NCBI RefSeq assembly: GCF_003970675.1
Contig: NZ_CP034562.1
Location: forward strand, 1,612,001-1,676,000
Reading direction: 5' to 3'
DNA from: Flammeovirga pectinis
GTDB taxonomy: Bacteria; Bacteroidota; Bacteroidia; Cytophagales; Flammeovirgaceae
DNA length: 64,000 nt
In this document: piece by piece, positions 1-64,000 of the stretch
How the letters are laid out: each line of letters opens with the position of its first letter
Numbering within the stretch: position 1 is the stretch's first letter
Position numbers and translations under genes: made by a program
Notes under the pieces: generated by a model
The model's database searches: none
Seen by the model: only the letters and a program-made list of their open reading frames with translations
Told to the model about the DNA's origin: nothing

Positions 1-963
1 TGGGAAATTGGTTTAGATATGGGCTTCTTCAATAACCGTTTAGGATTTGAAGCTGCTTATTATGAGAAATCTACTTATGATCAAATTGTACCTGCTGACA
101 TTTCTGCAGCTTCTGGATATAGGTATTCTTATATCAATGCAGGTCAGATTGATAACAATGGTTTTGAATTGATGATTTTTGCTACTCCTGTTCAAACAGA
201 AGCAGTGACTTGGGATATTTCATTAAACTTTGCAAAAAACAAAAACAAAGTAGTGGAATTAGCAGAAGGTGTTGATTCATTTGTTTTAGGTGAATACTGG
301 GGTTTAACTACAGAAGCTCGTCCTGGTGAAGAACTTGGTACTTTCTATGGTTATGCTTACCAGAGAGACGAACAAGGTAACGTAATGGTAGATGATAACG
401 GTTATGCAATGAAAACTGATGAGAAACAAAAGTTAGGTTCTATCAACCCAGATTGGAGAGGTGGTATCCGTAACTCGGTAACTTATAAAGGGTTCACATT
501 ATCTGCATTAATTGATATTTCTAAAGGTGGTGATATTTTCTCTGTAACAAACATGTTTGGTGAATATGCAGGTGTATTAGATGTAACTGCTGTTAACCGT
601 GAAGCTGGTAGAGTTACAAATGGTGTTGGTGTAGACGGTACTCCAAATAACATTGTAGTACCAACTCAAGATTACTACCAATCATTATATGGTATTCATG
701 AAGAATACATCTATGATGCTACTTATGTAAAATTAGCAGAATTGTCTCTTGCGTATAACATCCCTTCTACTTTTACCAAAAAGTATGGAATCCAAGGAAT
801 GAGTGTTGCATTTGTAGGTAATAACTTATGGATGATTCATAGTAATGCTCCAAACATTGATCCTCAAGCTGGTTTTGGTACTGGTTTAGATGGTCAAGGA
901 TTCGAATTCGGTCAATTACCATCGCCTAGAAGCTTTGGATTTGATATCAAAATGAGATTCTAA
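1..963 (+). CDS. SusC/RagA-type TonB-dependent outer-membrane porin, C-terminal part
   Basis: The reading frame is open from base 1, so the gene starts upstream of the window; 320 codons of a protein normally about 1000 residues long are present. This is the C-terminal beta-barrel: it contains typical SusC signatures such as GSINPDWRGG (about residue 147), the TYKGFTLSALIDISKGGDIFS strand region (split here by a gap in my reading: YKGFTLSAL, then DISKGGDIF), YDATYVKLAELSLAYNIP, VAFVGNNLW and NIDPQ, and it ends in an aromatic residue (MRF), as outer-membrane barrel proteins do. SusC proteins import glycans or peptides across the outer membrane using TonB energy, with a SusD lipoprotein as lid. 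The SusD gene follows 83 bp downstream on the same strand. The substrate cannot be told from this fragment. Confidence 0.93.
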   Translation, partial: WEIGLDMGFFNNRLGFEAAYYEKSTYDQIVPADISAASGYRYSYINAGQIDNNGFELMIFATPVQTEAVTWDISLNFAKNKNKVVELAEGVDSFVLGEYWGLTTEARPGEELGTFYGYAYQRDEQGNVMVDDNGYAMKTDEKQKLGSINPDWRGGIRNSVTYKGFTLSALIDISKGGDIFSVTNMFGEYAGVLDVTAVNREAGRVTNGVGVDGTPNNIVVPTQDYYQSLYGIHEEYIYDATYVKLAELSLAYNIPSTFTKKYGIQGMSVAFVGNNLWMIHSNAPNIDPQAGFGTGLDGQGFEFGQLPSPRSFGFDIKMRF

Positions 964-1046
964 GAGTGTTATCACTCATCAGATATAAATAGTTAAATGG
1001 TGTTGGAGAGGAGCAATCTTCTCCAACAAGAAAAACTGAAGGAATA

Positions 1047-2780
1047 ATGAAAAAATCAATAATATATATAGCATTAATCATCATGGCTTTTGGAACAACA
1101 TCTTGTTTCAAAAACTTTGAAGATATGCAAGTAAACCCTAACTACCCAACAGATGTAGATCCGGGTAGTTTATTTGCCAACGCAACATTCTCTAGAATTG
1201 GTGGTATTTATGGTGTTCAAGCAGAAGACTTTAATTTAACTGGTGCAGGTTTATGGGCACAACAGTTTGCTAAAATTCAATATATCGATGAAGATTGGTA
1301 CGAATACAGATCTAATGTAGTGGACGGCTACTGGAAGTACATGTATTCTGGTTCTTCATCAAATGGTTCTGGTTCATTATACGAATTAGAATTAGCCTTA
1401 AAAAAGACGCAAGATTTGAAAGAAGCGTTAATGGCTGAAGCTAATCGTGATGAAAAAGCAATTGCAGATGCAGAGGCAATGGAAGGTGCTATGTTAGTAG
1501 TTCGTTCTTATTTATTCTCGGTAATGACAGATGTTTGGGGTGATATTCCTTATTCTGAAGCATTGAAAACCGTTGCTTTAGGTTATGAGTCTACAATTAC
1601 TCAACCTAAATATGATGCACAAAAAGACATTTATACTGATTTGTTTAACCGTTTATCAGAAGCAAACGAGTTATTATCACACGGTGGTAATGTAGACACG
1701 CAAGCGGATATGATTTATGGTGGTGACACTCAGAAATGGCAAAAATTTGCGAACTCTTTAGCAGCTAGATTATATATCCATATTTCTAAGGTAGATCAAG
1801 CAACAGCTCAAAGTGGTTTAGAATTGATTTTTGCAAACCCAGCTAAATACCCTGTATTTACTTCTATTGAAGATGATGCAATGTTAACTTATGCGGGTAC
1901 GCAACCTTATGAGCACCCATTCTTTGAAAACTACGTACGTGATGCACGTGATGATCATGCAATGTCTTATACTATGGTAAACATGATGAAAGACCGTAAA
2001 GATGCACGTATGTATATCTATGCAACGCCAACACCTGCTTCGATTGCATTATTTGATTCAACTGGAAATACAGCTGATATCTCTTATACAGGAATTGAAA
2101 ACGGAGTACCTAAAAGCGAAAGTTTCCAATTGTCAGCAATTTCTAGAGTAGGGGTAATGTACAGAGTTACTCCAAATGGTGTTTCTCATATCATGTCTTA
2201 CTCAGAATTAGAGTTTATCAAAGCAGAGGCAGCAGCAATCTTAGGTGTTAGTGCTGCAGGAGATGCTAAAGTAGCTTACGAAAATGGTATTCATGCTTCT
2301 TTCGAAAGACAATATCGCTTAGCAGATCAATACGGTATTAAAACTGCCGCTTTTGCAGATCAAACAGGTGCGGTTACTTTCTCAGAAAGTGTTGTAACTG
2401 AAGAAGATGGTACTGCTATTGAAATTTCTTTAGCGAATATGGAATCACATTACAGCAGAACATTAGCTACTGCTGATGTTGCTTGGGATGCTTCTAAAGC
2501 AGCTCAGTTAATTGCAGAACAAAAGTTTATTTCAATCTTTACAAACGGACCTGAGGCATTTACTGAAGTACGTCGTACTAACTTCCCTCAGTTAACTTTT
2601 GTAAGAGGAGGTACTCAATATAAAGGTTTAGGTTTACCATTACGTTTCCCGTATGCTATTTCAGAGCAAACAACTAACGGTGCAAACTGGTCGCAAGCAG
2701 CAACAGGAATCACTAATACAATGTATGGTGTGAAAGTTTGGTGGAATACTAAAACGTTTGATAATTACGTAGAATTATAA
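1047..2780 (+). CDS. SusD/RagB-type nutrient-binding outer-membrane lipoprotein
   Basis: The 577-residue product begins with a lipoprotein signal peptide (hydrophobic IIYIALIIMAF, lipobox TTSC, lipidated Cys about residue 20). The order of features fits the SusD/RagB superfamily: a DPGSLFANA segment near the N-terminus, SYLFSVMTDVWGDIPYSEAL (about residues 154-173), a DLFNRLSEAN helix, WQKFANSLAARLYIHIS, and SYSELEFIKAEAAA, the last two being TPR-like helices. The protein sits on the outer face of the outer membrane and caps the SusC porin encoded just upstream, with which it is presumably co-transcribed. It resembles the SusD-like_2 subgroup more than starch SusD, so the ligand may be a peptide or another glycan; I cannot assign it. 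Two hairpins follow the stop codon. Confidence 0.93.
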   Translation: MKKSIIYIALIIMAFGTTSCFKNFEDMQVNPNYPTDVDPGSLFANATFSRIGGIYGVQAEDFNLTGAGLWAQQFAKIQYIDEDWYEYRSNVVDGYWKYMYSGSSSNGSGSLYELELALKKTQDLKEALMAEANRDEKAIADAEAMEGAMLVVRSYLFSVMTDVWGDIPYSEALKTVALGYESTITQPKYDAQKDIYTDLFNRLSEANELLSHGGNVDTQADMIYGGDTQKWQKFANSLAARLYIHISKVDQATAQSGLELIFANPAKYPVFTSIEDDAMLTYAGTQPYEHPFFENYVRDARDDHAMSYTMVNMMKDRKDARMYIYATPTPASIALFDSTGNTADISYTGIENGVPKSESFQLSAISRVGVMYRVTPNGVSHIMSYSELEFIKAEAAAILGVSAAGDAKVAYENGIHASFERQYRLADQYGIKTAAFADQTGAVTFSESVVTEEDGTAIEISLANMESHYSRTLATADVAWDASKAAQLIAEQKFISIFTNGPEAFTEVRRTNFPQLTFVRGGTQYKGLGLPLRFPYAISEQTTNGANWSQAATGITNTMYGVKVWWNTKTFDNYVEL

Positions 2781-2795
2781 TCTACAGAACTATCA

Positions 2796-2856
2796 AATAG
2801 TAATCTTTTTAAGATTACTATTAAGGTCACTCAATTTATTTTGGGTGACCTTTTTC
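2796..2856 (+). terminator. Double hairpin terminator after susCD
   Basis: Two consecutive inverted repeats follow the SusD stop codon. The first has a perfect 12-bp stem (2796-2807 with 2811-2822, 3-nt loop). The second pairs 2823-2834 with 2841-2852 (one G:T pair) and is followed by a T-rich run at 2850-2856, as in a rho-independent terminator. Confidence 0.8.
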
Positions 2857-2975
2857 TATATTGTTATTCTTGAATAATAAGCAGGTGATTTTTTTCTGAA
2901 AACTTGGGTAGTAGTAATACCACTTTCAAAATAGAATATCTTACGATCCCATCTCATTACTTCTAAATGATTGCC

Positions 2976-3090
2976 TTCTTCATTTATTCCATTGATGTAA
3001 AAACGAAGCCAAAAAATCTAGGCTGTGAATGCAAAAGCTAAATTTGATTCCTTCAGCCTACATGATTTTAAACTCGCTAAGGCTCAAACT
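2976..3090 (+). repeat. Dispersed repeat family A, copy 1
   Basis: This noncoding stretch shares several long blocks (for example AAACGAAGC, TCTAGGCT/GCTAGGCT, CAAAAGCTAAATTT, AAACTCGCT and GCTCAAAC, in the same order) with 53395-53505 and 54365-54432, where the copies flank a toxin-antitoxin pair. The rest of the 526-bp gap between susD and the branching enzyme holds terminators and repeat B; no gene is visible. Confidence 0.7.
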
Positions 3091-3162
3091 TAACGGCTTC
3101 ATCCATAAAATTATTAACGCTTTTCCCTTCGATGCAACAAAGGGAATAGTCATTGCTACCAA

Positions 3163-3233
3163 ATGAAATTCTACCAATGGGTAGGTTAATAAAGAAAGGC
3201 TAAAACTTCTTATTTTAATTGTACAACTGCTTA
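3163..3233 (+). repeat. Dispersed repeat family B, copy 1
   Basis: This 71-bp segment aligns without gaps to the reverse complement of 11553-11623, with about 61 of 71 positions identical by hand count. The best-conserved end carries TTAATTGTACAACTGCTTA. Both copies are intergenic. Confidence 0.7.
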
Positions 3234-3241
3234 ATGAACAT

Positions 3242-3276
3242 TAAAAAAGGCATATTACTATTTAGTAATATGCCTA
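3242..3276 (-). terminator. Terminator of the branching enzyme gene
   Basis: A perfect 13-bp inverted repeat (3248-3260 with 3263-3275) is followed on the reverse strand by a run of six T. It lies about 30 bp past the stop codon of the reverse-strand gene ending at 3307. A second small palindrome (3284-3298) lies between the two. Confidence 0.75.
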
Positions 3277-3306
3277 ATTTGTTACTCAATGATTGAGTGT
3301 ATAAAA

Positions 3307-5334
3307 TTATTTCTTCTTCTTAAATACTAACGCAGAACGGTTAGTATTATAAATCGAAATGTTATTGTCTTCATCAGTAAAATACTCATCAGCTACATCA
3401 ACACGATCAAAACCACCAAAGTTTTCATCATCAGATGATAAAACGATTTCATATGTACCCGCTTCCTTCACATTAAATTTATAATTAGGAAGAGAATGGT
3501 TAGGGTGGAAGTTAAATACGAATATTAACTCACCTTTTTTGAAACAGATCGTTTTATTATCACTATCCATGTTTAATAAATCGACAGGCGTACCCTCGTC
3601 TAAAATATCAAACTTACGTACAAGATGAATCATTGCACGGTCAAAATTATTTAGTTTTTGATAGCGTAAGAATCCATTTTCTACAAGCGACCATTGACGT
3701 CTTGCATATTTGAAGCTCCAATCGTTTCCTTCACGAGGGAAATCAATCCACTCTGGATGACCGAACTCGTTACCCATAAAGTTTAAGTAACCTTCGCCAC
3801 CAAGAACACAAGTTAAGAAACGAATAATTTTATGCATTGCAATACCACGGTCAACAACCAAGTTATTACTATCATTATTCATTTCTGTATACATTTCTGC
3901 ATTCATTAGCCACATGGCAACAGTCTTATCACCAACCAATGCTTGGTCATGTGATTCTGAGTAGGCAATTGCTTTTTCGTGTGCTCTACGGTTAAGCATA
4001 ACACTCCAAAGATCCCAGATGTTCCAATCTTCGTCTTGTTGTTCTTCCAATAATTTCACCCAGAAATCTGGAATACCCATACTTAAACGGTAATCGAAAC
4101 CAACGCCACCACCTGCAACATCACGACTTAAACCAGGCATACCCGAAACATCTTCTGCAATAGAAAGAACATCAGGCTTAATTTCATGAGCAATGTCGTT
4201 TGCAAGTTGTAAATAACGTACAGCATCTACGTCAACACCCATGTTAAAGTAATCGTCATAACTACCAAAACCAGCATGTCCATGATGATGATACATCATA
4301 GAAGTTACACCGTCAAAACGGAAACCATCAAAATGGAATTCTTCTAACCAATATCTTACGTTAGACGCAAGGAATTGAATAACTTCCCACTTACTATAAT
4401 CAAATATTTTTGAGTCCCAATCTGGATGATCACCTTGTTCTCCAGCATGGAAATATTGGTATACTGTACCATCAAACTCATTAATACCTTCGTTATGGTT
4501 TTTCACTGCATGAGAGTGAACGATATCCATAATTACAGCAATGCCCATTGAGTGAGCAGTTTTAATAAGTTTTTTTAATTCTTCAGGCGTTCCAAATTTA
4601 GAAGTAGCCGCAAAGAAATTACTTACATGGTACCCAAAAGAGCCATAATAAGGATGTTCTTGCACAGCCATTAATTGAATACAATTGTATCCTAAATCTT
4701 TAACACGAGGAAGTACATTATCAATAAATTCTTGATACGTACCCATTTTCTCCTCTTCCTGAGACATCCCTACGTGTGCCTCATAAATTAATGGAGACTT
4801 GATAGAAGAAGTGACAAATTCATCTCCTTTCCAATCGAAGTTAGTTTCTTCAGAAAACCATAATTGCCCTTTAAAGTTAGGAGAATTAGGTTCTTGCATT
4901 ACTCTAGTAATATATGCTGGTATACGGTCTTGATCTCCAGCTTGAGATAAGACACGTACTTTTACATAACTACCATGAATAAAAGTATCTTTATACTCGT
5001 CTTTAGGAAGGAAAATTTCCCATACACCGTTCCATTCATTAGAACCCTCAATTCTTTTTAAAGGATGAGCGTCTCTATTCCAATCATTGAAATCACCAAT
5101 TAAAAACAAAGCATGCGCAGCAGGTGCCCACTCACGGTACCACCAGCCATTGTTTGTTTCATCAAAATTAAATCCTAAGAATTTATGTGCACCAGCAAAT
5201 TCATAAATACTTCCATACTTATCAGATAAGTCATTTTTAAGTTGGGAATAGGAATTAATTCTTGCGTTGATTTGGTCGGTTTGTGGCTCTAACCACGGGT
5301 CATCCTTTACTAATTCAGGTAATTTTTTACTCAT
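3307..5334 (-). CDS. glgB: 1,4-alpha-glucan branching enzyme (GH13, eukaryote-like type)
   Basis: The 675-residue enzyme cuts alpha-1,4-glucan chains and re-attaches them through alpha-1,6 bonds in glycogen synthesis. An N-terminal CBM48-like beta-sandwich (WWYREWAPAAHALFLIGDFN, about residues 63-82) precedes a GH13 barrel. The catalytic triad is visible: nucleophile Asp341 in GFRFDGVT, acid/base Glu394 in IAEDVSG and Asp463 in SESHDQ, together with DIVHSH (about 270). Length and motif wording (YSESHDQALVGDKT, MYHHHG) match the GH13_8 eukaryote-like branching enzymes, common in Bacteroidota, rather than the roughly 730-residue E. coli type. The start ATG at 5334 gives a full N-terminus. It is a single-gene unit with its own terminator, facing away from rpe. 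No other glycogen genes are in the window. Confidence 0.95.
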   Translation of the reverse strand: MSKKLPELVKDDPWLEPQTDQINARINSYSQLKNDLSDKYGSIYEFAGAHKFLGFNFDETNNGWWYREWAPAAHALFLIGDFNDWNRDAHPLKRIEGSNEWNGVWEIFLPKDEYKDTFIHGSYVKVRVLSQAGDQDRIPAYITRVMQEPNSPNFKGQLWFSEETNFDWKGDEFVTSSIKSPLIYEAHVGMSQEEEKMGTYQEFIDNVLPRVKDLGYNCIQLMAVQEHPYYGSFGYHVSNFFAATSKFGTPEELKKLIKTAHSMGIAVIMDIVHSHAVKNHNEGINEFDGTVYQYFHAGEQGDHPDWDSKIFDYSKWEVIQFLASNVRYWLEEFHFDGFRFDGVTSMMYHHHGHAGFGSYDDYFNMGVDVDAVRYLQLANDIAHEIKPDVLSIAEDVSGMPGLSRDVAGGGVGFDYRLSMGIPDFWVKLLEEQQDEDWNIWDLWSVMLNRRAHEKAIAYSESHDQALVGDKTVAMWLMNAEMYTEMNNDSNNLVVDRGIAMHKIIRFLTCVLGGEGYLNFMGNEFGHPEWIDFPREGNDWSFKYARRQWSLVENGFLRYQKLNNFDRAMIHLVRKFDILDEGTPVDLLNMDSDNKTICFKKGELIFVFNFHPNHSLPNYKFNVKEAGTYEIVLSSDDENFGGFDRVDVADEYFTDEDNNISIYNTNRSALVFKKKK

Positions 5335-5802
5335 TGTATTATTTATATAGAAAATAAATATATAATAGGGACGAAAACACTAACATAAATAAGTTTTTCT
5401 TAATAAACATTTAAGTGTAGGTTGTACGTGTAGGAATTTTTCAGTGTAATATTAGAAAAGTGATAAATAATGCAGTCTTTTAAGAAATGTTATCTATCAA
5501 TAATCTAACTTTTTATAAAAAAAAGAGAAAATATATTTCGTGGTTAAGTAGTTGATAGCTAACAATTAAATTTCAATTATCTTGTTTTTTGAAGAATATT
5601 TATCATTATAATTTTTGTATGGTAGATGGCGTTGGGTCTTTTTGTAATACAATTTTCGATTTTTAAAAAAACTAACAATAATTCAACCTTCTAAATAAGG
5701 GTTTTCTATAGTGATTTTTTAATGATAAAAATGCCTGAAGACTAAATAGGAGAATAAGAAATGGAAACAACCATAAACTTTTCTATAATTCTTAGCAATT
5801 CT
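5335..5802. other. Noncoding region between divergent glgB and rpe
   Basis: This AT-rich 470-bp stretch has no credible ORF, and I see no repeat shared with the rest of the window. It must contain the glgB promoter, but no good TAnnTTTG element was found on the reverse strand. The rpe promoter and leader hairpin lie immediately to the right. Confidence 0.5.
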
Positions 5803-5833
5803 ATTCCTAAAAAATAATTTTCTGTTAAATTTG
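5803..5833 (+). promoter_or_regulatory. Candidate promoter of rpe
   Basis: A perfect Bacteroidota -7 element TAAATTTG (5826-5833) lies 19 bp after ATTC (5803-5806), a near match to the TTTC/TTTG -33 element. Transcription would start near 5840, at the base of the hairpin described next. Confidence 0.5.
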
Positions 5834-5838
5834 AGCGA

Positions 5839-5881
5839 TTTTCAATATTGACAATATGTGTGTCAATAATAAAATTGAAAA
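5839..5881 (+). promoter_or_regulatory. 5' leader hairpin of rpe
   Basis: An inverted repeat TATTGACA / TGTCAATA (5846-5853 with 5861-5868, 7-nt loop) is extended across a 6-nt bulge by TTTTCAA / TTGAAAA (5839-5845 with 5875-5881). It would form the very 5' end of the rpe transcript, about 30 nt before the start codon. It may protect the mRNA or regulate its translation; the function is unknown. Confidence 0.45.
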
Positions 5882-5911
5882 TAAATTATTTAAAAGAGTT
5901 TCTTCCGAGAC

Positions 5912-6559
5912 ATGAAAACAATAATCGCACCCTCAGTTTTAGCAGCTGATTTTGCTAACCTGCAAAGAGACGCTGAACTTATTAATGAAAGCAAGGCAGA
6001 TTGGTTCCACATTGATATTATGGACGGTATGTTTGTACCGAATATCTCTTTTGGTCTTCCGGTTTGTGCAGCAATTAAAAGGCACGCAAAAAAGCCAATG
6101 GATGTACACTTAATGATCGAACAGCCAGATCGTTATTTGGAGGCTTTTAAAAATGCGGGTGCAGACATGATCTCTGTTCATGCAGAAGCTTGTCCTCACT
6201 TACATAGGTCTATTCAGAATATCAAAGAGTTAGGTTTAAAAGCAGGTGTTGCCTTAAATCCTCATACCTCTTTAGATTGTCTTGAGTATTTATTAAATGA
6301 TATTGACTATGTATGTTTAATGTCGGTAAACCCAGGATTTGGTGGTCAGAAATTTATTCCTTCTACTTATCAAAAAGTAAGGGATTTAAAAGCAATGATC
6401 GACAAAGCAGGTGCTGATGTTTTAATACAGATTGATGGTGGTGTTGACGCATCTAATGCAGAAAAACTTGCTGAAGCTGGAGCTACTGTTCTTGTTGCAG
6501 GTAGTTATGTTTTTGGTGCTGAAGATCCAAAAGCAGCGATCGAAAAAATTAAATTCTAA
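5912..6559 (+). CDS. rpe: Ribulose-phosphate 3-epimerase
   Basis: The 215-residue cytosolic enzyme interconverts D-ribulose 5-phosphate and D-xylulose 5-phosphate in the pentose phosphate pathway. It is a single TIM barrel of usual length. The metal-binding and catalytic residues are visible: His33 and Asp35 in FHIDIMDG, His66 in DVHLM, and Asp175 in IQIDGGVD; the phosphate-binding MSVNPGFGGQKF loop (about 137-148) is also intact. The ATG start gives the canonical IAPSVLAADFANL opening. It stands alone, with a candidate promoter and leader hairpin upstream. Confidence 0.97.
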   Translation: MKTIIAPSVLAADFANLQRDAELINESKADWFHIDIMDGMFVPNISFGLPVCAAIKRHAKKPMDVHLMIEQPDRYLEAFKNAGADMISVHAEACPHLHRSIQNIKELGLKAGVALNPHTSLDCLEYLLNDIDYVCLMSVNPGFGGQKFIPSTYQKVRDLKAMIDKAGADVLIQIDGGVDASNAEKLAEAGATVLVAGSYVFGAEDPKAAIEKIKF

Positions 6560-6684
6560 TCTTGAATTAATTTTTCTTCTAAGTACTCCTCAAAGATAAC
6601 ATGAATTAGTGTTATATAATTTTGTCTTAGTACTTACATAGATTTAATGCTCACTTTTGAGTGTTTCTTTATAGGAAAGTCCTT

Positions 6685-6734
6685 AAATTACAGCAAAGAG
6701 ATTGGCAATTAGACCATGTTCTTTGCTGTAATTT
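6685..6734 (+). promoter_or_regulatory. Strong hairpin with U-rich tail just before the aspartate kinase gene
   Basis: A perfect 15-bp stem (6685-6699 with 6720-6734, 20-nt loop) is followed by TATTTTACT, resembling an intrinsic terminator. It ends 24 bp before the aspartate kinase start codon. That leaves no room for a full promoter downstream, so if lysC is transcribed from upstream the hairpin lies in its leader. A TAATTTTG -7-like element lies at 6617-6624. It may be an attenuator, or the rpe terminator with read-through. Confidence 0.5.
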
Positions 6735-6758
6735 TATTTTACTCAGAACCAGTTAATA

Positions 6759-8018
6759 ATGCAGGTATTTAAATTTGGTGGGGCTTCTGTTAAAGATGCA
6801 GAAGCTGTTCGAAATGTGAAAAATATTATTAAGGATTTTTCAGATCAGAAAGAGTTAGTTGTTGTGGTATCTGCAATGGGTAAGACAACCAACTTAATGG
6901 AGAAAATAGTTGTCGACTTTTTAAAGGGTGAAGACCCTAAGAAACATTTAGAAGAACTAAAAAGATTTCATACTGTTATTGCAAAAGACCTTTTTGATAA
7001 TGAGAAGGCAACTATCTTTACTCAAATAGAAAAATTAGTCTACGATTTAGAAATTAGACTGTCTTTAAGAGTAACATCTGAAGATGAATTGTATGATCAA
7101 GTAGTATGTTATGGAGAGCTACTTTCTACACATATCATCTCAGCCTATCTTAATCAAGAAAAAATTGATACTCATTTCTTAGATGCCCGTATTTACATTC
7201 AAACCGACGATAATTTTAGAGAAGGTAATGTAGATTGGAACTGGACGGGTAGGTTAATAAACTCAGACGTAAAAGAACTAATACAAAATAATGTTGTAGT
7301 AACTCAAGGTTTTATAGGGGGGACAATTAATAATAAAACAACAACTTTAGGCAGGGAAGGATCTGATTTTACAGCTGCAATTTTTGGTTACTGCTTAGAT
7401 GCTGAGAAAGTAAGCATTTGGAAAGATGTACCCGGCATAATGAGTAGCGACCCAAGAAGAGTAGAAGAGGTGTCGTTATTCAAAAAATTACCGTATAAAT
7501 ATGCCGCAGAGTTAACTTATTATGGTGCTTCTGTAATTCATCCTAAAACAATTAGACCTCTGGCTTTAAAAAATATTCCTCTTTATGTCAATTCTTTTAT
7601 CAACCCTTCTGATGAGGGTACAGTGATAGGAGATTTTGAAGAATATCCGTCTAAATCATCCATTATTTTTAAAACGAACCAAGCAATTATTCGTTTTGCC
7701 GAAAAAGACTTTTTAAATGTAAGTAAAGGTGATTTAGGACTTGTTTTTAGTGCGTTATCTCGCTTAAATATCAAAATTAATTTGATGAAAAATAGTGCCT
7801 TGTCTTTATCAATTTGTACCAATAATGATGTGGCAAAAATTGAAAAGGTAAAAAAACTATTTGATGATAAATTCAAAATAGAAGTGATTGATGATTTGGA
7901 ATTAATCACTATAAAAAATCATAGAGAAGAAACCATAAAAGAAGTAGGTATTGATTTAACAAAGGTATATATGAGGCAAATTTCTTTAGATACGTACCAA
8001 TTAGTAATCAAAAACTAA
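6759..8018 (+). CDS. lysC: Aspartate kinase
   Basis: The 419-residue enzyme phosphorylates L-aspartate, the first step to lysine, threonine, methionine and diaminopimelate. The N-terminal amino-acid kinase domain (about 1-290) opens with FKFGGASVKDAEAV and contains VVVVSAMGKTTNLM, TQGFIGG, TTLGREGSDFTAA, KDVPGIMSSDPR and YYGASVIHPKTI, all family signatures. The C-terminal part (about 300-419) looks like paired ACT-type regulatory folds, where lysine or threonine would inhibit. No homoserine dehydrogenase domain is fused. The ATG start fits the family exactly. A strong hairpin lies directly upstream. Confidence 0.95.
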   Translation: MQVFKFGGASVKDAEAVRNVKNIIKDFSDQKELVVVVSAMGKTTNLMEKIVVDFLKGEDPKKHLEELKRFHTVIAKDLFDNEKATIFTQIEKLVYDLEIRLSLRVTSEDELYDQVVCYGELLSTHIISAYLNQEKIDTHFLDARIYIQTDDNFREGNVDWNWTGRLINSDVKELIQNNVVVTQGFIGGTINNKTTTLGREGSDFTAAIFGYCLDAEKVSIWKDVPGIMSSDPRRVEEVSLFKKLPYKYAAELTYYGASVIHPKTIRPLALKNIPLYVNSFINPSDEGTVIGDFEEYPSKSSIIFKTNQAIIRFAEKDFLNVSKGDLGLVFSALSRLNIKINLMKNSALSLSICTNNDVAKIEKVKKLFDDKFKIEVIDDLELITIKNHREETIKEVGIDLTKVYMRQISLDTYQLVIKN

Positions 8019-8230
8019 ATTCAAAAAGGTATAAACTTGAGAGGTATTGATTGAAGTACTCCAAGATATTTATAATTTATTCTTAACAACATTGATGATA
8101 ACACGAGAAGAGTAAATTCACCTTTTAAAATTCAATGTCAATACTTATATTTATTGTTCAAAAATAGCGGGAAAAGCTACTGTAATTAGAATCAGACAAT
8201 TAACCCGAGGATTCCTCGATAATTTAAAAT

Positions 8231-8650
8231 ATGGATACAACAGCAATCGACAAAGCACTTATTTCTATTATTGAAAAAAGAATTCAGTTAAATGGATTAA
8301 CATACGAAGACGAGTCTTATGATGATATCGAAGATGAATTACACGAGCTTGAAGATGATTTTATTGACGAGCACGGTGAGGCACTTGAAGATATTATTGG
8401 CGATGTACACGAAGAATTTTCTGTAGACACAGATGTACTTTCACCATTAAGCTACATTGCACAAGAATATGTAAAAATTGGTGACAATGAGTTGGGAGCA
8501 CAGTTTGATGCAAACCATGCTCAAGGTGTACCAGTAGAGGTAGATGATTTAGAAAAGAAACCTACGCGTTTAGTGATTATTCCTAATCCATTAAGAATAA
8601 TATTAAACTTAGATAGTAAGAATAGAAAGATTGTTTGGCAACAAAAATAA
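8231..8650 (+). CDS. Acidic conserved-looking protein of unknown function
   Basis: I do not recognise this 139-residue protein. It has no signal peptide or membrane segment and is strongly acidic in its first half (runs such as YDDIEDELHELEDDF, about 25-40, probably helical). The second half is more mixed, with a hydrophobic RLVIIPNPLRIIL stretch (about 113-125) that reads like beta-strands. The sequence has coherent codon use and its own terminator, so it is very probably expressed. A short palindrome CGAGGATTCCTCG (8206-8218) lies just before the start codon and could affect translation. Confidence 0.75.
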   Translation: MDTTAIDKALISIIEKRIQLNGLTYEDESYDDIEDELHELEDDFIDEHGEALEDIIGDVHEEFSVDTDVLSPLSYIAQEYVKIGDNELGAQFDANHAQGVPVEVDDLEKKPTRLVIIPNPLRIILNLDSKNRKIVWQQK

Positions 8651-8661
8651 TCTATCGATAC

Positions 8662-8704
8662 AAAAAAAAGAGGTTAAACTAACAACAGTTTAACCTCTTT
8701 TTTT
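8662..8704. terminator. Bidirectional terminator between convergent genes
   Basis: An A-run followed by a 12-bp stem (AGAGGTTAAACT pairing with AGTTTAACCTCT), a short loop and a T-run works in both directions. It serves the unknown forward gene ending at 8650 and mgsA, which ends at 8727 on the reverse strand. Confidence 0.9.
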
Positions 8705-8726
8705 GGCTTAAAACTTTTAAACCTAA

Positions 8727-9116
8727 TTATTTTTTAAGGATGTCTCTAATACCCATCATTAATAACCCTCCTGAAGATGGATTAGTAGCTAAAGGCACAT
8801 CATATAAATCACAAACACGCATAAGCATCTGAACGTCTGGTTCGTGTGGGTGTTTTCCTAGTGGATCTCTGAAGAAAAATACTGCATCAACATCACCTTC
8901 AGCAACAAGAGCAGCAATTTGAGCATCACCACCTTTTGGTCCTGATAACTTGCAATCTACATCTAAACCTGCTTTTTGTAAGTGACTTCCTGTAGTACCT
9001 GTAGCAACAATTGCCATGTTTTCTAAAACATCCATGTGGTCTTTAAAGAAACCGACCATATCTGCTTTTTTGCCATCATGGGCAATCATTGCTACTTTTT
9101 TAAATTCAGTGTGCAT
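8727..9116 (-). CDS. mgsA: Methylglyoxal synthase
   Basis: The 129-residue enzyme converts dihydroxyacetone phosphate to methylglyoxal and phosphate, a glycolytic bypass under phosphate limitation or carbon overflow. Family motifs run the whole length: MIAHDGKKADM, VATGTTG (phosphate site), SGPKGGDAQIA with catalytic Asp64, FFRDPLGKHPHEPD with the active-site His region about 90-92, and a VPLATNPSSG end. It is short and cytosolic, as usual for the family (about 120-150 residues). It is followed by a bidirectional terminator; the CHASE2 gene lies 80 bp beyond its start, on the same strand. Confidence 0.96.
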   Translation of the reverse strand: MHTEFKKVAMIAHDGKKADMVGFFKDHMDVLENMAIVATGTTGSHLQKAGLDVDCKLSGPKGGDAQIAALVAEGDVDAVFFFRDPLGKHPHEPDVQMLMRVCDLYDVPLATNPSSGGLLMMGIRDILKK

Positions 9117-9196
9117 AGTTCAATATTAGTTTTAAATTTTTTCAATTTACCATTAAGATCATTTACAAATGAATGATAAACATTACTTTTTATAAA

Positions 9197-10471
9197 TTAT
9201 GCAATGTTTTCTTCTTTTGCCTCTTTCTCTAACTCTTCCTTTTCTTTGTCTTCTAACCAACCTTTATAAAACAATAACCCTTGTTCTAAGGCATACATGT
9301 AGAACGACAGAATTAATACAGTTAAATGTATATTGAAAGTGAGGTACGAAACGATCGACATTACACCAAAGTACACTAGATAAAAGACGGAATCTTGAAT
9401 AAGTTCTACAATAAAGTGATCAGAATCGAAGAACTTATTGATAAATACAGTCACAGGGTCTCTAAATGTAAGTGCCTTATGAGAGATATAAGTAAAACAG
9501 ATAAATATGAAAAGGAAGAATCCCCATGTGATTTTATTATAACCTCTTTCCAACGTAATAAACGCATTGGTAAGAATTAACGGACCTGGCATAAAACCAT
9601 AAATTGTCTTATGGATATCTCGGTCCTCAAAATCACCTAATACAATAATTTTATCTTTAGTAAATTTCTTAATTAAGAACGGAGGCATGGTTATTAACTC
9701 ATGCATTTGTAAGTAAGGGTAGGTGTTCTTTACAAACAAGTCGTAGGTACGGATAGGGTAATCGAGAATATAGCTATTCAGCATATAATTACCTCTAAAC
9801 TTATTGAAGAGGAAACCCTTTTCTATTTTTTCACCATAAATATTTTCCGCCATAATTAAAGGAGTAGACTTTAATGAATCTCCTTGTATAAGGTGGTATT
9901 TTAGCGTAACAGTCTCTTCGTGATTAAGCTCTTGTACTTGTAAATCTGATAAGCCCAAAGGTACTTTTACAACAGGGTATTTTGGTGCATTATCTGCCCC
10001 TTTATGATAGGAGACAATAGTATTTTTAGAATTTGCAAAAGCAGCTTCCATTAAGCTATCATCATCAGATTTATCATAGAAACGAATATCGACAAGTAAG
10101 TACTCGTGGTTATCAGGATCTTGGTTTAAGGTATTTACAAATTTTGTAATTGATTTTCTGTTTGTAATATCAACATTACCAATTACAAAACCATTGGTAT
10201 CTACTTTAGCCGTTAAGTCTTTTTCCCAAGAACAGTTTACAAAAAGAAAACGATCTGATTTAGGTTTTATTTCTGCCTTAAATAATGCGTTTCTTGTAAC
10301 CGAAAGTAGCTCAATTAACATTATTTCATCGGGCATTACATAAACAATTGACATATAAAACATTAAGCCAACCATCATTATTAATGCATGAATAGAAGAA
10401 ATACCCCACATTAATGGTTTATTCTTCTGCATTCTAAATATTAGGCGATCCTTCAGTTTATTTGAAGCCAT
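9197..10471 (-). CDS. CHASE2-domain membrane protein without output domain
   Basis: In this 424-residue protein an N-terminal membrane segment (about residues 22-48) is followed by a large extracytoplasmic region (about 50-315) ending in a CHASE2-like block: KIIVLGDFEDRDIHKTIYG, then PGPLILTNAFITLERG. Two or three transmembrane helices follow (about 316-335, 360-395), then a charged cytosolic tail rich in Glu and Lys. CHASE2 is normally the sensory domain of histidine kinases or cyclases; here no kinase, cyclase or GGDEF domain follows, so the signal must pass to a partner or the protein has another job. It lies 80 bp downstream of a secreted FecR-like gene on the same strand, a likely operon. 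Confidence 0.75.
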   Translation of the reverse strand: MASNKLKDRLIFRMQKNKPLMWGISSIHALIMMVGLMFYMSIVYVMPDEIMLIELLSVTRNALFKAEIKPKSDRFLFVNCSWEKDLTAKVDTNGFVIGNVDITNRKSITKFVNTLNQDPDNHEYLLVDIRFYDKSDDDSLMEAAFANSKNTIVSYHKGADNAPKYPVVKVPLGLSDLQVQELNHEETVTLKYHLIQGDSLKSTPLIMAENIYGEKIEKGFLFNKFRGNYMLNSYILDYPIRTYDLFVKNTYPYLQMHELITMPPFLIKKFTKDKIIVLGDFEDRDIHKTIYGFMPGPLILTNAFITLERGYNKITWGFFLFIFICFTYISHKALTFRDPVTVFINKFFDSDHFIVELIQDSVFYLVYFGVMSIVSYLTFNIHLTVLILSFYMYALEQGLLFYKGWLEDKEKEELEKEAKEENIA

Positions 10472-10551
10472 GTGTAGTATACGTTTAAAAAGTTGAGAGT
10501 AGTTGACGACACAGTAAGTTGTTTGCTTTTTGAACTAAGACAAAGTGTCTA

Positions 10552-11382
10552 TCAAATAATACCTTCTTGTGCTACCCAATTTTTAAAGATTCGGTAATCT
10601 GTTTTTCCGTAGATATCTAAAATGTATTGATACAATTCCTTTTCAACCTCTTGTTGAGGTGTCTTTGTATTATTATTTAGGAAAGTCTTTAAAGAAAGTA
10701 ATTCCTCTTTTAATTTATTTTGATTGATAAAAACAGGAATAAAACTACCAATAGGTTTTACATCTCTAGTAGCTTTAACAACATAGTATAAATCTACAAC
10801 TTCAACTTTATCAATAGCAGCACCTTTAAATAAAGAATCAGGCATTACAATAATCTGATTATTCCCATAGTTAGGAATCCATCTATTGTAGACATTATCA
10901 CCGTCACTAAAACGGATTGCCATCATTTTTTCATCGTTTAACTTATACTTAATAGAATCTATTTCTAAAATGATAGAGTCTGCAATAAAAACATAAGGAG
11001 CACCATTAAAATAATCTGAAACATGGTGGATAGTATCAAACGTTACGCTACGCGTACTCATTTGTTTGTTAGAATTTACAGGGAATAGCACATCGGTAAC
11101 TAAACTCATAAATTCACCATCTGGAGAAGCAGTAATTTTACTTCCATCTAATAACATTTTACCAGATTCTGTACCAATAACAATAGCTTTAGAATTGTTC
11201 GATTCAAAATTAAGAGAAGTACTCTTACTAATGACATCGCCAACGGCTAAATTTGTATTATTTGTAGTGTTTACAATATTTCCATTTACATGGAGAACAT
11301 ACAATTCTTGTGCATTAGCACCTGTTGATGTTAAAACAATAAGAAGAAATAATATATGCTGTATGTTTCGCTTCAATTTCAT
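10552..11382 (-). CDS. Secreted FecR-like protein paired with CHASE2 gene
   Basis: This 276-residue protein starts with a clear Sec signal peptide (hydrophobic ILFLLIVLTSTG, cleavage near ANAQ, about residue 25). The next 60 residues have the pattern of a FecR-type beta-domain (VNGNIVN, LAVGDVISKST, SKAIVIGTESGKMLL). The rest is not recognised: a mixed region with VIVMPDSLF-like strands and a helical C-terminus. It is probably periplasmic. FecR-like and CHASE2 proteins are often encoded side by side, and that arrangement supports both calls. The FecR assignment rests on pattern only and could be wrong. Confidence 0.6.
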   Translation of the reverse strand: MKLKRNIQHILFLLIVLTSTGANAQELYVLHVNGNIVNTTNNTNLAVGDVISKSTSLNFESNNSKAIVIGTESGKMLLDGSKITASPDGEFMSLVTDVLFPVNSNKQMSTRSVTFDTIHHVSDYFNGAPYVFIADSIILEIDSIKYKLNDEKMMAIRFSDGDNVYNRWIPNYGNNQIIVMPDSLFKGAAIDKVEVVDLYYVVKATRDVKPIGSFIPVFINQNKLKEELLSLKTFLNNNTKTPQQEVEKELYQYILDIYGKTDYRIFKNWVAQEGII

Positions 11383-11758
11383 GGTATTAAAAAAATGAGA
11401 AGTTCTAAAAGAAGTTTGCGATGATCCCTTGTAGTCAAAAAGATTATTACAATTACTTTATGCTGATTACCCTATAAATATATGTAATAATGCTGAAAAC
11501 GACTTTATCACTAGCTTCTTTTTAACCTTTAACTACCCATAGAAGGGATAATTAAGCAGTTGTACAATTAAAATCGGAAGTTTTAACCTTTCTTTTTTAG
11601 TCTACTCTTCGTTAGAATTTCATCACGTAACTATGCGCTTCAATGCTGTCTTGATGAGACTAAAAAATAATCACCTAAATTTTCCTAGTTTCAAATGTTC
11701 ACTTGCTCAATAGAAAAGTAATAGAGAACCATAAGATAAAGTCGTTTGAGAAGTATTT
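11383..11758. other. Noncoding gap with repeat B
   Basis: No gene is visible in this 376-bp gap between two reverse-strand genes. It contains the second copy of dispersed repeat B (11553-11623). No convincing terminator for greB was recognised. Confidence 0.6.
11553..11623 (-). repeat. Dispersed repeat family B, copy 2
   Basis: This is an inverted copy of 3163-3233, ungapped over 71 bp with about 61 identities by hand count. The two copies lie 8.3 kb apart in opposite orientations, so recombination between them would invert the segment from glgB to the FecR-like gene. Confidence 0.7.
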
Positions 11759-12223
11759 TTAGTAGTTCACTGTAAGAATAGTGAAGTTCTTTTTACCTGC
11801 AGGAGTGATGACGTCTACACTATCACCAATTTTGTTGTTTAGAAGTGCTTTCCCAATAGGAGAGGCAATACTGATCGTTTGCTTCTTAATATCTGCTTCA
11901 TCTGGACCAACAAGACGCAAAGACATCGTATTTCCATTTTGATCTTTAAAAGAAACATAAGCACTAAACATTGCTATATTTTTATCTATCTTTTGATCAA
12001 AAACTTTAACCTCAGCAATTCTACGGCGCAAATAAGTTAAACGTCCATCAATTTCACGTAATTTCTTTTTACCGTAAATATATTCAGCATTTTCAGAACG
12101 ATCACCCATTGCAGCAGCATCACTAACAGCCTGCGTAACAATTTTACGTTCTTCCCAAAGCTCCAACACATCTTGTTGTAAGCCTTCCATGCCTTCTTTT
12201 GTTATATATGTAGATTTATTCAT
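11759..12223 (-). CDS. greB: Transcription elongation factor GreB-type
   Basis: This 154-residue factor rescues backtracked RNA polymerase by stimulating cleavage of the transcript end. An N-terminal coiled coil (about 5-75) carries the GreB-like tip AMGDRSENAEYIYGKKKLRE, where the acidic residues act in the polymerase secondary channel. The C-terminal FKBP-like domain follows, with RLVGPDEAD, SIASPIGKALL and a TPAGKKNFTIL end. I start it at the ATG at 12223, which aligns with E. coli GreB; a longer frame from TTG at 12247 would begin inside the candidate -7 element. Wording favours GreB over GreA. Confidence 0.9.
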   Translation of the reverse strand: MNKSTYITKEGMEGLQQDVLELWEERKIVTQAVSDAAAMGDRSENAEYIYGKKKLREIDGRLTYLRRRIAEVKVFDQKIDKNIAMFSAYVSFKDQNGNTMSLRLVGPDEADIKKQTISIASPIGKALLNNKIGDSVDVITPAGKKNFTILTVNY

Positions 12224-12244
12224 TTTTCTATTTTGTATTGTCTG

Positions 12245-12275
12245 CAAATTTAAAGCATATACTTGAGAGATGAAA
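12245..12275 (-). promoter_or_regulatory. Candidate greB promoter
   Basis: On the reverse strand TTTC (12272-12275) is followed after exactly 19 bp by TAAATTTG (12245-12252), a perfect TAnnTTTG -7 element. This leaves a leader of roughly 15-20 nt before the ATG at 12223. Confidence 0.6.
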
Positions 12276-12416
12276 GTGGTACTATTTAATAAGTACTTTA
12301 GTTTTTGATAATCAATTCAATAGTGAAATAGATCTTAATCTCAAAAATATACTTTAACTAAAAATTAGTGTATTATTGATTTAATCACTTAACTTTCACT
12401 TTTAAAAAAATAGTGA

Positions 12417-13616
12417 ATGTTAATAAAAAATTTACTTTGGGAAGCAACCTCTAAGATTGTTGTACAAGGCATAGCTTTTCTTTTTTCTATCTTTTTAACC
12501 CGACAATTAACGCCTGAAATATATGGAGAGTTTGGGGTAATAATGGCATTTGTAATCATATTTCATGCATTGATGGATTTTTCTTTAGTCGAAAGTTTTG
12601 TACAAAAACATGATGCTAACCAAAAAGAATTGTCTAGCGGTTATTGGGGTATTGTGTTTATGGGGGGAGTAACCACATTAGTATTCTTTGTTTTTATTCC
12701 GATTATCTGTAAATACCTTGGATATTCTAATCTAGGAATTCCTTTGAGATGGATGAGTTTGGTATTTATTATTAGTGTTATAGGTGATGGAATAGGAATG
12801 ACAGTCACTAGGGCAATGAACTTTAAAGTGCATTCTAAAATTAGTATGATTGCAAACTTTAGTTCCAGTTGTATTGGTTTAATAAGTGCTTATCAAGGAT
12901 TTGGTATATATGCTTTAATCTTTCAATTTATTTCTAAAACAAGTATAAGTACAGTCCTTTATTTTATGTTTGAAAAATGGCGTCCCACTCTATATTTTAA
13001 CCTAAATGACATTAAAATTGTTAGTGATTATGCGAGTAAACGGACAGCAACTAAGTTTATAAATCAAGTAATTACAAATCTAGATACAGTAGTATTAAGT
13101 ATATCTTTACCAGTACAGCAATTGGGGTTTTACAATAAAGCAAAATCAGTTACTAATCAATATATTAATAATTCCTCTTCAATATTTTCTGGGGTATATT
13201 TTTCTTATTTTTCAAAACATAAAGAAAAGAATGATTTACTGATTGCCTCATTTATAAAAGCGTTCTTTCTTCTATTTAGTATTACATTGCTAATAAGCAT
13301 TTTACTAGTAATCTTTGGTGAAAATCTATTTGTGTTTATGTTTAAAGAAGAATGGAAAGAGAGTGGGCAGATTTTTCAATACCTTATCGGAATATCATTT
13401 GTTTATCCATTAATTGAGCTCATACAAGTATACTTAAATGCTATCAATCAGGCTACTACTACATTAAAAATAAATGTCTTGACTAAAAGTCTTCAGCTAA
13501 TATGTTTATTTATAGCCTTCAAATTTGGCTTAACTTATTTTTTAATCAGCTTGATTATTAAAGGAATATTGGAGTTAATAGTGAATGTGGTGGCTATGTG
13601 GAAATATATTATTTAA
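12417..13616 (+). CDS. wzx: Wzx-type polysaccharide flippase, C-terminally short
   Basis: This 399-residue protein of the MOP/MATE-like superfamily moves lipid-linked glycan units across the inner membrane. About ten or eleven transmembrane helices can be read, starting at LIKNLLWEATSKIVVQGIAFLF with the family-typical GEFGVIMAF segment after the first helix; the middle contains TNLDTVVLSISLPVQQLGFYNKAK, a WzxC-like motif (quoted in parts: NLDTVVLS, LGFYNKAK). WzxC relatives are usually 470-490 residues; this one stops after KGILELIVNVVAMWKYII, lacking the last helices. Its stop lies 16 bp from the end of the RES toxin gene on the opposite strand. It may have been trimmed by arrival of that module, or be a shorter family member. 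Confidence 0.82.
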   Translation: MLIKNLLWEATSKIVVQGIAFLFSIFLTRQLTPEIYGEFGVIMAFVIIFHALMDFSLVESFVQKHDANQKELSSGYWGIVFMGGVTTLVFFVFIPIICKYLGYSNLGIPLRWMSLVFIISVIGDGIGMTVTRAMNFKVHSKISMIANFSSSCIGLISAYQGFGIYALIFQFISKTSISTVLYFMFEKWRPTLYFNLNDIKIVSDYASKRTATKFINQVITNLDTVVLSISLPVQQLGFYNKAKSVTNQYINNSSSIFSGVYFSYFSKHKEKNDLLIASFIKAFFLLFSITLLISILLVIFGENLFVFMFKEEWKESGQIFQYLIGISFVYPLIELIQVYLNAINQATTTLKINVLTKSLQLICLFIAFKFGLTYFLISLIIKGILELIVNVVAMWKYII

Positions 13617-13632
13617 TGCCTGTAATGAGGTG

Positions 13633-14103
13633 TTAAATCAACCGTTGATCAATGTCTATTGCTTTATAACCAATAACTTTGACCTTTTTAATATCGGTAT
13701 GATTGGGATCTATCAGTACATTAAATTCATCTTGAACAATGACAGAAGGTACCATATAAGCTACTGCTTCTTTCTGTAAAATTAATCTACTACCAAAATA
13801 TTTACTATCTTCTGATGGAGGAAGAAAATGCCATGTATCTGAGAAATTATCTAACTGTTGCTTTGAAATTTTTTGAACAACTAATTCATCTGGTATTTCT
13901 ATTTCAACAATCATCCTGTCTGTAGGTAACTCATTGTTTATATCTAAGTGAACAGCAACTTCTAACAGTGCTAATGACCTGTATTGAGAAGCATAGCACA
14001 TATAAACACCTTTATTGTTCCATCTTCCTCCAATTTTTGCAGAACCAATGCCCTCTAATGTTGTACTAACAAATTCTTTTTTTTCAATTCTATATACTCT
14101 CAT
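13633..14103 (-). CDS. RES-domain toxin (NAD-degrading type)
   Basis: In this 156-residue toxin of a type II system the whole length is a RES domain: Arg5, GGRWNNKG (Arg27), YMCYAS (Tyr37), SLALLEV (Glu48), PPSEDSKYFGSRL and MVPSVIVQDEFNVLIDPNH, which carries the conserved Ser and the final NPxH-like motif. Characterised RES toxins destroy NAD+, arresting growth. The gene directly follows its antitoxin (stop codon of the antitoxin adjacent to this ATG, no overlap), so they are co-transcribed. It sits against the truncated end of a flippase gene. Confidence 0.92.
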   Translation of the reverse strand: MRVYRIEKKEFVSTTLEGIGSAKIGGRWNNKGVYMCYASQYRSLALLEVAVHLDINNELPTDRMIVEIEIPDELVVQKISKQQLDNFSDTWHFLPPSEDSKYFGSRLILQKEAVAYMVPSVIVQDEFNVLIDPNHTDIKKVKVIGYKAIDIDQRLI

Positions 14104-14559
14104 CTAGGCAAACATTCCGTACTCAATTCTATGTAGCGTTTCAAGCACAATATTTCTACCGCTATCTGTATGTAGAATATCCTTTGGTGAAGTGCCGCCC
14201 ATAGCAATGTTTTTCTTACCCAACCAATGCATGAATTTATCTTTATCACCAAACGTACTCAGCCCTAAATCATAGATTTCTTTTAATGCAATAGCATTTG
14301 ATAAAATATGATGATTTGCTTTTTCATTTTTATTCTTTCTATCCTTATAGGTTGTATACTTTATATTAAAGAATTTGTCGTAATCTTTTGTAGAGAAATT
14401 ATACAGCTTAATAATATATTCTACAATGGTAATAGGAGCGGTAGATTCATTAATGATATTTACTATATCGAAGTCATTTTCCCAATGTATCCCTATATCT
14501 TCGAAAGAGTAAACGTTCTTTTTTCTACTTCTAATTTTGAACTCGCTTTCTATAATCAT
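14104..14559 (-). CDS. Xre/MbcA/ParS-type antitoxin of RES toxin
   Basis: The last 60 residues of this 151-residue antitoxin match the MbcA/ParS toxin-binding domain: FGDKDKFMHWLGKKN, GGTSPKDILHTDSG and TLHRIEYGMFA, the hallmark C-terminus of RES antitoxins, whose tail plugs the toxin active site. The N-terminal part (about 20-90) should hold the Xre-like DNA-binding fold and is less clear. It is the first gene of the operon and presumably represses it. An inverted repeat and a -7 element lie upstream. Confidence 0.88.
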   Translation of the reverse strand: MIIESEFKIRSRKKNVYSFEDIGIHWENDFDIVNIINESTAPITIVEYIIKLYNFSTKDYDKFFNIKYTTYKDRKNKNEKANHHILSNAIALKEIYDLGLSTFGDKDKFMHWLGKKNIAMGGTSPKDILHTDSGRNIVLETLHRIEYGMFA

Positions 14560-14562
14560 GAT

Positions 14563-14622
14563 ATTACGTATTCGTTAGACATAGTTACAATATCGTAATT
14601 TATGAGGAAATATGCAAAAATA
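14563..14622 (-). promoter_or_regulatory. Candidate promoter and operator of the RES/Xre module
   Basis: A perfect -7 element TATTTTTG on the reverse strand (14615-14622) lies 56 bp before the antitoxin start; no clear -33 match was found. Between it and the gene, ATTACG and CGTAAT (about 14565 and 14595) form a widely spaced inverted repeat that could bind the antitoxin. The remaining sequence up to 14860 shows no gene. Confidence 0.35.
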
Positions 14623-14860
14623 GGATAGAAAGTGAAAAGCTATCCATTCAACAAACAAGAATCAATTTGTGGTTTTTTGGTGTAGTCATAAATTCTTGAT
14701 CTAGTAACTCATTTTAGATTTCCAAATTACATGAACGATTTGAAACAGGCATGTTTCATTTTACTCTTCACACAAAGCTCCAATGTATTTTACTCCCATT
14801 GCCACATTCTCAACTTAATTCCTTAATTTCGCACCAATAAATTAACAAACGATTTTTTAA

Positions 14861-16570
14861 ATGAAAATTCTTTTTCACACCATACAATTCATTCGTTCTA
14901 TCTTACCGAAAGACCAAAAGATAAAAGCGATGGGTGTAAGTGTATTGCTCTTTTTAAATTCTGGTTTTGAATTGATAGGGTTAAGTGCCATGCTACCTGT
15001 TTTTGCGGTATTATTGGAAGATAATATGGTAGAAAAGTACAGTTGGGCGGAATGGTTGTACACTACATTTCATTTAACAGATGATAAACAACTAATTATT
15101 CTTCTTACTTCCTTTCTGTTTTTAGTGGTACTAATTAAGAACATTGCAGGTTTGTTAATAACAAAATACCAAAGTGAGTTTGCGTTAGGATTGTACAGTG
15201 ATTTTGCAAAACGATTGCATCAAATCTATTATAGAAAAGGTTTTACTTTTTTTAAAGGTGAGAACTCAAATGTATTGAATAGAAATGTTAATACAGCAAC
15301 ATCTCTATTTGCAAACCAACAGTTATTAGGTGTCCTAAATATCCTCAATGAAATCATAATCTTATTTGCTATTGTAATAAGTATTGCTATCTACGATATT
15401 AAAATAATTGGTTTATTGGCAGTAGTTGTAACGCCAGTGTTTTTCTTTTTTTACAGGTGGGTGAGTGTTAAGTCATTAGAAATTGGAGCAGTTAGAAACC
15501 GAGTACAACCAAGGTTAGGGAAGAATATTTTTCAAAGTATTTTTGGGTACGTAGATGTGTTAATTTCTGGTTCTGAGAATAAATTTAGAGAAAGAATTAC
15601 AATAGATGTAGATGAATTATCCGATACAAACATCAAAGCGAATATTTATAATCTAGCACCAACAAGAGTAATTGAGACTTCATTAATGTTGGCTATTTTA
15701 GTGATGAACATTTATGGTGTTTACTACCTCGATTCAAGATTAGAATTGTTGCAATTATTAGGTGTTTTTGCTATTGCAGGGTTCCGAATAATGCCTTCTA
15801 TTAATAGAATGATGACCTACATGAATGCATTGAATCAAAACAAATGGACTTTTAACGTTCTCCAACCTTTAGCAAATGAACAAGTCTATGCTTGTAAACC
15901 ACAAAAAGAAGTTGTTTTTAAAGATAAACTAGAGCTTGAGAATGTTAGCTATGCTTATCCAGATACCCCAAGTGATTTTATTTTAGAAGATTTCTCTTTA
16001 GTCATTAAAAAAGGAGAAACATTAGGCTTAATCGGTGCTTCGGGCTCAGGAAAAACCACAATCATGAACATTCTCTTAGGTTTTTTACGCGTAACCAAAG
16101 GGAAATACAAAATTGATGCGCACGTTTTTGGAGAAGAATACGAAGATGATTTTTACCATAAGGTAGGGTATGTACAGCAATCGGTCTACATAATAGATGC
16201 GACTTTAGCAGAAAATGTTGCTTTTGGCTGTGATCAAGCAGAAATTGATTATACCAAGTTAGAACGAGTTTTAAAAAGAGCGAGTTTATGGGAAACGGCC
16301 AATAAACTTACAAATGGGGTAGATACAAGAATAGGAGAGAACGGTACAAAACTATCTGGTGGCCAAAGGCAGCGTGTAGGTATTGCAAGAGCCTTGTATT
16401 TTGATGCAGAAATTTTATTCTTTGATGAAGCGACTTCAGCTTTAGACAATGAAACGGAAAAGGAAATTACAGCATCGATTAATAAATTATCGCATACAGA
16501 TTTAACAATCATAATTATAGCACACCGTTTGAGTACATTGGAAGAATGTGATCGTATTATTGAATTGTAA
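14861..16570 (+). CDS. ABC exporter (ATPase fused to permease), PglK/MsbA-like
   Basis: In this 569-residue half-transporter an N-terminal transmembrane domain with about six helices (residues 20-320) is followed by an ATP-binding domain (about 350-569). Walker A is GASGSGKT (about 392), the signature LSGGQRQ (about 498) and Walker B EILFFDEATSALD (about 517), with the switch His in IIAHRLST. Relatives near glycan genes flip lipid-linked oligosaccharides (PglK) or lipid A (MsbA); the location beside a glycan cluster favours a glycan substrate. A weak promoter-like TAATTTCG lies at 14824-14831. The gene is followed by a long hairpin shared with the converging giant gene. Confidence 0.9.
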   Translation: MKILFHTIQFIRSILPKDQKIKAMGVSVLLFLNSGFELIGLSAMLPVFAVLLEDNMVEKYSWAEWLYTTFHLTDDKQLIILLTSFLFLVVLIKNIAGLLITKYQSEFALGLYSDFAKRLHQIYYRKGFTFFKGENSNVLNRNVNTATSLFANQQLLGVLNILNEIIILFAIVISIAIYDIKIIGLLAVVVTPVFFFFYRWVSVKSLEIGAVRNRVQPRLGKNIFQSIFGYVDVLISGSENKFRERITIDVDELSDTNIKANIYNLAPTRVIETSLMLAILVMNIYGVYYLDSRLELLQLLGVFAIAGFRIMPSINRMMTYMNALNQNKWTFNVLQPLANEQVYACKPQKEVVFKDKLELENVSYAYPDTPSDFILEDFSLVIKKGETLGLIGASGSGKTTIMNILLGFLRVTKGKYKIDAHVFGEEYEDDFYHKVGYVQQSVYIIDATLAENVAFGCDQAEIDYTKLERVLKRASLWETANKLTNGVDTRIGENGTKLSGGQRQRVGIARALYFDAEILFFDEATSALDNETEKEITASINKLSHTDLTIIIIAHRLSTLEECDRIIEL

Positions 16571-16645
16571 TATGAAATACTTCATTTTTTTCCATGCTGT
16601 GCAAATAAAGAAAAATAAAGCTAGACCATTTGTTGAAACAGAAGG

Positions 16646-16689
16646 TTCACCTAAAAACCTACGATTTAATTCGTAGGTTTTTAGGTGAA
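16646..16689. terminator. Long hairpin between convergent genes
   Basis: A perfect 19-bp stem (16646-16664 with 16671-16689, 6-nt loop) contains A5 and T5 blocks in its arms. It lies between the stop codons of the ABC exporter and the giant gene and probably ends transcription from both sides. Confidence 0.75.
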
Positions 16690-16698
16690 TGAAAATAA

Positions 16699-19600
16699 CT
16701 ACTTCTTAAACACCTTCATTGTCACTTCTCCATTATCCGTTTTTACCCAAACCAGATACATACCTATAGGTTTACCTTCAAGGTCAATAGACCATTTATA
16801 CAAAGAGGATGTATTGTAGATATCTGTGTAAATATTTCCAACTACATCATAAACTTTCACATCTTCTATACGAACAGCATTAGAAGTTTCTATTATAAAA
16901 TTGTTTGAGGTAGGGTTGGGGTATAATTTTATTTTACCTCCAATTTCTTTACCAATACTTGTTACATTTCCATCTACTGTAATACTATAAGATGTTAATA
17001 ATATATTGTCATATCGTTCATTAGAGATCGTATAATTGTATTCCCCTGTTTTATTCACCCTTAATGAGTCTTTATTTTCTCCAGAGATAATACTACCATT
17101 TCTATACCATTGGTAAAAGTCGTTGGTAGTACGGTCTTCTTCGGGAACGTCTAAATAATTGAAACCATTTGCTAATTCAACAGTTGTTCCTTCGTATCCA
17201 ATATTTTTCTGATTACCATATACGAAATTCACATCATCGTTCTTTACTTTAGGATCGAGTTTATCCATCTCAGCAAATGATAAATGATTATTTGAAATAT
17301 TGATATAAAGTAAACTATCTAAATTATCTATACCACCTGGTAATTCAACTAGGTTGTTGGCAGAGATATTGACATTATTTAATTCTGATAATGTACTAAA
17401 TGAAGCTGGTAACTCGTCAATATTTTTATTCCAAATATCTAGGGTAGTAATTCTTGCAGAAGCTCCATCTACTTTAATCCCTTCCCATGTGCCAACAGGT
17501 GAGGTAATAGGCCAATTTAATGTGTTATTTGGGTTTAGACTTGTACTTTGTAATGCCAAAAGTACTAGAGAATCCTGTTCGTTTGTCTTTTCAGGAGATA
17601 CATAAATAGATGCAGTAATTAATGTAAGATCAGTTATTGCAGGATTATTTATCTTGGTATGAAATTTTTCAAATTGATTATTAATAAGTAGAGAATCATT
17701 ATTAGAGTTAGGAATAGGAATTGTATCATTTCCAATAACATAAAACCATTGATAAGTATTTACATCTCGTAATGATGGATCAATAGTTTGATCAACTACA
17801 ATATGTATATACCCAGAAGTTGCTACATATTGAGGAGAACCTGCAATACCCTGATTTTTATAATATGAAATACTTTCTTCTTTAATAGGTTCTGGTAAAA
17901 GTAAAATATCATCAAATGTTAAGAAATTATTTCTAATCGCTAAACAATCTAAGTTAGACAGATTAGAAAATTTTTGTTCAACAGTGTTAATTTTATTCGC
18001 ATCTAAAATTAACCTTTCAAGAGATATTAATGAATAAATAGAGGTAGGAATAGTACTTAAATTGTTATTGTTTAATTCTAATATTAGCAGTTGACTTAAG
18101 TTTGAAATATCAGGTATGTTTGTAAACTCATTATTACCAATTTTCAGTGAGGTAAGCGCTGTTAATTCACCAAAGTTAGAAGGTAAAGTAGAAAGTGTTT
18201 TACTATCTAACGCTAGCTCATACACACGACCACCTCTTAGTGTAACACCGTGCCAAGTTGTAATTGGTTGGTCCAGATGCCAGCCTAATGTATTATTGAT
18301 GTTATCAGTATAAATTGTACTTACAATTATAGAATCATTATCAAAGAATTGTTGGTCATAAATAAAATTAGATGCGGAATACAATTCTAAGTATTGGAAA
18401 TCTTGATTAGAGACCTGGCAGTAATATTCTCCAACAGTTGAGGTTGTTAATGTTGAATCGGTTTCTGATGTTTGAGCAATACCATCTTTAAACCATAAAT
18501 AAGTATTCCTTGTATCTTGTAAACGAGCATCAATAGATAGTTTTATAGGAGAGCCTGTATAGCCCACAGATTGTTCAATACCAACAATTGCTTGTGGTGT
18601 GTAACTAATAAATTGTGCTGTTTGATTAATAATTGCTTCAGCATTGTATAAATCGTAAAAGACCAATGCATTATCGGAAATGTCAAATGTATCTAAAACC
18701 ATTAATGCTCCATTATCCATAAAGTTAACAGGGATGTTTGTTAAGCCTATTGATGATAAACGGGTAGCACTTACAGAAGTACCGGTACCACCTGATTGTG
18801 TAATATGTTCCCAATTTGAGACTGGAAGAGTAGTACTCCAGTTTAAGTTTACTTGAGGATTACTTGCTTTTAATGAAAGAAGAGCAAGGGAATCTGCGTA
18901 GAATTGAGTAGCATCTATCATGGTATATGTCCCTGTTTTTACTTGAGCTAAAGCAGGAAAGTTAGCATTAGTAATAATACAGTGATAGGAGCCATCTTGA
19001 GATATGTTTATGCTTCTGTTTGTTTCATTCGTTATTGCTCCATTTTCATTATACCATTGGTATTGATTGTTAGTCGCAGAGTCAGGAGCAGTTAAAGTGT
19101 AAGGGTATTGAGAAAGAAGAATAGAGGTGTCACTAGAAATATTATTTTGGGGAGCATAATTATTAGGAATTATACTAAGTCCTTCAAAAGCAGAGTATCC
19201 CAAGTTATTTAGTTGAATATAAATTGTTGTTAAATTTAAAGCTTTAATACTATTTGGAATATGATTGATTTCAGCAGTAGCGGGGGAGAACCAATAAAGA
19301 CTGGTTAAATTACCAATTGTTTCAGGTAAAACTTTAATAGGATTAGTATGGGTTATTAGTTTTTGCAATGCACTAAGATTTCCAATAGACTCAGGAATAA
19401 TAGCAATATTTTTTTCACTAATATCCAATTCTGTTATTCTGAAATTGGCTGTTGTGACTCCTTCCCAATTGTCAATTGTTTCATTGGTGTCCCAAGTTAA
19501 AGTTGTATTTGGGTTTTGTTGGAGAATATCAATTAGTACTAATGAATCAACTTCATCCATACTATTACTTGGTAGTATTGCTATTGTTTTTGAGGTAAGT

Positions 19601-22600
19601 GTTAATTGATCATAAACATTGTTTTTGAAGGTGTAATAATATTGTTCATGTTCTGTTGCTAAATAGGTAGAGTCTGTTTCATTAGGTATGATCGTATTAT
19701 TTTTGAACCATTCAAAGGTCATGTTTTGAATTCCATTATCAACGTTTGTGTCAATTGATAGTAATTGATCTCTATTAGAGAATATTTGTCTGCTATTCCC
19801 AATAGAATCTTGCGGACTATAGATGTAATGGTCAATCGTATTAGGTGTCAAGGTAATATCTTCAAACGAAAGTTTATTGTCATTAATGATTAATGTATCG
19901 ATATTTGTCCAATTTTGAATTCCATTAGGAAGTGCTTCAATAGTATTATTTTGCAGAGCTACTTTTTTTAAGTTGATTAACTGATTTACTTCATTTGGTA
20001 GACTACTTATTTCATTATTACTGAAATCGATTGTAGAAATCCGTGTGTTTCTACCAATATCCGACGGTATAGTATTTATGTTATTGTCTTTTAATAATAG
20101 AGAGTCAAGATATTCAAGTTGCCCGATATCCGAAGGTATATTTTCAATATTTTGATTTTCAATATTAATGGCAGTCACTCTTGAGAAATTAATAGAGATC
20201 CCTTCCCATGTGTTAATAGATTGAGTAAGATCCCATGTCAAAGTATTTGCATTATTTTCAGTGTAGAATTTAGCGACAACAGTTGAGTCAGCCGCAAGAA
20301 GATCTTGATTAAAGACAATATAGTTTTGCGATTGTAGCGTTAATTCTGTAAAAATAATATTATTGATTTTACAATAATACAATCCTGTTTGATTTGTGTT
20401 ATAAGATCGGTTGTTTGCATTAGAAATTGCTAAGTCGTTTAGATACCATTGATATGTATTATTTGTTGTATTAGGGTCGAAATCTGTTGGTAATTCTAGT
20501 GTTACAGTAGTATTACCGGTGGCATCCAAGTATTGTTCTGTTCCAATTTTTTCTTGCTCATCATACTTGAAATTGACAGGGTAGTTGGTAGAAATGTTTT
20601 CTAAGCTTTCGAAAGTCAATTGATTTTTCTGTACAAGTAATGTATCAAGAGCATTTAGGTTCACAATAGTACTAGGTAATGTATCTAAAAGACTATTATT
20701 TATTTTTACTTGATTAATTCTTCCGCTATAAAAAGAGATTCCCTCCCAAGTAGTAATAGGCTGGTTTAGGTCCCAACTAAGGGTGTTGTTTATATTTTTG
20801 GTATAAATGTCAGCAACGGCAGTAGAGTCAATTTCAAACTGCTGTTTGTTTAAAATAAATTGATTTGCGGATTGAAGTGTTAACTCAGGAAATAGAGTAT
20901 TAGTAATAAGACAATAAAATGTACCTAATTCATTAGTAGTATAAGTATTATTATTACCATTTGTAGTAATATGATTTCCATCTTTATACCACTGATAGCT
21001 GTTATTTGTAGAGTTTATTTCAGTAGGTAGTGTTAAAGTAATAGCATTTCCAGTATGTTCATAAATATTTGAAGTACCTACAACTTCTTGAGGAGCATAG
21101 TTAAAAGTAGAAGGGTATGCTTGAGTGATTTTCTCTAATTCTTCAAAAATAAGAGCATTATTATCTAGCTTCAAAATACTTAAAGCATCTAATACATTAA
21201 TGTCAGCAGGCAGTACATCAATATTTTTAGTAGAGATATTGACTTGTGTTACTCTATCTGTCGGATTTCCAGAATGTGTTATTCCTTCCCATGTATTAAT
21301 CGGTTGGCTTAAATCCCAATTTAAAGTATTATCTACATTCAGAGTAGAGATATTTGCTATAGCTGTAGAATCAGCAAGGAACGGAGCCGCATTAATTAGA
21401 GTATATGTTCCTGTTTGCACTTGTGCTAAAGCAGTGAAATCAGCATTCGTGATGATACAGTGATAAGTACCATCTTGAGATATGTTTATGCTTCTGTTTG
21501 TTTCATTTGTTATTGCTCCATTTTCGTTGTGCCATTGGTATTGATTGTTAATTGCAGAGTCAGGAGCAGTTAAAGTGTAAGGGTATTGAGAAAGAAGAAT
21601 AGAGGTATCACTAGAAATATTATTTTGAGGTGCATAATTATTAGGAATTCTACTAAGCCCTTCGAAAGCAGAATATCCTAAGTTATTTAATTGAATATAA
21701 ATGGAGGTTAAATTTAATGCTTTAATACTGTTAGGTATATGACTAATTTCTGCAATGGCAGGTGTTAATAAATAGAGGTTCGTTAAATTACCAATAGTTT
21801 CAGGAAGAATTTTAATAGGGTTAGTGTTAGTAATAAGTTTTTGCAATGCACTAAGATTTCCAATAGACTCAGGAATAATAGCAATATTTTTTTCACTAAT
21901 ATTTAATTCTGTTATTCTGAAATTGGCTGTTGTGACTCCTTCCCAATTGTCAATTGTTTCATTGGTGTCCCAAGTTAAAGTTGTATTTGGGTTTTGTTGA
22001 AGAATATCAATTAGTACTAATGAATCAACTTCATCGACGCTATTACCTGGTAGTATTGCTATTATTTTTGATGTAAGCGTTAGTTTATCATAAATAGTAT
22101 TTTTGAAGGTGTAATAGTATTGTTCATGTTCTGTTGCTAAATAGGTAGAGTCTGTTTCATTAGGTATGATCGTATTATTTTTGAACCATTCAAAGGTCAT
22201 GTTTTGAATTCCATTATCAACGTTTGTGTCAATTGATAGTAATTGATCTCTATTAGAGAATATTTGTCTGCTATTCCCAATAGAATCTTGCGGACTATAG
22301 ATGTAATGGTCAATCGTATTAGGTGTCAAGGTAATATCTTCAAAAGTAAGTTTATTGTCATTAATGATTAATGTATCGATATTTGTCCAATTTTGAATTC
22401 CATTAGGAAGTGCTTCAATAGTATTATTTTGCAGAGCTACTTTTTTTAAGTTGATCAACTGACTTACTTCATCGGGTAGACTACTTATTCCATTATTACT
22501 AAAATCGATTGTAGAAATCTGTGTGTTTCTACCAATATCCGAGGGTATAGTATTTATGTTGTTGTCTTTTAATAATAGAGAGTCAAGATATTCAAGTTGC

Positions 22601-25600
22601 CCGATATCTGAAGGTATATTTTCAATATTTTGATTTTCAATATTAATGGCAGTTACTCTTGAGAAATTAATAGAGATCCCTTCCCATGTGTTAATAGGTT
22701 GAGTTAGATCCCATGTCAAAGTATTTGCATTATTTTCAGTGTAGAATTTAGCGACAACAGTTGAGTCAGCCGCAAGAAGATCCTGATTAAAGACTATATA
22801 GTTTTGCGATTGTAGCGTTAATTCTGTAAAAATAATATTATTGATTTTACAATAATACAACCCTGTTTGATTTGTGTTATAAGATCGGCTGTTTGCATTA
22901 GGAATTACTAAGTCGTTTAGATACCATTGATAGGTATTATTTGTTGTATTAGGATCAAAATCTGTTGGTAATTCTAGTGTTACAGTAATATTACCGGTAG
23001 CATCGAGGTATTGTTCTGTTCCAATTTTTTCTTGCTTATCATACTTAAAATTGATAGGGTAGTTGGTAGAAATGTTTTCCAAGCTTTCAAACGTCAATTG
23101 ATTTTCCTGTACTAATAATGTATCAAGAGCATTTAGGTTCACAATAGTACTAGGTAATGTATCTAAAAGGCTGTTGTTTATTTTTACTTGATTAATTCTT
23201 CCGCTATAAAAAGAGATTCCTTCCCAAGTAGTAATAGGCTGGTTTAGGTCCCAACTAAGGGTGTTGTTTACATTTTTGGTATAAATGTCAGCAACGGCAG
23301 TAGAGTCAATTTCAAACTGCTGTTTGTTTAAAATAAATTGATTTGCGGATTGAAGTGTTAACTCAGGAAATAGAGTATTAGTAATAAGACAATAAAATGT
23401 ACCTAATTCATTAGTAGTATAAGTATTATTATTACCATTTGTAGTAATATGATTTCCATCTTTATACCACTGATAGCTGTTATTTGTAGAGTTTATTTCA
23501 GTAGGTAGTGTTAAAGTAATAGCATTTCCAGTATGTTCATAAATATTTGAAGTACCTACAACTTCTTGAGGAGCATAGTTAAAAGTAGAAGGGTATGCTT
23601 GAGTGATTTTCTCTAATTCTTCAAAAATAAGAGCATTATTATCTAAACTAAAACTACTTAAAGCATCTAAAACATTAATGTCAGTAGGCAGTGCATCAAT
23701 TGTTTTAGTAGAGATATTGACTTGTGTTACTCTGTCTGTCGGATTTCCAGAGTGTGTTATACCTTCCCAAGTATTAATGGGTTGGTTTAAATCCCAATTT
23801 AAAGTATTATCTACATTCAAAGTATAGATATTTGCTATAGCTGTAGAATCAGCAAGGAACGGAGCCGCATTAATTAGAGTATATGTTCCTGTTTGCACTT
23901 GTGCTAAAGCAGTGAAATCAGCATTCGTGATGATACAGTGATAAGTACCATCTTGAGATATGTTTATGCTTCTATTTGTTTCATTCGTTATTGCTCCATT
24001 TTCATTATACCATTGGTATTGATTGTTAGTCGCAGAGTCTGGAGCATTTAAAGTGTAAGGGTATTGAGAAAGTAGAATAGAGGTGTCACTTGAAATATTA
24101 TTTTGAGGTGCATAATTATTAGGAATTCTACTAAGCCCTTCGAAAGCAGAATATCCTAAGTTATTTAATTGAATATAAATGGAGGTTAAATTTAATGCTT
24201 TAATACTGTTAGGTATATGACTAATTTCTGCAATGGCAGGTGTTAATAAATAGAGGTTCGTTAAATTACCAATAGTTTCAGGAAGAATTTTAATAGGGTT
24301 AGTGTTAGTAATAAGTTTTTGCAATGCACTAAGATTTCCAATAGACTCAGGAATAATAGCAATATTTTTTTCACTAATATTTAATTCTGTTATTCTGAAA
24401 TTGGCTGTTGTGACTCCTTCCCAATTGTCAATTGTTTCATTGGTGTCCCAAGTTAAAGTTGTATTTGGGTTTTGTTGAAGAATATCAATTAGTACTAATG
24501 AATCAACTTCATCGACGCTATTACCTGGTAGTATTGCTATTATTTTTGATGTAAGCGTTAGTTTATCATAAATAGTATTTTTGAAGGTGTAATAGTATTG
24601 TTCATGTTCTGTTGCTAAATAGGTAGAGTCTGTTTCATTAGGTATGATCGTATTATTTTTGAACCATTCAAAGGTCATGTTTTGAATTCCATTATCAACG
24701 TTTGTGTCAATTGATAGTAATTGATCTCTATTAGAGAATATTTGTCTGCTATTCCCAATAGAATCTTGCGGACTATAGATGTAATGGTCAATCGTATTAG
24801 GTGTCAAGGTAATATCTTCAAAAGTAAGTTTATTGTCATTAATGATTAATGTATCGATATTTGTCCAATTTTGAATTCCATTAGGAAGTGCTTCAATAGT
24901 ATTATTTTGCAGAGCTACTTTTTTTAAGTTGATCAACTGACTTACTTCATCGGGTAGACTACTTATTCCATTATTACTAAAATCGATTGTAGAAATCTGT
25001 GTGTTTCTACCAATATCCGAGGGTATAGTATTTATGTTGTTGTCTTTTAATAATAGAGAGTCAAGATATTCAAGTTGCCCGATATCTGAAGGTATATTTT
25101 CAATATTTTGATTTTCAATATTAATGGCAGTTACTCTTGAGAAATTAATAGAGATCCCTTCCCATGTGTTAATAGGTTGAGTTAGATCCCATGTCAAAGT
25201 ATTTGCATTATTTTCAGTGTAGAATTTAGCGACAACAGTTGAGTCAGCCGCAAGAAGATCCTGATTAAAGACTATATAGTTTTGCGATTGTAGCGTTAAT
25301 TCTGTAAAAATAATATTATTGATTTTACAATAATACAACCCTGTTTGATTTGTGTTATAAGATCGGCTGTTTGCATTAGGAATTACTAAGTCGTTTAGAT
25401 ACCATTGATAGGTATTATTTGTTGTATTAGGATCAAAATCTGTTGGTAATTCTAGTGTTACAGTAATATTACCGGTAGCATCGAGGTATTGTTCTGTTCC
25501 AATTTTTTCTTGCTTATCATACTTAAAATTGATAGGGTAGTTGGTAGAAATGTTTTCCAAGCTTTCAAACGTCAATTGATTTTCCTGTACTAATAATGTA

Positions 25601-27057
25601 TCAAGAGCATTTAGGTTCACAATAGTACTAGGTAATGTATCTAAAAGGCTGTTGTTTATTTTTACTTGATTAATTCTTCCGCTATAAAAAGAGATTCCTT
25701 CCCAAGTAGTAATAGGCTGGTTTAGGTCCCAACTAAGGGTGTTGTTTACATTTTTGGTATAAATGTCAGCAACGGCAGTAGAGTCAATTTCAAACTGCTG
25801 TTTGTTTAAAATAAATTGATTTGCGGATTGAAGTGTTAACTCAGGAAATAGAGTATTAGTAATAAGACAATAAAATGTACCTAATTCATTAGTAGTATAA
25901 GTATTATTATTACCATTTGTAGTAATATGATTTCCATCTTTATACCACTGATAGCTGTTATTTGTAGAGTTTATTTCAGTAGGTAGTGTTAAAGTAATAG
26001 CATTTCCAGTATGTTCATAAATATTTGAAGTACCTACAACTTCTTGAGGAGCATAGTTAAAAGTAGAAGGGTATGCTTGAGTGATTTTCTCTAATTCTTC
26101 AAAAATAAGAGCATTATTATCTAAACTAAAACTACTTAAAGCATCTAAAACATTAATGTCAGTAGGCAGTGCATCAATTGTTTTAGTAGAGATATTGACT
26201 TGTGTTACTCTGTCTGTCGGATTTCCAGAGTGTGTTATACCTTCCCATGTATTAATCGGTTGGCTTAAATCCCAATTTAAAGTATTATCTACATTCAAAG
26301 TATAGATATTTGCTATAGCTGTAGAATCAGCAAGGAACGGAGCCGCATTAATTAGAGTATATGTTCCTGTTTGCACTTGTGCTAAAGCAGTGAAATCAGC
26401 ATTCGTGATGATACAGTGATAAGTACCATCTTGAGATATGTTTATGCTTCTATTTGTTTCATTCGTTATTGCTCCATTTTCATTATACCATTGGTATTGA
26501 TTGTTAGTCGCAGAGTCTGGAGCATTTAAAGTGTAAGGGTATTGAGAAAGTAGAATAGAGGTGTCACTTGAAATATTATTTTGAGGTGCATAATTATTAG
26601 GAATTATACTAAGTCCTTCAAAAGCAGAGTATCCCAAGTTATTTAGTTGAATATAAATTGTTGTTAAATTTAAAGCTTTAATACTATTTGGAATATGATT
26701 GATTTCAGCAGTAGCGGGGGAGAACCAATAAAGACTGGTTAAATTACCAATTGTTTCAGGTAAAACTTTAATAGGATTAGTATGGGTTATTAGTTTTTGC
26801 AATGCACTAAGATTTCCAATAGACTCAGGAATAATAGCAATATTTTTCGAATTTATGTTAATACCTATGATTTTTGAGTTATTGATTTCAATTCCTTCCC
26901 AACTAGAAACATTATTATTTAGATTCCAAGTAAGTGTACTATTTGGATTGGTGTTATATATATCTACCAAAACTAAAGAATCATTTTCAATAACTTGAGC
27001 ATTTATTGAATTGATGAAAAATAGAAATGTAAATATAAAAGGTGCTATATTTGTCAT
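16699..27057 (-). CDS. Giant T9SS-secreted protein of 16 LRR/Ig-like modules
   Basis: The 3452-residue protein starts at ATG 27057 (the longer frame begins at a TTG inside the neighbour's start region) with signal peptide MTNIAPFIFTFLFFINSINA. Sixteen modules of about 215 residues follow. Each opens with a NTLTWDLxQPINTWEGI-like box, continues with leucine-rich-repeat strands (IPSDIGQLEYLDSLLLKDNN type) and ends with an Ig-like fold (YQWYKDG, then LGTFYCLITN). Modules are ordered A-B-C-D three times, then A and three diverged ones. The C-terminus (YPNPTSNNF to VFKK, about 75 residues) is a type A T9SS sorting domain, so the protein is probably exported and fixed to the cell surface. An adhesin or recognition role is inference. 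There is no enzyme motif. It lies between glycan export and synthesis genes. Confidence 0.9.
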   Translation of the reverse strand: MTNIAPFIFTFLFFINSINAQVIENDSLVLVDIYNTNPNSTLTWNLNNNVSSWEGIEINNSKIIGININSKNIAIIPESIGNLSALQKLITHTNPIKVLPETIGNLTSLYWFSPATAEINHIPNSIKALNLTTIYIQLNNLGYSAFEGLSIIPNNYAPQNNISSDTSILLSQYPYTLNAPDSATNNQYQWYNENGAITNETNRSINISQDGTYHCIITNADFTALAQVQTGTYTLINAAPFLADSTAIANIYTLNVDNTLNWDLSQPINTWEGITHSGNPTDRVTQVNISTKTIDALPTDINVLDALSSFSLDNNALIFEELEKITQAYPSTFNYAPQEVVGTSNIYEHTGNAITLTLPTEINSTNNSYQWYKDGNHITTNGNNNTYTTNELGTFYCLITNTLFPELTLQSANQFILNKQQFEIDSTAVADIYTKNVNNTLSWDLNQPITTWEGISFYSGRINQVKINNSLLDTLPSTIVNLNALDTLLVQENQLTFESLENISTNYPINFKYDKQEKIGTEQYLDATGNITVTLELPTDFDPNTTNNTYQWYLNDLVIPNANSRSYNTNQTGLYYCKINNIIFTELTLQSQNYIVFNQDLLAADSTVVAKFYTENNANTLTWDLTQPINTWEGISINFSRVTAINIENQNIENIPSDIGQLEYLDSLLLKDNNINTIPSDIGRNTQISTIDFSNNGISSLPDEVSQLINLKKVALQNNTIEALPNGIQNWTNIDTLIINDNKLTFEDITLTPNTIDHYIYSPQDSIGNSRQIFSNRDQLLSIDTNVDNGIQNMTFEWFKNNTIIPNETDSTYLATEHEQYYYTFKNTIYDKLTLTSKIIAILPGNSVDEVDSLVLIDILQQNPNTTLTWDTNETIDNWEGVTTANFRITELNISEKNIAIIPESIGNLSALQKLITNTNPIKILPETIGNLTNLYLLTPAIAEISHIPNSIKALNLTSIYIQLNNLGYSAFEGLSRIPNNYAPQNNISSDTSILLSQYPYTLNAPDSATNNQYQWYNENGAITNETNRSINISQDGTYHCIITNADFTALAQVQTGTYTLINAAPFLADSTAIANIYTLNVDNTLNWDLNQPINTWEGITHSGNPTDRVTQVNISTKTIDALPTDINVLDALSSFSLDNNALIFEELEKITQAYPSTFNYAPQEVVGTSNIYEHTGNAITLTLPTEINSTNNSYQWYKDGNHITTNGNNNTYTTNELGTFYCLITNTLFPELTLQSANQFILNKQQFEIDSTAVADIYTKNVNNTLSWDLNQPITTWEGISFYSGRINQVKINNSLLDTLPSTIVNLNALDTLLVQENQLTFESLENISTNYPINFKYDKQEKIGTEQYLDATGNITVTLELPTDFDPNTTNNTYQWYLNDLVIPNANSRSYNTNQTGLYYCKINNIIFTELTLQSQNYIVFNQDLLAADSTVVAKFYTENNANTLTWDLTQPINTWEGISINFSRVTAINIENQNIENIPSDIGQLEYLDSLLLKDNNINTIPSDIGRNTQISTIDFSNNGISSLPDEVSQLINLKKVALQNNTIEALPNGIQNWTNIDTLIINDNKLTFEDITLTPNTIDHYIYSPQDSIGNSRQIFSNRDQLLSIDTNVDNGIQNMTFEWFKNNTIIPNETDSTYLATEHEQYYYTFKNTIYDKLTLTSKIIAILPGNSVDEVDSLVLIDILQQNPNTTLTWDTNETIDNWEGVTTANFRITELNISEKNIAIIPESIGNLSALQKLITNTNPIKILPETIGNLTNLYLLTPAIAEISHIPNSIKALNLTSIYIQLNNLGYSAFEGLSRIPNNYAPQNNISSDTSILLSQYPYTLTAPDSAINNQYQWHNENGAITNETNRSINISQDGTYHCIITNADFTALAQVQTGTYTLINAAPFLADSTAIANISTLNVDNTLNWDLSQPINTWEGITHSGNPTDRVTQVNISTKNIDVLPADINVLDALSILKLDNNALIFEELEKITQAYPSTFNYAPQEVVGTSNIYEHTGNAITLTLPTEINSTNNSYQWYKDGNHITTNGNNNTYTTNELGTFYCLITNTLFPELTLQSANQFILNKQQFEIDSTAVADIYTKNINNTLSWDLNQPITTWEGISFYSGRINQVKINNSLLDTLPSTIVNLNALDTLLVQKNQLTFESLENISTNYPVNFKYDEQEKIGTEQYLDATGNTTVTLELPTDFDPNTTNNTYQWYLNDLAISNANNRSYNTNQTGLYYCKINNIIFTELTLQSQNYIVFNQDLLAADSTVVAKFYTENNANTLTWDLTQSINTWEGISINFSRVTAINIENQNIENIPSDIGQLEYLDSLLLKDNNINTIPSDIGRNTRISTIDFSNNEISSLPNEVNQLINLKKVALQNNTIEALPNGIQNWTNIDTLIINDNKLSFEDITLTPNTIDHYIYSPQDSIGNSRQIFSNRDQLLSIDTNVDNGIQNMTFEWFKNNTIIPNETDSTYLATEHEQYYYTFKNNVYDQLTLTSKTIAILPSNSMDEVDSLVLIDILQQNPNTTLTWDTNETIDNWEGVTTANFRITELDISEKNIAIIPESIGNLSALQKLITHTNPIKVLPETIGNLTSLYWFSPATAEINHIPNSIKALNLTTIYIQLNNLGYSAFEGLSIIPNNYAPQNNISSDTSILLSQYPYTLTAPDSATNNQYQWYNENGAITNETNRSINISQDGSYHCIITNANFPALAQVKTGTYTMIDATQFYADSLALLSLKASNPQVNLNWSTTLPVSNWEHITQSGGTGTSVSATRLSSIGLTNIPVNFMDNGALMVLDTFDISDNALVFYDLYNAEAIINQTAQFISYTPQAIVGIEQSVGYTGSPIKLSIDARLQDTRNTYLWFKDGIAQTSETDSTLTTSTVGEYYCQVSNQDFQYLELYSASNFIYDQQFFDNDSIIVSTIYTDNINNTLGWHLDQPITTWHGVTLRGGRVYELALDSKTLSTLPSNFGELTALTSLKIGNNEFTNIPDISNLSQLLILELNNNNLSTIPTSIYSLISLERLILDANKINTVEQKFSNLSNLDCLAIRNNFLTFDDILLLPEPIKEESISYYKNQGIAGSPQYVATSGYIHIVVDQTIDPSLRDVNTYQWFYVIGNDTIPIPNSNNDSLLINNQFEKFHTKINNPAITDLTLITASIYVSPEKTNEQDSLVLLALQSTSLNPNNTLNWPITSPVGTWEGIKVDGASARITTLDIWNKNIDELPASFSTLSELNNVNISANNLVELPGGIDNLDSLLYINISNNHLSFAEMDKLDPKVKNDDVNFVYGNQKNIGYEGTTVELANGFNYLDVPEEDRTTNDFYQWYRNGSIISGENKDSLRVNKTGEYNYTISNERYDNILLTSYSITVDGNVTSIGKEIGGKIKLYPNPTSNNFIIETSNAVRIEDVKVYDVVGNIYTDIYNTSSLYKWSIDLEGKPIGMYLVWVKTDNGEVTMKVFKK
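19455..21932 (-). repeat. 2478-bp tandem repeat in the giant gene, copy 3
   Basis: One full A-B-C-D module tetrad (826 codons). Phase is set by the NWEGV box of module A, which recurs at intervals of 2478 bp. This is the most diverged of the three copies, with scattered base changes, but it still aligns over its whole length. Confidence 0.85.
21933..24410 (-). repeat. 2478-bp tandem repeat in the giant gene, copy 2
   Basis: It is nearly identical to copy 1 over most of its length (for example 22082-23700 against 24560-26180 read the same wherever compared). Its B module start around 23760 differs slightly from both neighbours. Confidence 0.88.
24411..26888 (-). repeat. 2478-bp tandem repeat in the giant gene, copy 1
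   Basis: Closest to the protein N-terminus. Most of it matches copy 2, but the LRR part of its A module (26598-26845) matches the A module of the fourth, partial unit (19170-19417) rather than copies 2 and 3. Confidence 0.88.
27046..27053 (+). promoter_or_regulatory. Candidate -7 element of the glycan operon
   Basis: TATATTTG is a perfect TAnnTTTG match on the forward strand, 36 bp before the sulfotransferase ATG and inside the signal-peptide codons of the giant gene. No TTTG or TTTC was found at the expected -33 distance, so this is tentative. Confidence 0.4.
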
Positions 27058-27071
27058 AATTGATTTTTTAA

Positions 27072-27102
27072 CAAATGTAATTATTATTGATGCTGAATTC
27101 AA
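27072..27102 (-). promoter_or_regulatory. Candidate promoter of the giant gene
   Basis: On the reverse strand TTG (27100-27102) is followed after 20 bp by TACATTTG (27072-27079), a perfect -7 match. The transcript would begin about ten nucleotides before ATG 27057. The element spans the start codon of the divergent sulfotransferase gene. Confidence 0.5.
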
Positions 27103-28010
27103 GTGATCGAAAAATTATTCCTAACTTATTCATACCAGGTGCTCCAAAATCAGGGACTTCTAGTTTACATGAATATTTGAATCTTCACCCAATGATTCAA
27201 ATGTCCAAAATTAAAGAGCCGCATTTGTATGCTTTAGACGAACATTACAAAACAAGATTTAATTCAGATTCCGAAAGAGGATTTAGCAAGTTATTTGAAT
27301 ATAATGAAGATGTTAAATTTTTTGGTGAATCTAGTACTACATATTGTATAGATAAAAAGGTCTTAAAAAGAATTAAAGATGATATTGCGAATCCTAAATT
27401 TATTTTTATTTTTAGAGACCCTATCGAAAGAGCATTGAGTCATTATAATTGGTTGACGTCTTTAGGTATTGTCATTAATGAGTCTTTTTGGGAAGAATTT
27501 ATAACTTCAGAAAAAGATAATTTTGATGCAAATCAAAGAGAATTTGGGAGTGTTTATAAAACATACTACTGGTCAAGCAAGTACAAAAATATTATTGAAA
27601 ATTTTTTAGAGTATTTTGATGAAAAAAGTATCTTAATATTAACAACTGAAGAACTAAAAAATAATAAAATAGCCACATTAAATAAATGTTTTAAATTTTT
27701 AGGAGTTTCTAATTTGTATAATATTCCTGATTTTGAGACAAATAAAACAAAACCAATTAGAATTAGGAAGGAACCTTCCTTTTATAAAATAGTTAAAAAA
27801 TTTTTTAGCAATAATTTTAAAGATAAACTTAAAAAGAGATTAAATCTTAATAGTGTTATTGAAGAAAAGTTATCAATTGAAAAACCGAAGTATATAATAT
27901 CAGATGCTGAAAAAGAGCGTCTGATTCAAATTTTCAATGAAGATATGAATTATTTAAAAGATAATTTTAATGTAAAAACTTCAGATTGGAAAAACTTTAA
28001 AATGAATTAA
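27090..28010 (+). CDS. Sulfotransferase family protein
   Basis: This 306-residue enzyme transfers sulfate from PAPS to an acceptor, here probably a glycan. The 5'-phosphosulfate loop GAPKSGTSSLHEYL (about residues 17-30) and the 3'-phosphate site FIFRDPIERALSHYNW (about 108-123) are both intact. The ATG at 27090 is preferred over the in-frame TTG at 27087. It is cytosolic with no signal peptide. It is the first gene of the long forward operon, only 32 bp from the start of the divergent giant gene. The sugar acceptor cannot be predicted, but the neighbours point to the surface polysaccharide. Confidence 0.88.
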   Translation: MLNSSDRKIIPNLFIPGAPKSGTSSLHEYLNLHPMIQMSKIKEPHLYALDEHYKTRFNSDSERGFSKLFEYNEDVKFFGESSTTYCIDKKVLKRIKDDIANPKFIFIFRDPIERALSHYNWLTSLGIVINESFWEEFITSEKDNFDANQREFGSVYKTYYWSSKYKNIIENFLEYFDEKSILILTTEELKNNKIATLNKCFKFLGVSNLYNIPDFETNKTKPIRIRKEPSFYKIVKKFFSNNFKDKLKKRLNLNSVIEEKLSIEKPKYIISDAEKERLIQIFNEDMNYLKDNFNVKTSDWKNFKMN

Positions 28011-28035
28011 GATATTATTTATCCGATTTTTTATT

Positions 28036-28461
28036 ATGAGACAATCAAACTTAGATAGCTGTAAAATAGTATCCTTACCCAAAATTCCAGATAGAAGAGG
28101 AAATCTATCATTTTTTGAAACTGATAATCAAATACCTTTTAAAATAGAAAGAACTTATTGGATATATGATGTTCCAGGAGGTGAAATTCGTGGAGGGCAT
28201 GCCTATAAAAAACAAAATGAATTTATAATAGCATTGTCAGGGAGTCTTGATGTTATTATAGAGGTTGCTCATACTATAAAAAAAATATCTTTAAATAGGT
28301 CATATGAAGGTTTATTTATACCAAGTGGGATTTGGCGCCATATGGAAAACTTTTCAACAAATAGTTTAGCGCTAGTTGTATCTGATACTGAATATGATGC
28401 AGAAGATTATATTAGAGATAAAAATATTTTTTACAATTTTTGTGATGAAAATGCAAAATAA
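28036..28461 (+). CDS. FdtA/WxcM-like cupin, variant active site
   Basis: This 141-residue single cupin domain is of the family of dTDP-4-keto-6-deoxyglucose 3,4-ketoisomerases. The family box is visible: YDVPGGEIRGGHAYKK (about 44-59) and LFIPSGIWRHMENFS (about 94-108), ending in YDAEDYIRD. Where the family, as I remember it, carries His-x-His in the active site, this copy has His55-Ala-Tyr57; the second copy directly downstream has the intact motif. It may therefore be a different isomerase or a non-catalytic partner. Its end overlaps the next gene by 17 bp. Confidence 0.75.
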   Translation: MRQSNLDSCKIVSLPKIPDRRGNLSFFETDNQIPFKIERTYWIYDVPGGEIRGGHAYKKQNEFIIALSGSLDVIIEVAHTIKKISLNRSYEGLFIPSGIWRHMENFSTNSLALVVSDTEYDAEDYIRDKNIFYNFCDENAK

Positions 28462-28870
28462 ATCAGTTTACGATTGTTCTCTCATAGAGCTTCCTAAGAT
28501 AGAAAATAGAGCTGGTAATATTACACCAATAAATAATAATATTGAAGTTCCATTTTCAGTACAGCGAGTTTTTTATCTTTATGACATTCCTGGAGGTGAA
28601 TCAAGAGGTGCTCATTCTCATAAAGAATGTCATCAGTTTTTAGTTGCTGCAAGCGGTGCATTTGAAGTACAATTAGATGATGGAAGAACTAAAAGAAATG
28701 TACTCTTGAATAGAGCAAATTATGGTTTACATATTCCACCTGGAATATGGGCTTCTGAGGTGAATTTTTCTTCTGGATCAATTTGTTTGGTTTTAGCAAG
28801 TCACAAATACGATGAAGATGACTATATAAGAGATTATAAATTATATTTAAATGAAAGAACAAATAAGTAA
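28445..28870 (+). CDS. fdtA: Sugar 3,4-ketoisomerase (FdtA/QdtA family)
   Basis: In this 141-residue cupin the boxes YDIPGGESRGAHSHKE (about 46-61, His57 and His59), GLHIPPGIWASEVNFS and YDEDDYIRDYKLYL match FdtA-type enzymes, which convert dTDP-4-keto-6-deoxyglucose to the 3-keto sugar ready for transamination. The open frame extends upstream to 28376, but the ATG at 28445 gives the family length and a 17-bp overlap with the preceding paralogue; ATG 28451 is also possible. Together with the aminotransferase and the beta-helix acyltransferase downstream it makes an Fdt-like set for an N-acylated 3-amino-3,6-dideoxyhexose. The final sugar (Fuc3N or Qui3N) cannot be told apart here. Confidence 0.85.
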   Translation: MKMQNKSVYDCSLIELPKIENRAGNITPINNNIEVPFSVQRVFYLYDIPGGESRGAHSHKECHQFLVAASGAFEVQLDDGRTKRNVLLNRANYGLHIPPGIWASEVNFSSGSICLVLASHKYDEDDYIRDYKLYLNERTNK

Positions 28871-29081
28871 TATCATTAATGAAATATGTGATGATAAAGG
28901 ATATGCTAAAGTTGATGTTGATCACCATGACTTTGAGCAATTAAAATTAAGAGAGGATATCGGTTTTGATAGCTTTGATTTAGCTACTCTTACTGTATTA
29001 ATAGAAGATGAATTTGATATTGATATATTTGAGGATGGTATTGTTAATACACTTGGTGAAATCGTGCAGAAGTTAAAATGA
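28851..29081 (+). CDS. Acyl carrier protein of the glycan cluster
   Basis: This 76-residue carrier has the phosphopantetheine attachment site at Ser41 in GFDSFDLATL. The overall helical pattern and acidic second helix (LIEDEFDIDIFED) fit a standalone ACP. It differs clearly from housekeeping AcpP wording (no DSLDTVEL), so it is a dedicated carrier. It overlaps the ketoisomerase gene by 20 bp and the adenylating enzyme by 4 bp, so the three are translationally coupled. It probably holds the acyl group destined for the amino sugar. Confidence 0.92.
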   Translation: MKEQISNIINEICDDKGYAKVDVDHHDFEQLKLREDIGFDSFDLATLTVLIEDEFDIDIFEDGIVNTLGEIVQKLK

Positions 29082-30256
29082 ATTTAATAATTTCTAAAGG
29101 TGAAAAATTATCTTTTGATAATTTACTTAACATAATAGAATGTCAAAAAGAATGTCAATCTATTATTGTTTTTAGCAGCAGTGTTGAATTTTACTCTAAA
29201 TTAATAGTTAATTTTATTAATGATATTAATACTATTATTGTAGATAATTCGACAATAATAAATGAACAAAATTTAGAAGTTAGAATATGTGAAAATATTT
29301 TTTATGGTCAAAAAAACATAAAAAATATTAAAGGTTTAGTTAAATCATCAGACTCAAGTATTGGTCTTTTTACTTCTGGAACAACAGGTAAACCTAAGCT
29401 TATTGAACATAAAGTCTCTAAATTTTTTCATGCTGTTAGAAAACAAAATTCTAGAAACGATGTTTGGGCTTTACTTTATAATCCTAGCCATGTAGCAGGA
29501 TTACAAGTTTTTTTTCAAGCCTACTTAAACGATATTCTATTAGTGGACTTATATAAGTCAAGCAAAGTGGAATTTATTAAAGCATCTCAAAATTATAATA
29601 TTACACATATTTCAGCTACACCAACATATTATAAATTACTTGCTCCTTATGATTTTTATTTAAAAAATATTAAACGATGTACTCTTGGAGGTGAAAAAAG
29701 TAATATGAACCTTGTGAATAACCTTAAAAAAGTTTTCCCTAATGCAAAAATAAATAATATTTATGCTTCAACTGAGGCTGGTTCTCTTTTTATTTCTAAA
29801 AATGATACATTTAAAATACTTGAAGAGGTAAAAAGTAAAGTAAAATTTATAAATAATGAAATTGTATTACATCATTCCATAATAGGAAACTTCAATAAAG
29901 AAGAATGGTTTTATACAGGTGATATTGTTGAGTTTACAAATAATAAAGAAACTGAATTTAAAATCGTTTCACGAAATAATGAAATAATAAACATTGGTGG
30001 GATTCGTGTTAATTTATTAGAAGTAGAAGAGAAAATTTTGAATTTTGACTTTGTTAAACAAACAAGGGTCTACAAAAAAGAAAATAGTGTGTTAGGGTAT
30101 ATTTTGTGTTGTGATCTTATTTTAAATCAAATTATTAAAAAAAGTGATATAAAAAAAATATTCAGAACAAAACTACTCGAGCAAGAAATTCCTATTAAAA
30201 TTAATATTGTAGAAGAAATTACTTTAACAAATAGTGGTAAAATTAAAAGAAACTAA
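29078..30256 (+). CDS. AMP-forming acyl ligase (adenylating enzyme) for the adjacent ACP
   Basis: This 392-residue member of the ANL superfamily is shorter than the usual 500-550. The core motifs are present: FTSGTTGKPK (A3, about 100-109), YASTEAGSLF (A5), WFYTGDIV (A7), NIGGIRVNLLEVEEKI (A8) and a final SGKIKRN with the catalytic Lys (A10). The shortening is in the N-terminal subdomain. It should activate a free carboxylic acid as acyl-AMP and load it on the carrier protein encoded directly upstream (4-bp overlap). The acid is unknown. The next gene starts 1 bp after its stop codon. Confidence 0.85.
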   Translation: MNLIISKGEKLSFDNLLNIIECQKECQSIIVFSSSVEFYSKLIVNFINDINTIIVDNSTIINEQNLEVRICENIFYGQKNIKNIKGLVKSSDSSIGLFTSGTTGKPKLIEHKVSKFFHAVRKQNSRNDVWALLYNPSHVAGLQVFFQAYLNDILLVDLYKSSKVEFIKASQNYNITHISATPTYYKLLAPYDFYLKNIKRCTLGGEKSNMNLVNNLKKVFPNAKINNIYASTEAGSLFISKNDTFKILEEVKSKVKFINNEIVLHHSIIGNFNKEEWFYTGDIVEFTNNKETEFKIVSRNNEIINIGGIRVNLLEVEEKILNFDFVKQTRVYKKENSVLGYILCCDLILNQIIKKSDIKKIFRTKLLEQEIPIKINIVEEITLTNSGKIKRN

Positions 30257-30257
30257 T

Positions 30258-30980
30258 ATGAATGTTTTAATTACTGGAGTTTCTAAAGGACTAGGACTTA
30301 ATATTGCAGAAAAATTATTAAGTGATGGATATAGTATTTATGGTATTAGTCGTACTAAATCCAAAGAAGTCGAAAAATTATTATTAGAATATCCCTCTAA
30401 TTTTCACTTTAAATCTTATGACTTAAGCGATGGTAAAAATATAAAGAATGAATTATTTGGACAATGGTTGAGAAAAATACCTTTAAATGCATTTATAAAT
30501 AATGCAGCTATGGCGTACGATGATATTATCACTAACCTAAATATTGATAAACTTGAATTTATGTACAAAGTTAATGTTTTTTCTCCTATGCTTATTACAA
30601 AATTTGTGTTAAGAAATATGCTTCTACATAAGAATATAAGTGGTTCAATAATTCATATTTCATCAATTAGTGCTCATACAGGTTATAAAGGCCTTTCAAT
30701 GTATGCTTCAACAAAGTCAGCACTTGAAGGGTTCTCTAAAAATACAGCTCGTGAATGGGGGGAGTTAGGGGTTAGATCAAATTGTATTGTATCTGGATTT
30801 ATGGATACTGAAATGAGTAGTACTCTGACAGATGACCAGAAAAATAGAATTTATAAAAGAACTTCTTTAAAAAAACCTGTTGATCCAAATTCTATTAGTA
30901 ATATGATAAGCTTTTTAATTAGTGATGAAGCCAAAAGCATTACAGGTCAAAATTTATTTATTGATTCAGGAACAATTTAA
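30258..30980 (+). CDS. Short-chain dehydrogenase/reductase (FabG-like)
   Basis: In this 240-residue enzyme the Rossmann start TGVSKGLG (about 6-13), NNAA, and the catalytic set Ser136 (HISSIS), Tyr149 and Lys153 (YASTK) are intact, and the end SITGQNLFIDSG resembles FabG. I start it at ATG 30258, one base after the ligase stop, because the frame upstream only adds residues overlapping the ligase. Beside an ACP and an acyl ligase it may reduce a 3-oxoacyl-ACP to the 3-hydroxyacyl form. Acting directly on the nucleotide sugar is the alternative. Confidence 0.85.
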   Translation: MNVLITGVSKGLGLNIAEKLLSDGYSIYGISRTKSKEVEKLLLEYPSNFHFKSYDLSDGKNIKNELFGQWLRKIPLNAFINNAAMAYDDIITNLNIDKLEFMYKVNVFSPMLITKFVLRNMLLHKNISGSIIHISSISAHTGYKGLSMYASTKSALEGFSKNTAREWGELGVRSNCIVSGFMDTEMSSTLTDDQKNRIYKRTSLKKPVDPNSISNMISFLISDEAKSITGQNLFIDSGTI

Positions 30981-30982
30981 AA

Positions 30983-31762
30983 ATGAAATTTAATAATAAA
31001 AATGTTACAATTCATAATGATGTTAAAATTGGGAGTAACGTTGAAATTGGAGATAATACAACAATATACCCAAATGTAATTATTGGAGATAATACTATCA
31101 TTGCTAATGATTGTGTAATAGGAGAACCTATCAATGATTATTATCGAAAAAGATTAGAATATGTTAACCCTCCTACTAAAATTGGATCAGATTCTTTAAT
31201 TCGATCACATACCATAATATACTGTAACTCCGAATTTGGAAATCATTTAACAACTGGTCATAGAGTGACAATTAGAGAAAAAACGATAATTGGGAATCAT
31301 TCAAGTGTCGGTTCTTATTGTGATATACAGGGTGATTGCGTTATTGGGAATTATTCTAGACTTCATAGTTATGTAAATGTTGGTCAAAAAGCCAAAATAG
31401 GATCATTTGTTTTTATCTACCCATATGTAACTATAACTAATGATTTAACTCCGCCTTCAAGACCATTGAAGGGGGTGTTTATAGGTGATTATACTCAAAT
31501 AGGTACTAACTCAACACTACTTTCAACTTCTAAAATAAATCAGAGTTGTCTAGTAGCTGCAGGAAGTATTGTTTTTGGAGAATATGAAAATGATAGTTTC
31601 ATTAGTGGAAATCCAGCTAAAAGAGTTGGGAAATTAAGTAAGATGCCATTTTTTAATGATAAAGGTAATAGAAATTATCCATGGCAAAAACATTTTTCTG
31701 AAGGGTTGCCTTGGGCTGAAATAGGTTTTGAAGATTGGAGTAAACTACAAAATGATGATTAA
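30983..31762 (+). CDS. Left-handed beta-helix acyltransferase
   Basis: This 259-residue protein is built of hexapeptide repeats through most of its length ([20 protein letters not shown] style, quoted partly), with an LpxA-like opening ([20 protein letters not shown]) and a C-terminal GNPAKRVGK motif. It likely N-acylates the amino sugar made by the neighbouring aminotransferase. LpxA and LpxD of this fold use acyl-ACP donors, and an ACP is encoded two genes upstream, so an ACP donor is more plausible here than acetyl-CoA. It overlaps the aminotransferase by 11 bp. Confidence 0.85.
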
Positions 31763-32852
31763 ATTCTTAGATCTTAAAACAATAAATAAAGAGTATTCTG
31801 AAGAACTAAAACAAGCTGCAAATAAAGTAATTGAAAGCGGTTGGTATCTTTTAGGAGAAGAATTAAATAAGTTTGAAACGAGCTATTCTTCATTTTGTAA
31901 AACAAAATATTGTTTGGGAGTAGCGAACGGTTTGGATGCTTTAAGGTTAATTTTTAAAGCCTATATTGAACTGGGAATATTCAAGGAAGGAGATGAGATT
32001 ATTGTTCCAGCAAATACCTATATCGCTTCTATTTTAGCCATAACAGATAACAATTTAAAACCTGTTTTTGTTGAGCCAAATGTAAATACCTATAACTTAG
32101 ACAGTAGGTTAATTGAAGAAAAAATAACTTCAAAAACGAAAGGGATTTTGACTGTGCATTTATATGGTCAAATTTCAGTTGATGAAAAAATGCTAGCTAT
32201 TTGTAAAAAATATCGACTTAAGTTAATAGAAGATGGGGCGCAATCGCATGGAGCTGAATATAAAGATAAAATATCTGGAGGTATTGGTGATGCTGGAGCT
32301 CATAGTTTTTACCCTGGTAAAAATCTTGGAGCATTAGGAGATGCAGGAGCAGTGACTACAAATGATTCAGCATTAGCAGATTGTATTAATGCTTTAAGGA
32401 ATTATGGTTCACATGTTAAATATGAAAATAAATATAAAGGATATAATTCACGATTAGACGAAATACAAGCCGCATTTTTAAATGTGAAATTGAAATATAT
32501 TCATGATGATATTAAAGCAAGAAGGGAAATAGCAAATTTCTATTTAAAGAATATTGAGAACCATAAAATAGCTACTCCACAATTGTTACAAGGTGAAGGT
32601 CATGTGTGGCATTTATTTGTAATATCAGTTAAGAATAGAGAAGCATTGAAAGAGTATCTATTAGAAAAAGGAATACAAACTTTAATTCATTACCCTATTC
32701 CTCCACAAAAACAACAGTGTTACACAGAGTATCATCATTTAACATTACCTAAAACAGAAGAAATACATAAAACAGTAGTGAGTTTACCACTATACAAAGG
32801 TCTAACAAAAAAAGAACAACTATATATTGTAGAAACTTTAAATGATTTTTAG
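31752..32852 (+). CDS. fdtB: DegT/DnrJ/EryC1 sugar aminotransferase (FdtB-like)
   Basis: This 366-residue PLP enzyme converts a keto-sugar nucleotide to the amino sugar with glutamate. Family motifs: [40 protein letters not shown] (Asp161 contacts the PLP ring), [15 protein letters not shown] with the Schiff-base Lys190, and [11 protein letters not shown]...[13 protein letters not shown]. The start at ATG 31752 gives the usual FdtB opening MIKFLDLK; the frame upstream lies inside the acyltransferase gene. With FdtA it would make a 3-amino-3,6-dideoxyhexose. Confidence 0.92.
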
Positions 32853-32893
32853 AAAGATATATATAATTTGGCTATTATTTTTAAAACGAACAA

Positions 32894-33823
32894 ATGACAA
32901 CCACCCCTTTAGTATCTATTATAGCATTATGTTATAATCAAGAGAAATTCATTGAAGAGACTTTAAATAGTATAAAAGATCAAACTTACCAGAATATACA
33001 ATTAATTATTGCTGATGATTGCTCATCTGACACTTCCGTAGAGGTAATTAAGAAGTGGATATCAACTAATAATTATGATTGTGAGTTTATTATACACCAA
33101 GAAAATAGGGGGATTTGCAAGACTCTCAATGAAGCATTATTAAAAGTTAAAGGAGAGTTTTATCATGCAATAGCATGTGATGATATAATGCTTAAAGATA
33201 AAATTAAGGTGCAAACAGAGATTTTATCTAAAAGTGATAATAATGTTGCAATGGTCTATTCAGATGCTTATTTAATAGATGATAATGGTAATCAATATGA
33301 TTCGCGATTTATTCAAAGGCATCGACCAAGGTTACTGAATTTTCCATCAGGAAATATTTTTGTAGACTTAGCGGAGTCGAATTTTATACCTGCTATGGGA
33401 AATCTAATAAAAACAAAATGTGTTAGAAAAATTGGTGGATACGATGAAAGGTTAACTTATGAAGATTATGATATGTGGCTTCGTATTTCGAAAAAATATG
33501 AAATTGTATATTCTGATTATGTATCTGTAAAATATAGATTACATTCAAATAATATGCATAGATCTAAACTATTTAATATAAATAGGACTCTAAATAATAT
33601 TAGAATATATAAAAAACATCTTAATAATGAGGTAATATACTCTAAGTTTATGGATTGTTTAGAAAGTGTTTATTTACGTAATGATTTTGATAATGCAATT
33701 ACTTTTATCCCTTTACTAAAAAAGAATGATAAAGTATTAAAAGTATTTATTAAGTATAAGTTGCCTTCTTTTATTTATAGATTAATAAATTTCATTAAAA
33801 ATAGGCTTAATGTTATCAAATAA
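32894..33823 (+). CDS. Glycosyltransferase family 2
   Basis: This 309-residue protein has a GT-A fold at the N-terminus: VSIIALCYNQEKFIEETLNS, IADDCSSDTSVEV (nucleotide-sugar site) and ACDDIM as the metal-binding DxD-like motif (about 98-103), then YEDYDMWLRI (about 195), typical of GT2 enzymes acting on surface glycans. It has no membrane helix. Donor and acceptor are unknown. Its 3' end overlaps the acyltransferase gene by 14 bp. Confidence 0.9.
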   Translation: MTTTPLVSIIALCYNQEKFIEETLNSIKDQTYQNIQLIIADDCSSDTSVEVIKKWISTNNYDCEFIIHQENRGICKTLNEALLKVKGEFYHAIACDDIMLKDKIKVQTEILSKSDNNVAMVYSDAYLIDDNGNQYDSRFIQRHRPRLLNFPSGNIFVDLAESNFIPAMGNLIKTKCVRKIGGYDERLTYEDYDMWLRISKKYEIVYSDYVSVKYRLHSNNMHRSKLFNINRTLNNIRIYKKHLNNEVIYSKFMDCLESVYLRNDFDNAITFIPLLKKNDKVLKVFIKYKLPSFIYRLINFIKNRLNVIK

Positions 33824-34832
33824 TAGTTTAAATCCAATTCGTCATTTGCTTGCTGCATTTGTAATCATTACTCACTCATATCCTTTATTAGGTTTGCCAG
33901 AGGAAGATATTTTATTTCAACTAACAAATGGACAGTTATCTTTTTCTACATTTGCTGTTAATGCTTTTTTCGCTATATCGGGATACTTAATTTTTAAATC
34001 ATTAGATAGATCCGATTCTATTATTGATTATATGAAGAAAAGGTGTCTTCGGATATTCCCTGCATTATGGGTAATGTTATTAGTAACTGTCTTAATAACA
34101 ACTCCTTTTTTTTATGAATCTTCAATTGAAGAGTATTACCAAGATAAAAGTATGTGGAGTTATTTTATATATAATACTGTTTTATATACTCATTACCGTA
34201 TTGATGGAGTATTTACTCATAATCCAATGGTATCTTTGAATGGTAGCTTATGGACAATTCCGTATGAATTTTTATGGTATATTCTAATAATACCAACTTC
34301 TATAGTACTTAAAAAGTACTTGAAATATATCTTATTAGGAGTATTTGTACTATTTTTTCTATTAACAAATCATTATCAGCTAGACAATACAATTGTACAT
34401 GTTTCTTTATATCAATTATGTAGATTAGGAACCTATTTTTGTGGAGATATGTTAATCTATCAATTTGGAATAGAGAAATATAGTATAAAATATAGATATA
34501 TAACTTTTTTAGGAATGGTATTATTGAATGTATTTTCAATTTATGAGTACTGTCAATATATAATTGTTCCTTTTTTTATTTTAGGCTTTGGTTTATCTAA
34601 GGATTTTAGTGCTTTAAATTTCAAAGGAGATTATTCTTATGGAATATATTTATATGGTTTTTTTGTGCAACAAATGTTTGTTGCACTATTTCCATCAATC
34701 ACAGTTTTCAATTTAGCATTATTGAGTATCGTAGTGTCATTTGTCTTTGCTTATTTTTCATGGCATATTTTTGAGGAGAAAGTATTGAGACTTAAGAATA
34801 AAAAAATACAAATATGGAACTTTCAATTATAA
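33810..34832 (+). CDS. Acyltransferase 3 (OafA-like) membrane protein
   Basis: In this 340-residue protein about ten transmembrane helices are readable. The N-terminus carries NPIRHLLAAFVIITHSYPL with the conserved His of the family (HS), followed by FFAISGYLIFKSL, MKKRCLRIFPALWV and SLNGSLWTIPYEFLWY, all acyltransferase-3 signatures. It adds acetyl or similar groups to glycans at the membrane. It overlaps both neighbours (14 and 19 bp), confirming its place in the operon. Confidence 0.92.
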   Translation: MLSNNSLNPIRHLLAAFVIITHSYPLLGLPEEDILFQLTNGQLSFSTFAVNAFFAISGYLIFKSLDRSDSIIDYMKKRCLRIFPALWVMLLVTVLITTPFFYESSIEEYYQDKSMWSYFIYNTVLYTHYRIDGVFTHNPMVSLNGSLWTIPYEFLWYILIIPTSIVLKKYLKYILLGVFVLFFLLTNHYQLDNTIVHVSLYQLCRLGTYFCGDMLIYQFGIEKYSIKYRYITFLGMVLLNVFSIYEYCQYIIVPFFILGFGLSKDFSALNFKGDYSYGIYLYGFFVQQMFVALFPSITVFNLALLSIVVSFVFAYFSWHIFEEKVLRLKNKKIQIWNFQL

Positions 34833-35779
34833 TTATTAATTACAATACATTTGAGCTAACATGCCAATGTATTGATTCTATATATAAAGAAACAAAAGGT
34901 GTTACCTTTGAAATTATATTAGTTGATAATGCTTCTAAAGAATGTGATCCTAAATTATTTTCAGATAAATACCCTGATATAAAGTTAATTGAAAATAAAG
35001 TAAATCAAGGGTTTGGAAGAGCTAATAACAAAGGCATGGAATTAGCTAAAGGAAATTTTTTTCTGTTATTAAATTCAGATACTATTATTATAAATAATGT
35101 AGTAAATAAAGGAGTACACTATTTAAATCAGGATAAGAAAAATGGAGTTTATTCATGTCATCAAATAAATGATATTTCTTCAATTAAAGAACCTGAATAT
35201 TCATTCTTTTTTAAGGACTTTTCTTTATTTTACTTATTGAAGAATATACCATTTATTCAAATAATTTATTCAAAATATTTGAATAAATCGTCTAAACAAT
35301 TTTCAAAGGGTATAAATAAAGTGAATAATGTGTCTGGTGCTTTTATGCTTTTAAAACATGAGGTATTTGAAAAAACGAAAGGTTTTGATCCGGATTTTTT
35401 TCTTTACAGTGAAGAGACTGAGTGGTGCACACTTAGAATTAATAAAAAATGGAATATATTATTTTCTACAGAAGAAAAATTTATTCATTTAGAAGGTAAA
35501 AGTGGAGTTAAAGATTTTACTCTAAATCAAGATTTTCTTTCAACAGCTTTTACTTGGTATAAAAAGGGATATTTCGAATATTTTTCATTTTTATTTATTC
35601 ATATATTTCTATATTATCCATCATGGTTAATTTTATTTTTTGTCGTCAAAAGTGAAAATAAAAAAAGAACATTAAGGTTGATTAAAATATTTAATAATTG
35701 TTTTAAACAATTAATATTTGATATTCCAAAATATAAAAATAATTATGGTGCTAGAAAGAATTTTTTAAGATATAAATAG
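34814..35779 (+). CDS. Glycosyltransferase family 2, rhamnosyltransferase-like
   Basis: This 321-residue protein shows the GT2 motifs LSIIIINYNTFELTCQCIDS, ILVDNASKE (donor site), NQGFGRANNKGM and FFLLLNSDT (DxD equivalent, about 75-83), then VSGAFMLLKHEVFEKTKGFDPDFFLYSEETEWC (quoted for position about 172-205), the pattern of WbbL-type rhamnosyltransferases. A hydrophobic stretch near residues 255-280 may anchor it to the membrane. The donor is inferred only from resemblance. Confidence 0.88.
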   Translation: MELSIIIINYNTFELTCQCIDSIYKETKGVTFEIILVDNASKECDPKLFSDKYPDIKLIENKVNQGFGRANNKGMELAKGNFFLLLNSDTIIINNVVNKGVHYLNQDKKNGVYSCHQINDISSIKEPEYSFFFKDFSLFYLLKNIPFIQIIYSKYLNKSSKQFSKGINKVNNVSGAFMLLKHEVFEKTKGFDPDFFLYSEETEWCTLRINKKWNILFSTEEKFIHLEGKSGVKDFTLNQDFLSTAFTWYKKGYFEYFSFLFIHIFLYYPSWLILFFVVKSENKKRTLRLIKIFNNCFKQLIFDIPKYKNNYGARKNFLRYK

Positions 35780-35780
35780 T

Positions 35781-37601
35781 ATGTGTGGAATAACAGGTAT
35801 TATAAGTAAATCAAATGAAGTTGATATAAAATATTCAATTTCAAAAATGACTGATAAACTGATTCATCGTGGACCAGATGGTTTTGGATATTATTATGAC
35901 AAAAATATTGCTTTTGGTCATAGAAGGCTGTCTATTATTGACCTATCTGAAAACGGTAAACAGCCAATGACATCACAATGTGGAAGGTATACAATTACAT
36001 TTAATGGTGAAATTTATAACTACATCGAGATAAAAAATAATCTAATTGAAAAAGGCCTTAAATTTAAGACAAATACGGATACCGAAGTTTTATTAGAATT
36101 ATATGCAATATATAAGGAAGGTTTGTTTCAATATTTAGATGGTATGTTTGCTTTTGCAATATATGACAATGTAACAAAATCAACCTTTTGTGCTAGAGAT
36201 CGTTTTGGAGAAAAGCCTTTTTTCTATACAAGTAATTCTGAGGGAACCTATTTTTCATCAGAGATGAAATCATTTTGGTCAATTGGAATAAAAAAAAATC
36301 CAAATAAAAAAAGATTATATTACTATCTAGCTTTTGAAGCCCTTGAAGACCCATATGAAAGAAAATCTACTTTTTATGAAGATATTTATGAATTGGAACC
36401 CTCTTATTATATGGTTTTAAATTCAAATGGTGAAATTATAACTAAGAAACAATATTGGGATATTGATTTAACAATAAAAAATGAAACTATAACTAAAGAA
36501 CAAGCAGAAAATAGATTTAAAGAATTATTAAAAAAATCTGTTAAAAGGAGATTAAGGTCTGATGTTCCTGTAGGGACAAGTTTAAGTGGAGGTTTAGATT
36601 CCAGTGCATTGGTATATTTAATTAATGATTTAAAACTAGATGGACAAAAACAATTAACTTTTTCTGCTAGGTTCAAAAATCATAAATTGGATGAAAGTTA
36701 TTTTATTGATTTAATTTTAAATGATTTAAACGAAATAGAAGGTCATTCTACTTATCCTACCTCTGAAGGTTTTGTTGATGAAATTGAAGATTTATTTTAT
36801 CATTTAGAAGAGCCATTTGGGGGTGGTAGTATTTATGCTCAATGGAAAGTAATGCAGCTAGCAAAAAACAAAGGCGTTACAGTTCTAATTGATGGACAAG
36901 GTGCTGATGAAATAATGGGAGGGTATCATGGTTATTTTACAGCTTATTGCAAAGAGTTATATAAGAACGATAAACTTAAGTATAATGAACAAATAACGAA
37001 ATGGAATAAGTTACATAACTTAAATTATGACTTAACAAAATACGACAAACTTTATACTCATATTCCAAAAGTATTAGATTTTTATGGTCGTAAAAGAAGA
37101 AAATATTTCCCTTTAGATTTACATTATTTAAAAGATTTCAACCCTGAGTATCTATCAATTTTTAAATTAGAAAATAACCCAATAATAAAAAATAACTCAT
37201 TAAAAGAGACATTATATAATTCATTATTTAAAAGAGGTTTACATGAATTATTGAGGCATGGAGATAGGAATTCAATGGCATTTTCAGTTGAATCAAGACT
37301 GCCATTTTTAAACCATGAGTTAATAGAATTTATATTCACTCTTCCTAACCATTTATTGATAAATAATGGATGGACAAAATATATTATGAGATCATCTTTA
37401 AAAGATTTTCTACCTAAAGAAATAGTTTGGAGAAAAGATAAAGTTGGCTTTGCCCCACCTCAAAAAAAATGGGAAAATGATAAAAGGGTATTAGAACTAA
37501 AAGATGAATCTATTGCAATTTTACAACAAGAAAATATAATAGATAAGTCTACATCTTTCAACCAATGGAATCTTATGATGGCAGGTCAACTTTATAAATA
37601 A
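35781..37601 (+). CDS. asnB: Asparagine synthase-like glutamine amidotransferase
   Basis: In this 606-residue two-domain protein the N-terminal glutaminase domain starts with MCGITGI, so Cys2 is the nucleophile after Met removal; GHRRLSIID, FNGEIYNY and NTDTEVLLEL are also present. The C-terminal synthetase domain (about 220-606) has the ATP-binding loop SGGLDSSALVYL and DGQGADEIMGGY. AsnB homologues inside polysaccharide loci usually amidate a sugar acid or an attached amino acid rather than make asparagine, and the position between glycosyltransferases suggests that here. It is separated from its neighbours by 1 and 6 bp. Confidence 0.9.
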   Translation: MCGITGIISKSNEVDIKYSISKMTDKLIHRGPDGFGYYYDKNIAFGHRRLSIIDLSENGKQPMTSQCGRYTITFNGEIYNYIEIKNNLIEKGLKFKTNTDTEVLLELYAIYKEGLFQYLDGMFAFAIYDNVTKSTFCARDRFGEKPFFYTSNSEGTYFSSEMKSFWSIGIKKNPNKKRLYYYLAFEALEDPYERKSTFYEDIYELEPSYYMVLNSNGEIITKKQYWDIDLTIKNETITKEQAENRFKELLKKSVKRRLRSDVPVGTSLSGGLDSSALVYLINDLKLDGQKQLTFSARFKNHKLDESYFIDLILNDLNEIEGHSTYPTSEGFVDEIEDLFYHLEEPFGGGSIYAQWKVMQLAKNKGVTVLIDGQGADEIMGGYHGYFTAYCKELYKNDKLKYNEQITKWNKLHNLNYDLTKYDKLYTHIPKVLDFYGRKRRKYFPLDLHYLKDFNPEYLSIFKLENNPIIKNNSLKETLYNSLFKRGLHELLRHGDRNSMAFSVESRLPFLNHELIEFIFTLPNHLLINNGWTKYIMRSSLKDFLPKEIVWRKDKVGFAPPQKKWENDKRVLELKDESIAILQQENIIDKSTSFNQWNLMMAGQLYK

Positions 37602-37607
37602 TTTTGA

Positions 37608-38810
37608 ATGAAAAGAGCTCTTATTATAGCAGATCAATTTCCACCTTCAGCTTTAGTTTCTAGTAAAAGGCCTTATTTTTTTGCCAAATCATTTACAGAA
37701 AATAATTATAAAGTTGATGTTTTAACTCAAAAAAATAGAAATAAAGAATGGAGTGTAGATTTAAATGGTATTAATATTATAGAATATAATTACCAATATA
37801 TATTTAATAATATCTTACAATTTCAATCTAGAACAAGTATCTGGGCAAAAATTTTAAGATTTTCATCTTTTTTACTGTACCCTTTAGGGTATGTGAAATC
37901 ACCATTGATAAATTATTCAAAAATTTCAAATGAATATGATGTTATATTGGCTAGTGGAGATCCGTGGTATGTTTTTGAAATTGGAAATAAAATATATAAG
38001 CAACAAAAAAAAAGAACAGTAAAATTGATATTTGATTATAGAGATATCATGACTCAAAAATCAAATATAGGAAACGAAAAAATTACTTATGGAGTATCTT
38101 CACCATTAAATCATTTTAAAACATTTTGGTTAAACTTAAAAGAGAAGAGGTTAATTAAGAATGTTTCTTTTATTTCAACTGTAACACCGGTTTTTGCAGA
38201 AAATATAAAGCAAATGATTAATAATAAAAAGGAAGTATTAGTGGTGTATAATGGTTTTGAAAAAAAAGTTAGATTAGTGAAACAAAATAAACCAATAAAA
38301 CAAATTTTATTTATTGGTTCTTTCTTTGAAAGCCAAATGTCAAATTTAGATTTATTTATACCATTTGTAATTGAAAATAATTTAATAGTAACTTTTGTAG
38401 GAATAAAAAAAAATTATCCAAGTAAACTATTAAATTATAGTAAAAAATATCAAAATATTATTATTAAAGATTTTATACCAAAAAAAGAATTATCGGAGTT
38501 GACAAATAATACTGATGCTTTTTTAACTTTAGGTTATCATGGAAGGTCTGGTATCCTACCTGTGAAATTATATGAGTATATGGAATGTGGTAAACCAATA
38601 ATCCATATTTCTCAAGAAAAAGATATAATTTCTGAAATAATTAAAAAATGTAATTGCGGACTAATTTTTAATGATGAAGAAAAAAACAATTTTTTACAAA
38701 ACTTAATTAAGTTGAACCCAAAGATAAGTGAGATTGATTTTTATAAATTTAATAATCAAACAGGCATATTAATTAATCATATAGAAAATTTCAAAATAAA
38801 TGAATTATGA
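37608..38810 (+). CDS. Glycosyltransferase, GT4-like
   Basis: This 400-residue protein opens with MKRALIIADQFPPSALVSSKR, the usual GT-B opening for GT4 enzymes, and ends with the donor-site region GILPVKLYEYMECGKPII (about 320-337), which resembles the EX7E area with Glu at the LYEYM segment. It is cytosolic or peripheral. Similarity to the family is moderate; donor and acceptor are unknown. It ends 11 bp inside the next, frameshifted gene. Confidence 0.82.
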   Translation: MKRALIIADQFPPSALVSSKRPYFFAKSFTENNYKVDVLTQKNRNKEWSVDLNGINIIEYNYQYIFNNILQFQSRTSIWAKILRFSSFLLYPLGYVKSPLINYSKISNEYDVILASGDPWYVFEIGNKIYKQQKKRTVKLIFDYRDIMTQKSNIGNEKITYGVSSPLNHFKTFWLNLKEKRLIKNVSFISTVTPVFAENIKQMINNKKEVLVVYNGFEKKVRLVKQNKPIKQILFIGSFFESQMSNLDLFIPFVIENNLIVTFVGIKKNYPSKLLNYSKKYQNIIIKDFIPKKELSELTNNTDAFLTLGYHGRSGILPVKLYEYMECGKPIIHISQEKDIISEIIKKCNCGLIFNDEEKNNFLQNLIKLNPKISEIDFYKFNNQTGILINHIENFKINEL

Positions 38811-39322
38811 GATTGATACTATCAGAATGATTTTGAAATTTAAATTACATCTTATTAATCAATATTTAACTTTAAAGTTTATTATATTATATCCAAATCT
38901 TAAAATAAGAAATTGTTTTATTGAAAAAGGAGTAAATATTATCGTAGAAGATGGAGCAGAACTAACAATTGTTGGTACTAGTTTAAAAAAAGATGTATAT
39001 ATCCATGTTTCTAAAGGAGGAAAAGCAGAAATTTATTGGCATAGGTTCGATAATAGTATCTAGGGAATATATTTCTATTGGTAAAGGGACTCATGTCGCA
39101 GAATATACTGTTATAAGAGATCAAGACCATTTAATTTCAGATTTGAATAAGTTTCATACTAAACCAATTATTATTAAAGAAAATGTTTGGATATGTAATA
39201 AAGTTTCAATTCTTAAAGGAACTACAATTAATAGTAATAGTATTTTAGGGGCACATGCTGTAGTAAATAAAGATATACCTGCAAATAGCTTAGCAGTAGG
39301 TATTCCTGTGGAAATTAAATAA
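38800..39322 (+). pseudogene. Hexapeptide-repeat acetyltransferase broken by a frameshift
   Basis: Two overlapping frames together make one beta-helix acetyltransferase of about 174 residues. The first frame (38800-39063) gives the N-terminus up to HVSKGGKAEI and then runs out of frame to a TAG stop; the second continues with GIGSIIVSREYISIGKGTHVAEYT (in parts), HTKPIIIKENVWI, GAHAVVNKDIP and a GIPVEIK end. The join needs a single extra base near 39031-39034 (around GAAATTTATT). It is either a real inactivating mutation, a sequencing error, or far less likely a programmed shift. If intact, it would O-acetylate the glycan. ATG 38827 is an alternative start. Confidence 0.8.
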
Positions 39323-39324
39323 GT

Positions 39325-40422
39325 ATGATTATTTATATAATATCAAATATTAATAAAGCAATAGCTTTCGAATGGATTGCAAAGGAATTTAATCAAGATA
39401 TCTATTTTATTATTCTAAATCCATTTAAAGATTCTGATCTTGAAATTTATTTTAGGGAGAATAATATTAAATATTCTTTTTTAAGATTAACGTCTAAAAA
39501 AGATTATCCTTTACTCTTCATGAAAATAATGCAACTTTTCTTAAAGTTTAAGCCTAAAGTAGTGCATACACATCTAAGAGATGCAAATTTTTTAGGTTTA
39601 ACCACATCATGGTTATTAAGAATAAAGAAGAGAATTTATACAAGGCATAGTTCAACTTTTAATAAGGAACTTTATCCACAATCTGTAAAATATGATAAGT
39701 TATGTAATTATCTAGCGACAGATGTAGTAGCAATTTCACAAAATGTAAGAGACGTATTGCTAGAAGAGGGATGTTCAAAAGAGAAAATACATTTAATTCA
39801 TCATGGCTTTGATTTAGATGCTTTTACTAAAGTAAATGAAAAAGACGTTACTTTATTGAAAAAGAAATATGATATACCTCATGATTCAATAATTATTGGA
39901 GTAATTGCAAGATATATTAACTGGAAAGGACATAACTATATCATTGAAGCGTTTAAAAGGATAAGAAAAGAGAATCCAAAATGTTTATTGATATTAGCAA
40001 ATGCTTTAGGTCCTGACAAAGAGAGAATTCAAAATTTGTTAAAGAATAAATTAATAGAGAATTCATATGTAGAAATACCTTTTGAAAATAATTTATTTGC
40101 CCTTTATAAGTGTTTTGATTATTATATTCATACTCCAATTAATAAAGAAATAGAAGCTTTTGGACAAACGTATGTTGAAGCATTGGCAGCTAGAATACCT
40201 TCAGTTTTTACGTTATCAGGGGTAGCTCCGGAGTTTATAAAAGATAAACAAAATGCTTTAGTGGTACCTTTTTGTGATTCTAATGCAATATATAATGCTA
40301 TGAAACTTTATTTAAGTAATGGTGAATTACAAAAAACTATTATCAGAAATGGTAAAATTGATGTTCAAAATTATTTCACATTAAATTTATTTTTCACTAA
40401 ACTAAAATCATTGTATCAATAA
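39325..40422 (+). CDS. Glycosyltransferase family 4
   Basis: This 365-residue GT-B enzyme has VVHTHLRDANFLGL (about 75-88), ISQNVRDVLLEEG, LIHHGFDLDAF, the phosphate-binding segment IIGVIARYINWKGHNYIIEAF (in parts, about 191-211) and the catalytic-donor region EAFGQTYVEALAARIP with the EX7E pair (about 275-290). It transfers a sugar with retention of configuration. Its TAA shares one base with the ATG of the next gene, so the two are coupled. Confidence 0.9.
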   Translation: MIIYIISNINKAIAFEWIAKEFNQDIYFIILNPFKDSDLEIYFRENNIKYSFLRLTSKKDYPLLFMKIMQLFLKFKPKVVHTHLRDANFLGLTTSWLLRIKKRIYTRHSSTFNKELYPQSVKYDKLCNYLATDVVAISQNVRDVLLEEGCSKEKIHLIHHGFDLDAFTKVNEKDVTLLKKKYDIPHDSIIIGVIARYINWKGHNYIIEAFKRIRKENPKCLLILANALGPDKERIQNLLKNKLIENSYVEIPFENNLFALYKCFDYYIHTPINKEIEAFGQTYVEALAARIPSVFTLSGVAPEFIKDKQNALVVPFCDSNAIYNAMKLYLSNGELQKTIIRNGKIDVQNYFTLNLFFTKLKSLYQ

Positions 40423-41312
40423 TGGATGATTTATTATTTTCTATTATAATACCAACATATAATAGAGCAAATTTTATTGAAAAAACTATTGATTCAGCAT
40501 TGAATCAAAGTTATAAAGAATTTGAAATTATCGTCATTGATGATGGTAGTACTGATAATACAGAAGAGTTTATAGCGCAAAACTATAAGGAATCAGTGAA
40601 ATATTTAAAAGTTTTAAATGGAGAAAGAGGTGCAGCAAGAAATAAAGGTGCAGAGGTAGCAAAAGGAAATTATGTTTATTTCTTAGATTCTGATGACCTA
40701 TTATACCCTAATCACTTAGAGGAAGCATACAATTTTATAGACAAGAATAATTCCCCAACTATTTTCTTTCAACAATATGAATTTACTCTTGAAGATGATA
40801 GGAAGAAGATAAATTATCGACCTAAGAATAATATCATTAATAAAGAGTTAATTATGAATGGTAACTTTTTGAGTTGTCATGGGGTTTTTATTAATAGAGA
40901 TTTCTTTCAACAAAATAAATTCAATGAAGATAGAAATTTAGCAGGTTCTGAAGATTATGAATTATGGTTAAGAATTGCATCTAAAGAAAATATTTATTTT
41001 AACCCTAAAGTGACTTCAACATTAGTTTACCATGATGATAGAAGTGTTTTAAACTATTCTTCAGATAAGTTAATAAAGAGAAAACTATTATTCTTAGAGA
41101 CATTAAAGAACAATAGTTTGGTTTATAAATTTTATAAATCTAATTGGAATCAATTGTCGTCTGATGCTTATTCATATATTTCTTTGCACATTGCTCTAAC
41201 AAAAAAAGATAAATTAATAGCATGGAAATATTATCTCTATGCATTAATTTTATATCCTAAGACATTAACAAGTAAAAGGTCATTCGCAATAATTAAACAT
41301 CTAATTTTTTGA
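40422..41312 (+). CDS. Glycosyltransferase family 2
   Basis: This 296-residue GT-A enzyme contains FSIIIPTYNRANFIEKTIDS, IVIDDGSTDNTEEF, GAARNKGAEVAKG and YFLDSDDLLYPNHL, with the metal-binding DSDD (about 90), followed by GSEDYELWLRIA (about 177). This is a textbook GT2 core. It overlaps the previous gene by 1 bp and the next by 3 bp. Confidence 0.92.
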   Translation: MDDLLFSIIIPTYNRANFIEKTIDSALNQSYKEFEIIVIDDGSTDNTEEFIAQNYKESVKYLKVLNGERGAARNKGAEVAKGNYVYFLDSDDLLYPNHLEEAYNFIDKNNSPTIFFQQYEFTLEDDRKKINYRPKNNIINKELIMNGNFLSCHGVFINRDFFQQNKFNEDRNLAGSEDYELWLRIASKENIYFNPKVTSTLVYHDDRSVLNYSSDKLIKRKLLFLETLKNNSLVYKFYKSNWNQLSSDAYSYISLHIALTKKDKLIAWKYYLYALILYPKTLTSKRSFAIIKHLIF

Positions 41313-42487
41313 AAAATATTTTATATATCTCTTACGATGGGATGACAGACCCTTTAGGTCAGTCTCAAGTGCTCCCTTATCTTAAGGGGTTATCTGAAAA
41401 TGGTTACAGTATAACTTTAATTTCTTTTGAAAAAGAAGAGAGGAAAGATAAGAAGGCATATATTCAGAAAATAGTTGAAAAAATAGGAATAGATTGGTAT
41501 CCCTTAAATTACACGAAGAATCCACCTATTGTTTCTACAGTTATTGATGTTCAACGTTTGAAGACGTTAGCTTTTAAGCTACATCAAGAAAAGCAGTTTA
41601 GAATTGTTCATTGCCGTAGTTATATTTCTGCTTTAATAGGGTTGGAAATGAAAAAAAAATTAGGTGTTAAATTTATTTTTGACATGCGTGGATTTTGGGC
41701 TGATGAAAGAGTAGATGGAAATATTTGGAATTTGTCAAATCCTATTTTTAGACTAGTGTATGCTTATTTTAAAAAGAAGGAAAAGGACTTTTTGAGATAT
41801 TCTGATATTAATATTTCACTGACTAATAATGGCTTACAAGTTATTAATGAATGGGATAAATCTAAGAACTTCTCTAAAACAGTGGTAATACCTTGTTGTG
41901 CTGATACTATTCTTTTTACAATTAAAAATACTACACATCAATCATTTGTATTAGGATATCTAGGTTCCATAGGAACTTGGTATTTATTAGATGAAATGTT
42001 AGATTTTTATTTACGTTTATTAATAAAACAACCTAATTCTATTTTTCATTTTTTAACGAAAGATGATCCTAATTTAATCTTATCGAAATGTAAAGATAAA
42101 AATATTCCACTATCAAATATTCTTATTGAAGAATCAGAACGAGAGGATATTGTACAAAAAACCAGTACTTGGGATTATTCTATATTTTTTATTAAACCGG
42201 CATTTTCTAAAAAATCATCATCGCCAACAAAACAAGGGGAACTTATGTCGATGGGCATACCAGTAATTTGTAATAGTAACGTTGGAGATACTGATTTTGT
42301 AATAAATAAATATAATTCAGGTTTTCTAATTGATAGCTTTGATATTTCATCTTATGATGAAGTAATTGATGAAATATTATCTAATAATAGCATTTTTGAT
42401 AAAGAAAAAATACGTGAAGGTGCTATTGAATATTTTAATTTAGAAAATGGAATTAAAAAATATTTAGCGATATATAATAATTTATGA
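41309..42487 (+). CDS. Glycosyltransferase family 4, TTG start
   Basis: The 392-residue product KNILYISYDGMTDPLGQSQVLPYL (start quoted in parts: NILYISYDG, DPLGQSQVLPYL) shows a standard GT4 N-terminus. The only start that keeps it is TTG at 41309, overlapping the preceding TGA as TTGA; no in-frame ATG exists before this motif, so TTG is very probably used through translational coupling. The later part carries FDMRGFWADERVD and SSPTKQGELMSMGIPVICN, the donor-binding region. It ends overlapping the next ATG by 4 bp (ATGA). Confidence 0.88.
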   Translation: MKNILYISYDGMTDPLGQSQVLPYLKGLSENGYSITLISFEKEERKDKKAYIQKIVEKIGIDWYPLNYTKNPPIVSTVIDVQRLKTLAFKLHQEKQFRIVHCRSYISALIGLEMKKKLGVKFIFDMRGFWADERVDGNIWNLSNPIFRLVYAYFKKKEKDFLRYSDINISLTNNGLQVINEWDKSKNFSKTVVIPCCADTILFTIKNTTHQSFVLGYLGSIGTWYLLDEMLDFYLRLLIKQPNSIFHFLTKDDPNLILSKCKDKNIPLSNILIEESEREDIVQKTSTWDYSIFFIKPAFSKKSSSPTKQGELMSMGIPVICNSNVGDTDFVINKYNSGFLIDSFDISSYDEVIDEILSNNSIFDKEKIREGAIEYFNLENGIKKYLAIYNNL

Positions 42488-43557
42488 AAAAAATATTATT
42501 TCTATCACCTTATCCTATAGGATGTGCACCTAGTCAAAGATTGAAATATGAACAATATTATACATCTATTGAAAAGTCTGGTTATAAAATAGAAACCAGT
42601 TCATTTATTGATGAAGATTTCTGGAAAATTATATATAAAAAAGGTTCATTTGCCAAAAAAATATTGTTTACACTGAAAGGTTATATTCGAAGAATATTTG
42701 ACCTTTTTCGATTGAAAGAGTATGACATTATTTATATCCATTTATGGGTAACCCCTTTTGGATTTCCAATATTTGAGTATTTAGTAAGAAAATTATCATC
42801 AAAAGTGATATATGATATCGATGATATGGTTTTTCTTGGTCATTCCAGTTCAGCAAATCGCCTTTTTCAAGAATTAAAAGGGACAAAAAAAATGTTATAC
42901 TTGATGAAGAATTCAAATCATGTTATAACATGTACTCCAAAATTAGATGAGTTTGTACGGAAATATAATAGAAAAACTACAGACATATCTTCAACTATTA
43001 ATACTGAAAATTATACAATTAAAAATGAATATTCCAATACAAAAACTATTGTTATTGGTTGGAGTGGCTCTCATTCTACCTCAAAATATTTATATCTTTT
43101 AGAAGATGTTTTTAAATCTCTAAGTAAAAAGTACAATATTAAAATAAAAGTTATTGGTGATGCAAGTTTTCAAATTACAGGTTTGACTATTGATGCACAA
43201 GATTGGGATGAATTAACAGAAGTAGAAGAGTTACAGAAAATAGATATAGGTGTTTATCCTTTACCTAATGAAGAATGGGTTTTAGGAAAAAGTGGTTTAA
43301 AAGCACTACAATATATGGCATTAGGTCTACCAACAGTAGCCACAGCAATTGGAGCAAATTATAGAGTTATTGAGAATGGAATTTCTGGCTTCTTAGTTAA
43401 CTCCAAAGAAGAATGGTATATTACTTTAGAAAAATTAATTGTTGATGCCAATTTACGAAAAAAAATAGGAACTAAGGCTCGAATAAATGTAGTGGAGAAT
43501 TATTCCATTCAATCAACGTCGTCGACTTACCTTAAAATTATTGATTCTCTTTCTTGA
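42484..43557 (+). CDS. Glycosyltransferase family 4, last gene of the forward operon
   Basis: This 357-residue protein opens with ILFLSPYPIGCAPSQRLKYEQY, seen in many GT4-like enzymes of polysaccharide loci, then VIYDIDDMVFLG (about 99-110), IVIGWSGSHSTSKYL and the donor-site region LGKSGLKALQYMALGLPTVA (about 262-281). Its 3' end overlaps the convergent membrane-protein gene by 45 bp, so the operon ends here without a visible terminator. Confidence 0.88.
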   Translation: MKKILFLSPYPIGCAPSQRLKYEQYYTSIEKSGYKIETSSFIDEDFWKIIYKKGSFAKKILFTLKGYIRRIFDLFRLKEYDIIYIHLWVTPFGFPIFEYLVRKLSSKVIYDIDDMVFLGHSSSANRLFQELKGTKKMLYLMKNSNHVITCTPKLDEFVRKYNRKTTDISSTINTENYTIKNEYSNTKTIVIGWSGSHSTSKYLYLLEDVFKSLSKKYNIKIKVIGDASFQITGLTIDAQDWDELTEVEELQKIDIGVYPLPNEEWVLGKSGLKALQYMALGLPTVATAIGANYRVIENGISGFLVNSKEEWYITLEKLIVDANLRKKIGTKARINVVENYSIQSTSSTYLKIIDSLS

Positions 43558-44895
43558 TGTTTTTTTGATTGAGTATTGATAATGAATAACAAGAAATAAA
43601 GTATAAAATGGCATCATAGGTGTTTTAAAGCGTCCTAATACACCATAATTAAAAGATATATATCCTGCAATAAAACCAAAAAGTAAAGCATAGCTAAGAA
43701 GGAAACCTAAATTAGGATCTTTTACAGTTTGTTTTAATGTCTTCCATATTCCTACTTTAAAAAAGATGTAAAGTGTGATAAGTAGAAAAGCAAAGCTTTC
43801 ACCTGCACCCATTAATTGCACTACTTTTGTAGTTTCCCAAGGAAAAGGACGGAAAAGAGTAAAATGTATAGCTTCAGGAAAAGATTTCATCATCCCTAAT
43901 AATGATAAGTCACCTGCCGAAGATAAATGATAAGTAGACGCTTTTCCTCCACCATGCCCACCTCTAGCTTCTCTCCATTTCCCTCCATGGTCACTTTGAA
44001 AACCAGAGATAGTACTTTGTGCTGCAACAAATTCTTCATTATTTTCAACATATTCATCCAATTTAGGAGCTAAAAAATAGAGTATTAATGGAATTGATAG
44101 AATAATTATTGTTGTACTACTGTATCTTAATAAGGCATTTAATCGGCTATAATAATATAAGAAGACCCAAAAAGCTAAGCAGGGAAATAACATGAAAATT
44201 GTAGCACCTTTTACTAACTTTATTATGTAAAAGCAAATAAATAAAACACTAAAATTCTTAGTTGAAAACTCTTTATTATAAGCAATTCTAGCAAAGTAAT
44301 AAGTGAAAAAACCAATTCCTCCAGTAGTAATTGCTTCTTTTATTATACCACTACTCCAAAATATGCAAGAAGGGATAAAGAGTATAGCCCAACACACATA
44401 TTTGTAATGTTCCTTATACTTAGCAGAAAACAACTGCACTAATTTCCATGATCCTAGGAATGACCATAGAGCAAAGAATAAAGCGGTGGAATAGAAACTT
44501 TTAAGAGTTAATAGATTAATTAGCCCAGTTATTTTTGTAACTATCCATGTACTTGTTGAACTTTTAAATGAAATTTTGCTTAAATATTGGATAGACTCTC
44601 CACTAAAATATTGACTATTATATGTAAAAACTTCAAAACCAATTTTTGGAGATTTTAAAAAAGCATCTACAATAACACTTCCTTGCTTAAAATAAGCGGT
44701 TGTATCACCTCCTCCATAGTAAAATTGATAGATTAAACAGAAAAATATTGCCCCAAACATCTTTGCATGTAAACCCCACCAAAAATACTTCCTCGTAAAC
44801 TTATTGGTCCATCTATTAGCAAAGAAAGGAGCTATTACAAAATAGATTATACATAAATAAATGGGAGTGATTAATAGGTTGTAAAGTGGGTTCAT
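43513..44895 (-). CDS. Polytopic membrane protein, possible Wzy-like polymerase
   Basis: This 460-residue protein has about ten to eleven hydrophobic helices and a loop around residues 285-330 containing Gly/His-rich GGHGGGK. FFCLIYQFYYGGGDTTAYF near residue 52 and PSCIFWSSGIIKEAI near 176 look like conserved functional segments between helices. No family is recognised with certainty. Topology, size and position beside glycan genes would suit an O-antigen polymerase, which the locus otherwise lacks, but this is inference. The last 15 codons overlap the convergent glycosyltransferase. Confidence 0.6.
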   Translation of the reverse strand: MNPLYNLLITPIYLCIIYFVIAPFFANRWTNKFTRKYFWWGLHAKMFGAIFFCLIYQFYYGGGDTTAYFKQGSVIVDAFLKSPKIGFEVFTYNSQYFSGESIQYLSKISFKSSTSTWIVTKITGLINLLTLKSFYSTALFFALWSFLGSWKLVQLFSAKYKEHYKYVCWAILFIPSCIFWSSGIIKEAITTGGIGFFTYYFARIAYNKEFSTKNFSVLFICFYIIKLVKGATIFMLFPCLAFWVFLYYYSRLNALLRYSSTTIIILSIPLILYFLAPKLDEYVENNEEFVAAQSTISGFQSDHGGKWREARGGHGGGKASTYHLSSAGDLSLLGMMKSFPEAIHFTLFRPFPWETTKVVQLMGAGESFAFLLITLYIFFKVGIWKTLKQTVKDPNLGFLLSYALLFGFIAGYISFNYGVLGRFKTPMMPFYTLFLVIHYQYSIKKTSRKRINNFKVSRRR

Positions 44896-44931
44896 TAGCT
44901 TAAGATATACTTCTTCAAAGAATTTATGGTT

Positions 44932-45963
44932 TTAAAAAATATCATTGTAAATATTTTTCAGAATCTCTTTTGCAACATGAGGCCTATAATGCGAATTTTC
45001 GTAATAATTTTTGTAGTCATTAGTAAATTTATTTATTCCAGAAAAATCGTAAATATTTTCATCACCGAATAATTGATTTAAAAATTTCAAATCAATTGAA
45101 TTTAATTTCAATTGATCATAAAGTGGATTTATAATTATTTTTAGGTTTGTATTATGCTTTTTTGTTATAGTAGCAATATTTGATAGAAGCTCTTTCTGAG
45201 GATTAAAAATGCATTGTGGTGAAATTTCTTCGATTTTAGAATTTCTTTTATAAAAAGGTTTCATTCTTTCATGAGTATAGTATTTACCCTCACTAATAAG
45301 TTTTTCAAATTTATCAAACCTTAACTCATTTGTTATTGGGTCATAATTTCTTTCTCTATTATCTAATAGGAAACCACTTTTCATATACGATTTAAAGTGA
45401 TTTGTTATTTTGTAATCAAGAAATGCATATAGAAATTTTGGAGAAGAAAATGCTTTAATAAAAGTGAAATGAAATTTTAATAGGTTCGAATTGTTGACAA
45501 GTGGAGGAGATATTATTCTTAGATGACTATCATTAGGTCCAACTTGTGTTAATGTTGAATAATCAAGGACTAAAATTATGTTTTTTAATTTATTGTTAGC
45601 TTTATCAATAAACTGAATTTTTTTTTCTAAAGCCCATAATCCCTCACCTGACGCGTCAAAATGAAAACATTTGTCGTTTTCATCAATATATTTTTTCCAA
45701 TCAGAAATTTGATAAAATATTGATCTAGAATTTCCAAAAATAAAAGAATTATAATTGTAATATTTATTACCTTTTATAAAGGTAGTTGTACTTACATAAT
45801 CTTTGTTTAATGTAACATTTACTTTCGTTTTTGCATCTAGTAAGACATCATAGTCATAAATGACTTTAAAAGGGTCAAGATAAGTGTATAAAATCAATAT
45901 ACAACAAATAATGATTGCTCCAGGAATTGAAAAACGCAAACAGTTACTTAGAAATTTATCCAT
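44932..45963 (-). CDS. Membrane-anchored SGNH-like partner of MBOAT acyltransferase
   Basis: In this 343-residue protein one N-terminal transmembrane helix (about 12-28) precedes an extracytoplasmic domain. FIFGNSRSI (about 75-83, Ser79) resembles the block I of DltD/AlgJ/AlgX-type SGNH enzymes, HFDASGEGL could be block II or III, and the end DFSG, then ENSHYRPHVAKEIL, supplies a His near the C-terminus. It lies 3 bp downstream of an MBOAT gene, the usual pairing for glycan O-acetylation machines in which MBOAT passes the acyl group through the membrane and an SGNH protein attaches it. Confidence 0.68.
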   Translation of the reverse strand: MDKFLSNCLRFSIPGAIIICCILILYTYLDPFKVIYDYDVLLDAKTKVNVTLNKDYVSTTTFIKGNKYYNYNSFIFGNSRSIFYQISDWKKYIDENDKCFHFDASGEGLWALEKKIQFIDKANNKLKNIILVLDYSTLTQVGPNDSHLRIISPPLVNNSNLLKFHFTFIKAFSSPKFLYAFLDYKITNHFKSYMKSGFLLDNRERNYDPITNELRFDKFEKLISEGKYYTHERMKPFYKRNSKIEEISPQCIFNPQKELLSNIATITKKHNTNLKIIINPLYDQLKLNSIDLKFLNQLFGDENIYDFSGINKFTNDYKNYYENSHYRPHVAKEILKNIYNDIF

Positions 45964-45966
45964 GAA

Positions 45967-47415
45967 TTAAAATTGAAAATAAATAAATTGCTGATCATTG
46001 CCACTATAAATACAAATTAAAACAATGATGCAATAGTAAAATATATATTTATAAATTCTTCTAACTTTTATAAGTGATTGTCTAGGGCTTTTAGATAACC
46101 ACTCAGTTAAAAGAAAAAATAGTATTATTAAAGAGAATTTTTTCGGTAAAATATGGTTTCCATTTTCTTCAATAACATAAGGCATCCCAAAATCAGAAAG
46201 CGTAAAAATACCTGAAACATACTCAAAAGCAACCCCAATACTCTCCGCCCTAAAAAATACCCAAGCAATCACTACTAAAAAGTAAGTGCTACCCATTTGA
46301 AGTAATTCTTTAAAGTTAGGAAGTAAACGGTCTTTTGCAACAATGTCTATATTACTTCTATTTTTATTCGTTAAAAGTAAGGGAAGAAAATAAATGGCAT
46401 GTAAAGCACCCCAAGCAATAAAGGTCCAGTTGGCACCATGCCAAAAGCCACTCACCAAGAAAATGATAAAGGTATTTCGAACTTTCATCCAAGTGCCACC
46501 TCTACTACCACCTAATGGAATATAAAGATAATCTCTGAACCATGTTGAAAGTGAAATGTGCCAACGTCTCCAAAATTCTGCTATATCTCTTGAAAAATAT
46601 GGGAAAGCAAAGTTTTGCATTAAATCGAAACCAAATAGCCTTGCTGTACCAATTGCAATATCAGAATACCCAGAGAAATCACCATAAATCTGGAAGCTGA
46701 AAAATATAGCTCCTAAAAGTAGAGAACTACCGTTATAATCTTCGTGATTATTGAAAACAAGATTGGCATAATAAGCACAGTTATCAGCAATGACTACCTT
46801 TTTGAAAAGTCCCCACAGTATTTGACGCATTCCGTCAACAGCAAGAGCATAATCAAAATAGCGTTTCTTTTGAAATTGAGGTAATAGGTGTGTTGCTCTT
46901 TCAATAGGTCCTGCAACCAATTGAGGGAAGAAACTCACAAAAGCAAAGAAGTCTACTACATTATGAGTAGGTTCAAGCTTTCTATTATAGACATCAATGG
47001 TATAACTTAAGGTTTGAAAAGTATAAAAACTGATGCCAACAGGAAGTACAATATTTAATCGGTCTACTTGAAGAGGTGACCCTAGTAAGGTAAAAGCATC
47101 CGCAAAGCTTTCAGCGAAAAAGTTGAAGTATTTAAAAAAGCCTAGAAACCCAAGGTTAATGGCTAAACTTAAATACAAGAGGTATTTTCTTTTTTGTTGA
47201 TTGGTTACTTTTCCTAGTTGCTTACCGATAGAAAAGTCTACGAAAGAACTAAAAGCAATTAAACTTAAAAATCGCCAATCCCACCAACCATAAAAGATAT
47301 AGCTGGCAATTAAAAGGAGAATATTTTGTTGCCTAATGTTATCTTTTGTAACAAACCAATACAGTATAAATACGATTGGTAGAAAGATGGCAAACTCAAT
47401 AGAATTAAAAAGCAT
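45967..47415 (-). CDS. MBOAT O-acyltransferase (AlgI/DltB-like)
   Basis: This 482-residue inner-membrane protein has about eleven helices. Family signatures: NIVLPVGISFYTFQTLSY (about 121-138), FFPQLVAGPIERA, FWRRWHISLSTWFRDYLYIP with His286, and VSGFWHGANWTF with the invariant catalytic His326. It channels acyl groups, normally acetyl, to the outside for modification of a surface polysaccharide. The SGNH-like partner follows 3 bp downstream. A candidate -7 element TATATTTG lies at 47474-47481 on the reverse strand, 59 bp before the start. Confidence 0.93.
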   Translation of the reverse strand: MLFNSIEFAIFLPIVFILYWFVTKDNIRQQNILLLIASYIFYGWWDWRFLSLIAFSSFVDFSIGKQLGKVTNQQKRKYLLYLSLAINLGFLGFFKYFNFFAESFADAFTLLGSPLQVDRLNIVLPVGISFYTFQTLSYTIDVYNRKLEPTHNVVDFFAFVSFFPQLVAGPIERATHLLPQFQKKRYFDYALAVDGMRQILWGLFKKVVIADNCAYYANLVFNNHEDYNGSSLLLGAIFFSFQIYGDFSGYSDIAIGTARLFGFDLMQNFAFPYFSRDIAEFWRRWHISLSTWFRDYLYIPLGGSRGGTWMKVRNTFIIFLVSGFWHGANWTFIAWGALHAIYFLPLLLTNKNRSNIDIVAKDRLLPNFKELLQMGSTYFLVVIAWVFFRAESIGVAFEYVSGIFTLSDFGMPYVIEENGNHILPKKFSLIILFFLLTEWLSKSPRQSLIKVRRIYKYIFYYCIIVLICIYSGNDQQFIYFQF

Positions 47416-47799
47416 GAATGCTAAATCAAAAAGTAAAAGTTTGTTCTAAAAAATCTGATTATAAATCTAGCTTCAAATATACTCAACCAATTTATTTTTT
47501 CTTCATTTCACCACGAACTAATCATTAATATTTCCTCACCAATAATAAGTATCCATTTAGACAATTGCCTTCTTACTTTCAGGGTTAGTCCAATTATATA
47601 CCTTTATGTATCATTTCAATATAAGTGTGTACAATTATTTCTAAAAAATCGTGAGCAAATGCGAAAATGATGGTTTGATAAAAATTGTTCAAAAAAATAA
47701 CCTCAGAGGAGGTTTTATGAAGTACAATTAGTGTGTTTTTGTTACGGAAGAGTGCCTTTAATAAGGGCTAATATTGAAGAATTTACATTTAGGGCATAA
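47416..47799. other. Noncoding gap between MBOAT gene and unknown ORF
   Basis: It holds the candidate MBOAT -7 element (47474-47481, reverse strand) and a small terminator-like hairpin at 47691-47716. No gene or repeat was recognised. Confidence 0.55.
47691..47716 (-). terminator. Terminator-like hairpin after the unknown 161-codon ORF
   Basis: AACCTC and GAGGTT (47699-47704 with 47709-47714, 4-nt loop) are followed on the reverse strand by ATTTTTTT. It sits about 85 bp past the stop codon of the reverse-strand ORF at 47800 and supports transcription of that ORF. Confidence 0.5.
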
Positions 47800-48285
47800 T
47801 TAACTGGCCTGATGAATTTTTGTGGTCTCAGTAACTGTAAATGATGTACGCTTAATATGTCTGTCTTGAGAAGGAGCGTTATTTGTAATTAAGGTAATGT
47901 TTTGTTTTTTCTGGTTTCTAATATGTTGAATTAGAAGCTCAAATAGGAGGTAATCGTTTTTAAAGTGGTACGTTTTTTCTAGTAGAATACGAAGCTTGTA
48001 GAAGTAGATGCGGTGTTTGAACATCTTACTTCTTTTAAGGTAATATCTCCAGACAGATTTATCGTCGCTTTGCCATTTAATTCGTCTGCGGTCAGCAAAT
48101 AAGGTGTAAGGATTTTTTCTTCTGATACTGAAGGCTCTTTTACGTTTTGTAGCTCCGCCAATATACTTCTTTCTTACAAGGTATAACTTTTGGGCATGTG
48201 CTGCAGTGTAGCCTTTTTCTTCAATGCCGTTTGATGGTGCTTGTTGTGTTGGAAATTGGTATTTCTTGTAGGGATGTTTTACCAA
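47800..48285 (-). CDS. Unknown basic protein whose 5' end lies in the repeat array
   Basis: I do not recognise this 161-codon ORF. Its product would be strongly basic (KRKRAFSIRRK, RRRIKW, LKRSKMFKHRIYFYKLR) with a Thr/Ser-rich tail and no signal peptide. The open frame begins at TTG, inside the first hairpin-ended repeat, and the first 25 codons (KKYQFPT, then SNGIEEK) are the reverse reading of the repeat spacer; a diverged copy at 53533-53742 gives a similar peptide (QKYQFPT, PPNGIKDK). A terminator-like hairpin follows. It may be a real lineage-specific gene that has acquired a repeat-derived start, or a chance frame. Confidence 0.35.
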   Translation of the reverse strand: MVKHPYKKYQFPTQQAPSNGIEEKGYTAAHAQKLYLVRKKYIGGATKRKRAFSIRRKNPYTLFADRRRIKWQSDDKSVWRYYLKRSKMFKHRIYFYKLRILLEKTYHFKNDYLLFELLIQHIRNQKKQNITLITNNAPSQDRHIKRTSFTVTETTKIHQAS

Positions 48286-49815
48286 AAAACGTCCATCTCA
48301 ATTGAAAAGATGTGGTAGGTGGTTATTCATAAAAACTTTCTGAAATCGATTATATCATCAGTTTACGCTTTTAATTTTGTGTAAGAAATGTAAATTATTG
48401 ATAGGACGTTTTACTAAAACGTCTCTACATCCTGAAACATTGAATTACTCTTGTCGATTTCACTTTATAAATTTTTGATGCTTTTTTCTTTAATACCGTT
48501 TGGTGGTGCTTGTCATGTTGGAAATTGATATTTTCTGTAGGGACTTTTTACCAAAAAACGTCCATCTCAATTGAAAAGATGTAGTAGGAGGGTTATTCAT
48601 AAAAACCTTTTAAAATCGATTATGCCATCAGTTTACGCTTTCAATTTTGAGTATGAAATGTAACCTATTGATAGGACGTTTTAGTAAAACGTCCCTACAT
48701 CCTGAAACATTGAATTACTCTAATCGATTTCACTTTATAAATTTTTGACGCTTTTTTCTTTAATACCGTTTGGTGGTACTTTTTGTGCAGGAAATTGATA
48801 TTTTCTGTAGGGACTTTACCAAAAAACGTCCATCTCAATTGAAAAAATGTAGTAGATGGTTATTCATAAAAACTTTTTGAAATCGATTATTTCATCAGTT
48901 CATGTTTTCAATTTTGGGTAAGAAATGTAAACTATTGATAGGACGTTTTACCAAAAAACGTCCATTTCAATTGAAAAGATATAGTAGGTGGTTATTCATA
49001 AAAACCTTTTGAAATCGATTATTTCATCAGTTCATGTTTTCAATTTTGTGTAAGAAATGTAAACTATTGATAGGACGTTTTAGTAAAACGTCCCTACATC
49101 CTGAAACATTGAATTACTCTAATCGATTTCACTTTATAAATTTTTGACGCTTTTTTCTTTAATACCGTTTGGTGGTACTTTTTGTGCAGGAAATTGATGT
49201 TTTATGTAGGGATTTTTTACCAAAAAACGTCCATTTCAATTGAAAAGATATAGTAGGTGGTCATTCATAAAAACCTTTTGAAATCGATGATGTCATCAGT
49301 TCATGCTTTTACTTTTGGGAAAGAAATGTAAATTATTGATAGGACGTTTAAGTAAAACGTCCCTACACCTTGAAACATTGAATTACTCTTGCAGTTTCAC
49401 TTTATAAATTTTTGATGCTTTTTTCTTTAATACTGTTTTATGGTACTTGTTGTGTTTGAAATTGATAATTTCTGTAGGGATGTTTTACCAAAAAACGTCC
49501 CTCTCAATTGAAAGGATGTAGTAGATGGTTATTCATAAAAACCTCTGGAAATCGATTATGTCATCAGTTCATGCTTTTACTTTTGGGTGAGAAATGTAAA
49601 TTATTGACAGGACGTTTTAGTATAACGTCCCTACACCGTGAAACATTGAATTACTCTTGTCAATTTCACTTCATAAATTTTTGACGCTTTTTTCTTCAAG
49701 GACTTTTTACCAAAAAACGTCCATCTCAATTGAAAGGATGTAGTAGGGGGTTATTCATAAAAAACTTTTGAAATCAATTATATCATCAGCCCATGGTTTC
49801 AACTGTGGGTGACGT
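48268..49815. repeat. Array of hairpin-ended 161-bp repeats with 269-bp period
   Basis: About seven related units: 48268-48428, 48537-48698, 48807-48940 (joined directly to the next), 48940-49097, 49206-49366, 49474-49634 and a truncated last one from 49699. A full unit starts with GTAGGGAnGTTTTACC and ends with AGTAAAACGTCCCTAC, so its ends are inverted repeats; each end is also a hairpin by itself (GGACGTTTT against AAAACGTCC). Units are separated by a conserved 108-bp spacer containing TTTATAAATTTTTGACGC and CCGTTTGGTGGT. The long inner parts are shared too, so this is not a CRISPR. No transposase is present. The stretch up to the TPR gene at 49902 holds nothing else. Confidence 0.88.
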
Positions 49816-49901
49816 TGGTAATTAACGAATAAGTTTCCGAAACTAATTCTAAACTTGTACCTTCATAATCTGAAATTTTGAATACTTAAGAAGGATATAT
49901 T

Positions 49902-50240
49902 TTGAATAAAGATAGATTAAATCAGCTTTTTGATTTTTATAAGGAGGATCCTAAGGATGCGTTTGTGATATATGGTTTGGCAACCGAATATGCTTCTGAT
50001 GAAAATTGGGAGGAGGCATTGAAATACTATGAAATTTTGCTTACTGAGCATGAGGAATATACTGGAACGTATTACCATGCAGCATTTGCGTATGCAGAAA
50101 ATGGACAAGCTGATTTGGCGGAAGCAACTTATAAAAAAGGGATTGAGGTTTGTGCTCGGGTAAAGGATGCTCATGCGTTAAAAGAGTTGAAAGCTGCGTA
50201 TATGAATTTCCAAATGGAGGATGACGATGAAGAATGGTAG
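49902..50240 (+). CDS. Small TPR protein
   Basis: This 112-residue cytosolic protein carries about two tetratricopeptide repeats (DAFVIYGLATEYASDENWEEALKYYEILL, quoted in parts: YGLATEYA, WEEALKYYE; then YYHAAFAYAENGQADLAEATYKKGIE, in parts) and an acidic C-terminus. The frame opens at TTG 49902 with AAGAAGGAT eight bases upstream; no ATG precedes the conserved-looking N-terminus, so TTG is the likely start. It probably mediates protein contacts; its partner is unknown. It overlaps xseA by about 20 bp and so heads the exonuclease VII operon. A weak -7-like TAAACTTG is at 49850-49857. Confidence 0.82.
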   Translation: MNKDRLNQLFDFYKEDPKDAFVIYGLATEYASDENWEEALKYYEILLTEHEEYTGTYYHAAFAYAENGQADLAEATYKKGIEVCARVKDAHALKELKAAYMNFQMEDDDEEW

Positions 50241-51609
50241 AATTATTTTTTCGTTAGGTCAGCTAAATAAAAGTATACAGAATCACTTTACTAAAGTAGC
50301 TGGTCCGTATTGGATTAAAGCTGAAGTTGCACAACTTACTTATAGTGGAGGACATGCTTACCTTGATTTAGTGGAGAAGAAAAATAATCTGATTATTGCC
50401 AAATCAAGGGCGAATATATGGGCTAGTGAGCTTGATATTTTTAAGCACCGTCTAAAGGGTGTTTTTAATGAGGTGGTAAAAGAAGGTTCTAACGTATTAA
50501 TAGAAGCTGAGGTGGAATTTCATATGGTGTATGGAATGTCTATTCGAATAGTAGATATTGATGCCTCTTATAGTATTGGTGAGCTAGAGCGAATTCGGAA
50601 AGAAGCCATTGATAAATTGGTCAAAGAAGGAGCGATGGACTGGCAAAAAGAACTGTCATTGCCTTATGTACCCCAACGGTTAGCGATTGTATCTTCTAAG
50701 ACTGCTGCTGGTTATGAAGACTTTATCCATCAATTACAAAATAATAAATTCAACTACCATTTTGATTTTAAGTTGTTTAATTCATCTGTGCAAGGAGATA
50801 ATGCGGTACATTCTTTAGTGAAGCAATTAAAGTTGATTGAATTAACTAGTGAGGAATTTGATGCTGTTGTGATTATTAGAGGGGGTGGAGCGAAGACCGA
50901 TTTAGGTGCTTTTGATAACTATGAAATTGGAAAGGCAATTGCTGCGTTAAGTTTACCAGTACTTACAGGAATTGGGCACGAAAGAGACCAGACGATAGCA
51001 GATATGGTGGCACATCAATCTTTTAAAACACCCACTGCTGTAGGTGCTTTTTTAGTAGAAGCTTTGTTTACTTATGATCAGAATATTACAATTTCTTTTG
51101 ATACAATAGCAGAGGAAATCATGTACTTAGTAGAAGAGCAGAAGAGAGATTTACGTTATTATACTACGAAAACATTACCAAGTTTTTTAACTATTATCCA
51201 TCAGCATTCCCATCAGTTAGACAATAAAGCTTATCAATTTAAAAATAGCTTTCGTGGCATCATAAAGAAAGAAACACATCAACTTGAATTAGTAGAAGCT
51301 ACTTATAAAGGTTTACCCAATCAGTTATTGAAGCAAGATTTTAAGTTACAACAACGATTATCGTCTTTAAAGACTAGTTTTAAGCACTATCTTCAGAAAG
51401 AACAACACCAACTAACTATAACTGCATTAAAAGTTGATGCAAAAGACCCAGAGAAAATACTAGAGAAAGGGTACTCTATGACTACAATCAATGATAAATT
51501 GATTACTAACCAGAAAATAGAAGAAGGAGATAGTGTAAAAACAATCAGCCAAAAGGTAATTATTGAGAGTATTGTTAAGAAAGTTACAAAAAAAGGCAGA
51601 AAAGAATGA
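50221..51609 (+). CDS. xseA: Exodeoxyribonuclease VII large subunit
   Basis: The 462-residue catalytic subunit of exonuclease VII degrades single-stranded DNA in repair and recombination. The N-terminal OB-fold (about 8-105; FSLGQLNKSI, YWIKAEVAQLTYSGGHAYLDL in parts) is followed by the catalytic domain with RLAIVSSKTAAGYEDF, VVIIRGGGAKTDLGAFDNYEI (in parts), TGIGHERDQTIADMVAH and KTPTAVGAFL, then a long coiled-coil arm (about 280-420) and an ILEKGYSM end. It starts at ATG 50221, or ATG 50227 six bases later. xseB follows 42 bp downstream. Confidence 0.95.
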   Translation: MTMKNGRIIFSLGQLNKSIQNHFTKVAGPYWIKAEVAQLTYSGGHAYLDLVEKKNNLIIAKSRANIWASELDIFKHRLKGVFNEVVKEGSNVLIEAEVEFHMVYGMSIRIVDIDASYSIGELERIRKEAIDKLVKEGAMDWQKELSLPYVPQRLAIVSSKTAAGYEDFIHQLQNNKFNYHFDFKLFNSSVQGDNAVHSLVKQLKLIELTSEEFDAVVIIRGGGAKTDLGAFDNYEIGKAIAALSLPVLTGIGHERDQTIADMVAHQSFKTPTAVGAFLVEALFTYDQNITISFDTIAEEIMYLVEEQKRDLRYYTTKTLPSFLTIIHQHSHQLDNKAYQFKNSFRGIIKKETHQLELVEATYKGLPNQLLKQDFKLQQRLSSLKTSFKHYLQKEQHQLTITALKVDAKDPEKILEKGYSMTTINDKLITNQKIEEGDSVKTISQKVIIESIVKKVTKKGRKE

Positions 51610-51651
51610 ATTGGGTTTTAAATTGCGAACCAAAGAAAATTTAGAGAAATA

Positions 51652-51855
51652 ATGCCAAAGAAAGAAGAGCAGTTAACATACGAATCAGCCTTAGAAGAAT
51701 TGCAAAATATTCAAGAGCAACTCGATAACGAAGAGGTGGCTATTGATGATCTTTCAAAATTAGCACAAAGAGCAAAGTTCCTTGTCAATTGGTGTAGAAA
51801 TAAGCTGCAAGGTATTGATAAAGAATTATCTGATATTTTTACGGAGGAGGACTAA
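51652..51855 (+). CDS. xseB: Exodeoxyribonuclease VII small subunit
   Basis: This 67-residue helical protein wraps the XseA arm. The family pattern is complete: TYESALEELQNIQEQLDNEE (about 9-28), then LAQRAKFLVNWCRNKLQGID. The length is usual for XseB (60-80). It lies 42 bp after xseA and 65 bp before an FtsX-type permease gene on the same strand. Confidence 0.93.
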   Translation: MPKKEEQLTYESALEELQNIQEQLDNEEVAIDDLSKLAQRAKFLVNWCRNKLQGIDKELSDIFTEED

Positions 51856-51920
51856 GTTTTTAATTAAGAATATTTCGGTGAATTCGTTAAAGAATTTCAG
51901 CCGTTTAGAATATAACGTAA

Positions 51921-53159
51921 GTGAAAGAAACATCAAATTTACCTTTATTTATATCCAAGAGATTAAGTCAGCATAGAAACAACTCGTTCACAAAATTGAT
52001 CTCCAAAATAGCCATTGGCAGTGTTGCCTTGGGAGTAGGAGCTTTAATTTTAGCGTTCTCTATTTTTTATGGATTTAAAGAAGGTATAGAAGAAAAATTA
52101 TTTCTTCATGTAGGTCATTTAAACGTAGAAAAGTTTACAATGAACCGTAGTAAAGAGGAGCCTCCTGTTAACATAAATAACTCCGTACTTTACCAAAAAA
52201 GAGACAGTCTTCCTGATATGAAGAACGTATATACTTACGCACATAAATGGGGGTTGTTGAAATCTAACGAAGAAGTTTCTGGTATCCTTATTAAAGGATT
52301 ATCTAAAGATTATAAAGTGGAAAGGTGGGCGTCTCAGATGGTTGATGGGAAATTTCCAAGCCTAGAGGTGGCCAAGAATGGTGCTAAAGAGTTGGTGATT
52401 AGTAAAACAATGGCCACAAAGATGCATTTAAAAGTAGGTGATGAAATAATCATATACTTTATTCAGCAACCGCCTAAAGCCAGAAAAATGAAAGTTTCTG
52501 GGATATACAATACAGGTTTAGAAGATTTTGATGAGCTTGTTGCTTATGGAGATATTAATTTAGTCAGGAGATTAAACAACTGGGGGGATTCTCTTGTTGG
52601 TGGTATTGAAATTATGGCGAATGATTTTGATAATATCGATAACACTGTAGAAAAGATAGATGAGGATTATGTAGATGTGCATCTTTTTATGCGTAGTGTA
52701 AAAGATAAATATGCCCACTTTTTTGATTGGTTTCAGATGTTGTACAATAACGTTTGGATTTTCTTAATTGTGATTGTTAGTGTTGCTATATTTAATGTAG
52801 TTTCTATTATGTTGATACTGATAATGGAACGTACAGCCATGATTGGTACTTTTAAAGCAATGGGGGCATCTAATAATCTTCTTCAAAAAATCTTTATTTA
52901 TGATGGGGTACGAATGGCATTTAAGGGGATAACGATTGGTAATTTAGTTGGTTTAGGCTTTGGCTTCTTACAAAATCAATTTAAAATTATACCATTAGAG
53001 GCTTCTACTTATTATTTGGATTATGTTCCTTTTAGTTTTCATTGGGATGCAATCATTGTTATTAATATCACTGTAATTGTATTAACGTCGCTTAGTTTAT
53101 TAATACCAACATCTATAGTGTTAGGGATCTCACCAATTAAATCGATTAAATTTAATTAG
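51921..53159 (+). CDS. FtsX-family ABC permease (LolC/E-like)
   Basis: In this 412-residue permease one N-terminal helix (about 28-50, KIAIGSVALGVGALILAF) is followed by a periplasmic MacB-like domain (about 52-270) and three C-terminal helices (about 280-305, 325-350, 380-405) with the family signature ERTAMIGTFKAMGASNNLLQKIF (in parts) and a SIVLGISPIKSIKF end. Bacteroidota LolC/E-type proteins look like this and move lipoproteins toward the outer membrane, but no ATPase gene is adjacent, so the substrate is uncertain. It starts at GTG 51921; the conserved N-terminus leaves no nearby ATG. Confidence 0.88.
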   Translation: MKETSNLPLFISKRLSQHRNNSFTKLISKIAIGSVALGVGALILAFSIFYGFKEGIEEKLFLHVGHLNVEKFTMNRSKEEPPVNINNSVLYQKRDSLPDMKNVYTYAHKWGLLKSNEEVSGILIKGLSKDYKVERWASQMVDGKFPSLEVAKNGAKELVISKTMATKMHLKVGDEIIIYFIQQPPKARKMKVSGIYNTGLEDFDELVAYGDINLVRRLNNWGDSLVGGIEIMANDFDNIDNTVEKIDEDYVDVHLFMRSVKDKYAHFFDWFQMLYNNVWIFLIVIVSVAIFNVVSIMLILIMERTAMIGTFKAMGASNNLLQKIFIYDGVRMAFKGITIGNLVGLGFGFLQNQFKIIPLEASTYYLDYVPFSFHWDAIIVINITVIVLTSLSLLIPTSIVLGISPIKSIKFN

Positions 53160-53209
53160 TGTAAGTAAACGTAAAAAAATGTTTTTGTTTAAGGTATTTC
53201 TTGATTTCT

Positions 53210-53336
53210 CTTTATTGGGAAAATAAATTCATCTACCTTTACAGTGGATGGAAAATCATGAGGTATTCACTCCTCGAAATGCAAACCGATTTTTCATCTT
53301 TGAAACCACTTCTTTCCCGGAAGTGGTTTTTTAATT
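53210..53336 (+). ncRNA. Candidate small structured RNA or 3' UTR-derived RNA
   Basis: Three hairpins in a row without an ORF: CATCTAC/GTGGATG (53230-53236 with 53244-53250), GAGG/CCTC (53260-53263 with 53272-53275) and a strong terminator (53303-53329). The arrangement suits a short RNA of about 110 nt, either with its own promoter (no clear -7 element seen) or processed from the permease mRNA. I cannot match it to a named RNA family. Confidence 0.35.
53303..53336 (+). terminator. Rho-independent terminator
   Basis: A perfect 10-bp stem AAACCACTTC / GAAGTGGTTT (53303-53312 with 53320-53329, 7-nt loop) is followed by a T-rich tail. It ends the xse/permease operon or the candidate small RNA. 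Confidence 0.88.
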
Positions 53337-53394
53337 TTTATGCTTCTTCATTTTTTTGATAAATTATTAATTGGTTGCTTTTCATCACCTTGTT

Positions 53395-53660
53395 TCTTCA
53401 TTTTTTCCATTGCTGAAAAAACGAAGCAAAAAAAGCTAGGCTCTGAATTCAAAAGCTAAATTTATTTCGTTCCATCGGAGCAATTCAAACTCGCTTTGCT
53501 CAAACAGTAAATTACTCTAATCGATTCCACTTTCATAAATTCTTGACGCTTTTGTCTTTAATGCCGTTTGGTGGTAATACGTAGTCATTGATCTTTATTC
53601 GTGTTGGAAATTGATATTTTTGTAGGGACGTTTTACCAAAAAACGTCCATCTTGAATGGA
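53395..53660 (+). repeat. Composite repeat, left flank of toxin-antitoxin pair
   Basis: It consists of a family A repeat (53395-53505), the array-type spacer with CTTTCATAAATTCTTGACGC and CCGTTTGGTGGT, and the first hairpin of the 161-bp unit (53631-53650). The part GATACGTAGTCATTGAT-like (seen here as TAATACGTAGTCATTGAT) through GTGTTGGAAATTGAT is shared only with the right flank, not with the array. The reverse frame of 70 codons here is repeat-derived and not called a gene. Confidence 0.8.
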
Positions 53661-53724
53661 ATGGTGAAACATATGCCTTATCATATTGTTTTTTATAACA
53701 ATACAGTGGTAATAAGTTGATTAT

Positions 53725-53755
53725 ATTGTAAATTGTCTTCAATTAGATACATTTG
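53725..53755 (+). promoter_or_regulatory. Candidate promoter of the toxin-antitoxin operon
   Basis: ATTG (53725-53728) is followed after exactly 19 bp by a perfect -7 element TACATTTG (53748-53755). It ends 3 bp before the toxin ATG at 53759, so the message would be leaderless or nearly so. Confidence 0.5.
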
Positions 53756-53758
53756 TTT

Positions 53759-54055
53759 ATGTATAAGTTAGAAAAGACGGACATTTTTGATAAATGGTTA
53801 AGAAAGTTAAAAGATCGACGAGCAAAAGTGAAAATCTTATTTAGGTTACAATTAATAGAAGAGAAGGGTCATTTTGGAGACTGTGAGCCAATCGGTAAAG
53901 GTTTAAGTGAGTTGAGAATTCATTATGGGAAAGGGTATCGAATTTACCTTAAGAAGAAGAATGATAAGATTGTTATACTTTTATCTGGAGGTGATAAATC
54001 AACCCAAAATAAAGATATTGATAAGGCTATTGATATTTGGCAATCATTAAAATAA
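53759..54055 (+). CDS. RelE/HigB-superfamily toxin (addiction module killer type)
   Basis: This 98-residue small basic protein has the pattern of the phage-derived Gp49-like/HigB killer family: FDKWLRKLKDRRAKVKILFRL (in parts), GDCEPIGKGLSELRIHYGKGYRIY and IVILLSGGDKSTQNKDI. Such toxins cleave mRNA at the ribosome. The start ATG at 53759 is chosen over TTG 53753, which lies inside the -7 element. The antitoxin gene follows 7 bp downstream, in the toxin-first order typical of this family. The pair sits between two direct repeats, suggesting it moved in as a unit. Confidence 0.88.
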   Translation: MYKLEKTDIFDKWLRKLKDRRAKVKILFRLQLIEEKGHFGDCEPIGKGLSELRIHYGKGYRIYLKKKNDKIVILLSGGDKSTQNKDIDKAIDIWQSLK

Positions 54056-54062
54056 ACAAATT

Positions 54063-54350
54063 ATGAAAGAGGAAGTATCAAAATTAAATATATCAGAATA
54101 CCTAGATGATGATGACATGATCGCTGAATATCTAAACATGGTTTTAGAGGAGGGTGATTCAAATGATATCATTACAGCTTTAGGTCATATTTCAAAAGCT
54201 ATTGGTATGTCAAAGATTGCAGAACAGACTGGTTTAAGTAGAACAAGTCTTTATAAAGCACTTTCAGAAGGAAGTAAACCTCAATTTGAAACAATATTAA
54301 AGGTTGTAAGAGCTATTGGTGGGAATTTACATGTAAATACTGCATCTTAA
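54063..54350 (+). CDS. HTH antitoxin of the killer-type toxin
   Basis: This 95-residue protein has the wording of the antidote family that accompanies these toxins: ISEYLDDDDMIAEYLNMVLE (about 10-29), then a Xre-like helix-turn-helix ISKAIGMSKIAEQTGLSRTSLYKALS (in parts, about 46-72) and PQFETILKVVRAIGGNL. It should bind the toxin and repress the operon. It ends about 15 bp before the right flanking repeat. Confidence 0.9.
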   Translation: MKEEVSKLNISEYLDDDDMIAEYLNMVLEEGDSNDIITALGHISKAIGMSKIAEQTGLSRTSLYKALSEGSKPQFETILKVVRAIGGNLHVNTAS

Positions 54351-54364
54351 TTTTCAATCATAGT

Positions 54365-54540
54365 TCTTCATTTTCCCATTGCTGAAAAAACGAAGCAAAA
54401 AAAGCTAGGCTTTGAATTCAAAAGCTAAATTTTTCTTCAATGCCGTTTGGTGGTGATACGTAGTCATTGATTTTTATTCGTGTTGGAAATTGATGTTTTT
54501 GTAGGGACGTTTGACTAAAAAACGTCCATCTTAATTGGAA
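54365..54540 (+). repeat. Composite repeat, right flank of toxin-antitoxin pair
   Basis: A direct copy of 53395-53660 with an internal deletion of roughly 90 bp (after AAAGCTAAATTT it jumps to TTCTTCAATGCCGTTTGG). It ends in the same hairpin (GTAGGGACGTTTGACT, then AAAAACGTCCATCTT). No target-site duplication was recognised. Confidence 0.8.
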
Positions 54541-54649
54541 TACTGCATCAATAAATCACATAATATTTGTTTGGAAATCAGTGATATATTATCCGTTAAT
54601 GGTTTTTAAACGTGAGTGGGAGTTAGATTTTTAATTCGTAATTTTATTT

Positions 54650-54675
54650 AGGACGTAGCAGTGCTACTTCCCTAC
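54650..54675. repeat. Single palindromic repeat related to the array hairpins
   Basis: GGACGTAGCA and TGCTACTTCCCTAC form a palindrome with the same outer frame (GGACGT to CCCTAC) as the array ends but a different centre (GTAGCA/TGCTAC). The rest of the gap 54541-54757 holds only this and the terminator that follows. Confidence 0.6.
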
Positions 54676-54694
54676 ATGAGGTGTTTATTTTTTG

Positions 54695-54733
54695 ATAATA
54701 AAAAAAACACATCCAATTGCTTGAATGTGTTTC
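54695..54733 (-). terminator. Terminator of the E1 gene
   Basis: AAACACAT (54705-54712) pairs with ATGTGTTT (54725-54732); on the reverse strand a run of T follows. It lies about 25 bp past the stop codon at 54758. Confidence 0.8.
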
Positions 54734-54757
54734 TATATTTTTTATGTGATATTTCTT

Positions 54758-57169
54758 CTAAAATAAATTAGGGAAACTATCAGGGTCAACTTCTGACATC
54801 ATAGCATACGCTGTTTCGAAGACGTCGTCTGCATTTGGTTTAGAGAAGTAATCTCCATCTGTAGAGTAGGCAGGGCGGTGAGGCATTGCTGCAATACAAA
54901 CGGGTTGAGAATCTAAATACTCAAATGCTTGTTGTTTATCAATTACTTGTTGCATAAGGTAGCCCGTTGTGCCACCAGGCATATCTTCATCAGCAAAAAT
55001 GACACGGTTTGTCTTTTTAATCGACTCCTTGATCATTTCTTTGATATCGAAAGGTAATAATGTTTGTACATCAATTACTTCCATAGAGATACCCACTTTT
55101 GCCAATTGTTCTGCAGCTTCCATTACAATTCTACACATAGAACCGTAAGTGACAATTGTAATATCAGTACCTGTACGTATCACCTCAGGAATGCCAAGAG
55201 GAGTACAGACTTCTGATAAATTTTCCGGCATTTTTTCTTTTAAGCGATATCCGTTTAGGCACTCAATAATTAATGCAGGTTCATCAGATTTCAGCATTGT
55301 ATTGTAGAAACCGGCTGCTCTAGTCATGTTTCTTGGTACTAAGAAGTTAATACCACGAAGACTGTTTAAAAGAGCTGCTATAGGAGAGCCAGAATGCCAA
55401 ACACCTTCTAATCTATGTCCACGAGTACGAATAATTACGGGTGCTTTATGGCCTCCTTTAGTTCTGTACTGTAAACACGCTAAATCATCTGATAAGGTAG
55501 TAAGTGCATAGTAGATGTAGTCTAAATATTGAATTTCAATTATTGGACGTAAACCACGTAATGCAGCACCAATACCTTGTCCTAAAATAGTAGTTTCACG
55601 AATTCCTGTATCTGTAATTCGCGTTTCTGAATATTTTTCTTGAAGTCCAGCAAATCCTTGGTTCACATCACCAATTTTACCAACATCTTCACCAATTGCA
55701 AAAACACGTTGGTCTCTAGCAAAAATTTGATCAAAATTAGATTGCATGATCTCACGACCATCTACCATTGGGCTATTTGGTGTGTATACAGGAGCATTTG
55801 GAACAATTTTTAATGCTGCTTCATCACTTTCACTGTATAAATAACTACTGTATCTTTCGTGATTTTCTTCACGTACTTTTTCTAACCAACTCGACATATC
55901 ACTTTTAACAGGGACATTCGAGAAACGTAATTCTCTTAATGTATGTCTAATTACAGATATCGCGTCTTTTCGTATAGGGTTGATTGTCTTTTTTAACTGC
56001 TTAGATAAACGAAGAATTTCGTTGTTTTCAGGAGCTGATTTACATGCACGATTCATTAATTCAACGGCATCATCAAAATCAACTTTCATGCTTTGTTTAA
56101 AAGCATCCCAAGCACCTTTTCTTTGTCCTTTTACTTTTTCAAGAGATTCTGCATCTATTACATCAATCTCTTCTTGTGTAGCATAACCTTCTTTAATAAC
56201 CCACTCTTTCATCTTTTTGACACAATCAAAATCATCTTCCCATTGAAGACGTTCTGCAGATTTGTATCGTTCGTGAGAACCAGAAGTCGAATGCCCTTGA
56301 GGTTGTGTAACTTCTTGGACGTGAATTATAGCAGGAGTATGATTTGTTCTAGCTAACTCAACCGCTTTTTTATACGTATTGACCAACGCAGGGTAGTCCC
56401 ATGCATTAACAGTAAATATTTCTAGACCATTGGTGTTTTTTTCTTTTTGAAACCCCTTTAAGACTTCAGAAACACTATTCTTAGTCATCTGATATTCATT
56501 TGGGACAGAAATGCCGTAGCCATCATCCCAAATAGAAGTGATCATAGGAATATTAAGAACACCAGCAGCATTAATTGCTTCAAAGAACATTCCTTCAGCA
56601 GAAGAGGCATTACCTATTGTACCGAAGGCCACTTCATTACCATTAATAGAAAAGTTCTTTGCTGCTTCAGAAGCACCTAATTCTTTATTTTCTCTATATA
56701 ATTTTGATGCATAAGCCAAACCTACCAATCTAGGCATTTGTCCGGCTGTACATGATATATCTGAACTTGAGTTCTTTTGCGCTGTTAGGTTTTTCCAAGA
56801 GCCATCGTCGTTTAAACTTCTTGTAGAGAAGTGACCATTCATGCAGCGACCTGCACTAGATGGTTCTGCCTTTACGTCGGTATGAGCGTAGAGTTGAGCG
56901 TAAAATTCTTGAATTGATAAACCACCAATAGCAAACATAAACGTTTGATCTCGGTAATATCCAGATCTGAAATCTCCATTTTGAAAGAATTTAGCCATTG
57001 CTAATTGAGGAACTTCTTTACCATCGCCAAAAATACCAAATTTGGCTTTTCCCATGAAGACCTCTTTTCTACCAATTAAACTCGCATGCCTACTTTCAAT
57101 TGCTATTCTTAAGTCGTTAACTACTTCTTCTTTATTGAATATATAATCTGAGATTTGCTTCGTTGTCAT
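54758..57169 (-). CDS. 2-oxoacid dehydrogenase E1, fused alpha and beta subunits
   Basis: This 803-residue thiamine-diphosphate enzyme carries out the decarboxylation step of a pyruvate or branched-chain 2-oxoacid dehydrogenase complex. The alpha part (about 1-390) has YYRDQTFMFAIGG, GRCMNGHFS, the cofactor region FGTIGNASSAEGMFFEAINAA (in parts) and GHSTSGSHERYKS. The beta part (about 460-803) has VFAIGEDVGKIGDVNQGF, TDTGIRETTILGQGIGAALRG (in parts), VIIRTRGHRLEGVWHSGSP and IDVQTLLPFD. Single-chain fusions of this kind are common in Bacteroidota. ATG 57169 is chosen; the longer frame uses TTG. The GDG of the cofactor motif reads GTIGN, a known variation in this branch but worth noting. E2 and E3 are not here. 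Confidence 0.92.
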   Translation of the reverse strand: MTTKQISDYIFNKEEVVNDLRIAIESRHASLIGRKEVFMGKAKFGIFGDGKEVPQLAMAKFFQNGDFRSGYYRDQTFMFAIGGLSIQEFYAQLYAHTDVKAEPSSAGRCMNGHFSTRSLNDDGSWKNLTAQKNSSSDISCTAGQMPRLVGLAYASKLYRENKELGASEAAKNFSINGNEVAFGTIGNASSAEGMFFEAINAAGVLNIPMITSIWDDGYGISVPNEYQMTKNSVSEVLKGFQKEKNTNGLEIFTVNAWDYPALVNTYKKAVELARTNHTPAIIHVQEVTQPQGHSTSGSHERYKSAERLQWEDDFDCVKKMKEWVIKEGYATQEEIDVIDAESLEKVKGQRKGAWDAFKQSMKVDFDDAVELMNRACKSAPENNEILRLSKQLKKTINPIRKDAISVIRHTLRELRFSNVPVKSDMSSWLEKVREENHERYSSYLYSESDEAALKIVPNAPVYTPNSPMVDGREIMQSNFDQIFARDQRVFAIGEDVGKIGDVNQGFAGLQEKYSETRITDTGIRETTILGQGIGAALRGLRPIIEIQYLDYIYYALTTLSDDLACLQYRTKGGHKAPVIIRTRGHRLEGVWHSGSPIAALLNSLRGINFLVPRNMTRAAGFYNTMLKSDEPALIIECLNGYRLKEKMPENLSEVCTPLGIPEVIRTGTDITIVTYGSMCRIVMEAAEQLAKVGISMEVIDVQTLLPFDIKEMIKESIKKTNRVIFADEDMPGGTTGYLMQQVIDKQQAFEYLDSQPVCIAAMPHRPAYSTDGDYFSKPNADDVFETAYAMMSEVDPDSFPNLF

Positions 57170-57216
57170 CTTTATTTTGGAAGATTCTAGACACAAGGTC
57201 TGTAATATTTTTCAAG

Positions 57217-57247
57217 CAAAATTAAGCAATTTTTATCAGCTTAGAAA
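57217..57247 (-). promoter_or_regulatory. Candidate E1 promoter
   Basis: On the reverse strand TTTC (57244-57247) and TAATTTTG (57217-57224) are separated by exactly 19 bp, the same layout as at greB. The leader to ATG 57169 would be about 40 nt. Confidence 0.58.
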
Positions 57248-57346
57248 CCTAAAATAACTAAAGTGTAAATTATACAATAAAAGTCATCGTTATAAAAGAA
57301 GTAAAATCACTGTTAAGTGGCTATTTGTCTGCTAGTTATTGATATG

Positions 57347-58825
57347 TTAATTATTTCTTAATAACTCATCATAACTTTTATATCGGGCTAAAATACTTTG
57401 TACGTAGTGTACAGGTTCACTTCCTCTAGCATAGCCAAAGCGAACTACCTCGTCTCTATAATATGTTTTTCTACTTTTTAGAAGTAAGTATTTTTCTACA
57501 TTACCGTCCCAAATAGTAGGATCGTGCTTGTATTTTTTAGCCAGTCGTTGTGCATCTTGTACATGCCCTTGTCCTGTGTTGTAAGAAGCTAAAATAAACT
57601 TTAAACGTTCATCAGGATCTTCAATATGTTTCCAAAAGCCATCAAGCCATTTTAAATATTTTGAACCCGCACGAATGTTTTGCCTAGGATCTCTAGGGTT
57701 ATGAGCTCCATATTGTTTGGCAGTGGCCGGCATTAATTGCATTAAACCAACAGCACCAACCCATGATTTAGCATGAGGTTCAAATTTTGATTCTTGATAA
57801 ATTAATGAAGAGAGGAGTAACCAATCCCAATCAATAGCTTTGGCATTTTCCTTAATAATTTCATCGTATTTAGACAATAAACCTCTGTGTTCTACAGAGC
57901 TGAAATATTTACTATCAAAACGTTTGTGTTGTGCTCTAACATTCTTAAAATATTTATTGTAGATCACGTAGAAATCAGTCGTATTTTTCATGCTATCTAA
58001 CCAATGATTGATAGCTTTTTTTAATTCCGGAGATTGTTTACGAGTAGCCCAAGCAATTCTTTGCGGAAAGCTCATTGCAGTTTCATAATCAATGTTACTA
58101 TAGTACGTACTGTTTACTTTTGCTATATTTTCATCAGCAACAGTGTATGGAATTTCTCCAGTAGATACCTGTCTAATTAATTCTTCGGTAGAAGTATTTT
58201 TATCTGCAAAAACAATATTTATATCTTCACCAGTTTCTGTTTCGAGGTTTTTTAGCCTTAAATGGTAAGGTGTATGCTCTCTTACATGTACTTCTTTGTC
58301 GGCCAAATCAACTACATTTCTAATGAGCTGAGCATCTGTTTTATGCTTAGGTATCTTTCTCCAATTACTTGGTTTTTTCTGAATTAAAACCTGCTTTACT
58401 TGCATTAGAGAAGTAGTGAAATCAATATTCTGTTGTCTATCTTTAGTGATAGCTAATCCATACGCAATTAAATCGCCTGTACCATCTTTTAAGCTTAAAC
58501 TAAGGCTGTCAATATTTTTAATAACGTGCAGCTTTAATTCTAAATTTAAGTCTTCAGAAAGTTTCTTAAGTAACTCATACTCATAGCCCATAGATTGGCC
58601 TTTGTAAATAAAGTAAGAGGTAGAACTGTAAGCTGTAAGCGCTTTTAAATGTCCTCTTTCTTTAATCTCTGGAAGGTCTTTATTACTGAAAACAACAGTG
58701 TCTAAAGCTTCGGTTTCAATTACTTCTTTTTCAGTAGTATGCTCGGCATTTTTAGGCGTAGAACACGAGAAAAGAAAAATAAAAAGTATATAAAACAGCG
58801 TTATAAATTTTTGCCTGTAATTCAT
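57347..58825 (-). CDS. mltF: Membrane-bound lytic murein transglycosylase F-like lipoprotein
   Basis: In this 492-residue protein a lipoprotein signal ends at Cys21 (LFSC). A periplasmic solute-binding-like domain follows (about 50-290, with YEYELLKKLSEDLNLEL and FADKNTSTEELI), then a lytic transglycosylase domain (about 325-480) with catalytic Glu345 in YQESKF, then GAVGLMQLMPATAKQYG and ASYNTGQGHVQDA. The two-domain order is that of MltF, which cleaves peptidoglycan glycan strands and is modulated by its ligand-binding domain. It is a single gene with a candidate promoter upstream. Confidence 0.94.
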   Translation of the reverse strand: MNYRQKFITLFYILFIFLFSCSTPKNAEHTTEKEVIETEALDTVVFSNKDLPEIKERGHLKALTAYSSTSYFIYKGQSMGYEYELLKKLSEDLNLELKLHVIKNIDSLSLSLKDGTGDLIAYGLAITKDRQQNIDFTTSLMQVKQVLIQKKPSNWRKIPKHKTDAQLIRNVVDLADKEVHVREHTPYHLRLKNLETETGEDINIVFADKNTSTEELIRQVSTGEIPYTVADENIAKVNSTYYSNIDYETAMSFPQRIAWATRKQSPELKKAINHWLDSMKNTTDFYVIYNKYFKNVRAQHKRFDSKYFSSVEHRGLLSKYDEIIKENAKAIDWDWLLLSSLIYQESKFEPHAKSWVGAVGLMQLMPATAKQYGAHNPRDPRQNIRAGSKYLKWLDGFWKHIEDPDERLKFILASYNTGQGHVQDAQRLAKKYKHDPTIWDGNVEKYLLLKSRKTYYRDEVVRFGYARGSEPVHYVQSILARYKSYDELLRNN

Positions 58826-58869
58826 TAAAAGTAATTCGTTAGTTTAAATATCTGTTATAGATATCATAT

Positions 58870-58900
58870 CAAAGATAAAAATATTACAATAATTAAAAAA
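58870..58900 (-). promoter_or_regulatory. Candidate mltF promoter
   Basis: TATCTTTG on the reverse strand (58870-58877) is a perfect -7 element, with TTTT 19 bp upstream (58897-58900) as an imperfect -33. It lies just past the stop codon of the SpoIIE-type gene. Confidence 0.45.
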
Positions 58901-58904
58901 ACTG

Positions 58905-60446
58905 TTAGTCCATAGTAAACCCAATTACAAGTACATCATCGGTTTGTTGTTCGTCTTTTTTCCATGTAGAAAAAATAGTTTTCAGCATATTTAGTTGAAC
59001 ACTCATTTTAAGATGATGCTGATTGAATAAGGCTTCTTTCAGTTTTTTAGGCATGAATTTTTTCATCTTTGGTCCACCAAATTGATCTTGAAAACCATCG
59101 CTATACAAATAAAAAGACATCGAAGAATCATAATCAAACTCGTGCTTTGTAAAGGGATTAGGAGTTTGATCTGGATGGAACATTCCTATAGGTTGCCTGT
59201 CGCCTTTTATAAAATTCAATTCATTGTCTTTAATATAAATCAACGGATTTTTAGCTCCTGAAAAAGATACTTTTTTTGTTTCTGTATTGAAAACAGTAAG
59301 AGAAAGGTCCATTCCATCTTTATTATTAGTGGTGTCTTGTTTTAACTTTTTTCGAATCATTTTATCAAGTTCATTTAGAATTTGATCTGACTCGAAAATT
59401 TGTCTTAAAACAATAATACTATTTAAGGCTTCGGCACCAAGAAGAGACATGAAAGCACCGGGAACTCCATGTCCTGTACAATCTACAGCAGTAATAACGC
59501 GGTATTGCTCATGTTTATAAAACCAATAGAAATCGCCAGAAACGACATCTCTAGGCTTGAATAAAATAAACCCATCTTTTACAAGATCAGGAAAACGGTG
59601 TAATTGAGGAAGGAAGCAACTCTGAATATTTTTAGCATAATCAATACTTTCAAAAATGGCATGACTCATTTGTTCAATCTGATTATCTTTTGATTTCTCT
59701 AATTCAACATAGGCGTCTTCTAACTTTTGATTACTTTCTTTAAGCATATCATTCATTACAAATATTTCTTCAGAGTTTTGTCTCACTTCTTCTTCGGCAG
59801 CAATCAACTGACCATTTGTTTCAACTAATTCATCCATTGTTTTTAATTGTTGATCAACAAAAAACTTAGAAAGGAAGAAGAGCATAGAAGAAATCATAGA
59901 GAAATTGATCATCAATAAAAGATTGAATATTTGATAATTTCGTAATGATTCTGGCGTAATATGTTCTATCTCGTGATCTATTAAAATTACAATGCCTAAA
60001 AGAAGTACAAAAATTACGAGCCAATAGAAAAGTGATTTACCTTTATAAAAAGCGAGGGTGGAGGTTAATGCAAATAAAGACCAGATCATTACAACGCCTG
60101 TAGATTTGGAACCTCCTAAAATGATTTGAAAGACAAAAGGAAGAAGAATTGAGAAAAAAGTTTGAAGTGCCTTACAAATGCGTTTATTATCTGTTTTTAT
60201 CCAGATAGTAAGGTTTATACCACTGAAAATTACATATCCAAAAGGGATAATACTGGGTACAGTTAAACCAAAATATAAGGCTAAAATGCCCCAGGTTAAT
60301 CCACCAACAGACATTAATACAGAGAACAAGAAAAAGTTTCTATCTGCCTCTCTTCGTGTTTCTTGAACTACAGCATCAATTATTTGTTTTTTAATACTGC
60401 CAATAAAAGTAATATTAGGGTTTTCTATGTGTGTTTTAGTTGACAT
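58905..60446 (-). CDS. Membrane PP2C/SpoIIE-type serine phosphatase
   Basis: In this 513-residue protein about six transmembrane helices (residues 40-205) are followed by a coiled coil (about 210-265, QLKTMDELVETNGQLIAAEEE in parts) and a C-terminal SpoIIE/RsbU-like phosphatase domain (about 270-513). Metal-binding motifs are present: VVSGDFYWF, AVDCTGHGVPGAFMSLLG, DLSLTVF and YLYSDGFQDQFGG. Such proteins dephosphorylate anti-anti-sigma-like partners or other proteins; no partner gene is adjacent. The input is probably a membrane or cell-state signal. Confidence 0.9.
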   Translation of the reverse strand: MSTKTHIENPNITFIGSIKKQIIDAVVQETRREADRNFFLFSVLMSVGGLTWGILALYFGLTVPSIIPFGYVIFSGINLTIWIKTDNKRICKALQTFFSILLPFVFQIILGGSKSTGVVMIWSLFALTSTLAFYKGKSLFYWLVIFVLLLGIVILIDHEIEHITPESLRNYQIFNLLLMINFSMISSMLFFLSKFFVDQQLKTMDELVETNGQLIAAEEEVRQNSEEIFVMNDMLKESNQKLEDAYVELEKSKDNQIEQMSHAIFESIDYAKNIQSCFLPQLHRFPDLVKDGFILFKPRDVVSGDFYWFYKHEQYRVITAVDCTGHGVPGAFMSLLGAEALNSIIVLRQIFESDQILNELDKMIRKKLKQDTTNNKDGMDLSLTVFNTETKKVSFSGAKNPLIYIKDNELNFIKGDRQPIGMFHPDQTPNPFTKHEFDYDSSMSFYLYSDGFQDQFGGPKMKKFMPKKLKEALFNQHHLKMSVQLNMLKTIFSTWKKDEQQTDDVLVIGFTMD

Positions 60447-60728
60447 TTATTCTGATGAGGAAATGAATAGCTGCGAGTAATTTTTAAGTGTTATGATAAT
60501 TAGATTGATAACAATTCCAATATCTTTAGGAATAAACTCCTGTTATTTAATTGTTCTACTAAATTTGTGTAAATATAAAATCAAATTAAAGTAGACATCT
60601 ATAAATTTTAGTGTATTTAAAACTGCTTTTTGGGTTACATTGTGTTAAATTTTATCACGTAACTTATGGTTGCTTACTTTCTTATTTAATTTCGTATTCT
60701 TTTCTGAGAAAATGTATTTTTTATTGAT

Positions 60729-61685
60729 ATGTCACAAGAAAAATCTTTAAATACTCCATTACTTGTTATTACAGGGCCAACTGCAAGTGGTAAAACTGGC
60801 TTAGCAACACAATTATCTTCAAAAATTAATGGAGAAATTATCAGTGCAGATTCTCGTCAGGTTTTTAAACGAATGGATATTGGTACAGGTAAAGACTTGT
60901 TTGATTATGAGGTGGATGGAAAGAAAATACCTTATCATTTAATAGATATCTGTGACCCTGGAGATGATTTTAACTTGTATCTATTTCAGAAAAAATATGC
61001 TGAAGCAGTAGATAAGATTTTAAGAAATGAAGCCATTCCCGTTTTATGTGGCGGGACAGGCCTTTATATAGAGGCGGTTACCTTGAAAGGATACGAAGAA
61101 GTTTGGATTCCGAGAAACGAAACAATTCGAGAGGAGCTGTATACTCTAGATTTAGATCAGTTACTTGATTTTTATAAGAATTTAGCACCGAACAAATTAG
61201 CACAATTAGAGGGGATATCACATAGAGAACGTTCTTTGATTAGAGCCATTGAGATTGAACATTTCCTTAAATATAAACCGCAAACTGAATATCATCCTAT
61301 CAATTTTAAAGAATTACCTACTTACAATTTTGCACTTTCTATTGATAAAGAAACACGTTGGAATAAGATTGAAAAACGTTTAGATGAACGTTTAAATGAG
61401 GGGATGATAGAAGAAGTAGCAGCATTATTAAAAGATATTGACGATAAGAAATTAAGAAGCTATGGCCTTGAATACCGTCATATTACCGAGTATTTATTAG
61501 GTGAGTGTTCTTATGATGAAATGCGTACTGTGTTGTTAAAATCAATCCAACAATTTTCAAAACGTCAGATGACTTGGTTTAGAAGAATGGAGAAAAAAAC
61601 AGCTTTAAATTGGATTCCTGTTGAATGGGAAATGCATAAAAAGATGGATTTTGTTTTAGAAAAAGTAGAAGGACTTAAATTTTAA
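60729..61685 (+). CDS. miaA: tRNA dimethylallyltransferase
   Basis: This 318-residue enzyme adds a dimethylallyl group to A37 of tRNAs reading UNN codons. The P-loop GPTASGKTGLA (about 16-26), SADSRQVFKRMDIGTGK (substrate loop with catalytic Asp), PYHLIDICDPGDDF, LCGGTGLYIEAV and the C-terminal QFSKRQMTWFRR are complete. The length is typical. A weak promoter-like TAATTTCG lies at 60687-60694 and another TAAATTTG at 60560-60567; the 282-bp gap upstream holds nothing else. Confidence 0.96.
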   Translation: MSQEKSLNTPLLVITGPTASGKTGLATQLSSKINGEIISADSRQVFKRMDIGTGKDLFDYEVDGKKIPYHLIDICDPGDDFNLYLFQKKYAEAVDKILRNEAIPVLCGGTGLYIEAVTLKGYEEVWIPRNETIREELYTLDLDQLLDFYKNLAPNKLAQLEGISHRERSLIRAIEIEHFLKYKPQTEYHPINFKELPTYNFALSIDKETRWNKIEKRLDERLNEGMIEEVAALLKDIDDKKLRSYGLEYRHITEYLLGECSYDEMRTVLLKSIQQFSKRQMTWFRRMEKKTALNWIPVEWEMHKKMDFVLEKVEGLKF

Positions 61686-61817
61686 TAATTTTTAATTTGT
61701 GTTATCACATCAGTCCATTGGAAATATCACATTTTGAGGGATACTATTAAATAATTATTGATATAAGTAAGTAGAATTTCTATATTAGGCTATTGTAACC
61801 TACTTATTATCAGATTT

Positions 61818-62540
61818 ATGCCAATCACTTTTGCTCACCCAAGTGCTATACTACCTTTAATACGTTACCACCATGTATTATCAATTTCCGCTATGGTAAT
61901 AGGGAGTATGATACCTGATTTTGAGCATTTTTTTATTATGGAACCAAGTGCAAAAGTTGGACATTCACTATTAGGGATTCTCACTTTTGATCTACCAATT
62001 GGGATTTTGGTTTATTATATTACTAAGTACCTTTTTAAGCCAATCTTAAATAAGGTTTCACCAATTCGGTTTAAAGTAGATTTTCGTGGGAATAAGTATC
62101 CTTTTTGGGCCATTTTAGTATCATTATTAATAGGTATAGGGTCACATTTTTTATTGGATGCAATAACTGGTGAAGAAGGGTATTTTGTAAAAGATTTACC
62201 ATTCCTTTTTAAGGAAATTCAATTAACGGAGACTATAGAAATGAATGTGCATTTGTTTATATGGTTATTTATTTCATTTTTTGGTTTAGCCCATTTAGTA
62301 TGGTTAGGTTTAGTTTATTTTGATTTGTCCGCTACTATTCAATCATTTAAAGACTTTTCCTTATGGCCTTTATTTATGTTGGAATTGGTGTGTATAGTGG
62401 GGGTGATTGTTACCATTCGAAACCTATTAAGTGAGCGTCCTTATGTTTTATGGGATTGGGGGATATTAATAGGAGGAGCTTTATTCTATGCGTTAGTAAT
62501 AGTGTGTTTTCGATGGAAACACATGAAAAAAAGCCACTAA
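61818..62540 (+). CDS. DUF4184 family membrane protein
   Basis: This 240-residue protein has the opening PITFAHPSAILPL and GSMIPDFEHFF (about 30-40), characteristic of the DUF4184 family, followed by about six hydrophobic helices, one of them GIGSHFLLDAIT (about 111-122). Conserved His and Asp residues near the N-terminus and in GSHFLLD hint at metal binding or a hydrolase-like site, as in related membrane-bound hydrolases, but no function is established as far as I know. It is a single gene ending at a bidirectional terminator. Confidence 0.82.
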   Translation: MPITFAHPSAILPLIRYHHVLSISAMVIGSMIPDFEHFFIMEPSAKVGHSLLGILTFDLPIGILVYYITKYLFKPILNKVSPIRFKVDFRGNKYPFWAILVSLLIGIGSHFLLDAITGEEGYFVKDLPFLFKEIQLTETIEMNVHLFIWLFISFFGLAHLVWLGLVYFDLSATIQSFKDFSLWPLFMLELVCIVGVIVTIRNLLSERPYVLWDWGILIGGALFYALVIVCFRWKHMKKSH

Positions 62541-62575
62541 AAAAAGGCTTCCTTTACATGAAAAGAAGCCTTTAT
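62541..62575. terminator. Bidirectional terminator between DUF4184 and YceI genes
   Basis: AAAGGCTTC (62543-62551) pairs with GAAGCCTTT (62565-62573) across a 13-nt loop. On the reverse strand it is followed by seven T, making it a strong terminator for the YceI gene; the forward side has a weaker tail. Confidence 0.82.
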
Positions 62576-62593
62576 ACAAAAAGAGTAGGTTAT

Positions 62594-63244
62594 TTACTTT
62601 GTTGCTAATTTAGCTTTGATAAATAAATCTACATCAGACCATAATTTACTTTTGCCATCAGCACCTTTATGTAAATCATAGCAAATTTTATTTAATGCAT
62701 TGATTGCATCCATTCCGTTCCAATTTACTACGTCAATTACACCTTTAAGAACAACAACGTTCTTATCAGCTTTAGCAGTTAATTCTACGTCTTTTGTAAT
62801 ACCGTTCATAGTAATTGCGACAAGAGCTTTACCTGCATTTACGCTTTTTACTACACCAGTAATATCAGCTGTATTTGCTAAAGTACCAAAGAAGTATTTT
62901 ACAATTTTGCCATTTCTACTTTTGTCGTTTGTTTCCACAGAATTTACAGGAATAGAGAACGATAAACCATTTAGGATATCAATTGCGTTCTCTACTTCTG
63001 TAGTTTGAGTTTTTACATCAAACTTCTCAAATTTTCCGTTTACACCAACTTTATCAGTTGTTTTGAAAGCGGTAAAAGATACTACAGTAGCTGCAGGATC
63101 ATAAGAATAATGTGTATGCGAATGAGCTTCTGTAGCTTCTGTTTTAGTTGTAGATGATTTCTCTGTTTTATTAGAAGAAGTTCCACAAGATGCTGCAATA
63201 GCAATTAATGCTACCCAGATGACATTATTAAAGATGTTTTTCAT
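62594..63244 (-). CDS. YceI-family lipoprotein
   Basis: This 216-residue protein has a signal peptide with lipobox AASC (Cys20), then a Ser/Thr/Lys linker and a short His-rich EAHSHTHY (about 39-46) that might bind metal. The YceI lipocalin-like barrel follows (about 50-216): VVSFTAFKTTDKVGVNGKFE (about 54-73), SFSIPVNSVETND, ITGVVKSVNAGKALVAITMNGITKDV (in parts). YceI proteins bind long-chain isoprenoid or amide lipids in the periplasm; the ligand here is unknown. It lies 54 bp downstream of the HIRAN gene on the same strand, possibly one operon. Confidence 0.9.
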   Translation of the reverse strand: MKNIFNNVIWVALIAIAASCGTSSNKTEKSSTTKTEATEAHSHTHYSYDPAATVVSFTAFKTTDKVGVNGKFEKFDVKTQTTEVENAIDILNGLSFSIPVNSVETNDKSRNGKIVKYFFGTLANTADITGVVKSVNAGKALVAITMNGITKDVELTAKADKNVVVLKGVIDVVNWNGMDAINALNKICYDLHKGADGKSKLWSDVDLFIKAKLATK

Positions 63245-63298
63245 TTTTTTGAAATTATATGATTATCGATGAGTTGATTTTTCTAATTTTTAGGTTGC

Positions 63299-63802
63299 CT
63301 ATTTCTTAATTTTACGGCTATAACGTTGGAGTTCGATCTCAGCTTCAATTACACTTCCTTTTTTTAATAAGCGTTTAATTCTAGCTTCAACAGGAGACCC
63401 ACTCATTAATCTTGATTTTATTTCTACAGATATATCCATATCTAAAAAACCAATTTGTTTTCCGTTTAACCGAACGACTTTAATGGCAGCGTCGTCGTAT
63501 CTATTTAGTTCATCAGGTAAAAGCATAAGAAGATCACCTACTTTGGAATCTTTCAAAATATCTTGTCTGTTTTCACCTGTGTCATCATTTGCGTAACGCG
63601 TACCTGCAACACTACAGAGTTGAGTATCTAATTTTGATAAAACTGAAGGATCATCAAATCTACTCATGTACCTATCATAATTGTTTGTTTCTTCCTTTTG
63701 TTTTTCAAGTAAGTTGGCTTTTTTCTTTTTACTAGTTTTTGATAGAATAAACAATGTAAGCGCAAATCCTCCAATAACGATTACCCAGAATACTATACTC
63801 AT
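63299..63802 (-). CDS. Membrane-anchored HIRAN-domain protein
   Basis: In this 167-residue protein a single N-terminal transmembrane helix (about 3-20, VFWVIVIGGFALTLFIL) is followed by a basic Lys-rich stretch and a HIRAN-like domain (about 63-165): CSVAGTRYANDDTGENRQDIL (in parts), GDLLMLLPDELNRYDDAAIKV (in parts) and NGKQIGFLDMDISVEI. HIRAN domains usually bind DNA 3' ends in repair helicases; in bacteria small or membrane-linked versions exist with unknown role. A -7-like TAATTTTG lies at 63867-63874 on the reverse strand, 65 bp before the start. The remaining bases to 64000 show no gene. Confidence 0.8.
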   Translation of the reverse strand: MSIVFWVIVIGGFALTLFILSKTSKKKKANLLEKQKEETNNYDRYMSRFDDPSVLSKLDTQLCSVAGTRYANDDTGENRQDILKDSKVGDLLMLLPDELNRYDDAAIKVVRLNGKQIGFLDMDISVEIKSRLMSGSPVEARIKRLLKKGSVIEAEIELQRYSRKIKK

Positions 63803-64000
63803 GTTGCTTGTTTGATTTAATTTTTTCGAAATTAATAGATTACTATCCTACAAAAAATATTTTGATCAAAATTATAATTAAAATGCTCAAAATGTAATGA
63901 ACCATCACATATTAATTAGAATACACCGTTAAATTTATTCTAAAAGTAGAAATAGAGGAATTTTAGTTATTACTTTTTCTAGTAAACTATGTATCTTTAA

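Follow-up and report, generated by a model that had tools for sequence, protein, structure and literature searches.

A sixteen-module LRR-Ig T9SS cargo gene of Flammeovirga pectinis whose length and distal part probably change by recombination

We analysed a 64-kb stretch of the Flammeovirga pectinis genome (64,000 nucleotides of contig NZ_CP034562.1, hereafter the window), in which a single giant gene lies between a convergent ABC exporter gene and a divergent polysaccharide island. The original prediction had correctly placed this gene at 16699-27057, where one intact frame of 3452 residues is found, and had left its strand unstated. The frame lies on the minus strand, and the matching frame of 16699-27057 on the plus strand holds many stops. 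Translation could start at the ATG at 27057 (3452 aa) or at a TTG 45 nt upstream (3467 aa); from the ATG start, the N-terminus as read by eye opens with a hydrophobic stretch without preceding positive charge. The main features of the locus are:

14861..16570, plus strand: convergent ABC exporter, a conserved flank (best NCBIfam matches PglK and MsbA, both below cut-off)
16699..27057, minus strand: giant LRR-Ig T9SS cargo gene (intact frame, domain matches)
16711..16926, minus strand: T9SS type A C-terminal sorting domain (PF18962 and TIGR04183)
26995..27057, minus strand: signal-peptide-like N-terminus, residues 1-21 (hydrophobic, INAQ at its end; read by eye)
27087..43557, plus strand: divergent variable polysaccharide island (sulfotransferase, FdtA-like, aminotransferase-like and glycosyltransferase-like genes among others, by Pfam and NCBIfam)

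The families that the original prediction had named for an HMM search (LRR, Ig and T9SS CTD) were all recovered above Pfam cut-offs: LRR_14 (239.6 bits), LRR_8, Ig_2, PKD_3 and Por_Secre_tail exceeded their curated thresholds in the giant protein. Its predicted type A T9SS sorting domain scored above both curated cut-offs, with 36.5 bits for PF18962 (Por_Secre_tail; cut-off 27) and 36.4 bits for the NCBIfam model TIGR04183 (cut-off 23). Weak fragment matches to nucleoside-diphosphate kinase, class C beta-lactamase, ZapC and others fell below curated cut-offs and were dropped, and NCBIfam matches to LRR-bearing secreted effectors and a Leptospira protein, far below cut-off, were read as common LRRs. 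A 112-aa plus-strand ORF at 21125-21463 lies within the repeat on the opposite strand and was taken as spurious. A tRNA search across the 64-kb window found none.

The giant protein repeats one architecture sixteen times, an N-cap followed by an LRR stretch and an Ig-like domain, and each module starts with a D-S...W...W segment that usually contains WEG[I/V]. The sixteen modules proposed originally were borne out in two ways: patterns fitted to the protein's own sequence find the WEGI-type box and the Ig-core Trp motif 16 times each, and profiles made from the window modules likewise count 16 caps and 16 Ig-like domains. The proposed module size of about 215 residues is accurate as an average and fails as a true period, since the spacing of the WEGI boxes ranges from 180 to 256 residues, running 218-181-180-247 three times and then 218-186-256. 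The repeat unit of the array is instead a four-module block of 2478 bp (826 aa) that is present in three tandem copies, and the modules and units, with classes named after the module tree described below, are:

26341..26994, minus strand: module M1, type A (profiles, tree)
23863..26340, minus strand: tandem unit T1, composed of M2 (B2), M3 (B'), M4 (D') and M5 (A); 2478 bp, tree classes
21385..23862, minus strand: tandem unit T2, M6-M9 (99.39% identical to T1; tree)
18907..21384, minus strand: tandem unit T3, M10-M13 (94% identical to T1 and T2)
24517..25257, minus strand: module M4 (D'), predicted structure with N-cap helix and hairpin, five LRR strands and an Ig-like sandwich
18349..18906, minus strand: module M14, type B (groups with G001, G003, G004 and G005)
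17581..18348, minus strand: module M15, type D (sister to G006; tree and joint D+E tree)
16957..17580, minus strand: module M16, type E (sister to G006; most conserved module class)

At the DNA level the tandem units are alike far above chance (T1-T2 99.39%, T1-T3 94.39%, T2-T3 94.19%), and the dN/dS ratio between T1 and T3 is low, at about 0.14. The 15 differences between T1 and T2 over 2478 nucleotides are confined to the first 100 nucleotides (3) and to nucleotides 2200-2400 (12). Module M1 is identical to M13 at its nucleotides 150-400 and to M5 at nucleotides 400-654, and differs from both at many positions elsewhere; this patchwork of M13-like and M5-like stretches points to recombination within the giant gene. 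Seven of the 16 modules (M2, M3, M6, M7, M10, M11 and M14) are short, with 180-186 aa.

The combination of LRR and Ig-like folds in one module, for which the original prediction had suggested structure prediction as a check, was supported by an AlphaFold2 model of M4 (pLDDT 94.1, pTM 0.86), in which a helix at residues 2-14 and a hairpin open the solenoid and are followed by five LRR strands and an Ig-like sandwich (strands assigned by eye). An LRR solenoid is indicated both by LRR_14 and LRR_8 above cut-off and by the LRR strands of this model. The WEGI box had been proposed as a separate element of each module; the cap-only profile and the M4 model place it inside the LRR domain instead, where it looks like a plant-type N-terminal cap. 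Among the 11 chains matched by the cap-only profile up to E 10, eight were plant LRR receptor kinases, with whole-chain E-values of 7.3e-6 for TMK1 and 6.6e-4 for TMK3; both matches comprise two caps each, and the single caps (i-E 0.45-2.1) are not significant alone. Alignments of the whole-module profile run through the cap to TMK3, ERL2 and PEPR1. We liken this plant-type cap class to LRRNT_2, although the Pfam search of the giant protein returned no LRRNT family up to E 1.

Leucine-rich repeats in every module, as originally described, hold for the long modules (about four LRR strands in A and five in D' by the models) and are a generous description of the short ones, two of which show about two LRR strands each in a structure prediction of a four-module tetrad (strands read by eye). 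This tetrad model reached a pTM of 0.41 and does not fix how the modules pack, so that it shows neither a rod, as in Periscope Proteins, nor the long filament suggested originally. In the same model hardly any linker separates the last Ig strand from the following cap helix, which, with the reserve due to a pTM of 0.41, suggests a fairly stiff array. A Foldseek search with a single module returned, among the matches listed, plant SERK, BIR and PGIP structures, InlB (E 2.6e-6), InlJ (3.7e-5), InlA, InlH, Leptospira LRR proteins and Lingo-1. The TM-score by query length never exceeded 0.56 in the 50 matches listed, so none of those solved structures covers the whole module well.

A T9SS C-terminal domain takes its cargo through the outer membrane. 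The same genome encodes a PorU sortase (NF033707, 1117.6 bits, cut-off 420) and has at least 136 Por_Secre_tail matches at E <= 1e-3, the giant protein included, with 150 of 170 candidates scored; these matches together with that to PorU indicate that a T9SS route is available in this genome. Export by T9SS, as called originally, is accordingly backed by a sorting domain above curated cut-offs and by the PorU sortase gene. In P. gingivalis, the T9SS C-terminal domain is reported to be removable, with LPS put in its place (PMC8545088). By analogy with such T9SS biology, the C-terminal end would anchor the giant protein at the surface after export, and the N-terminal A module would lie farthest from the cell. 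We infer the surface location and this orientation, together with the elongated shape, the role in adhesion or recognition and the ligand considered below.

A homologue was found in all eight other Flammeovirga genomes searched (G001 to G008, F. aprica being G004). Counted with the cap and Ig profiles of the window, the homologue comprises 4 modules in G002, G006, G007 and G008 (995-1018 aa, stop to stop) and 8 in F. aprica, compared with 16 in the window. It is interrupted by contig ends in G001, G003 and G005, and its N-terminal fragment in G003 was left out. The A modules at two contig ends of G005 are 88% identical to each other over 164 residues, as expected if the repeat broke the assembly. 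The modules follow one of three orders: A-B-D-E in the homologues with 4 modules (that of G007 having its A by position only), A-(B2-B'-D'-A)-B-D-E in the one with 8 and A-(B2-B'-D'-A)x3-B-D-E in the array of 16. The array length probably changes by unequal recombination of the four-module unit, which is added 0, 1 or 3 times in arrays of 4, 8 and 16 modules.

Related arrays occur elsewhere in the genus. F. aprica carries two further genes, distinct from its main homologue, at 3822-8879 and 13799-18340 of locus L061, each with 6 caps, 7 Ig-like domains and a T9SS tail, which indicates that tandem LRR-Ig arrays recur in Flammeovirga. On contig 2 of the window's own genome (locus L021, 962-18651), three consecutive proteins of 1676-2083 aa have one match each to the window Ig-like profile, with LRRs and T9SS tails in the two that were scanned with Pfam. 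Outside Flammeovirga, a limited sample of nine larger loci had a maximum of two caps, and among 40 short loci 12 had a cap and an Ig-like domain and none had more than two caps. A class-wide profile search gave matches in 263 of 295 genomes, among those listed mostly to the LRR part alone; at most ten candidates were scored per genome, and the search thus gives no frequency of long arrays.

To relate the modules to each other, we used a midpoint-rooted maximum-likelihood tree of 54 modules, which did not include the 12 modules on F. aprica contig C398. All seven module classes were well separated, namely A (12 rows, support 100/99), B (9, 100/98), B2 (5, 99/96), B' (5, 100/100), D (9, 100/99), D' (4, 100/98) and E (9, 100/99). 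The first module of G007 (locus L050) sits on a long branch beside E (89/84), outside A. Within a species, copies of A group together (support 100/99 in the window and 100/100 in both F. aprica and G005), which points to concerted evolution.

Different parts of the locus place the window with different relatives. The window groups with G006 in the tree of the ABC gene (8 genomes, 100/100) and in the D+E tree (9 genomes, 100/98), and module B of the window (M14) groups with G001, G003, G004 and G005 (100/99). With constrained groupings that were chosen after seeing the 54-module tree, forcing M14 together with the second module of G006 was rejected (p-AU 0.000238), and the data likewise rejected the five-genome grouping of the window with G001, G003, G004 and G005, with p 0.00184 on D+E and p 0.000124 on ABC. 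The inserted modules M2-M4 have their nearest non-window rows in G001 and F. aprica, and G006 is without the insert. These analyses show the giant gene to be a chimera, in which the C-terminal modules follow the nearest relative (G006) and the B module and inserts represent another allele type. An old allele or paralogue that was lost differently across lineages would be an alternative to transfer.

Synonymous divergence along the gene, estimated roughly in 45-codon windows, was 0.27-0.66 for the G001/G005 pair in the last part (most of E plus the CTD); everywhere upstream of that part it exceeded 1.6 or was saturated. For G004/G005, dS was saturated or near 2 in A only, and for the window and G006 it rises distally, less sharply. 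In our reading, divergent alleles have replaced distal parts of the gene, with break-points that differ by species pair.

Protein identity falls in the same direction. Over 21 species pairs, mean amino-acid identity was 76.8% for ABC, 60.7% for E, 47.0% for D, 46.9% for B and 39.2% for A; these means exclude 7 of 28 pairs (all those with G003, for which the data contain no A module) and G007, whose ABC gene is outside the stretch used, and count the best-matching pair for species with several A copies. Within A modules, the LRR stretch averaged 30.9% identity, compared with 43.4% for the cap and 46.0% for the Ig-like domain, and in B and D, too, the LRR stretch was the least similar of the three parts. 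In E modules (cap 54.3, LRR 55.1, Ig 62.3), the LRR is no more variable than the cap. Across nine D modules, identity on the concave LRR face (0.254) did not differ significantly from that at other exposed positions (0.296; permutation p 0.24), and antibody-like LRR diversification in the form of concave-face hypervariability was thus unsupported in D modules. Synonymous and protein divergence rise together, which argues for replacement by recombination and does not require selection on binding.

The two flanks of the giant gene differ between genomes to different degrees. On the 3' side, the homologue adjoins the ABC exporter in 7 of 8 genomes, at 74-84% identity; in G007 the exporter was not found in the stretch examined. 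On the 5' side, one or two nearest genes were tested in seven genomes (G003 was left out), and in six of them at least one had a sugar-, sulfotransferase- or acyltransferase-type domain; the nearest 5' gene of G005 had no Pfam match. For the island itself (27087-43557), which has 17 plus-strand ORFs of 100 aa or more, 13 of these ORFs and the flanking gene 43513-44895 were compared with partial stretches from seven genomes. Among these 14 window genes, matches of at least 50% identity numbered two in G006 (one being the flanking gene, 90%) and two in G001 (one again the flanking gene), and none were found in the stretches of G002, G004, G005, G007 and G008. By tblastn, 33810-34832 has a G001 match in two pieces of 70 and 86%.

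A four-gene sugar cassette is 92-99% identical among G001 (L052), G004 (L047) and G008 (L051), compared with 74-89% for their ABC genes, which suggests recent transfer between species. In G001, this cassette is separated from the LRR gene by other genes. Joint inheritance of A module and neighbouring sugar genes was not seen in the one pair checked, G001/G008, in which the four sugar genes are 95-99% identical, yet the A modules are 42% identical. Within the window, the giant gene and the divergent sulfotransferase ORF have their (first) ATG codons only 32 bp apart (27058-27089); should both starts be correct, a promoter probably extends into coding sequence. A toxin-antitoxin-like pair of RES-domain and Xre/MbcA/ParS-type genes lies at 13633-14559, with G006 as the sole match among ten same-genus stretches. 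Tandem repeats of about 268-399 bp (89-92% matches) occupy 48214-49696, with GGACGTTTT...AAAACGTCC-type inverted motifs in their consensus, and the single ORF of at least 100 aa touching them is 47800-48285.

On balance, we favour the reading that the giant gene probably encodes a T9SS-exported, C-terminally anchored multivalent protein of adhesion or recognition, whose length and distal part change by recombination. Each module would be a small internalin-like unit, in which a plant-type N-cap and an Ig-like domain enclose about two to five LRR strands, and the array as a whole would be a long molecule for multivalent adhesion or recognition. On the anchor side, D and E would form a more conserved base, and the distal modules would diversify through exchange with other alleles. 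Binding would likely fall to the longer modules (A and D' and, by sequence, D), with the short B-type modules perhaps acting as spacers. Given the neighbouring polysaccharide island, the ligand is perhaps a polysaccharide. It is unlikely that the protein works as an allorecognition-like receptor, a mosaic, length-variable array locked to the polysaccharide locus in which the conserved base anchors and the distal modules choose neighbouring cells or glycans.

Several other explanations have to be weighed against this multivalent recombining adhesin. The diversity could be a by-product of location, exchanges of the 5' island dragging or cutting distal modules with no selection for binding. The variability of the island, the near-identity of four of its genes among G001, G004 and G008 (92-99%) and the peak of divergence at the 5' end of the giant gene agree with this idea, which we nevertheless consider improbable: in the one pair checked, G001 and G008, the A modules are only 42% alike despite sugar genes at 95-99%, and the break-points differ among species pairs. 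A role as phage receptor or shield, with protein and surface sugars changing to escape phages, would fit a surface-type protein with swapped distal parts that adjoins a variable surface-sugar locus, and strikes us as quite unlikely. It is more doubtful still that the distal modules serve kin or self recognition, with polysaccharide of their own cell or copies of the protein on sister cells as what they bind. The linked variable sugar locus, the multivalent array, the allele types and the within-species likeness of A modules could all be read in this way, against which A likeness did not track common sugar genes in the one pair checked, G001/G008. Finally, the count of 16 modules would be wrong if the near-identical T1 and T2 were an assembly duplication. 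T1 and T2 do differ at only 15 of 2478 positions, all in the first 100 and in 2200-2400, and homologues in draft genomes break within the giant gene; however, the assembly has just 3 contigs and the one that contains the window spans 5.2 Mb, T3 clearly differs from the other two copies, and F. aprica has a unit of this type as well, so that an artefact of this kind is very improbable.

The locus thus presents 16 LRR-Ig units in one bacterial gene, arrays of 4, 8 and 16 units across the genus and a distal part moved between lineages, and its evolution is of more interest than its size. If the protein is a true adhesin or recognition molecule, the genus would offer a natural series of lengths and chimeras in which reach, valency and distal identity can be set against specificity. 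Its adjacency to a sugar locus makes a pairing of protein and polysaccharide directly testable.

Internalins join an N-cap, LRRs and an Ig-like domain in one unit, and LRR-Ig fusions act in recognition or adhesion in animals and Listeria. The modules of the giant protein resemble InlA, InlB, InlH and InlJ in this N-cap, LRR and Ig-like unit, whereas the giant protein repeats the unit 16 times and carries a plant-type cap in each. With no internalin family in Pfam or NCBIfam matching it up to E 1, the giant protein is not an internalin by model, but it may work in an internalin-like manner. The plant LRR receptors TMK1, TMK3 and SERK, and PGIP, share its N-cap type and a similar cap-LRR fold; in contrast to them, the giant protein is without a kinase, has an Ig-like domain appended and ends in a T9SS sorting domain. 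An InlJ homologue of Porphyromonas gingivalis is reported to be a T9SS substrate that mediates Candida binding (PMC5915736).

As two papers describe them, Periscope Proteins contain near-identical tandem folded domains whose number varies by genome, probably through recombination, and a C-terminal anchor (PMC8201768, PMC9704523). The giant protein is Periscope-like, within that description, in its near-identical tandem domains (T1-T2 99.39%), its variation in number between genomes and its predicted C-terminal anchor. As described there, Periscope Proteins project a separate N-terminal binding domain, whereas the giant protein is without one, M1 starting at residue 22, and its repeated modules are themselves LRR units. 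The variation in its module number was seen between species (4, 8, 16), the level compared here; in Periscope Proteins, repeat number varies between strains. Flavobacterium psychrophilum is reported to carry tandem LRR genes that vary in number by isolate (PMC8400371), and is a further case of Bacteroidota LRR proteins in tandem. Its repeats are consecutive genes, whereas those of the giant gene are modules in one frame that alternate with Ig-like domains. By title, none of the matches listed in a search of the open-licence literature concerned the giant gene or T9SS proteins with tandem LRR-Ig modules. LRR-Ig T9SS cargo and Periscope-like arrays are known kinds, and the giant gene is a variation on both.
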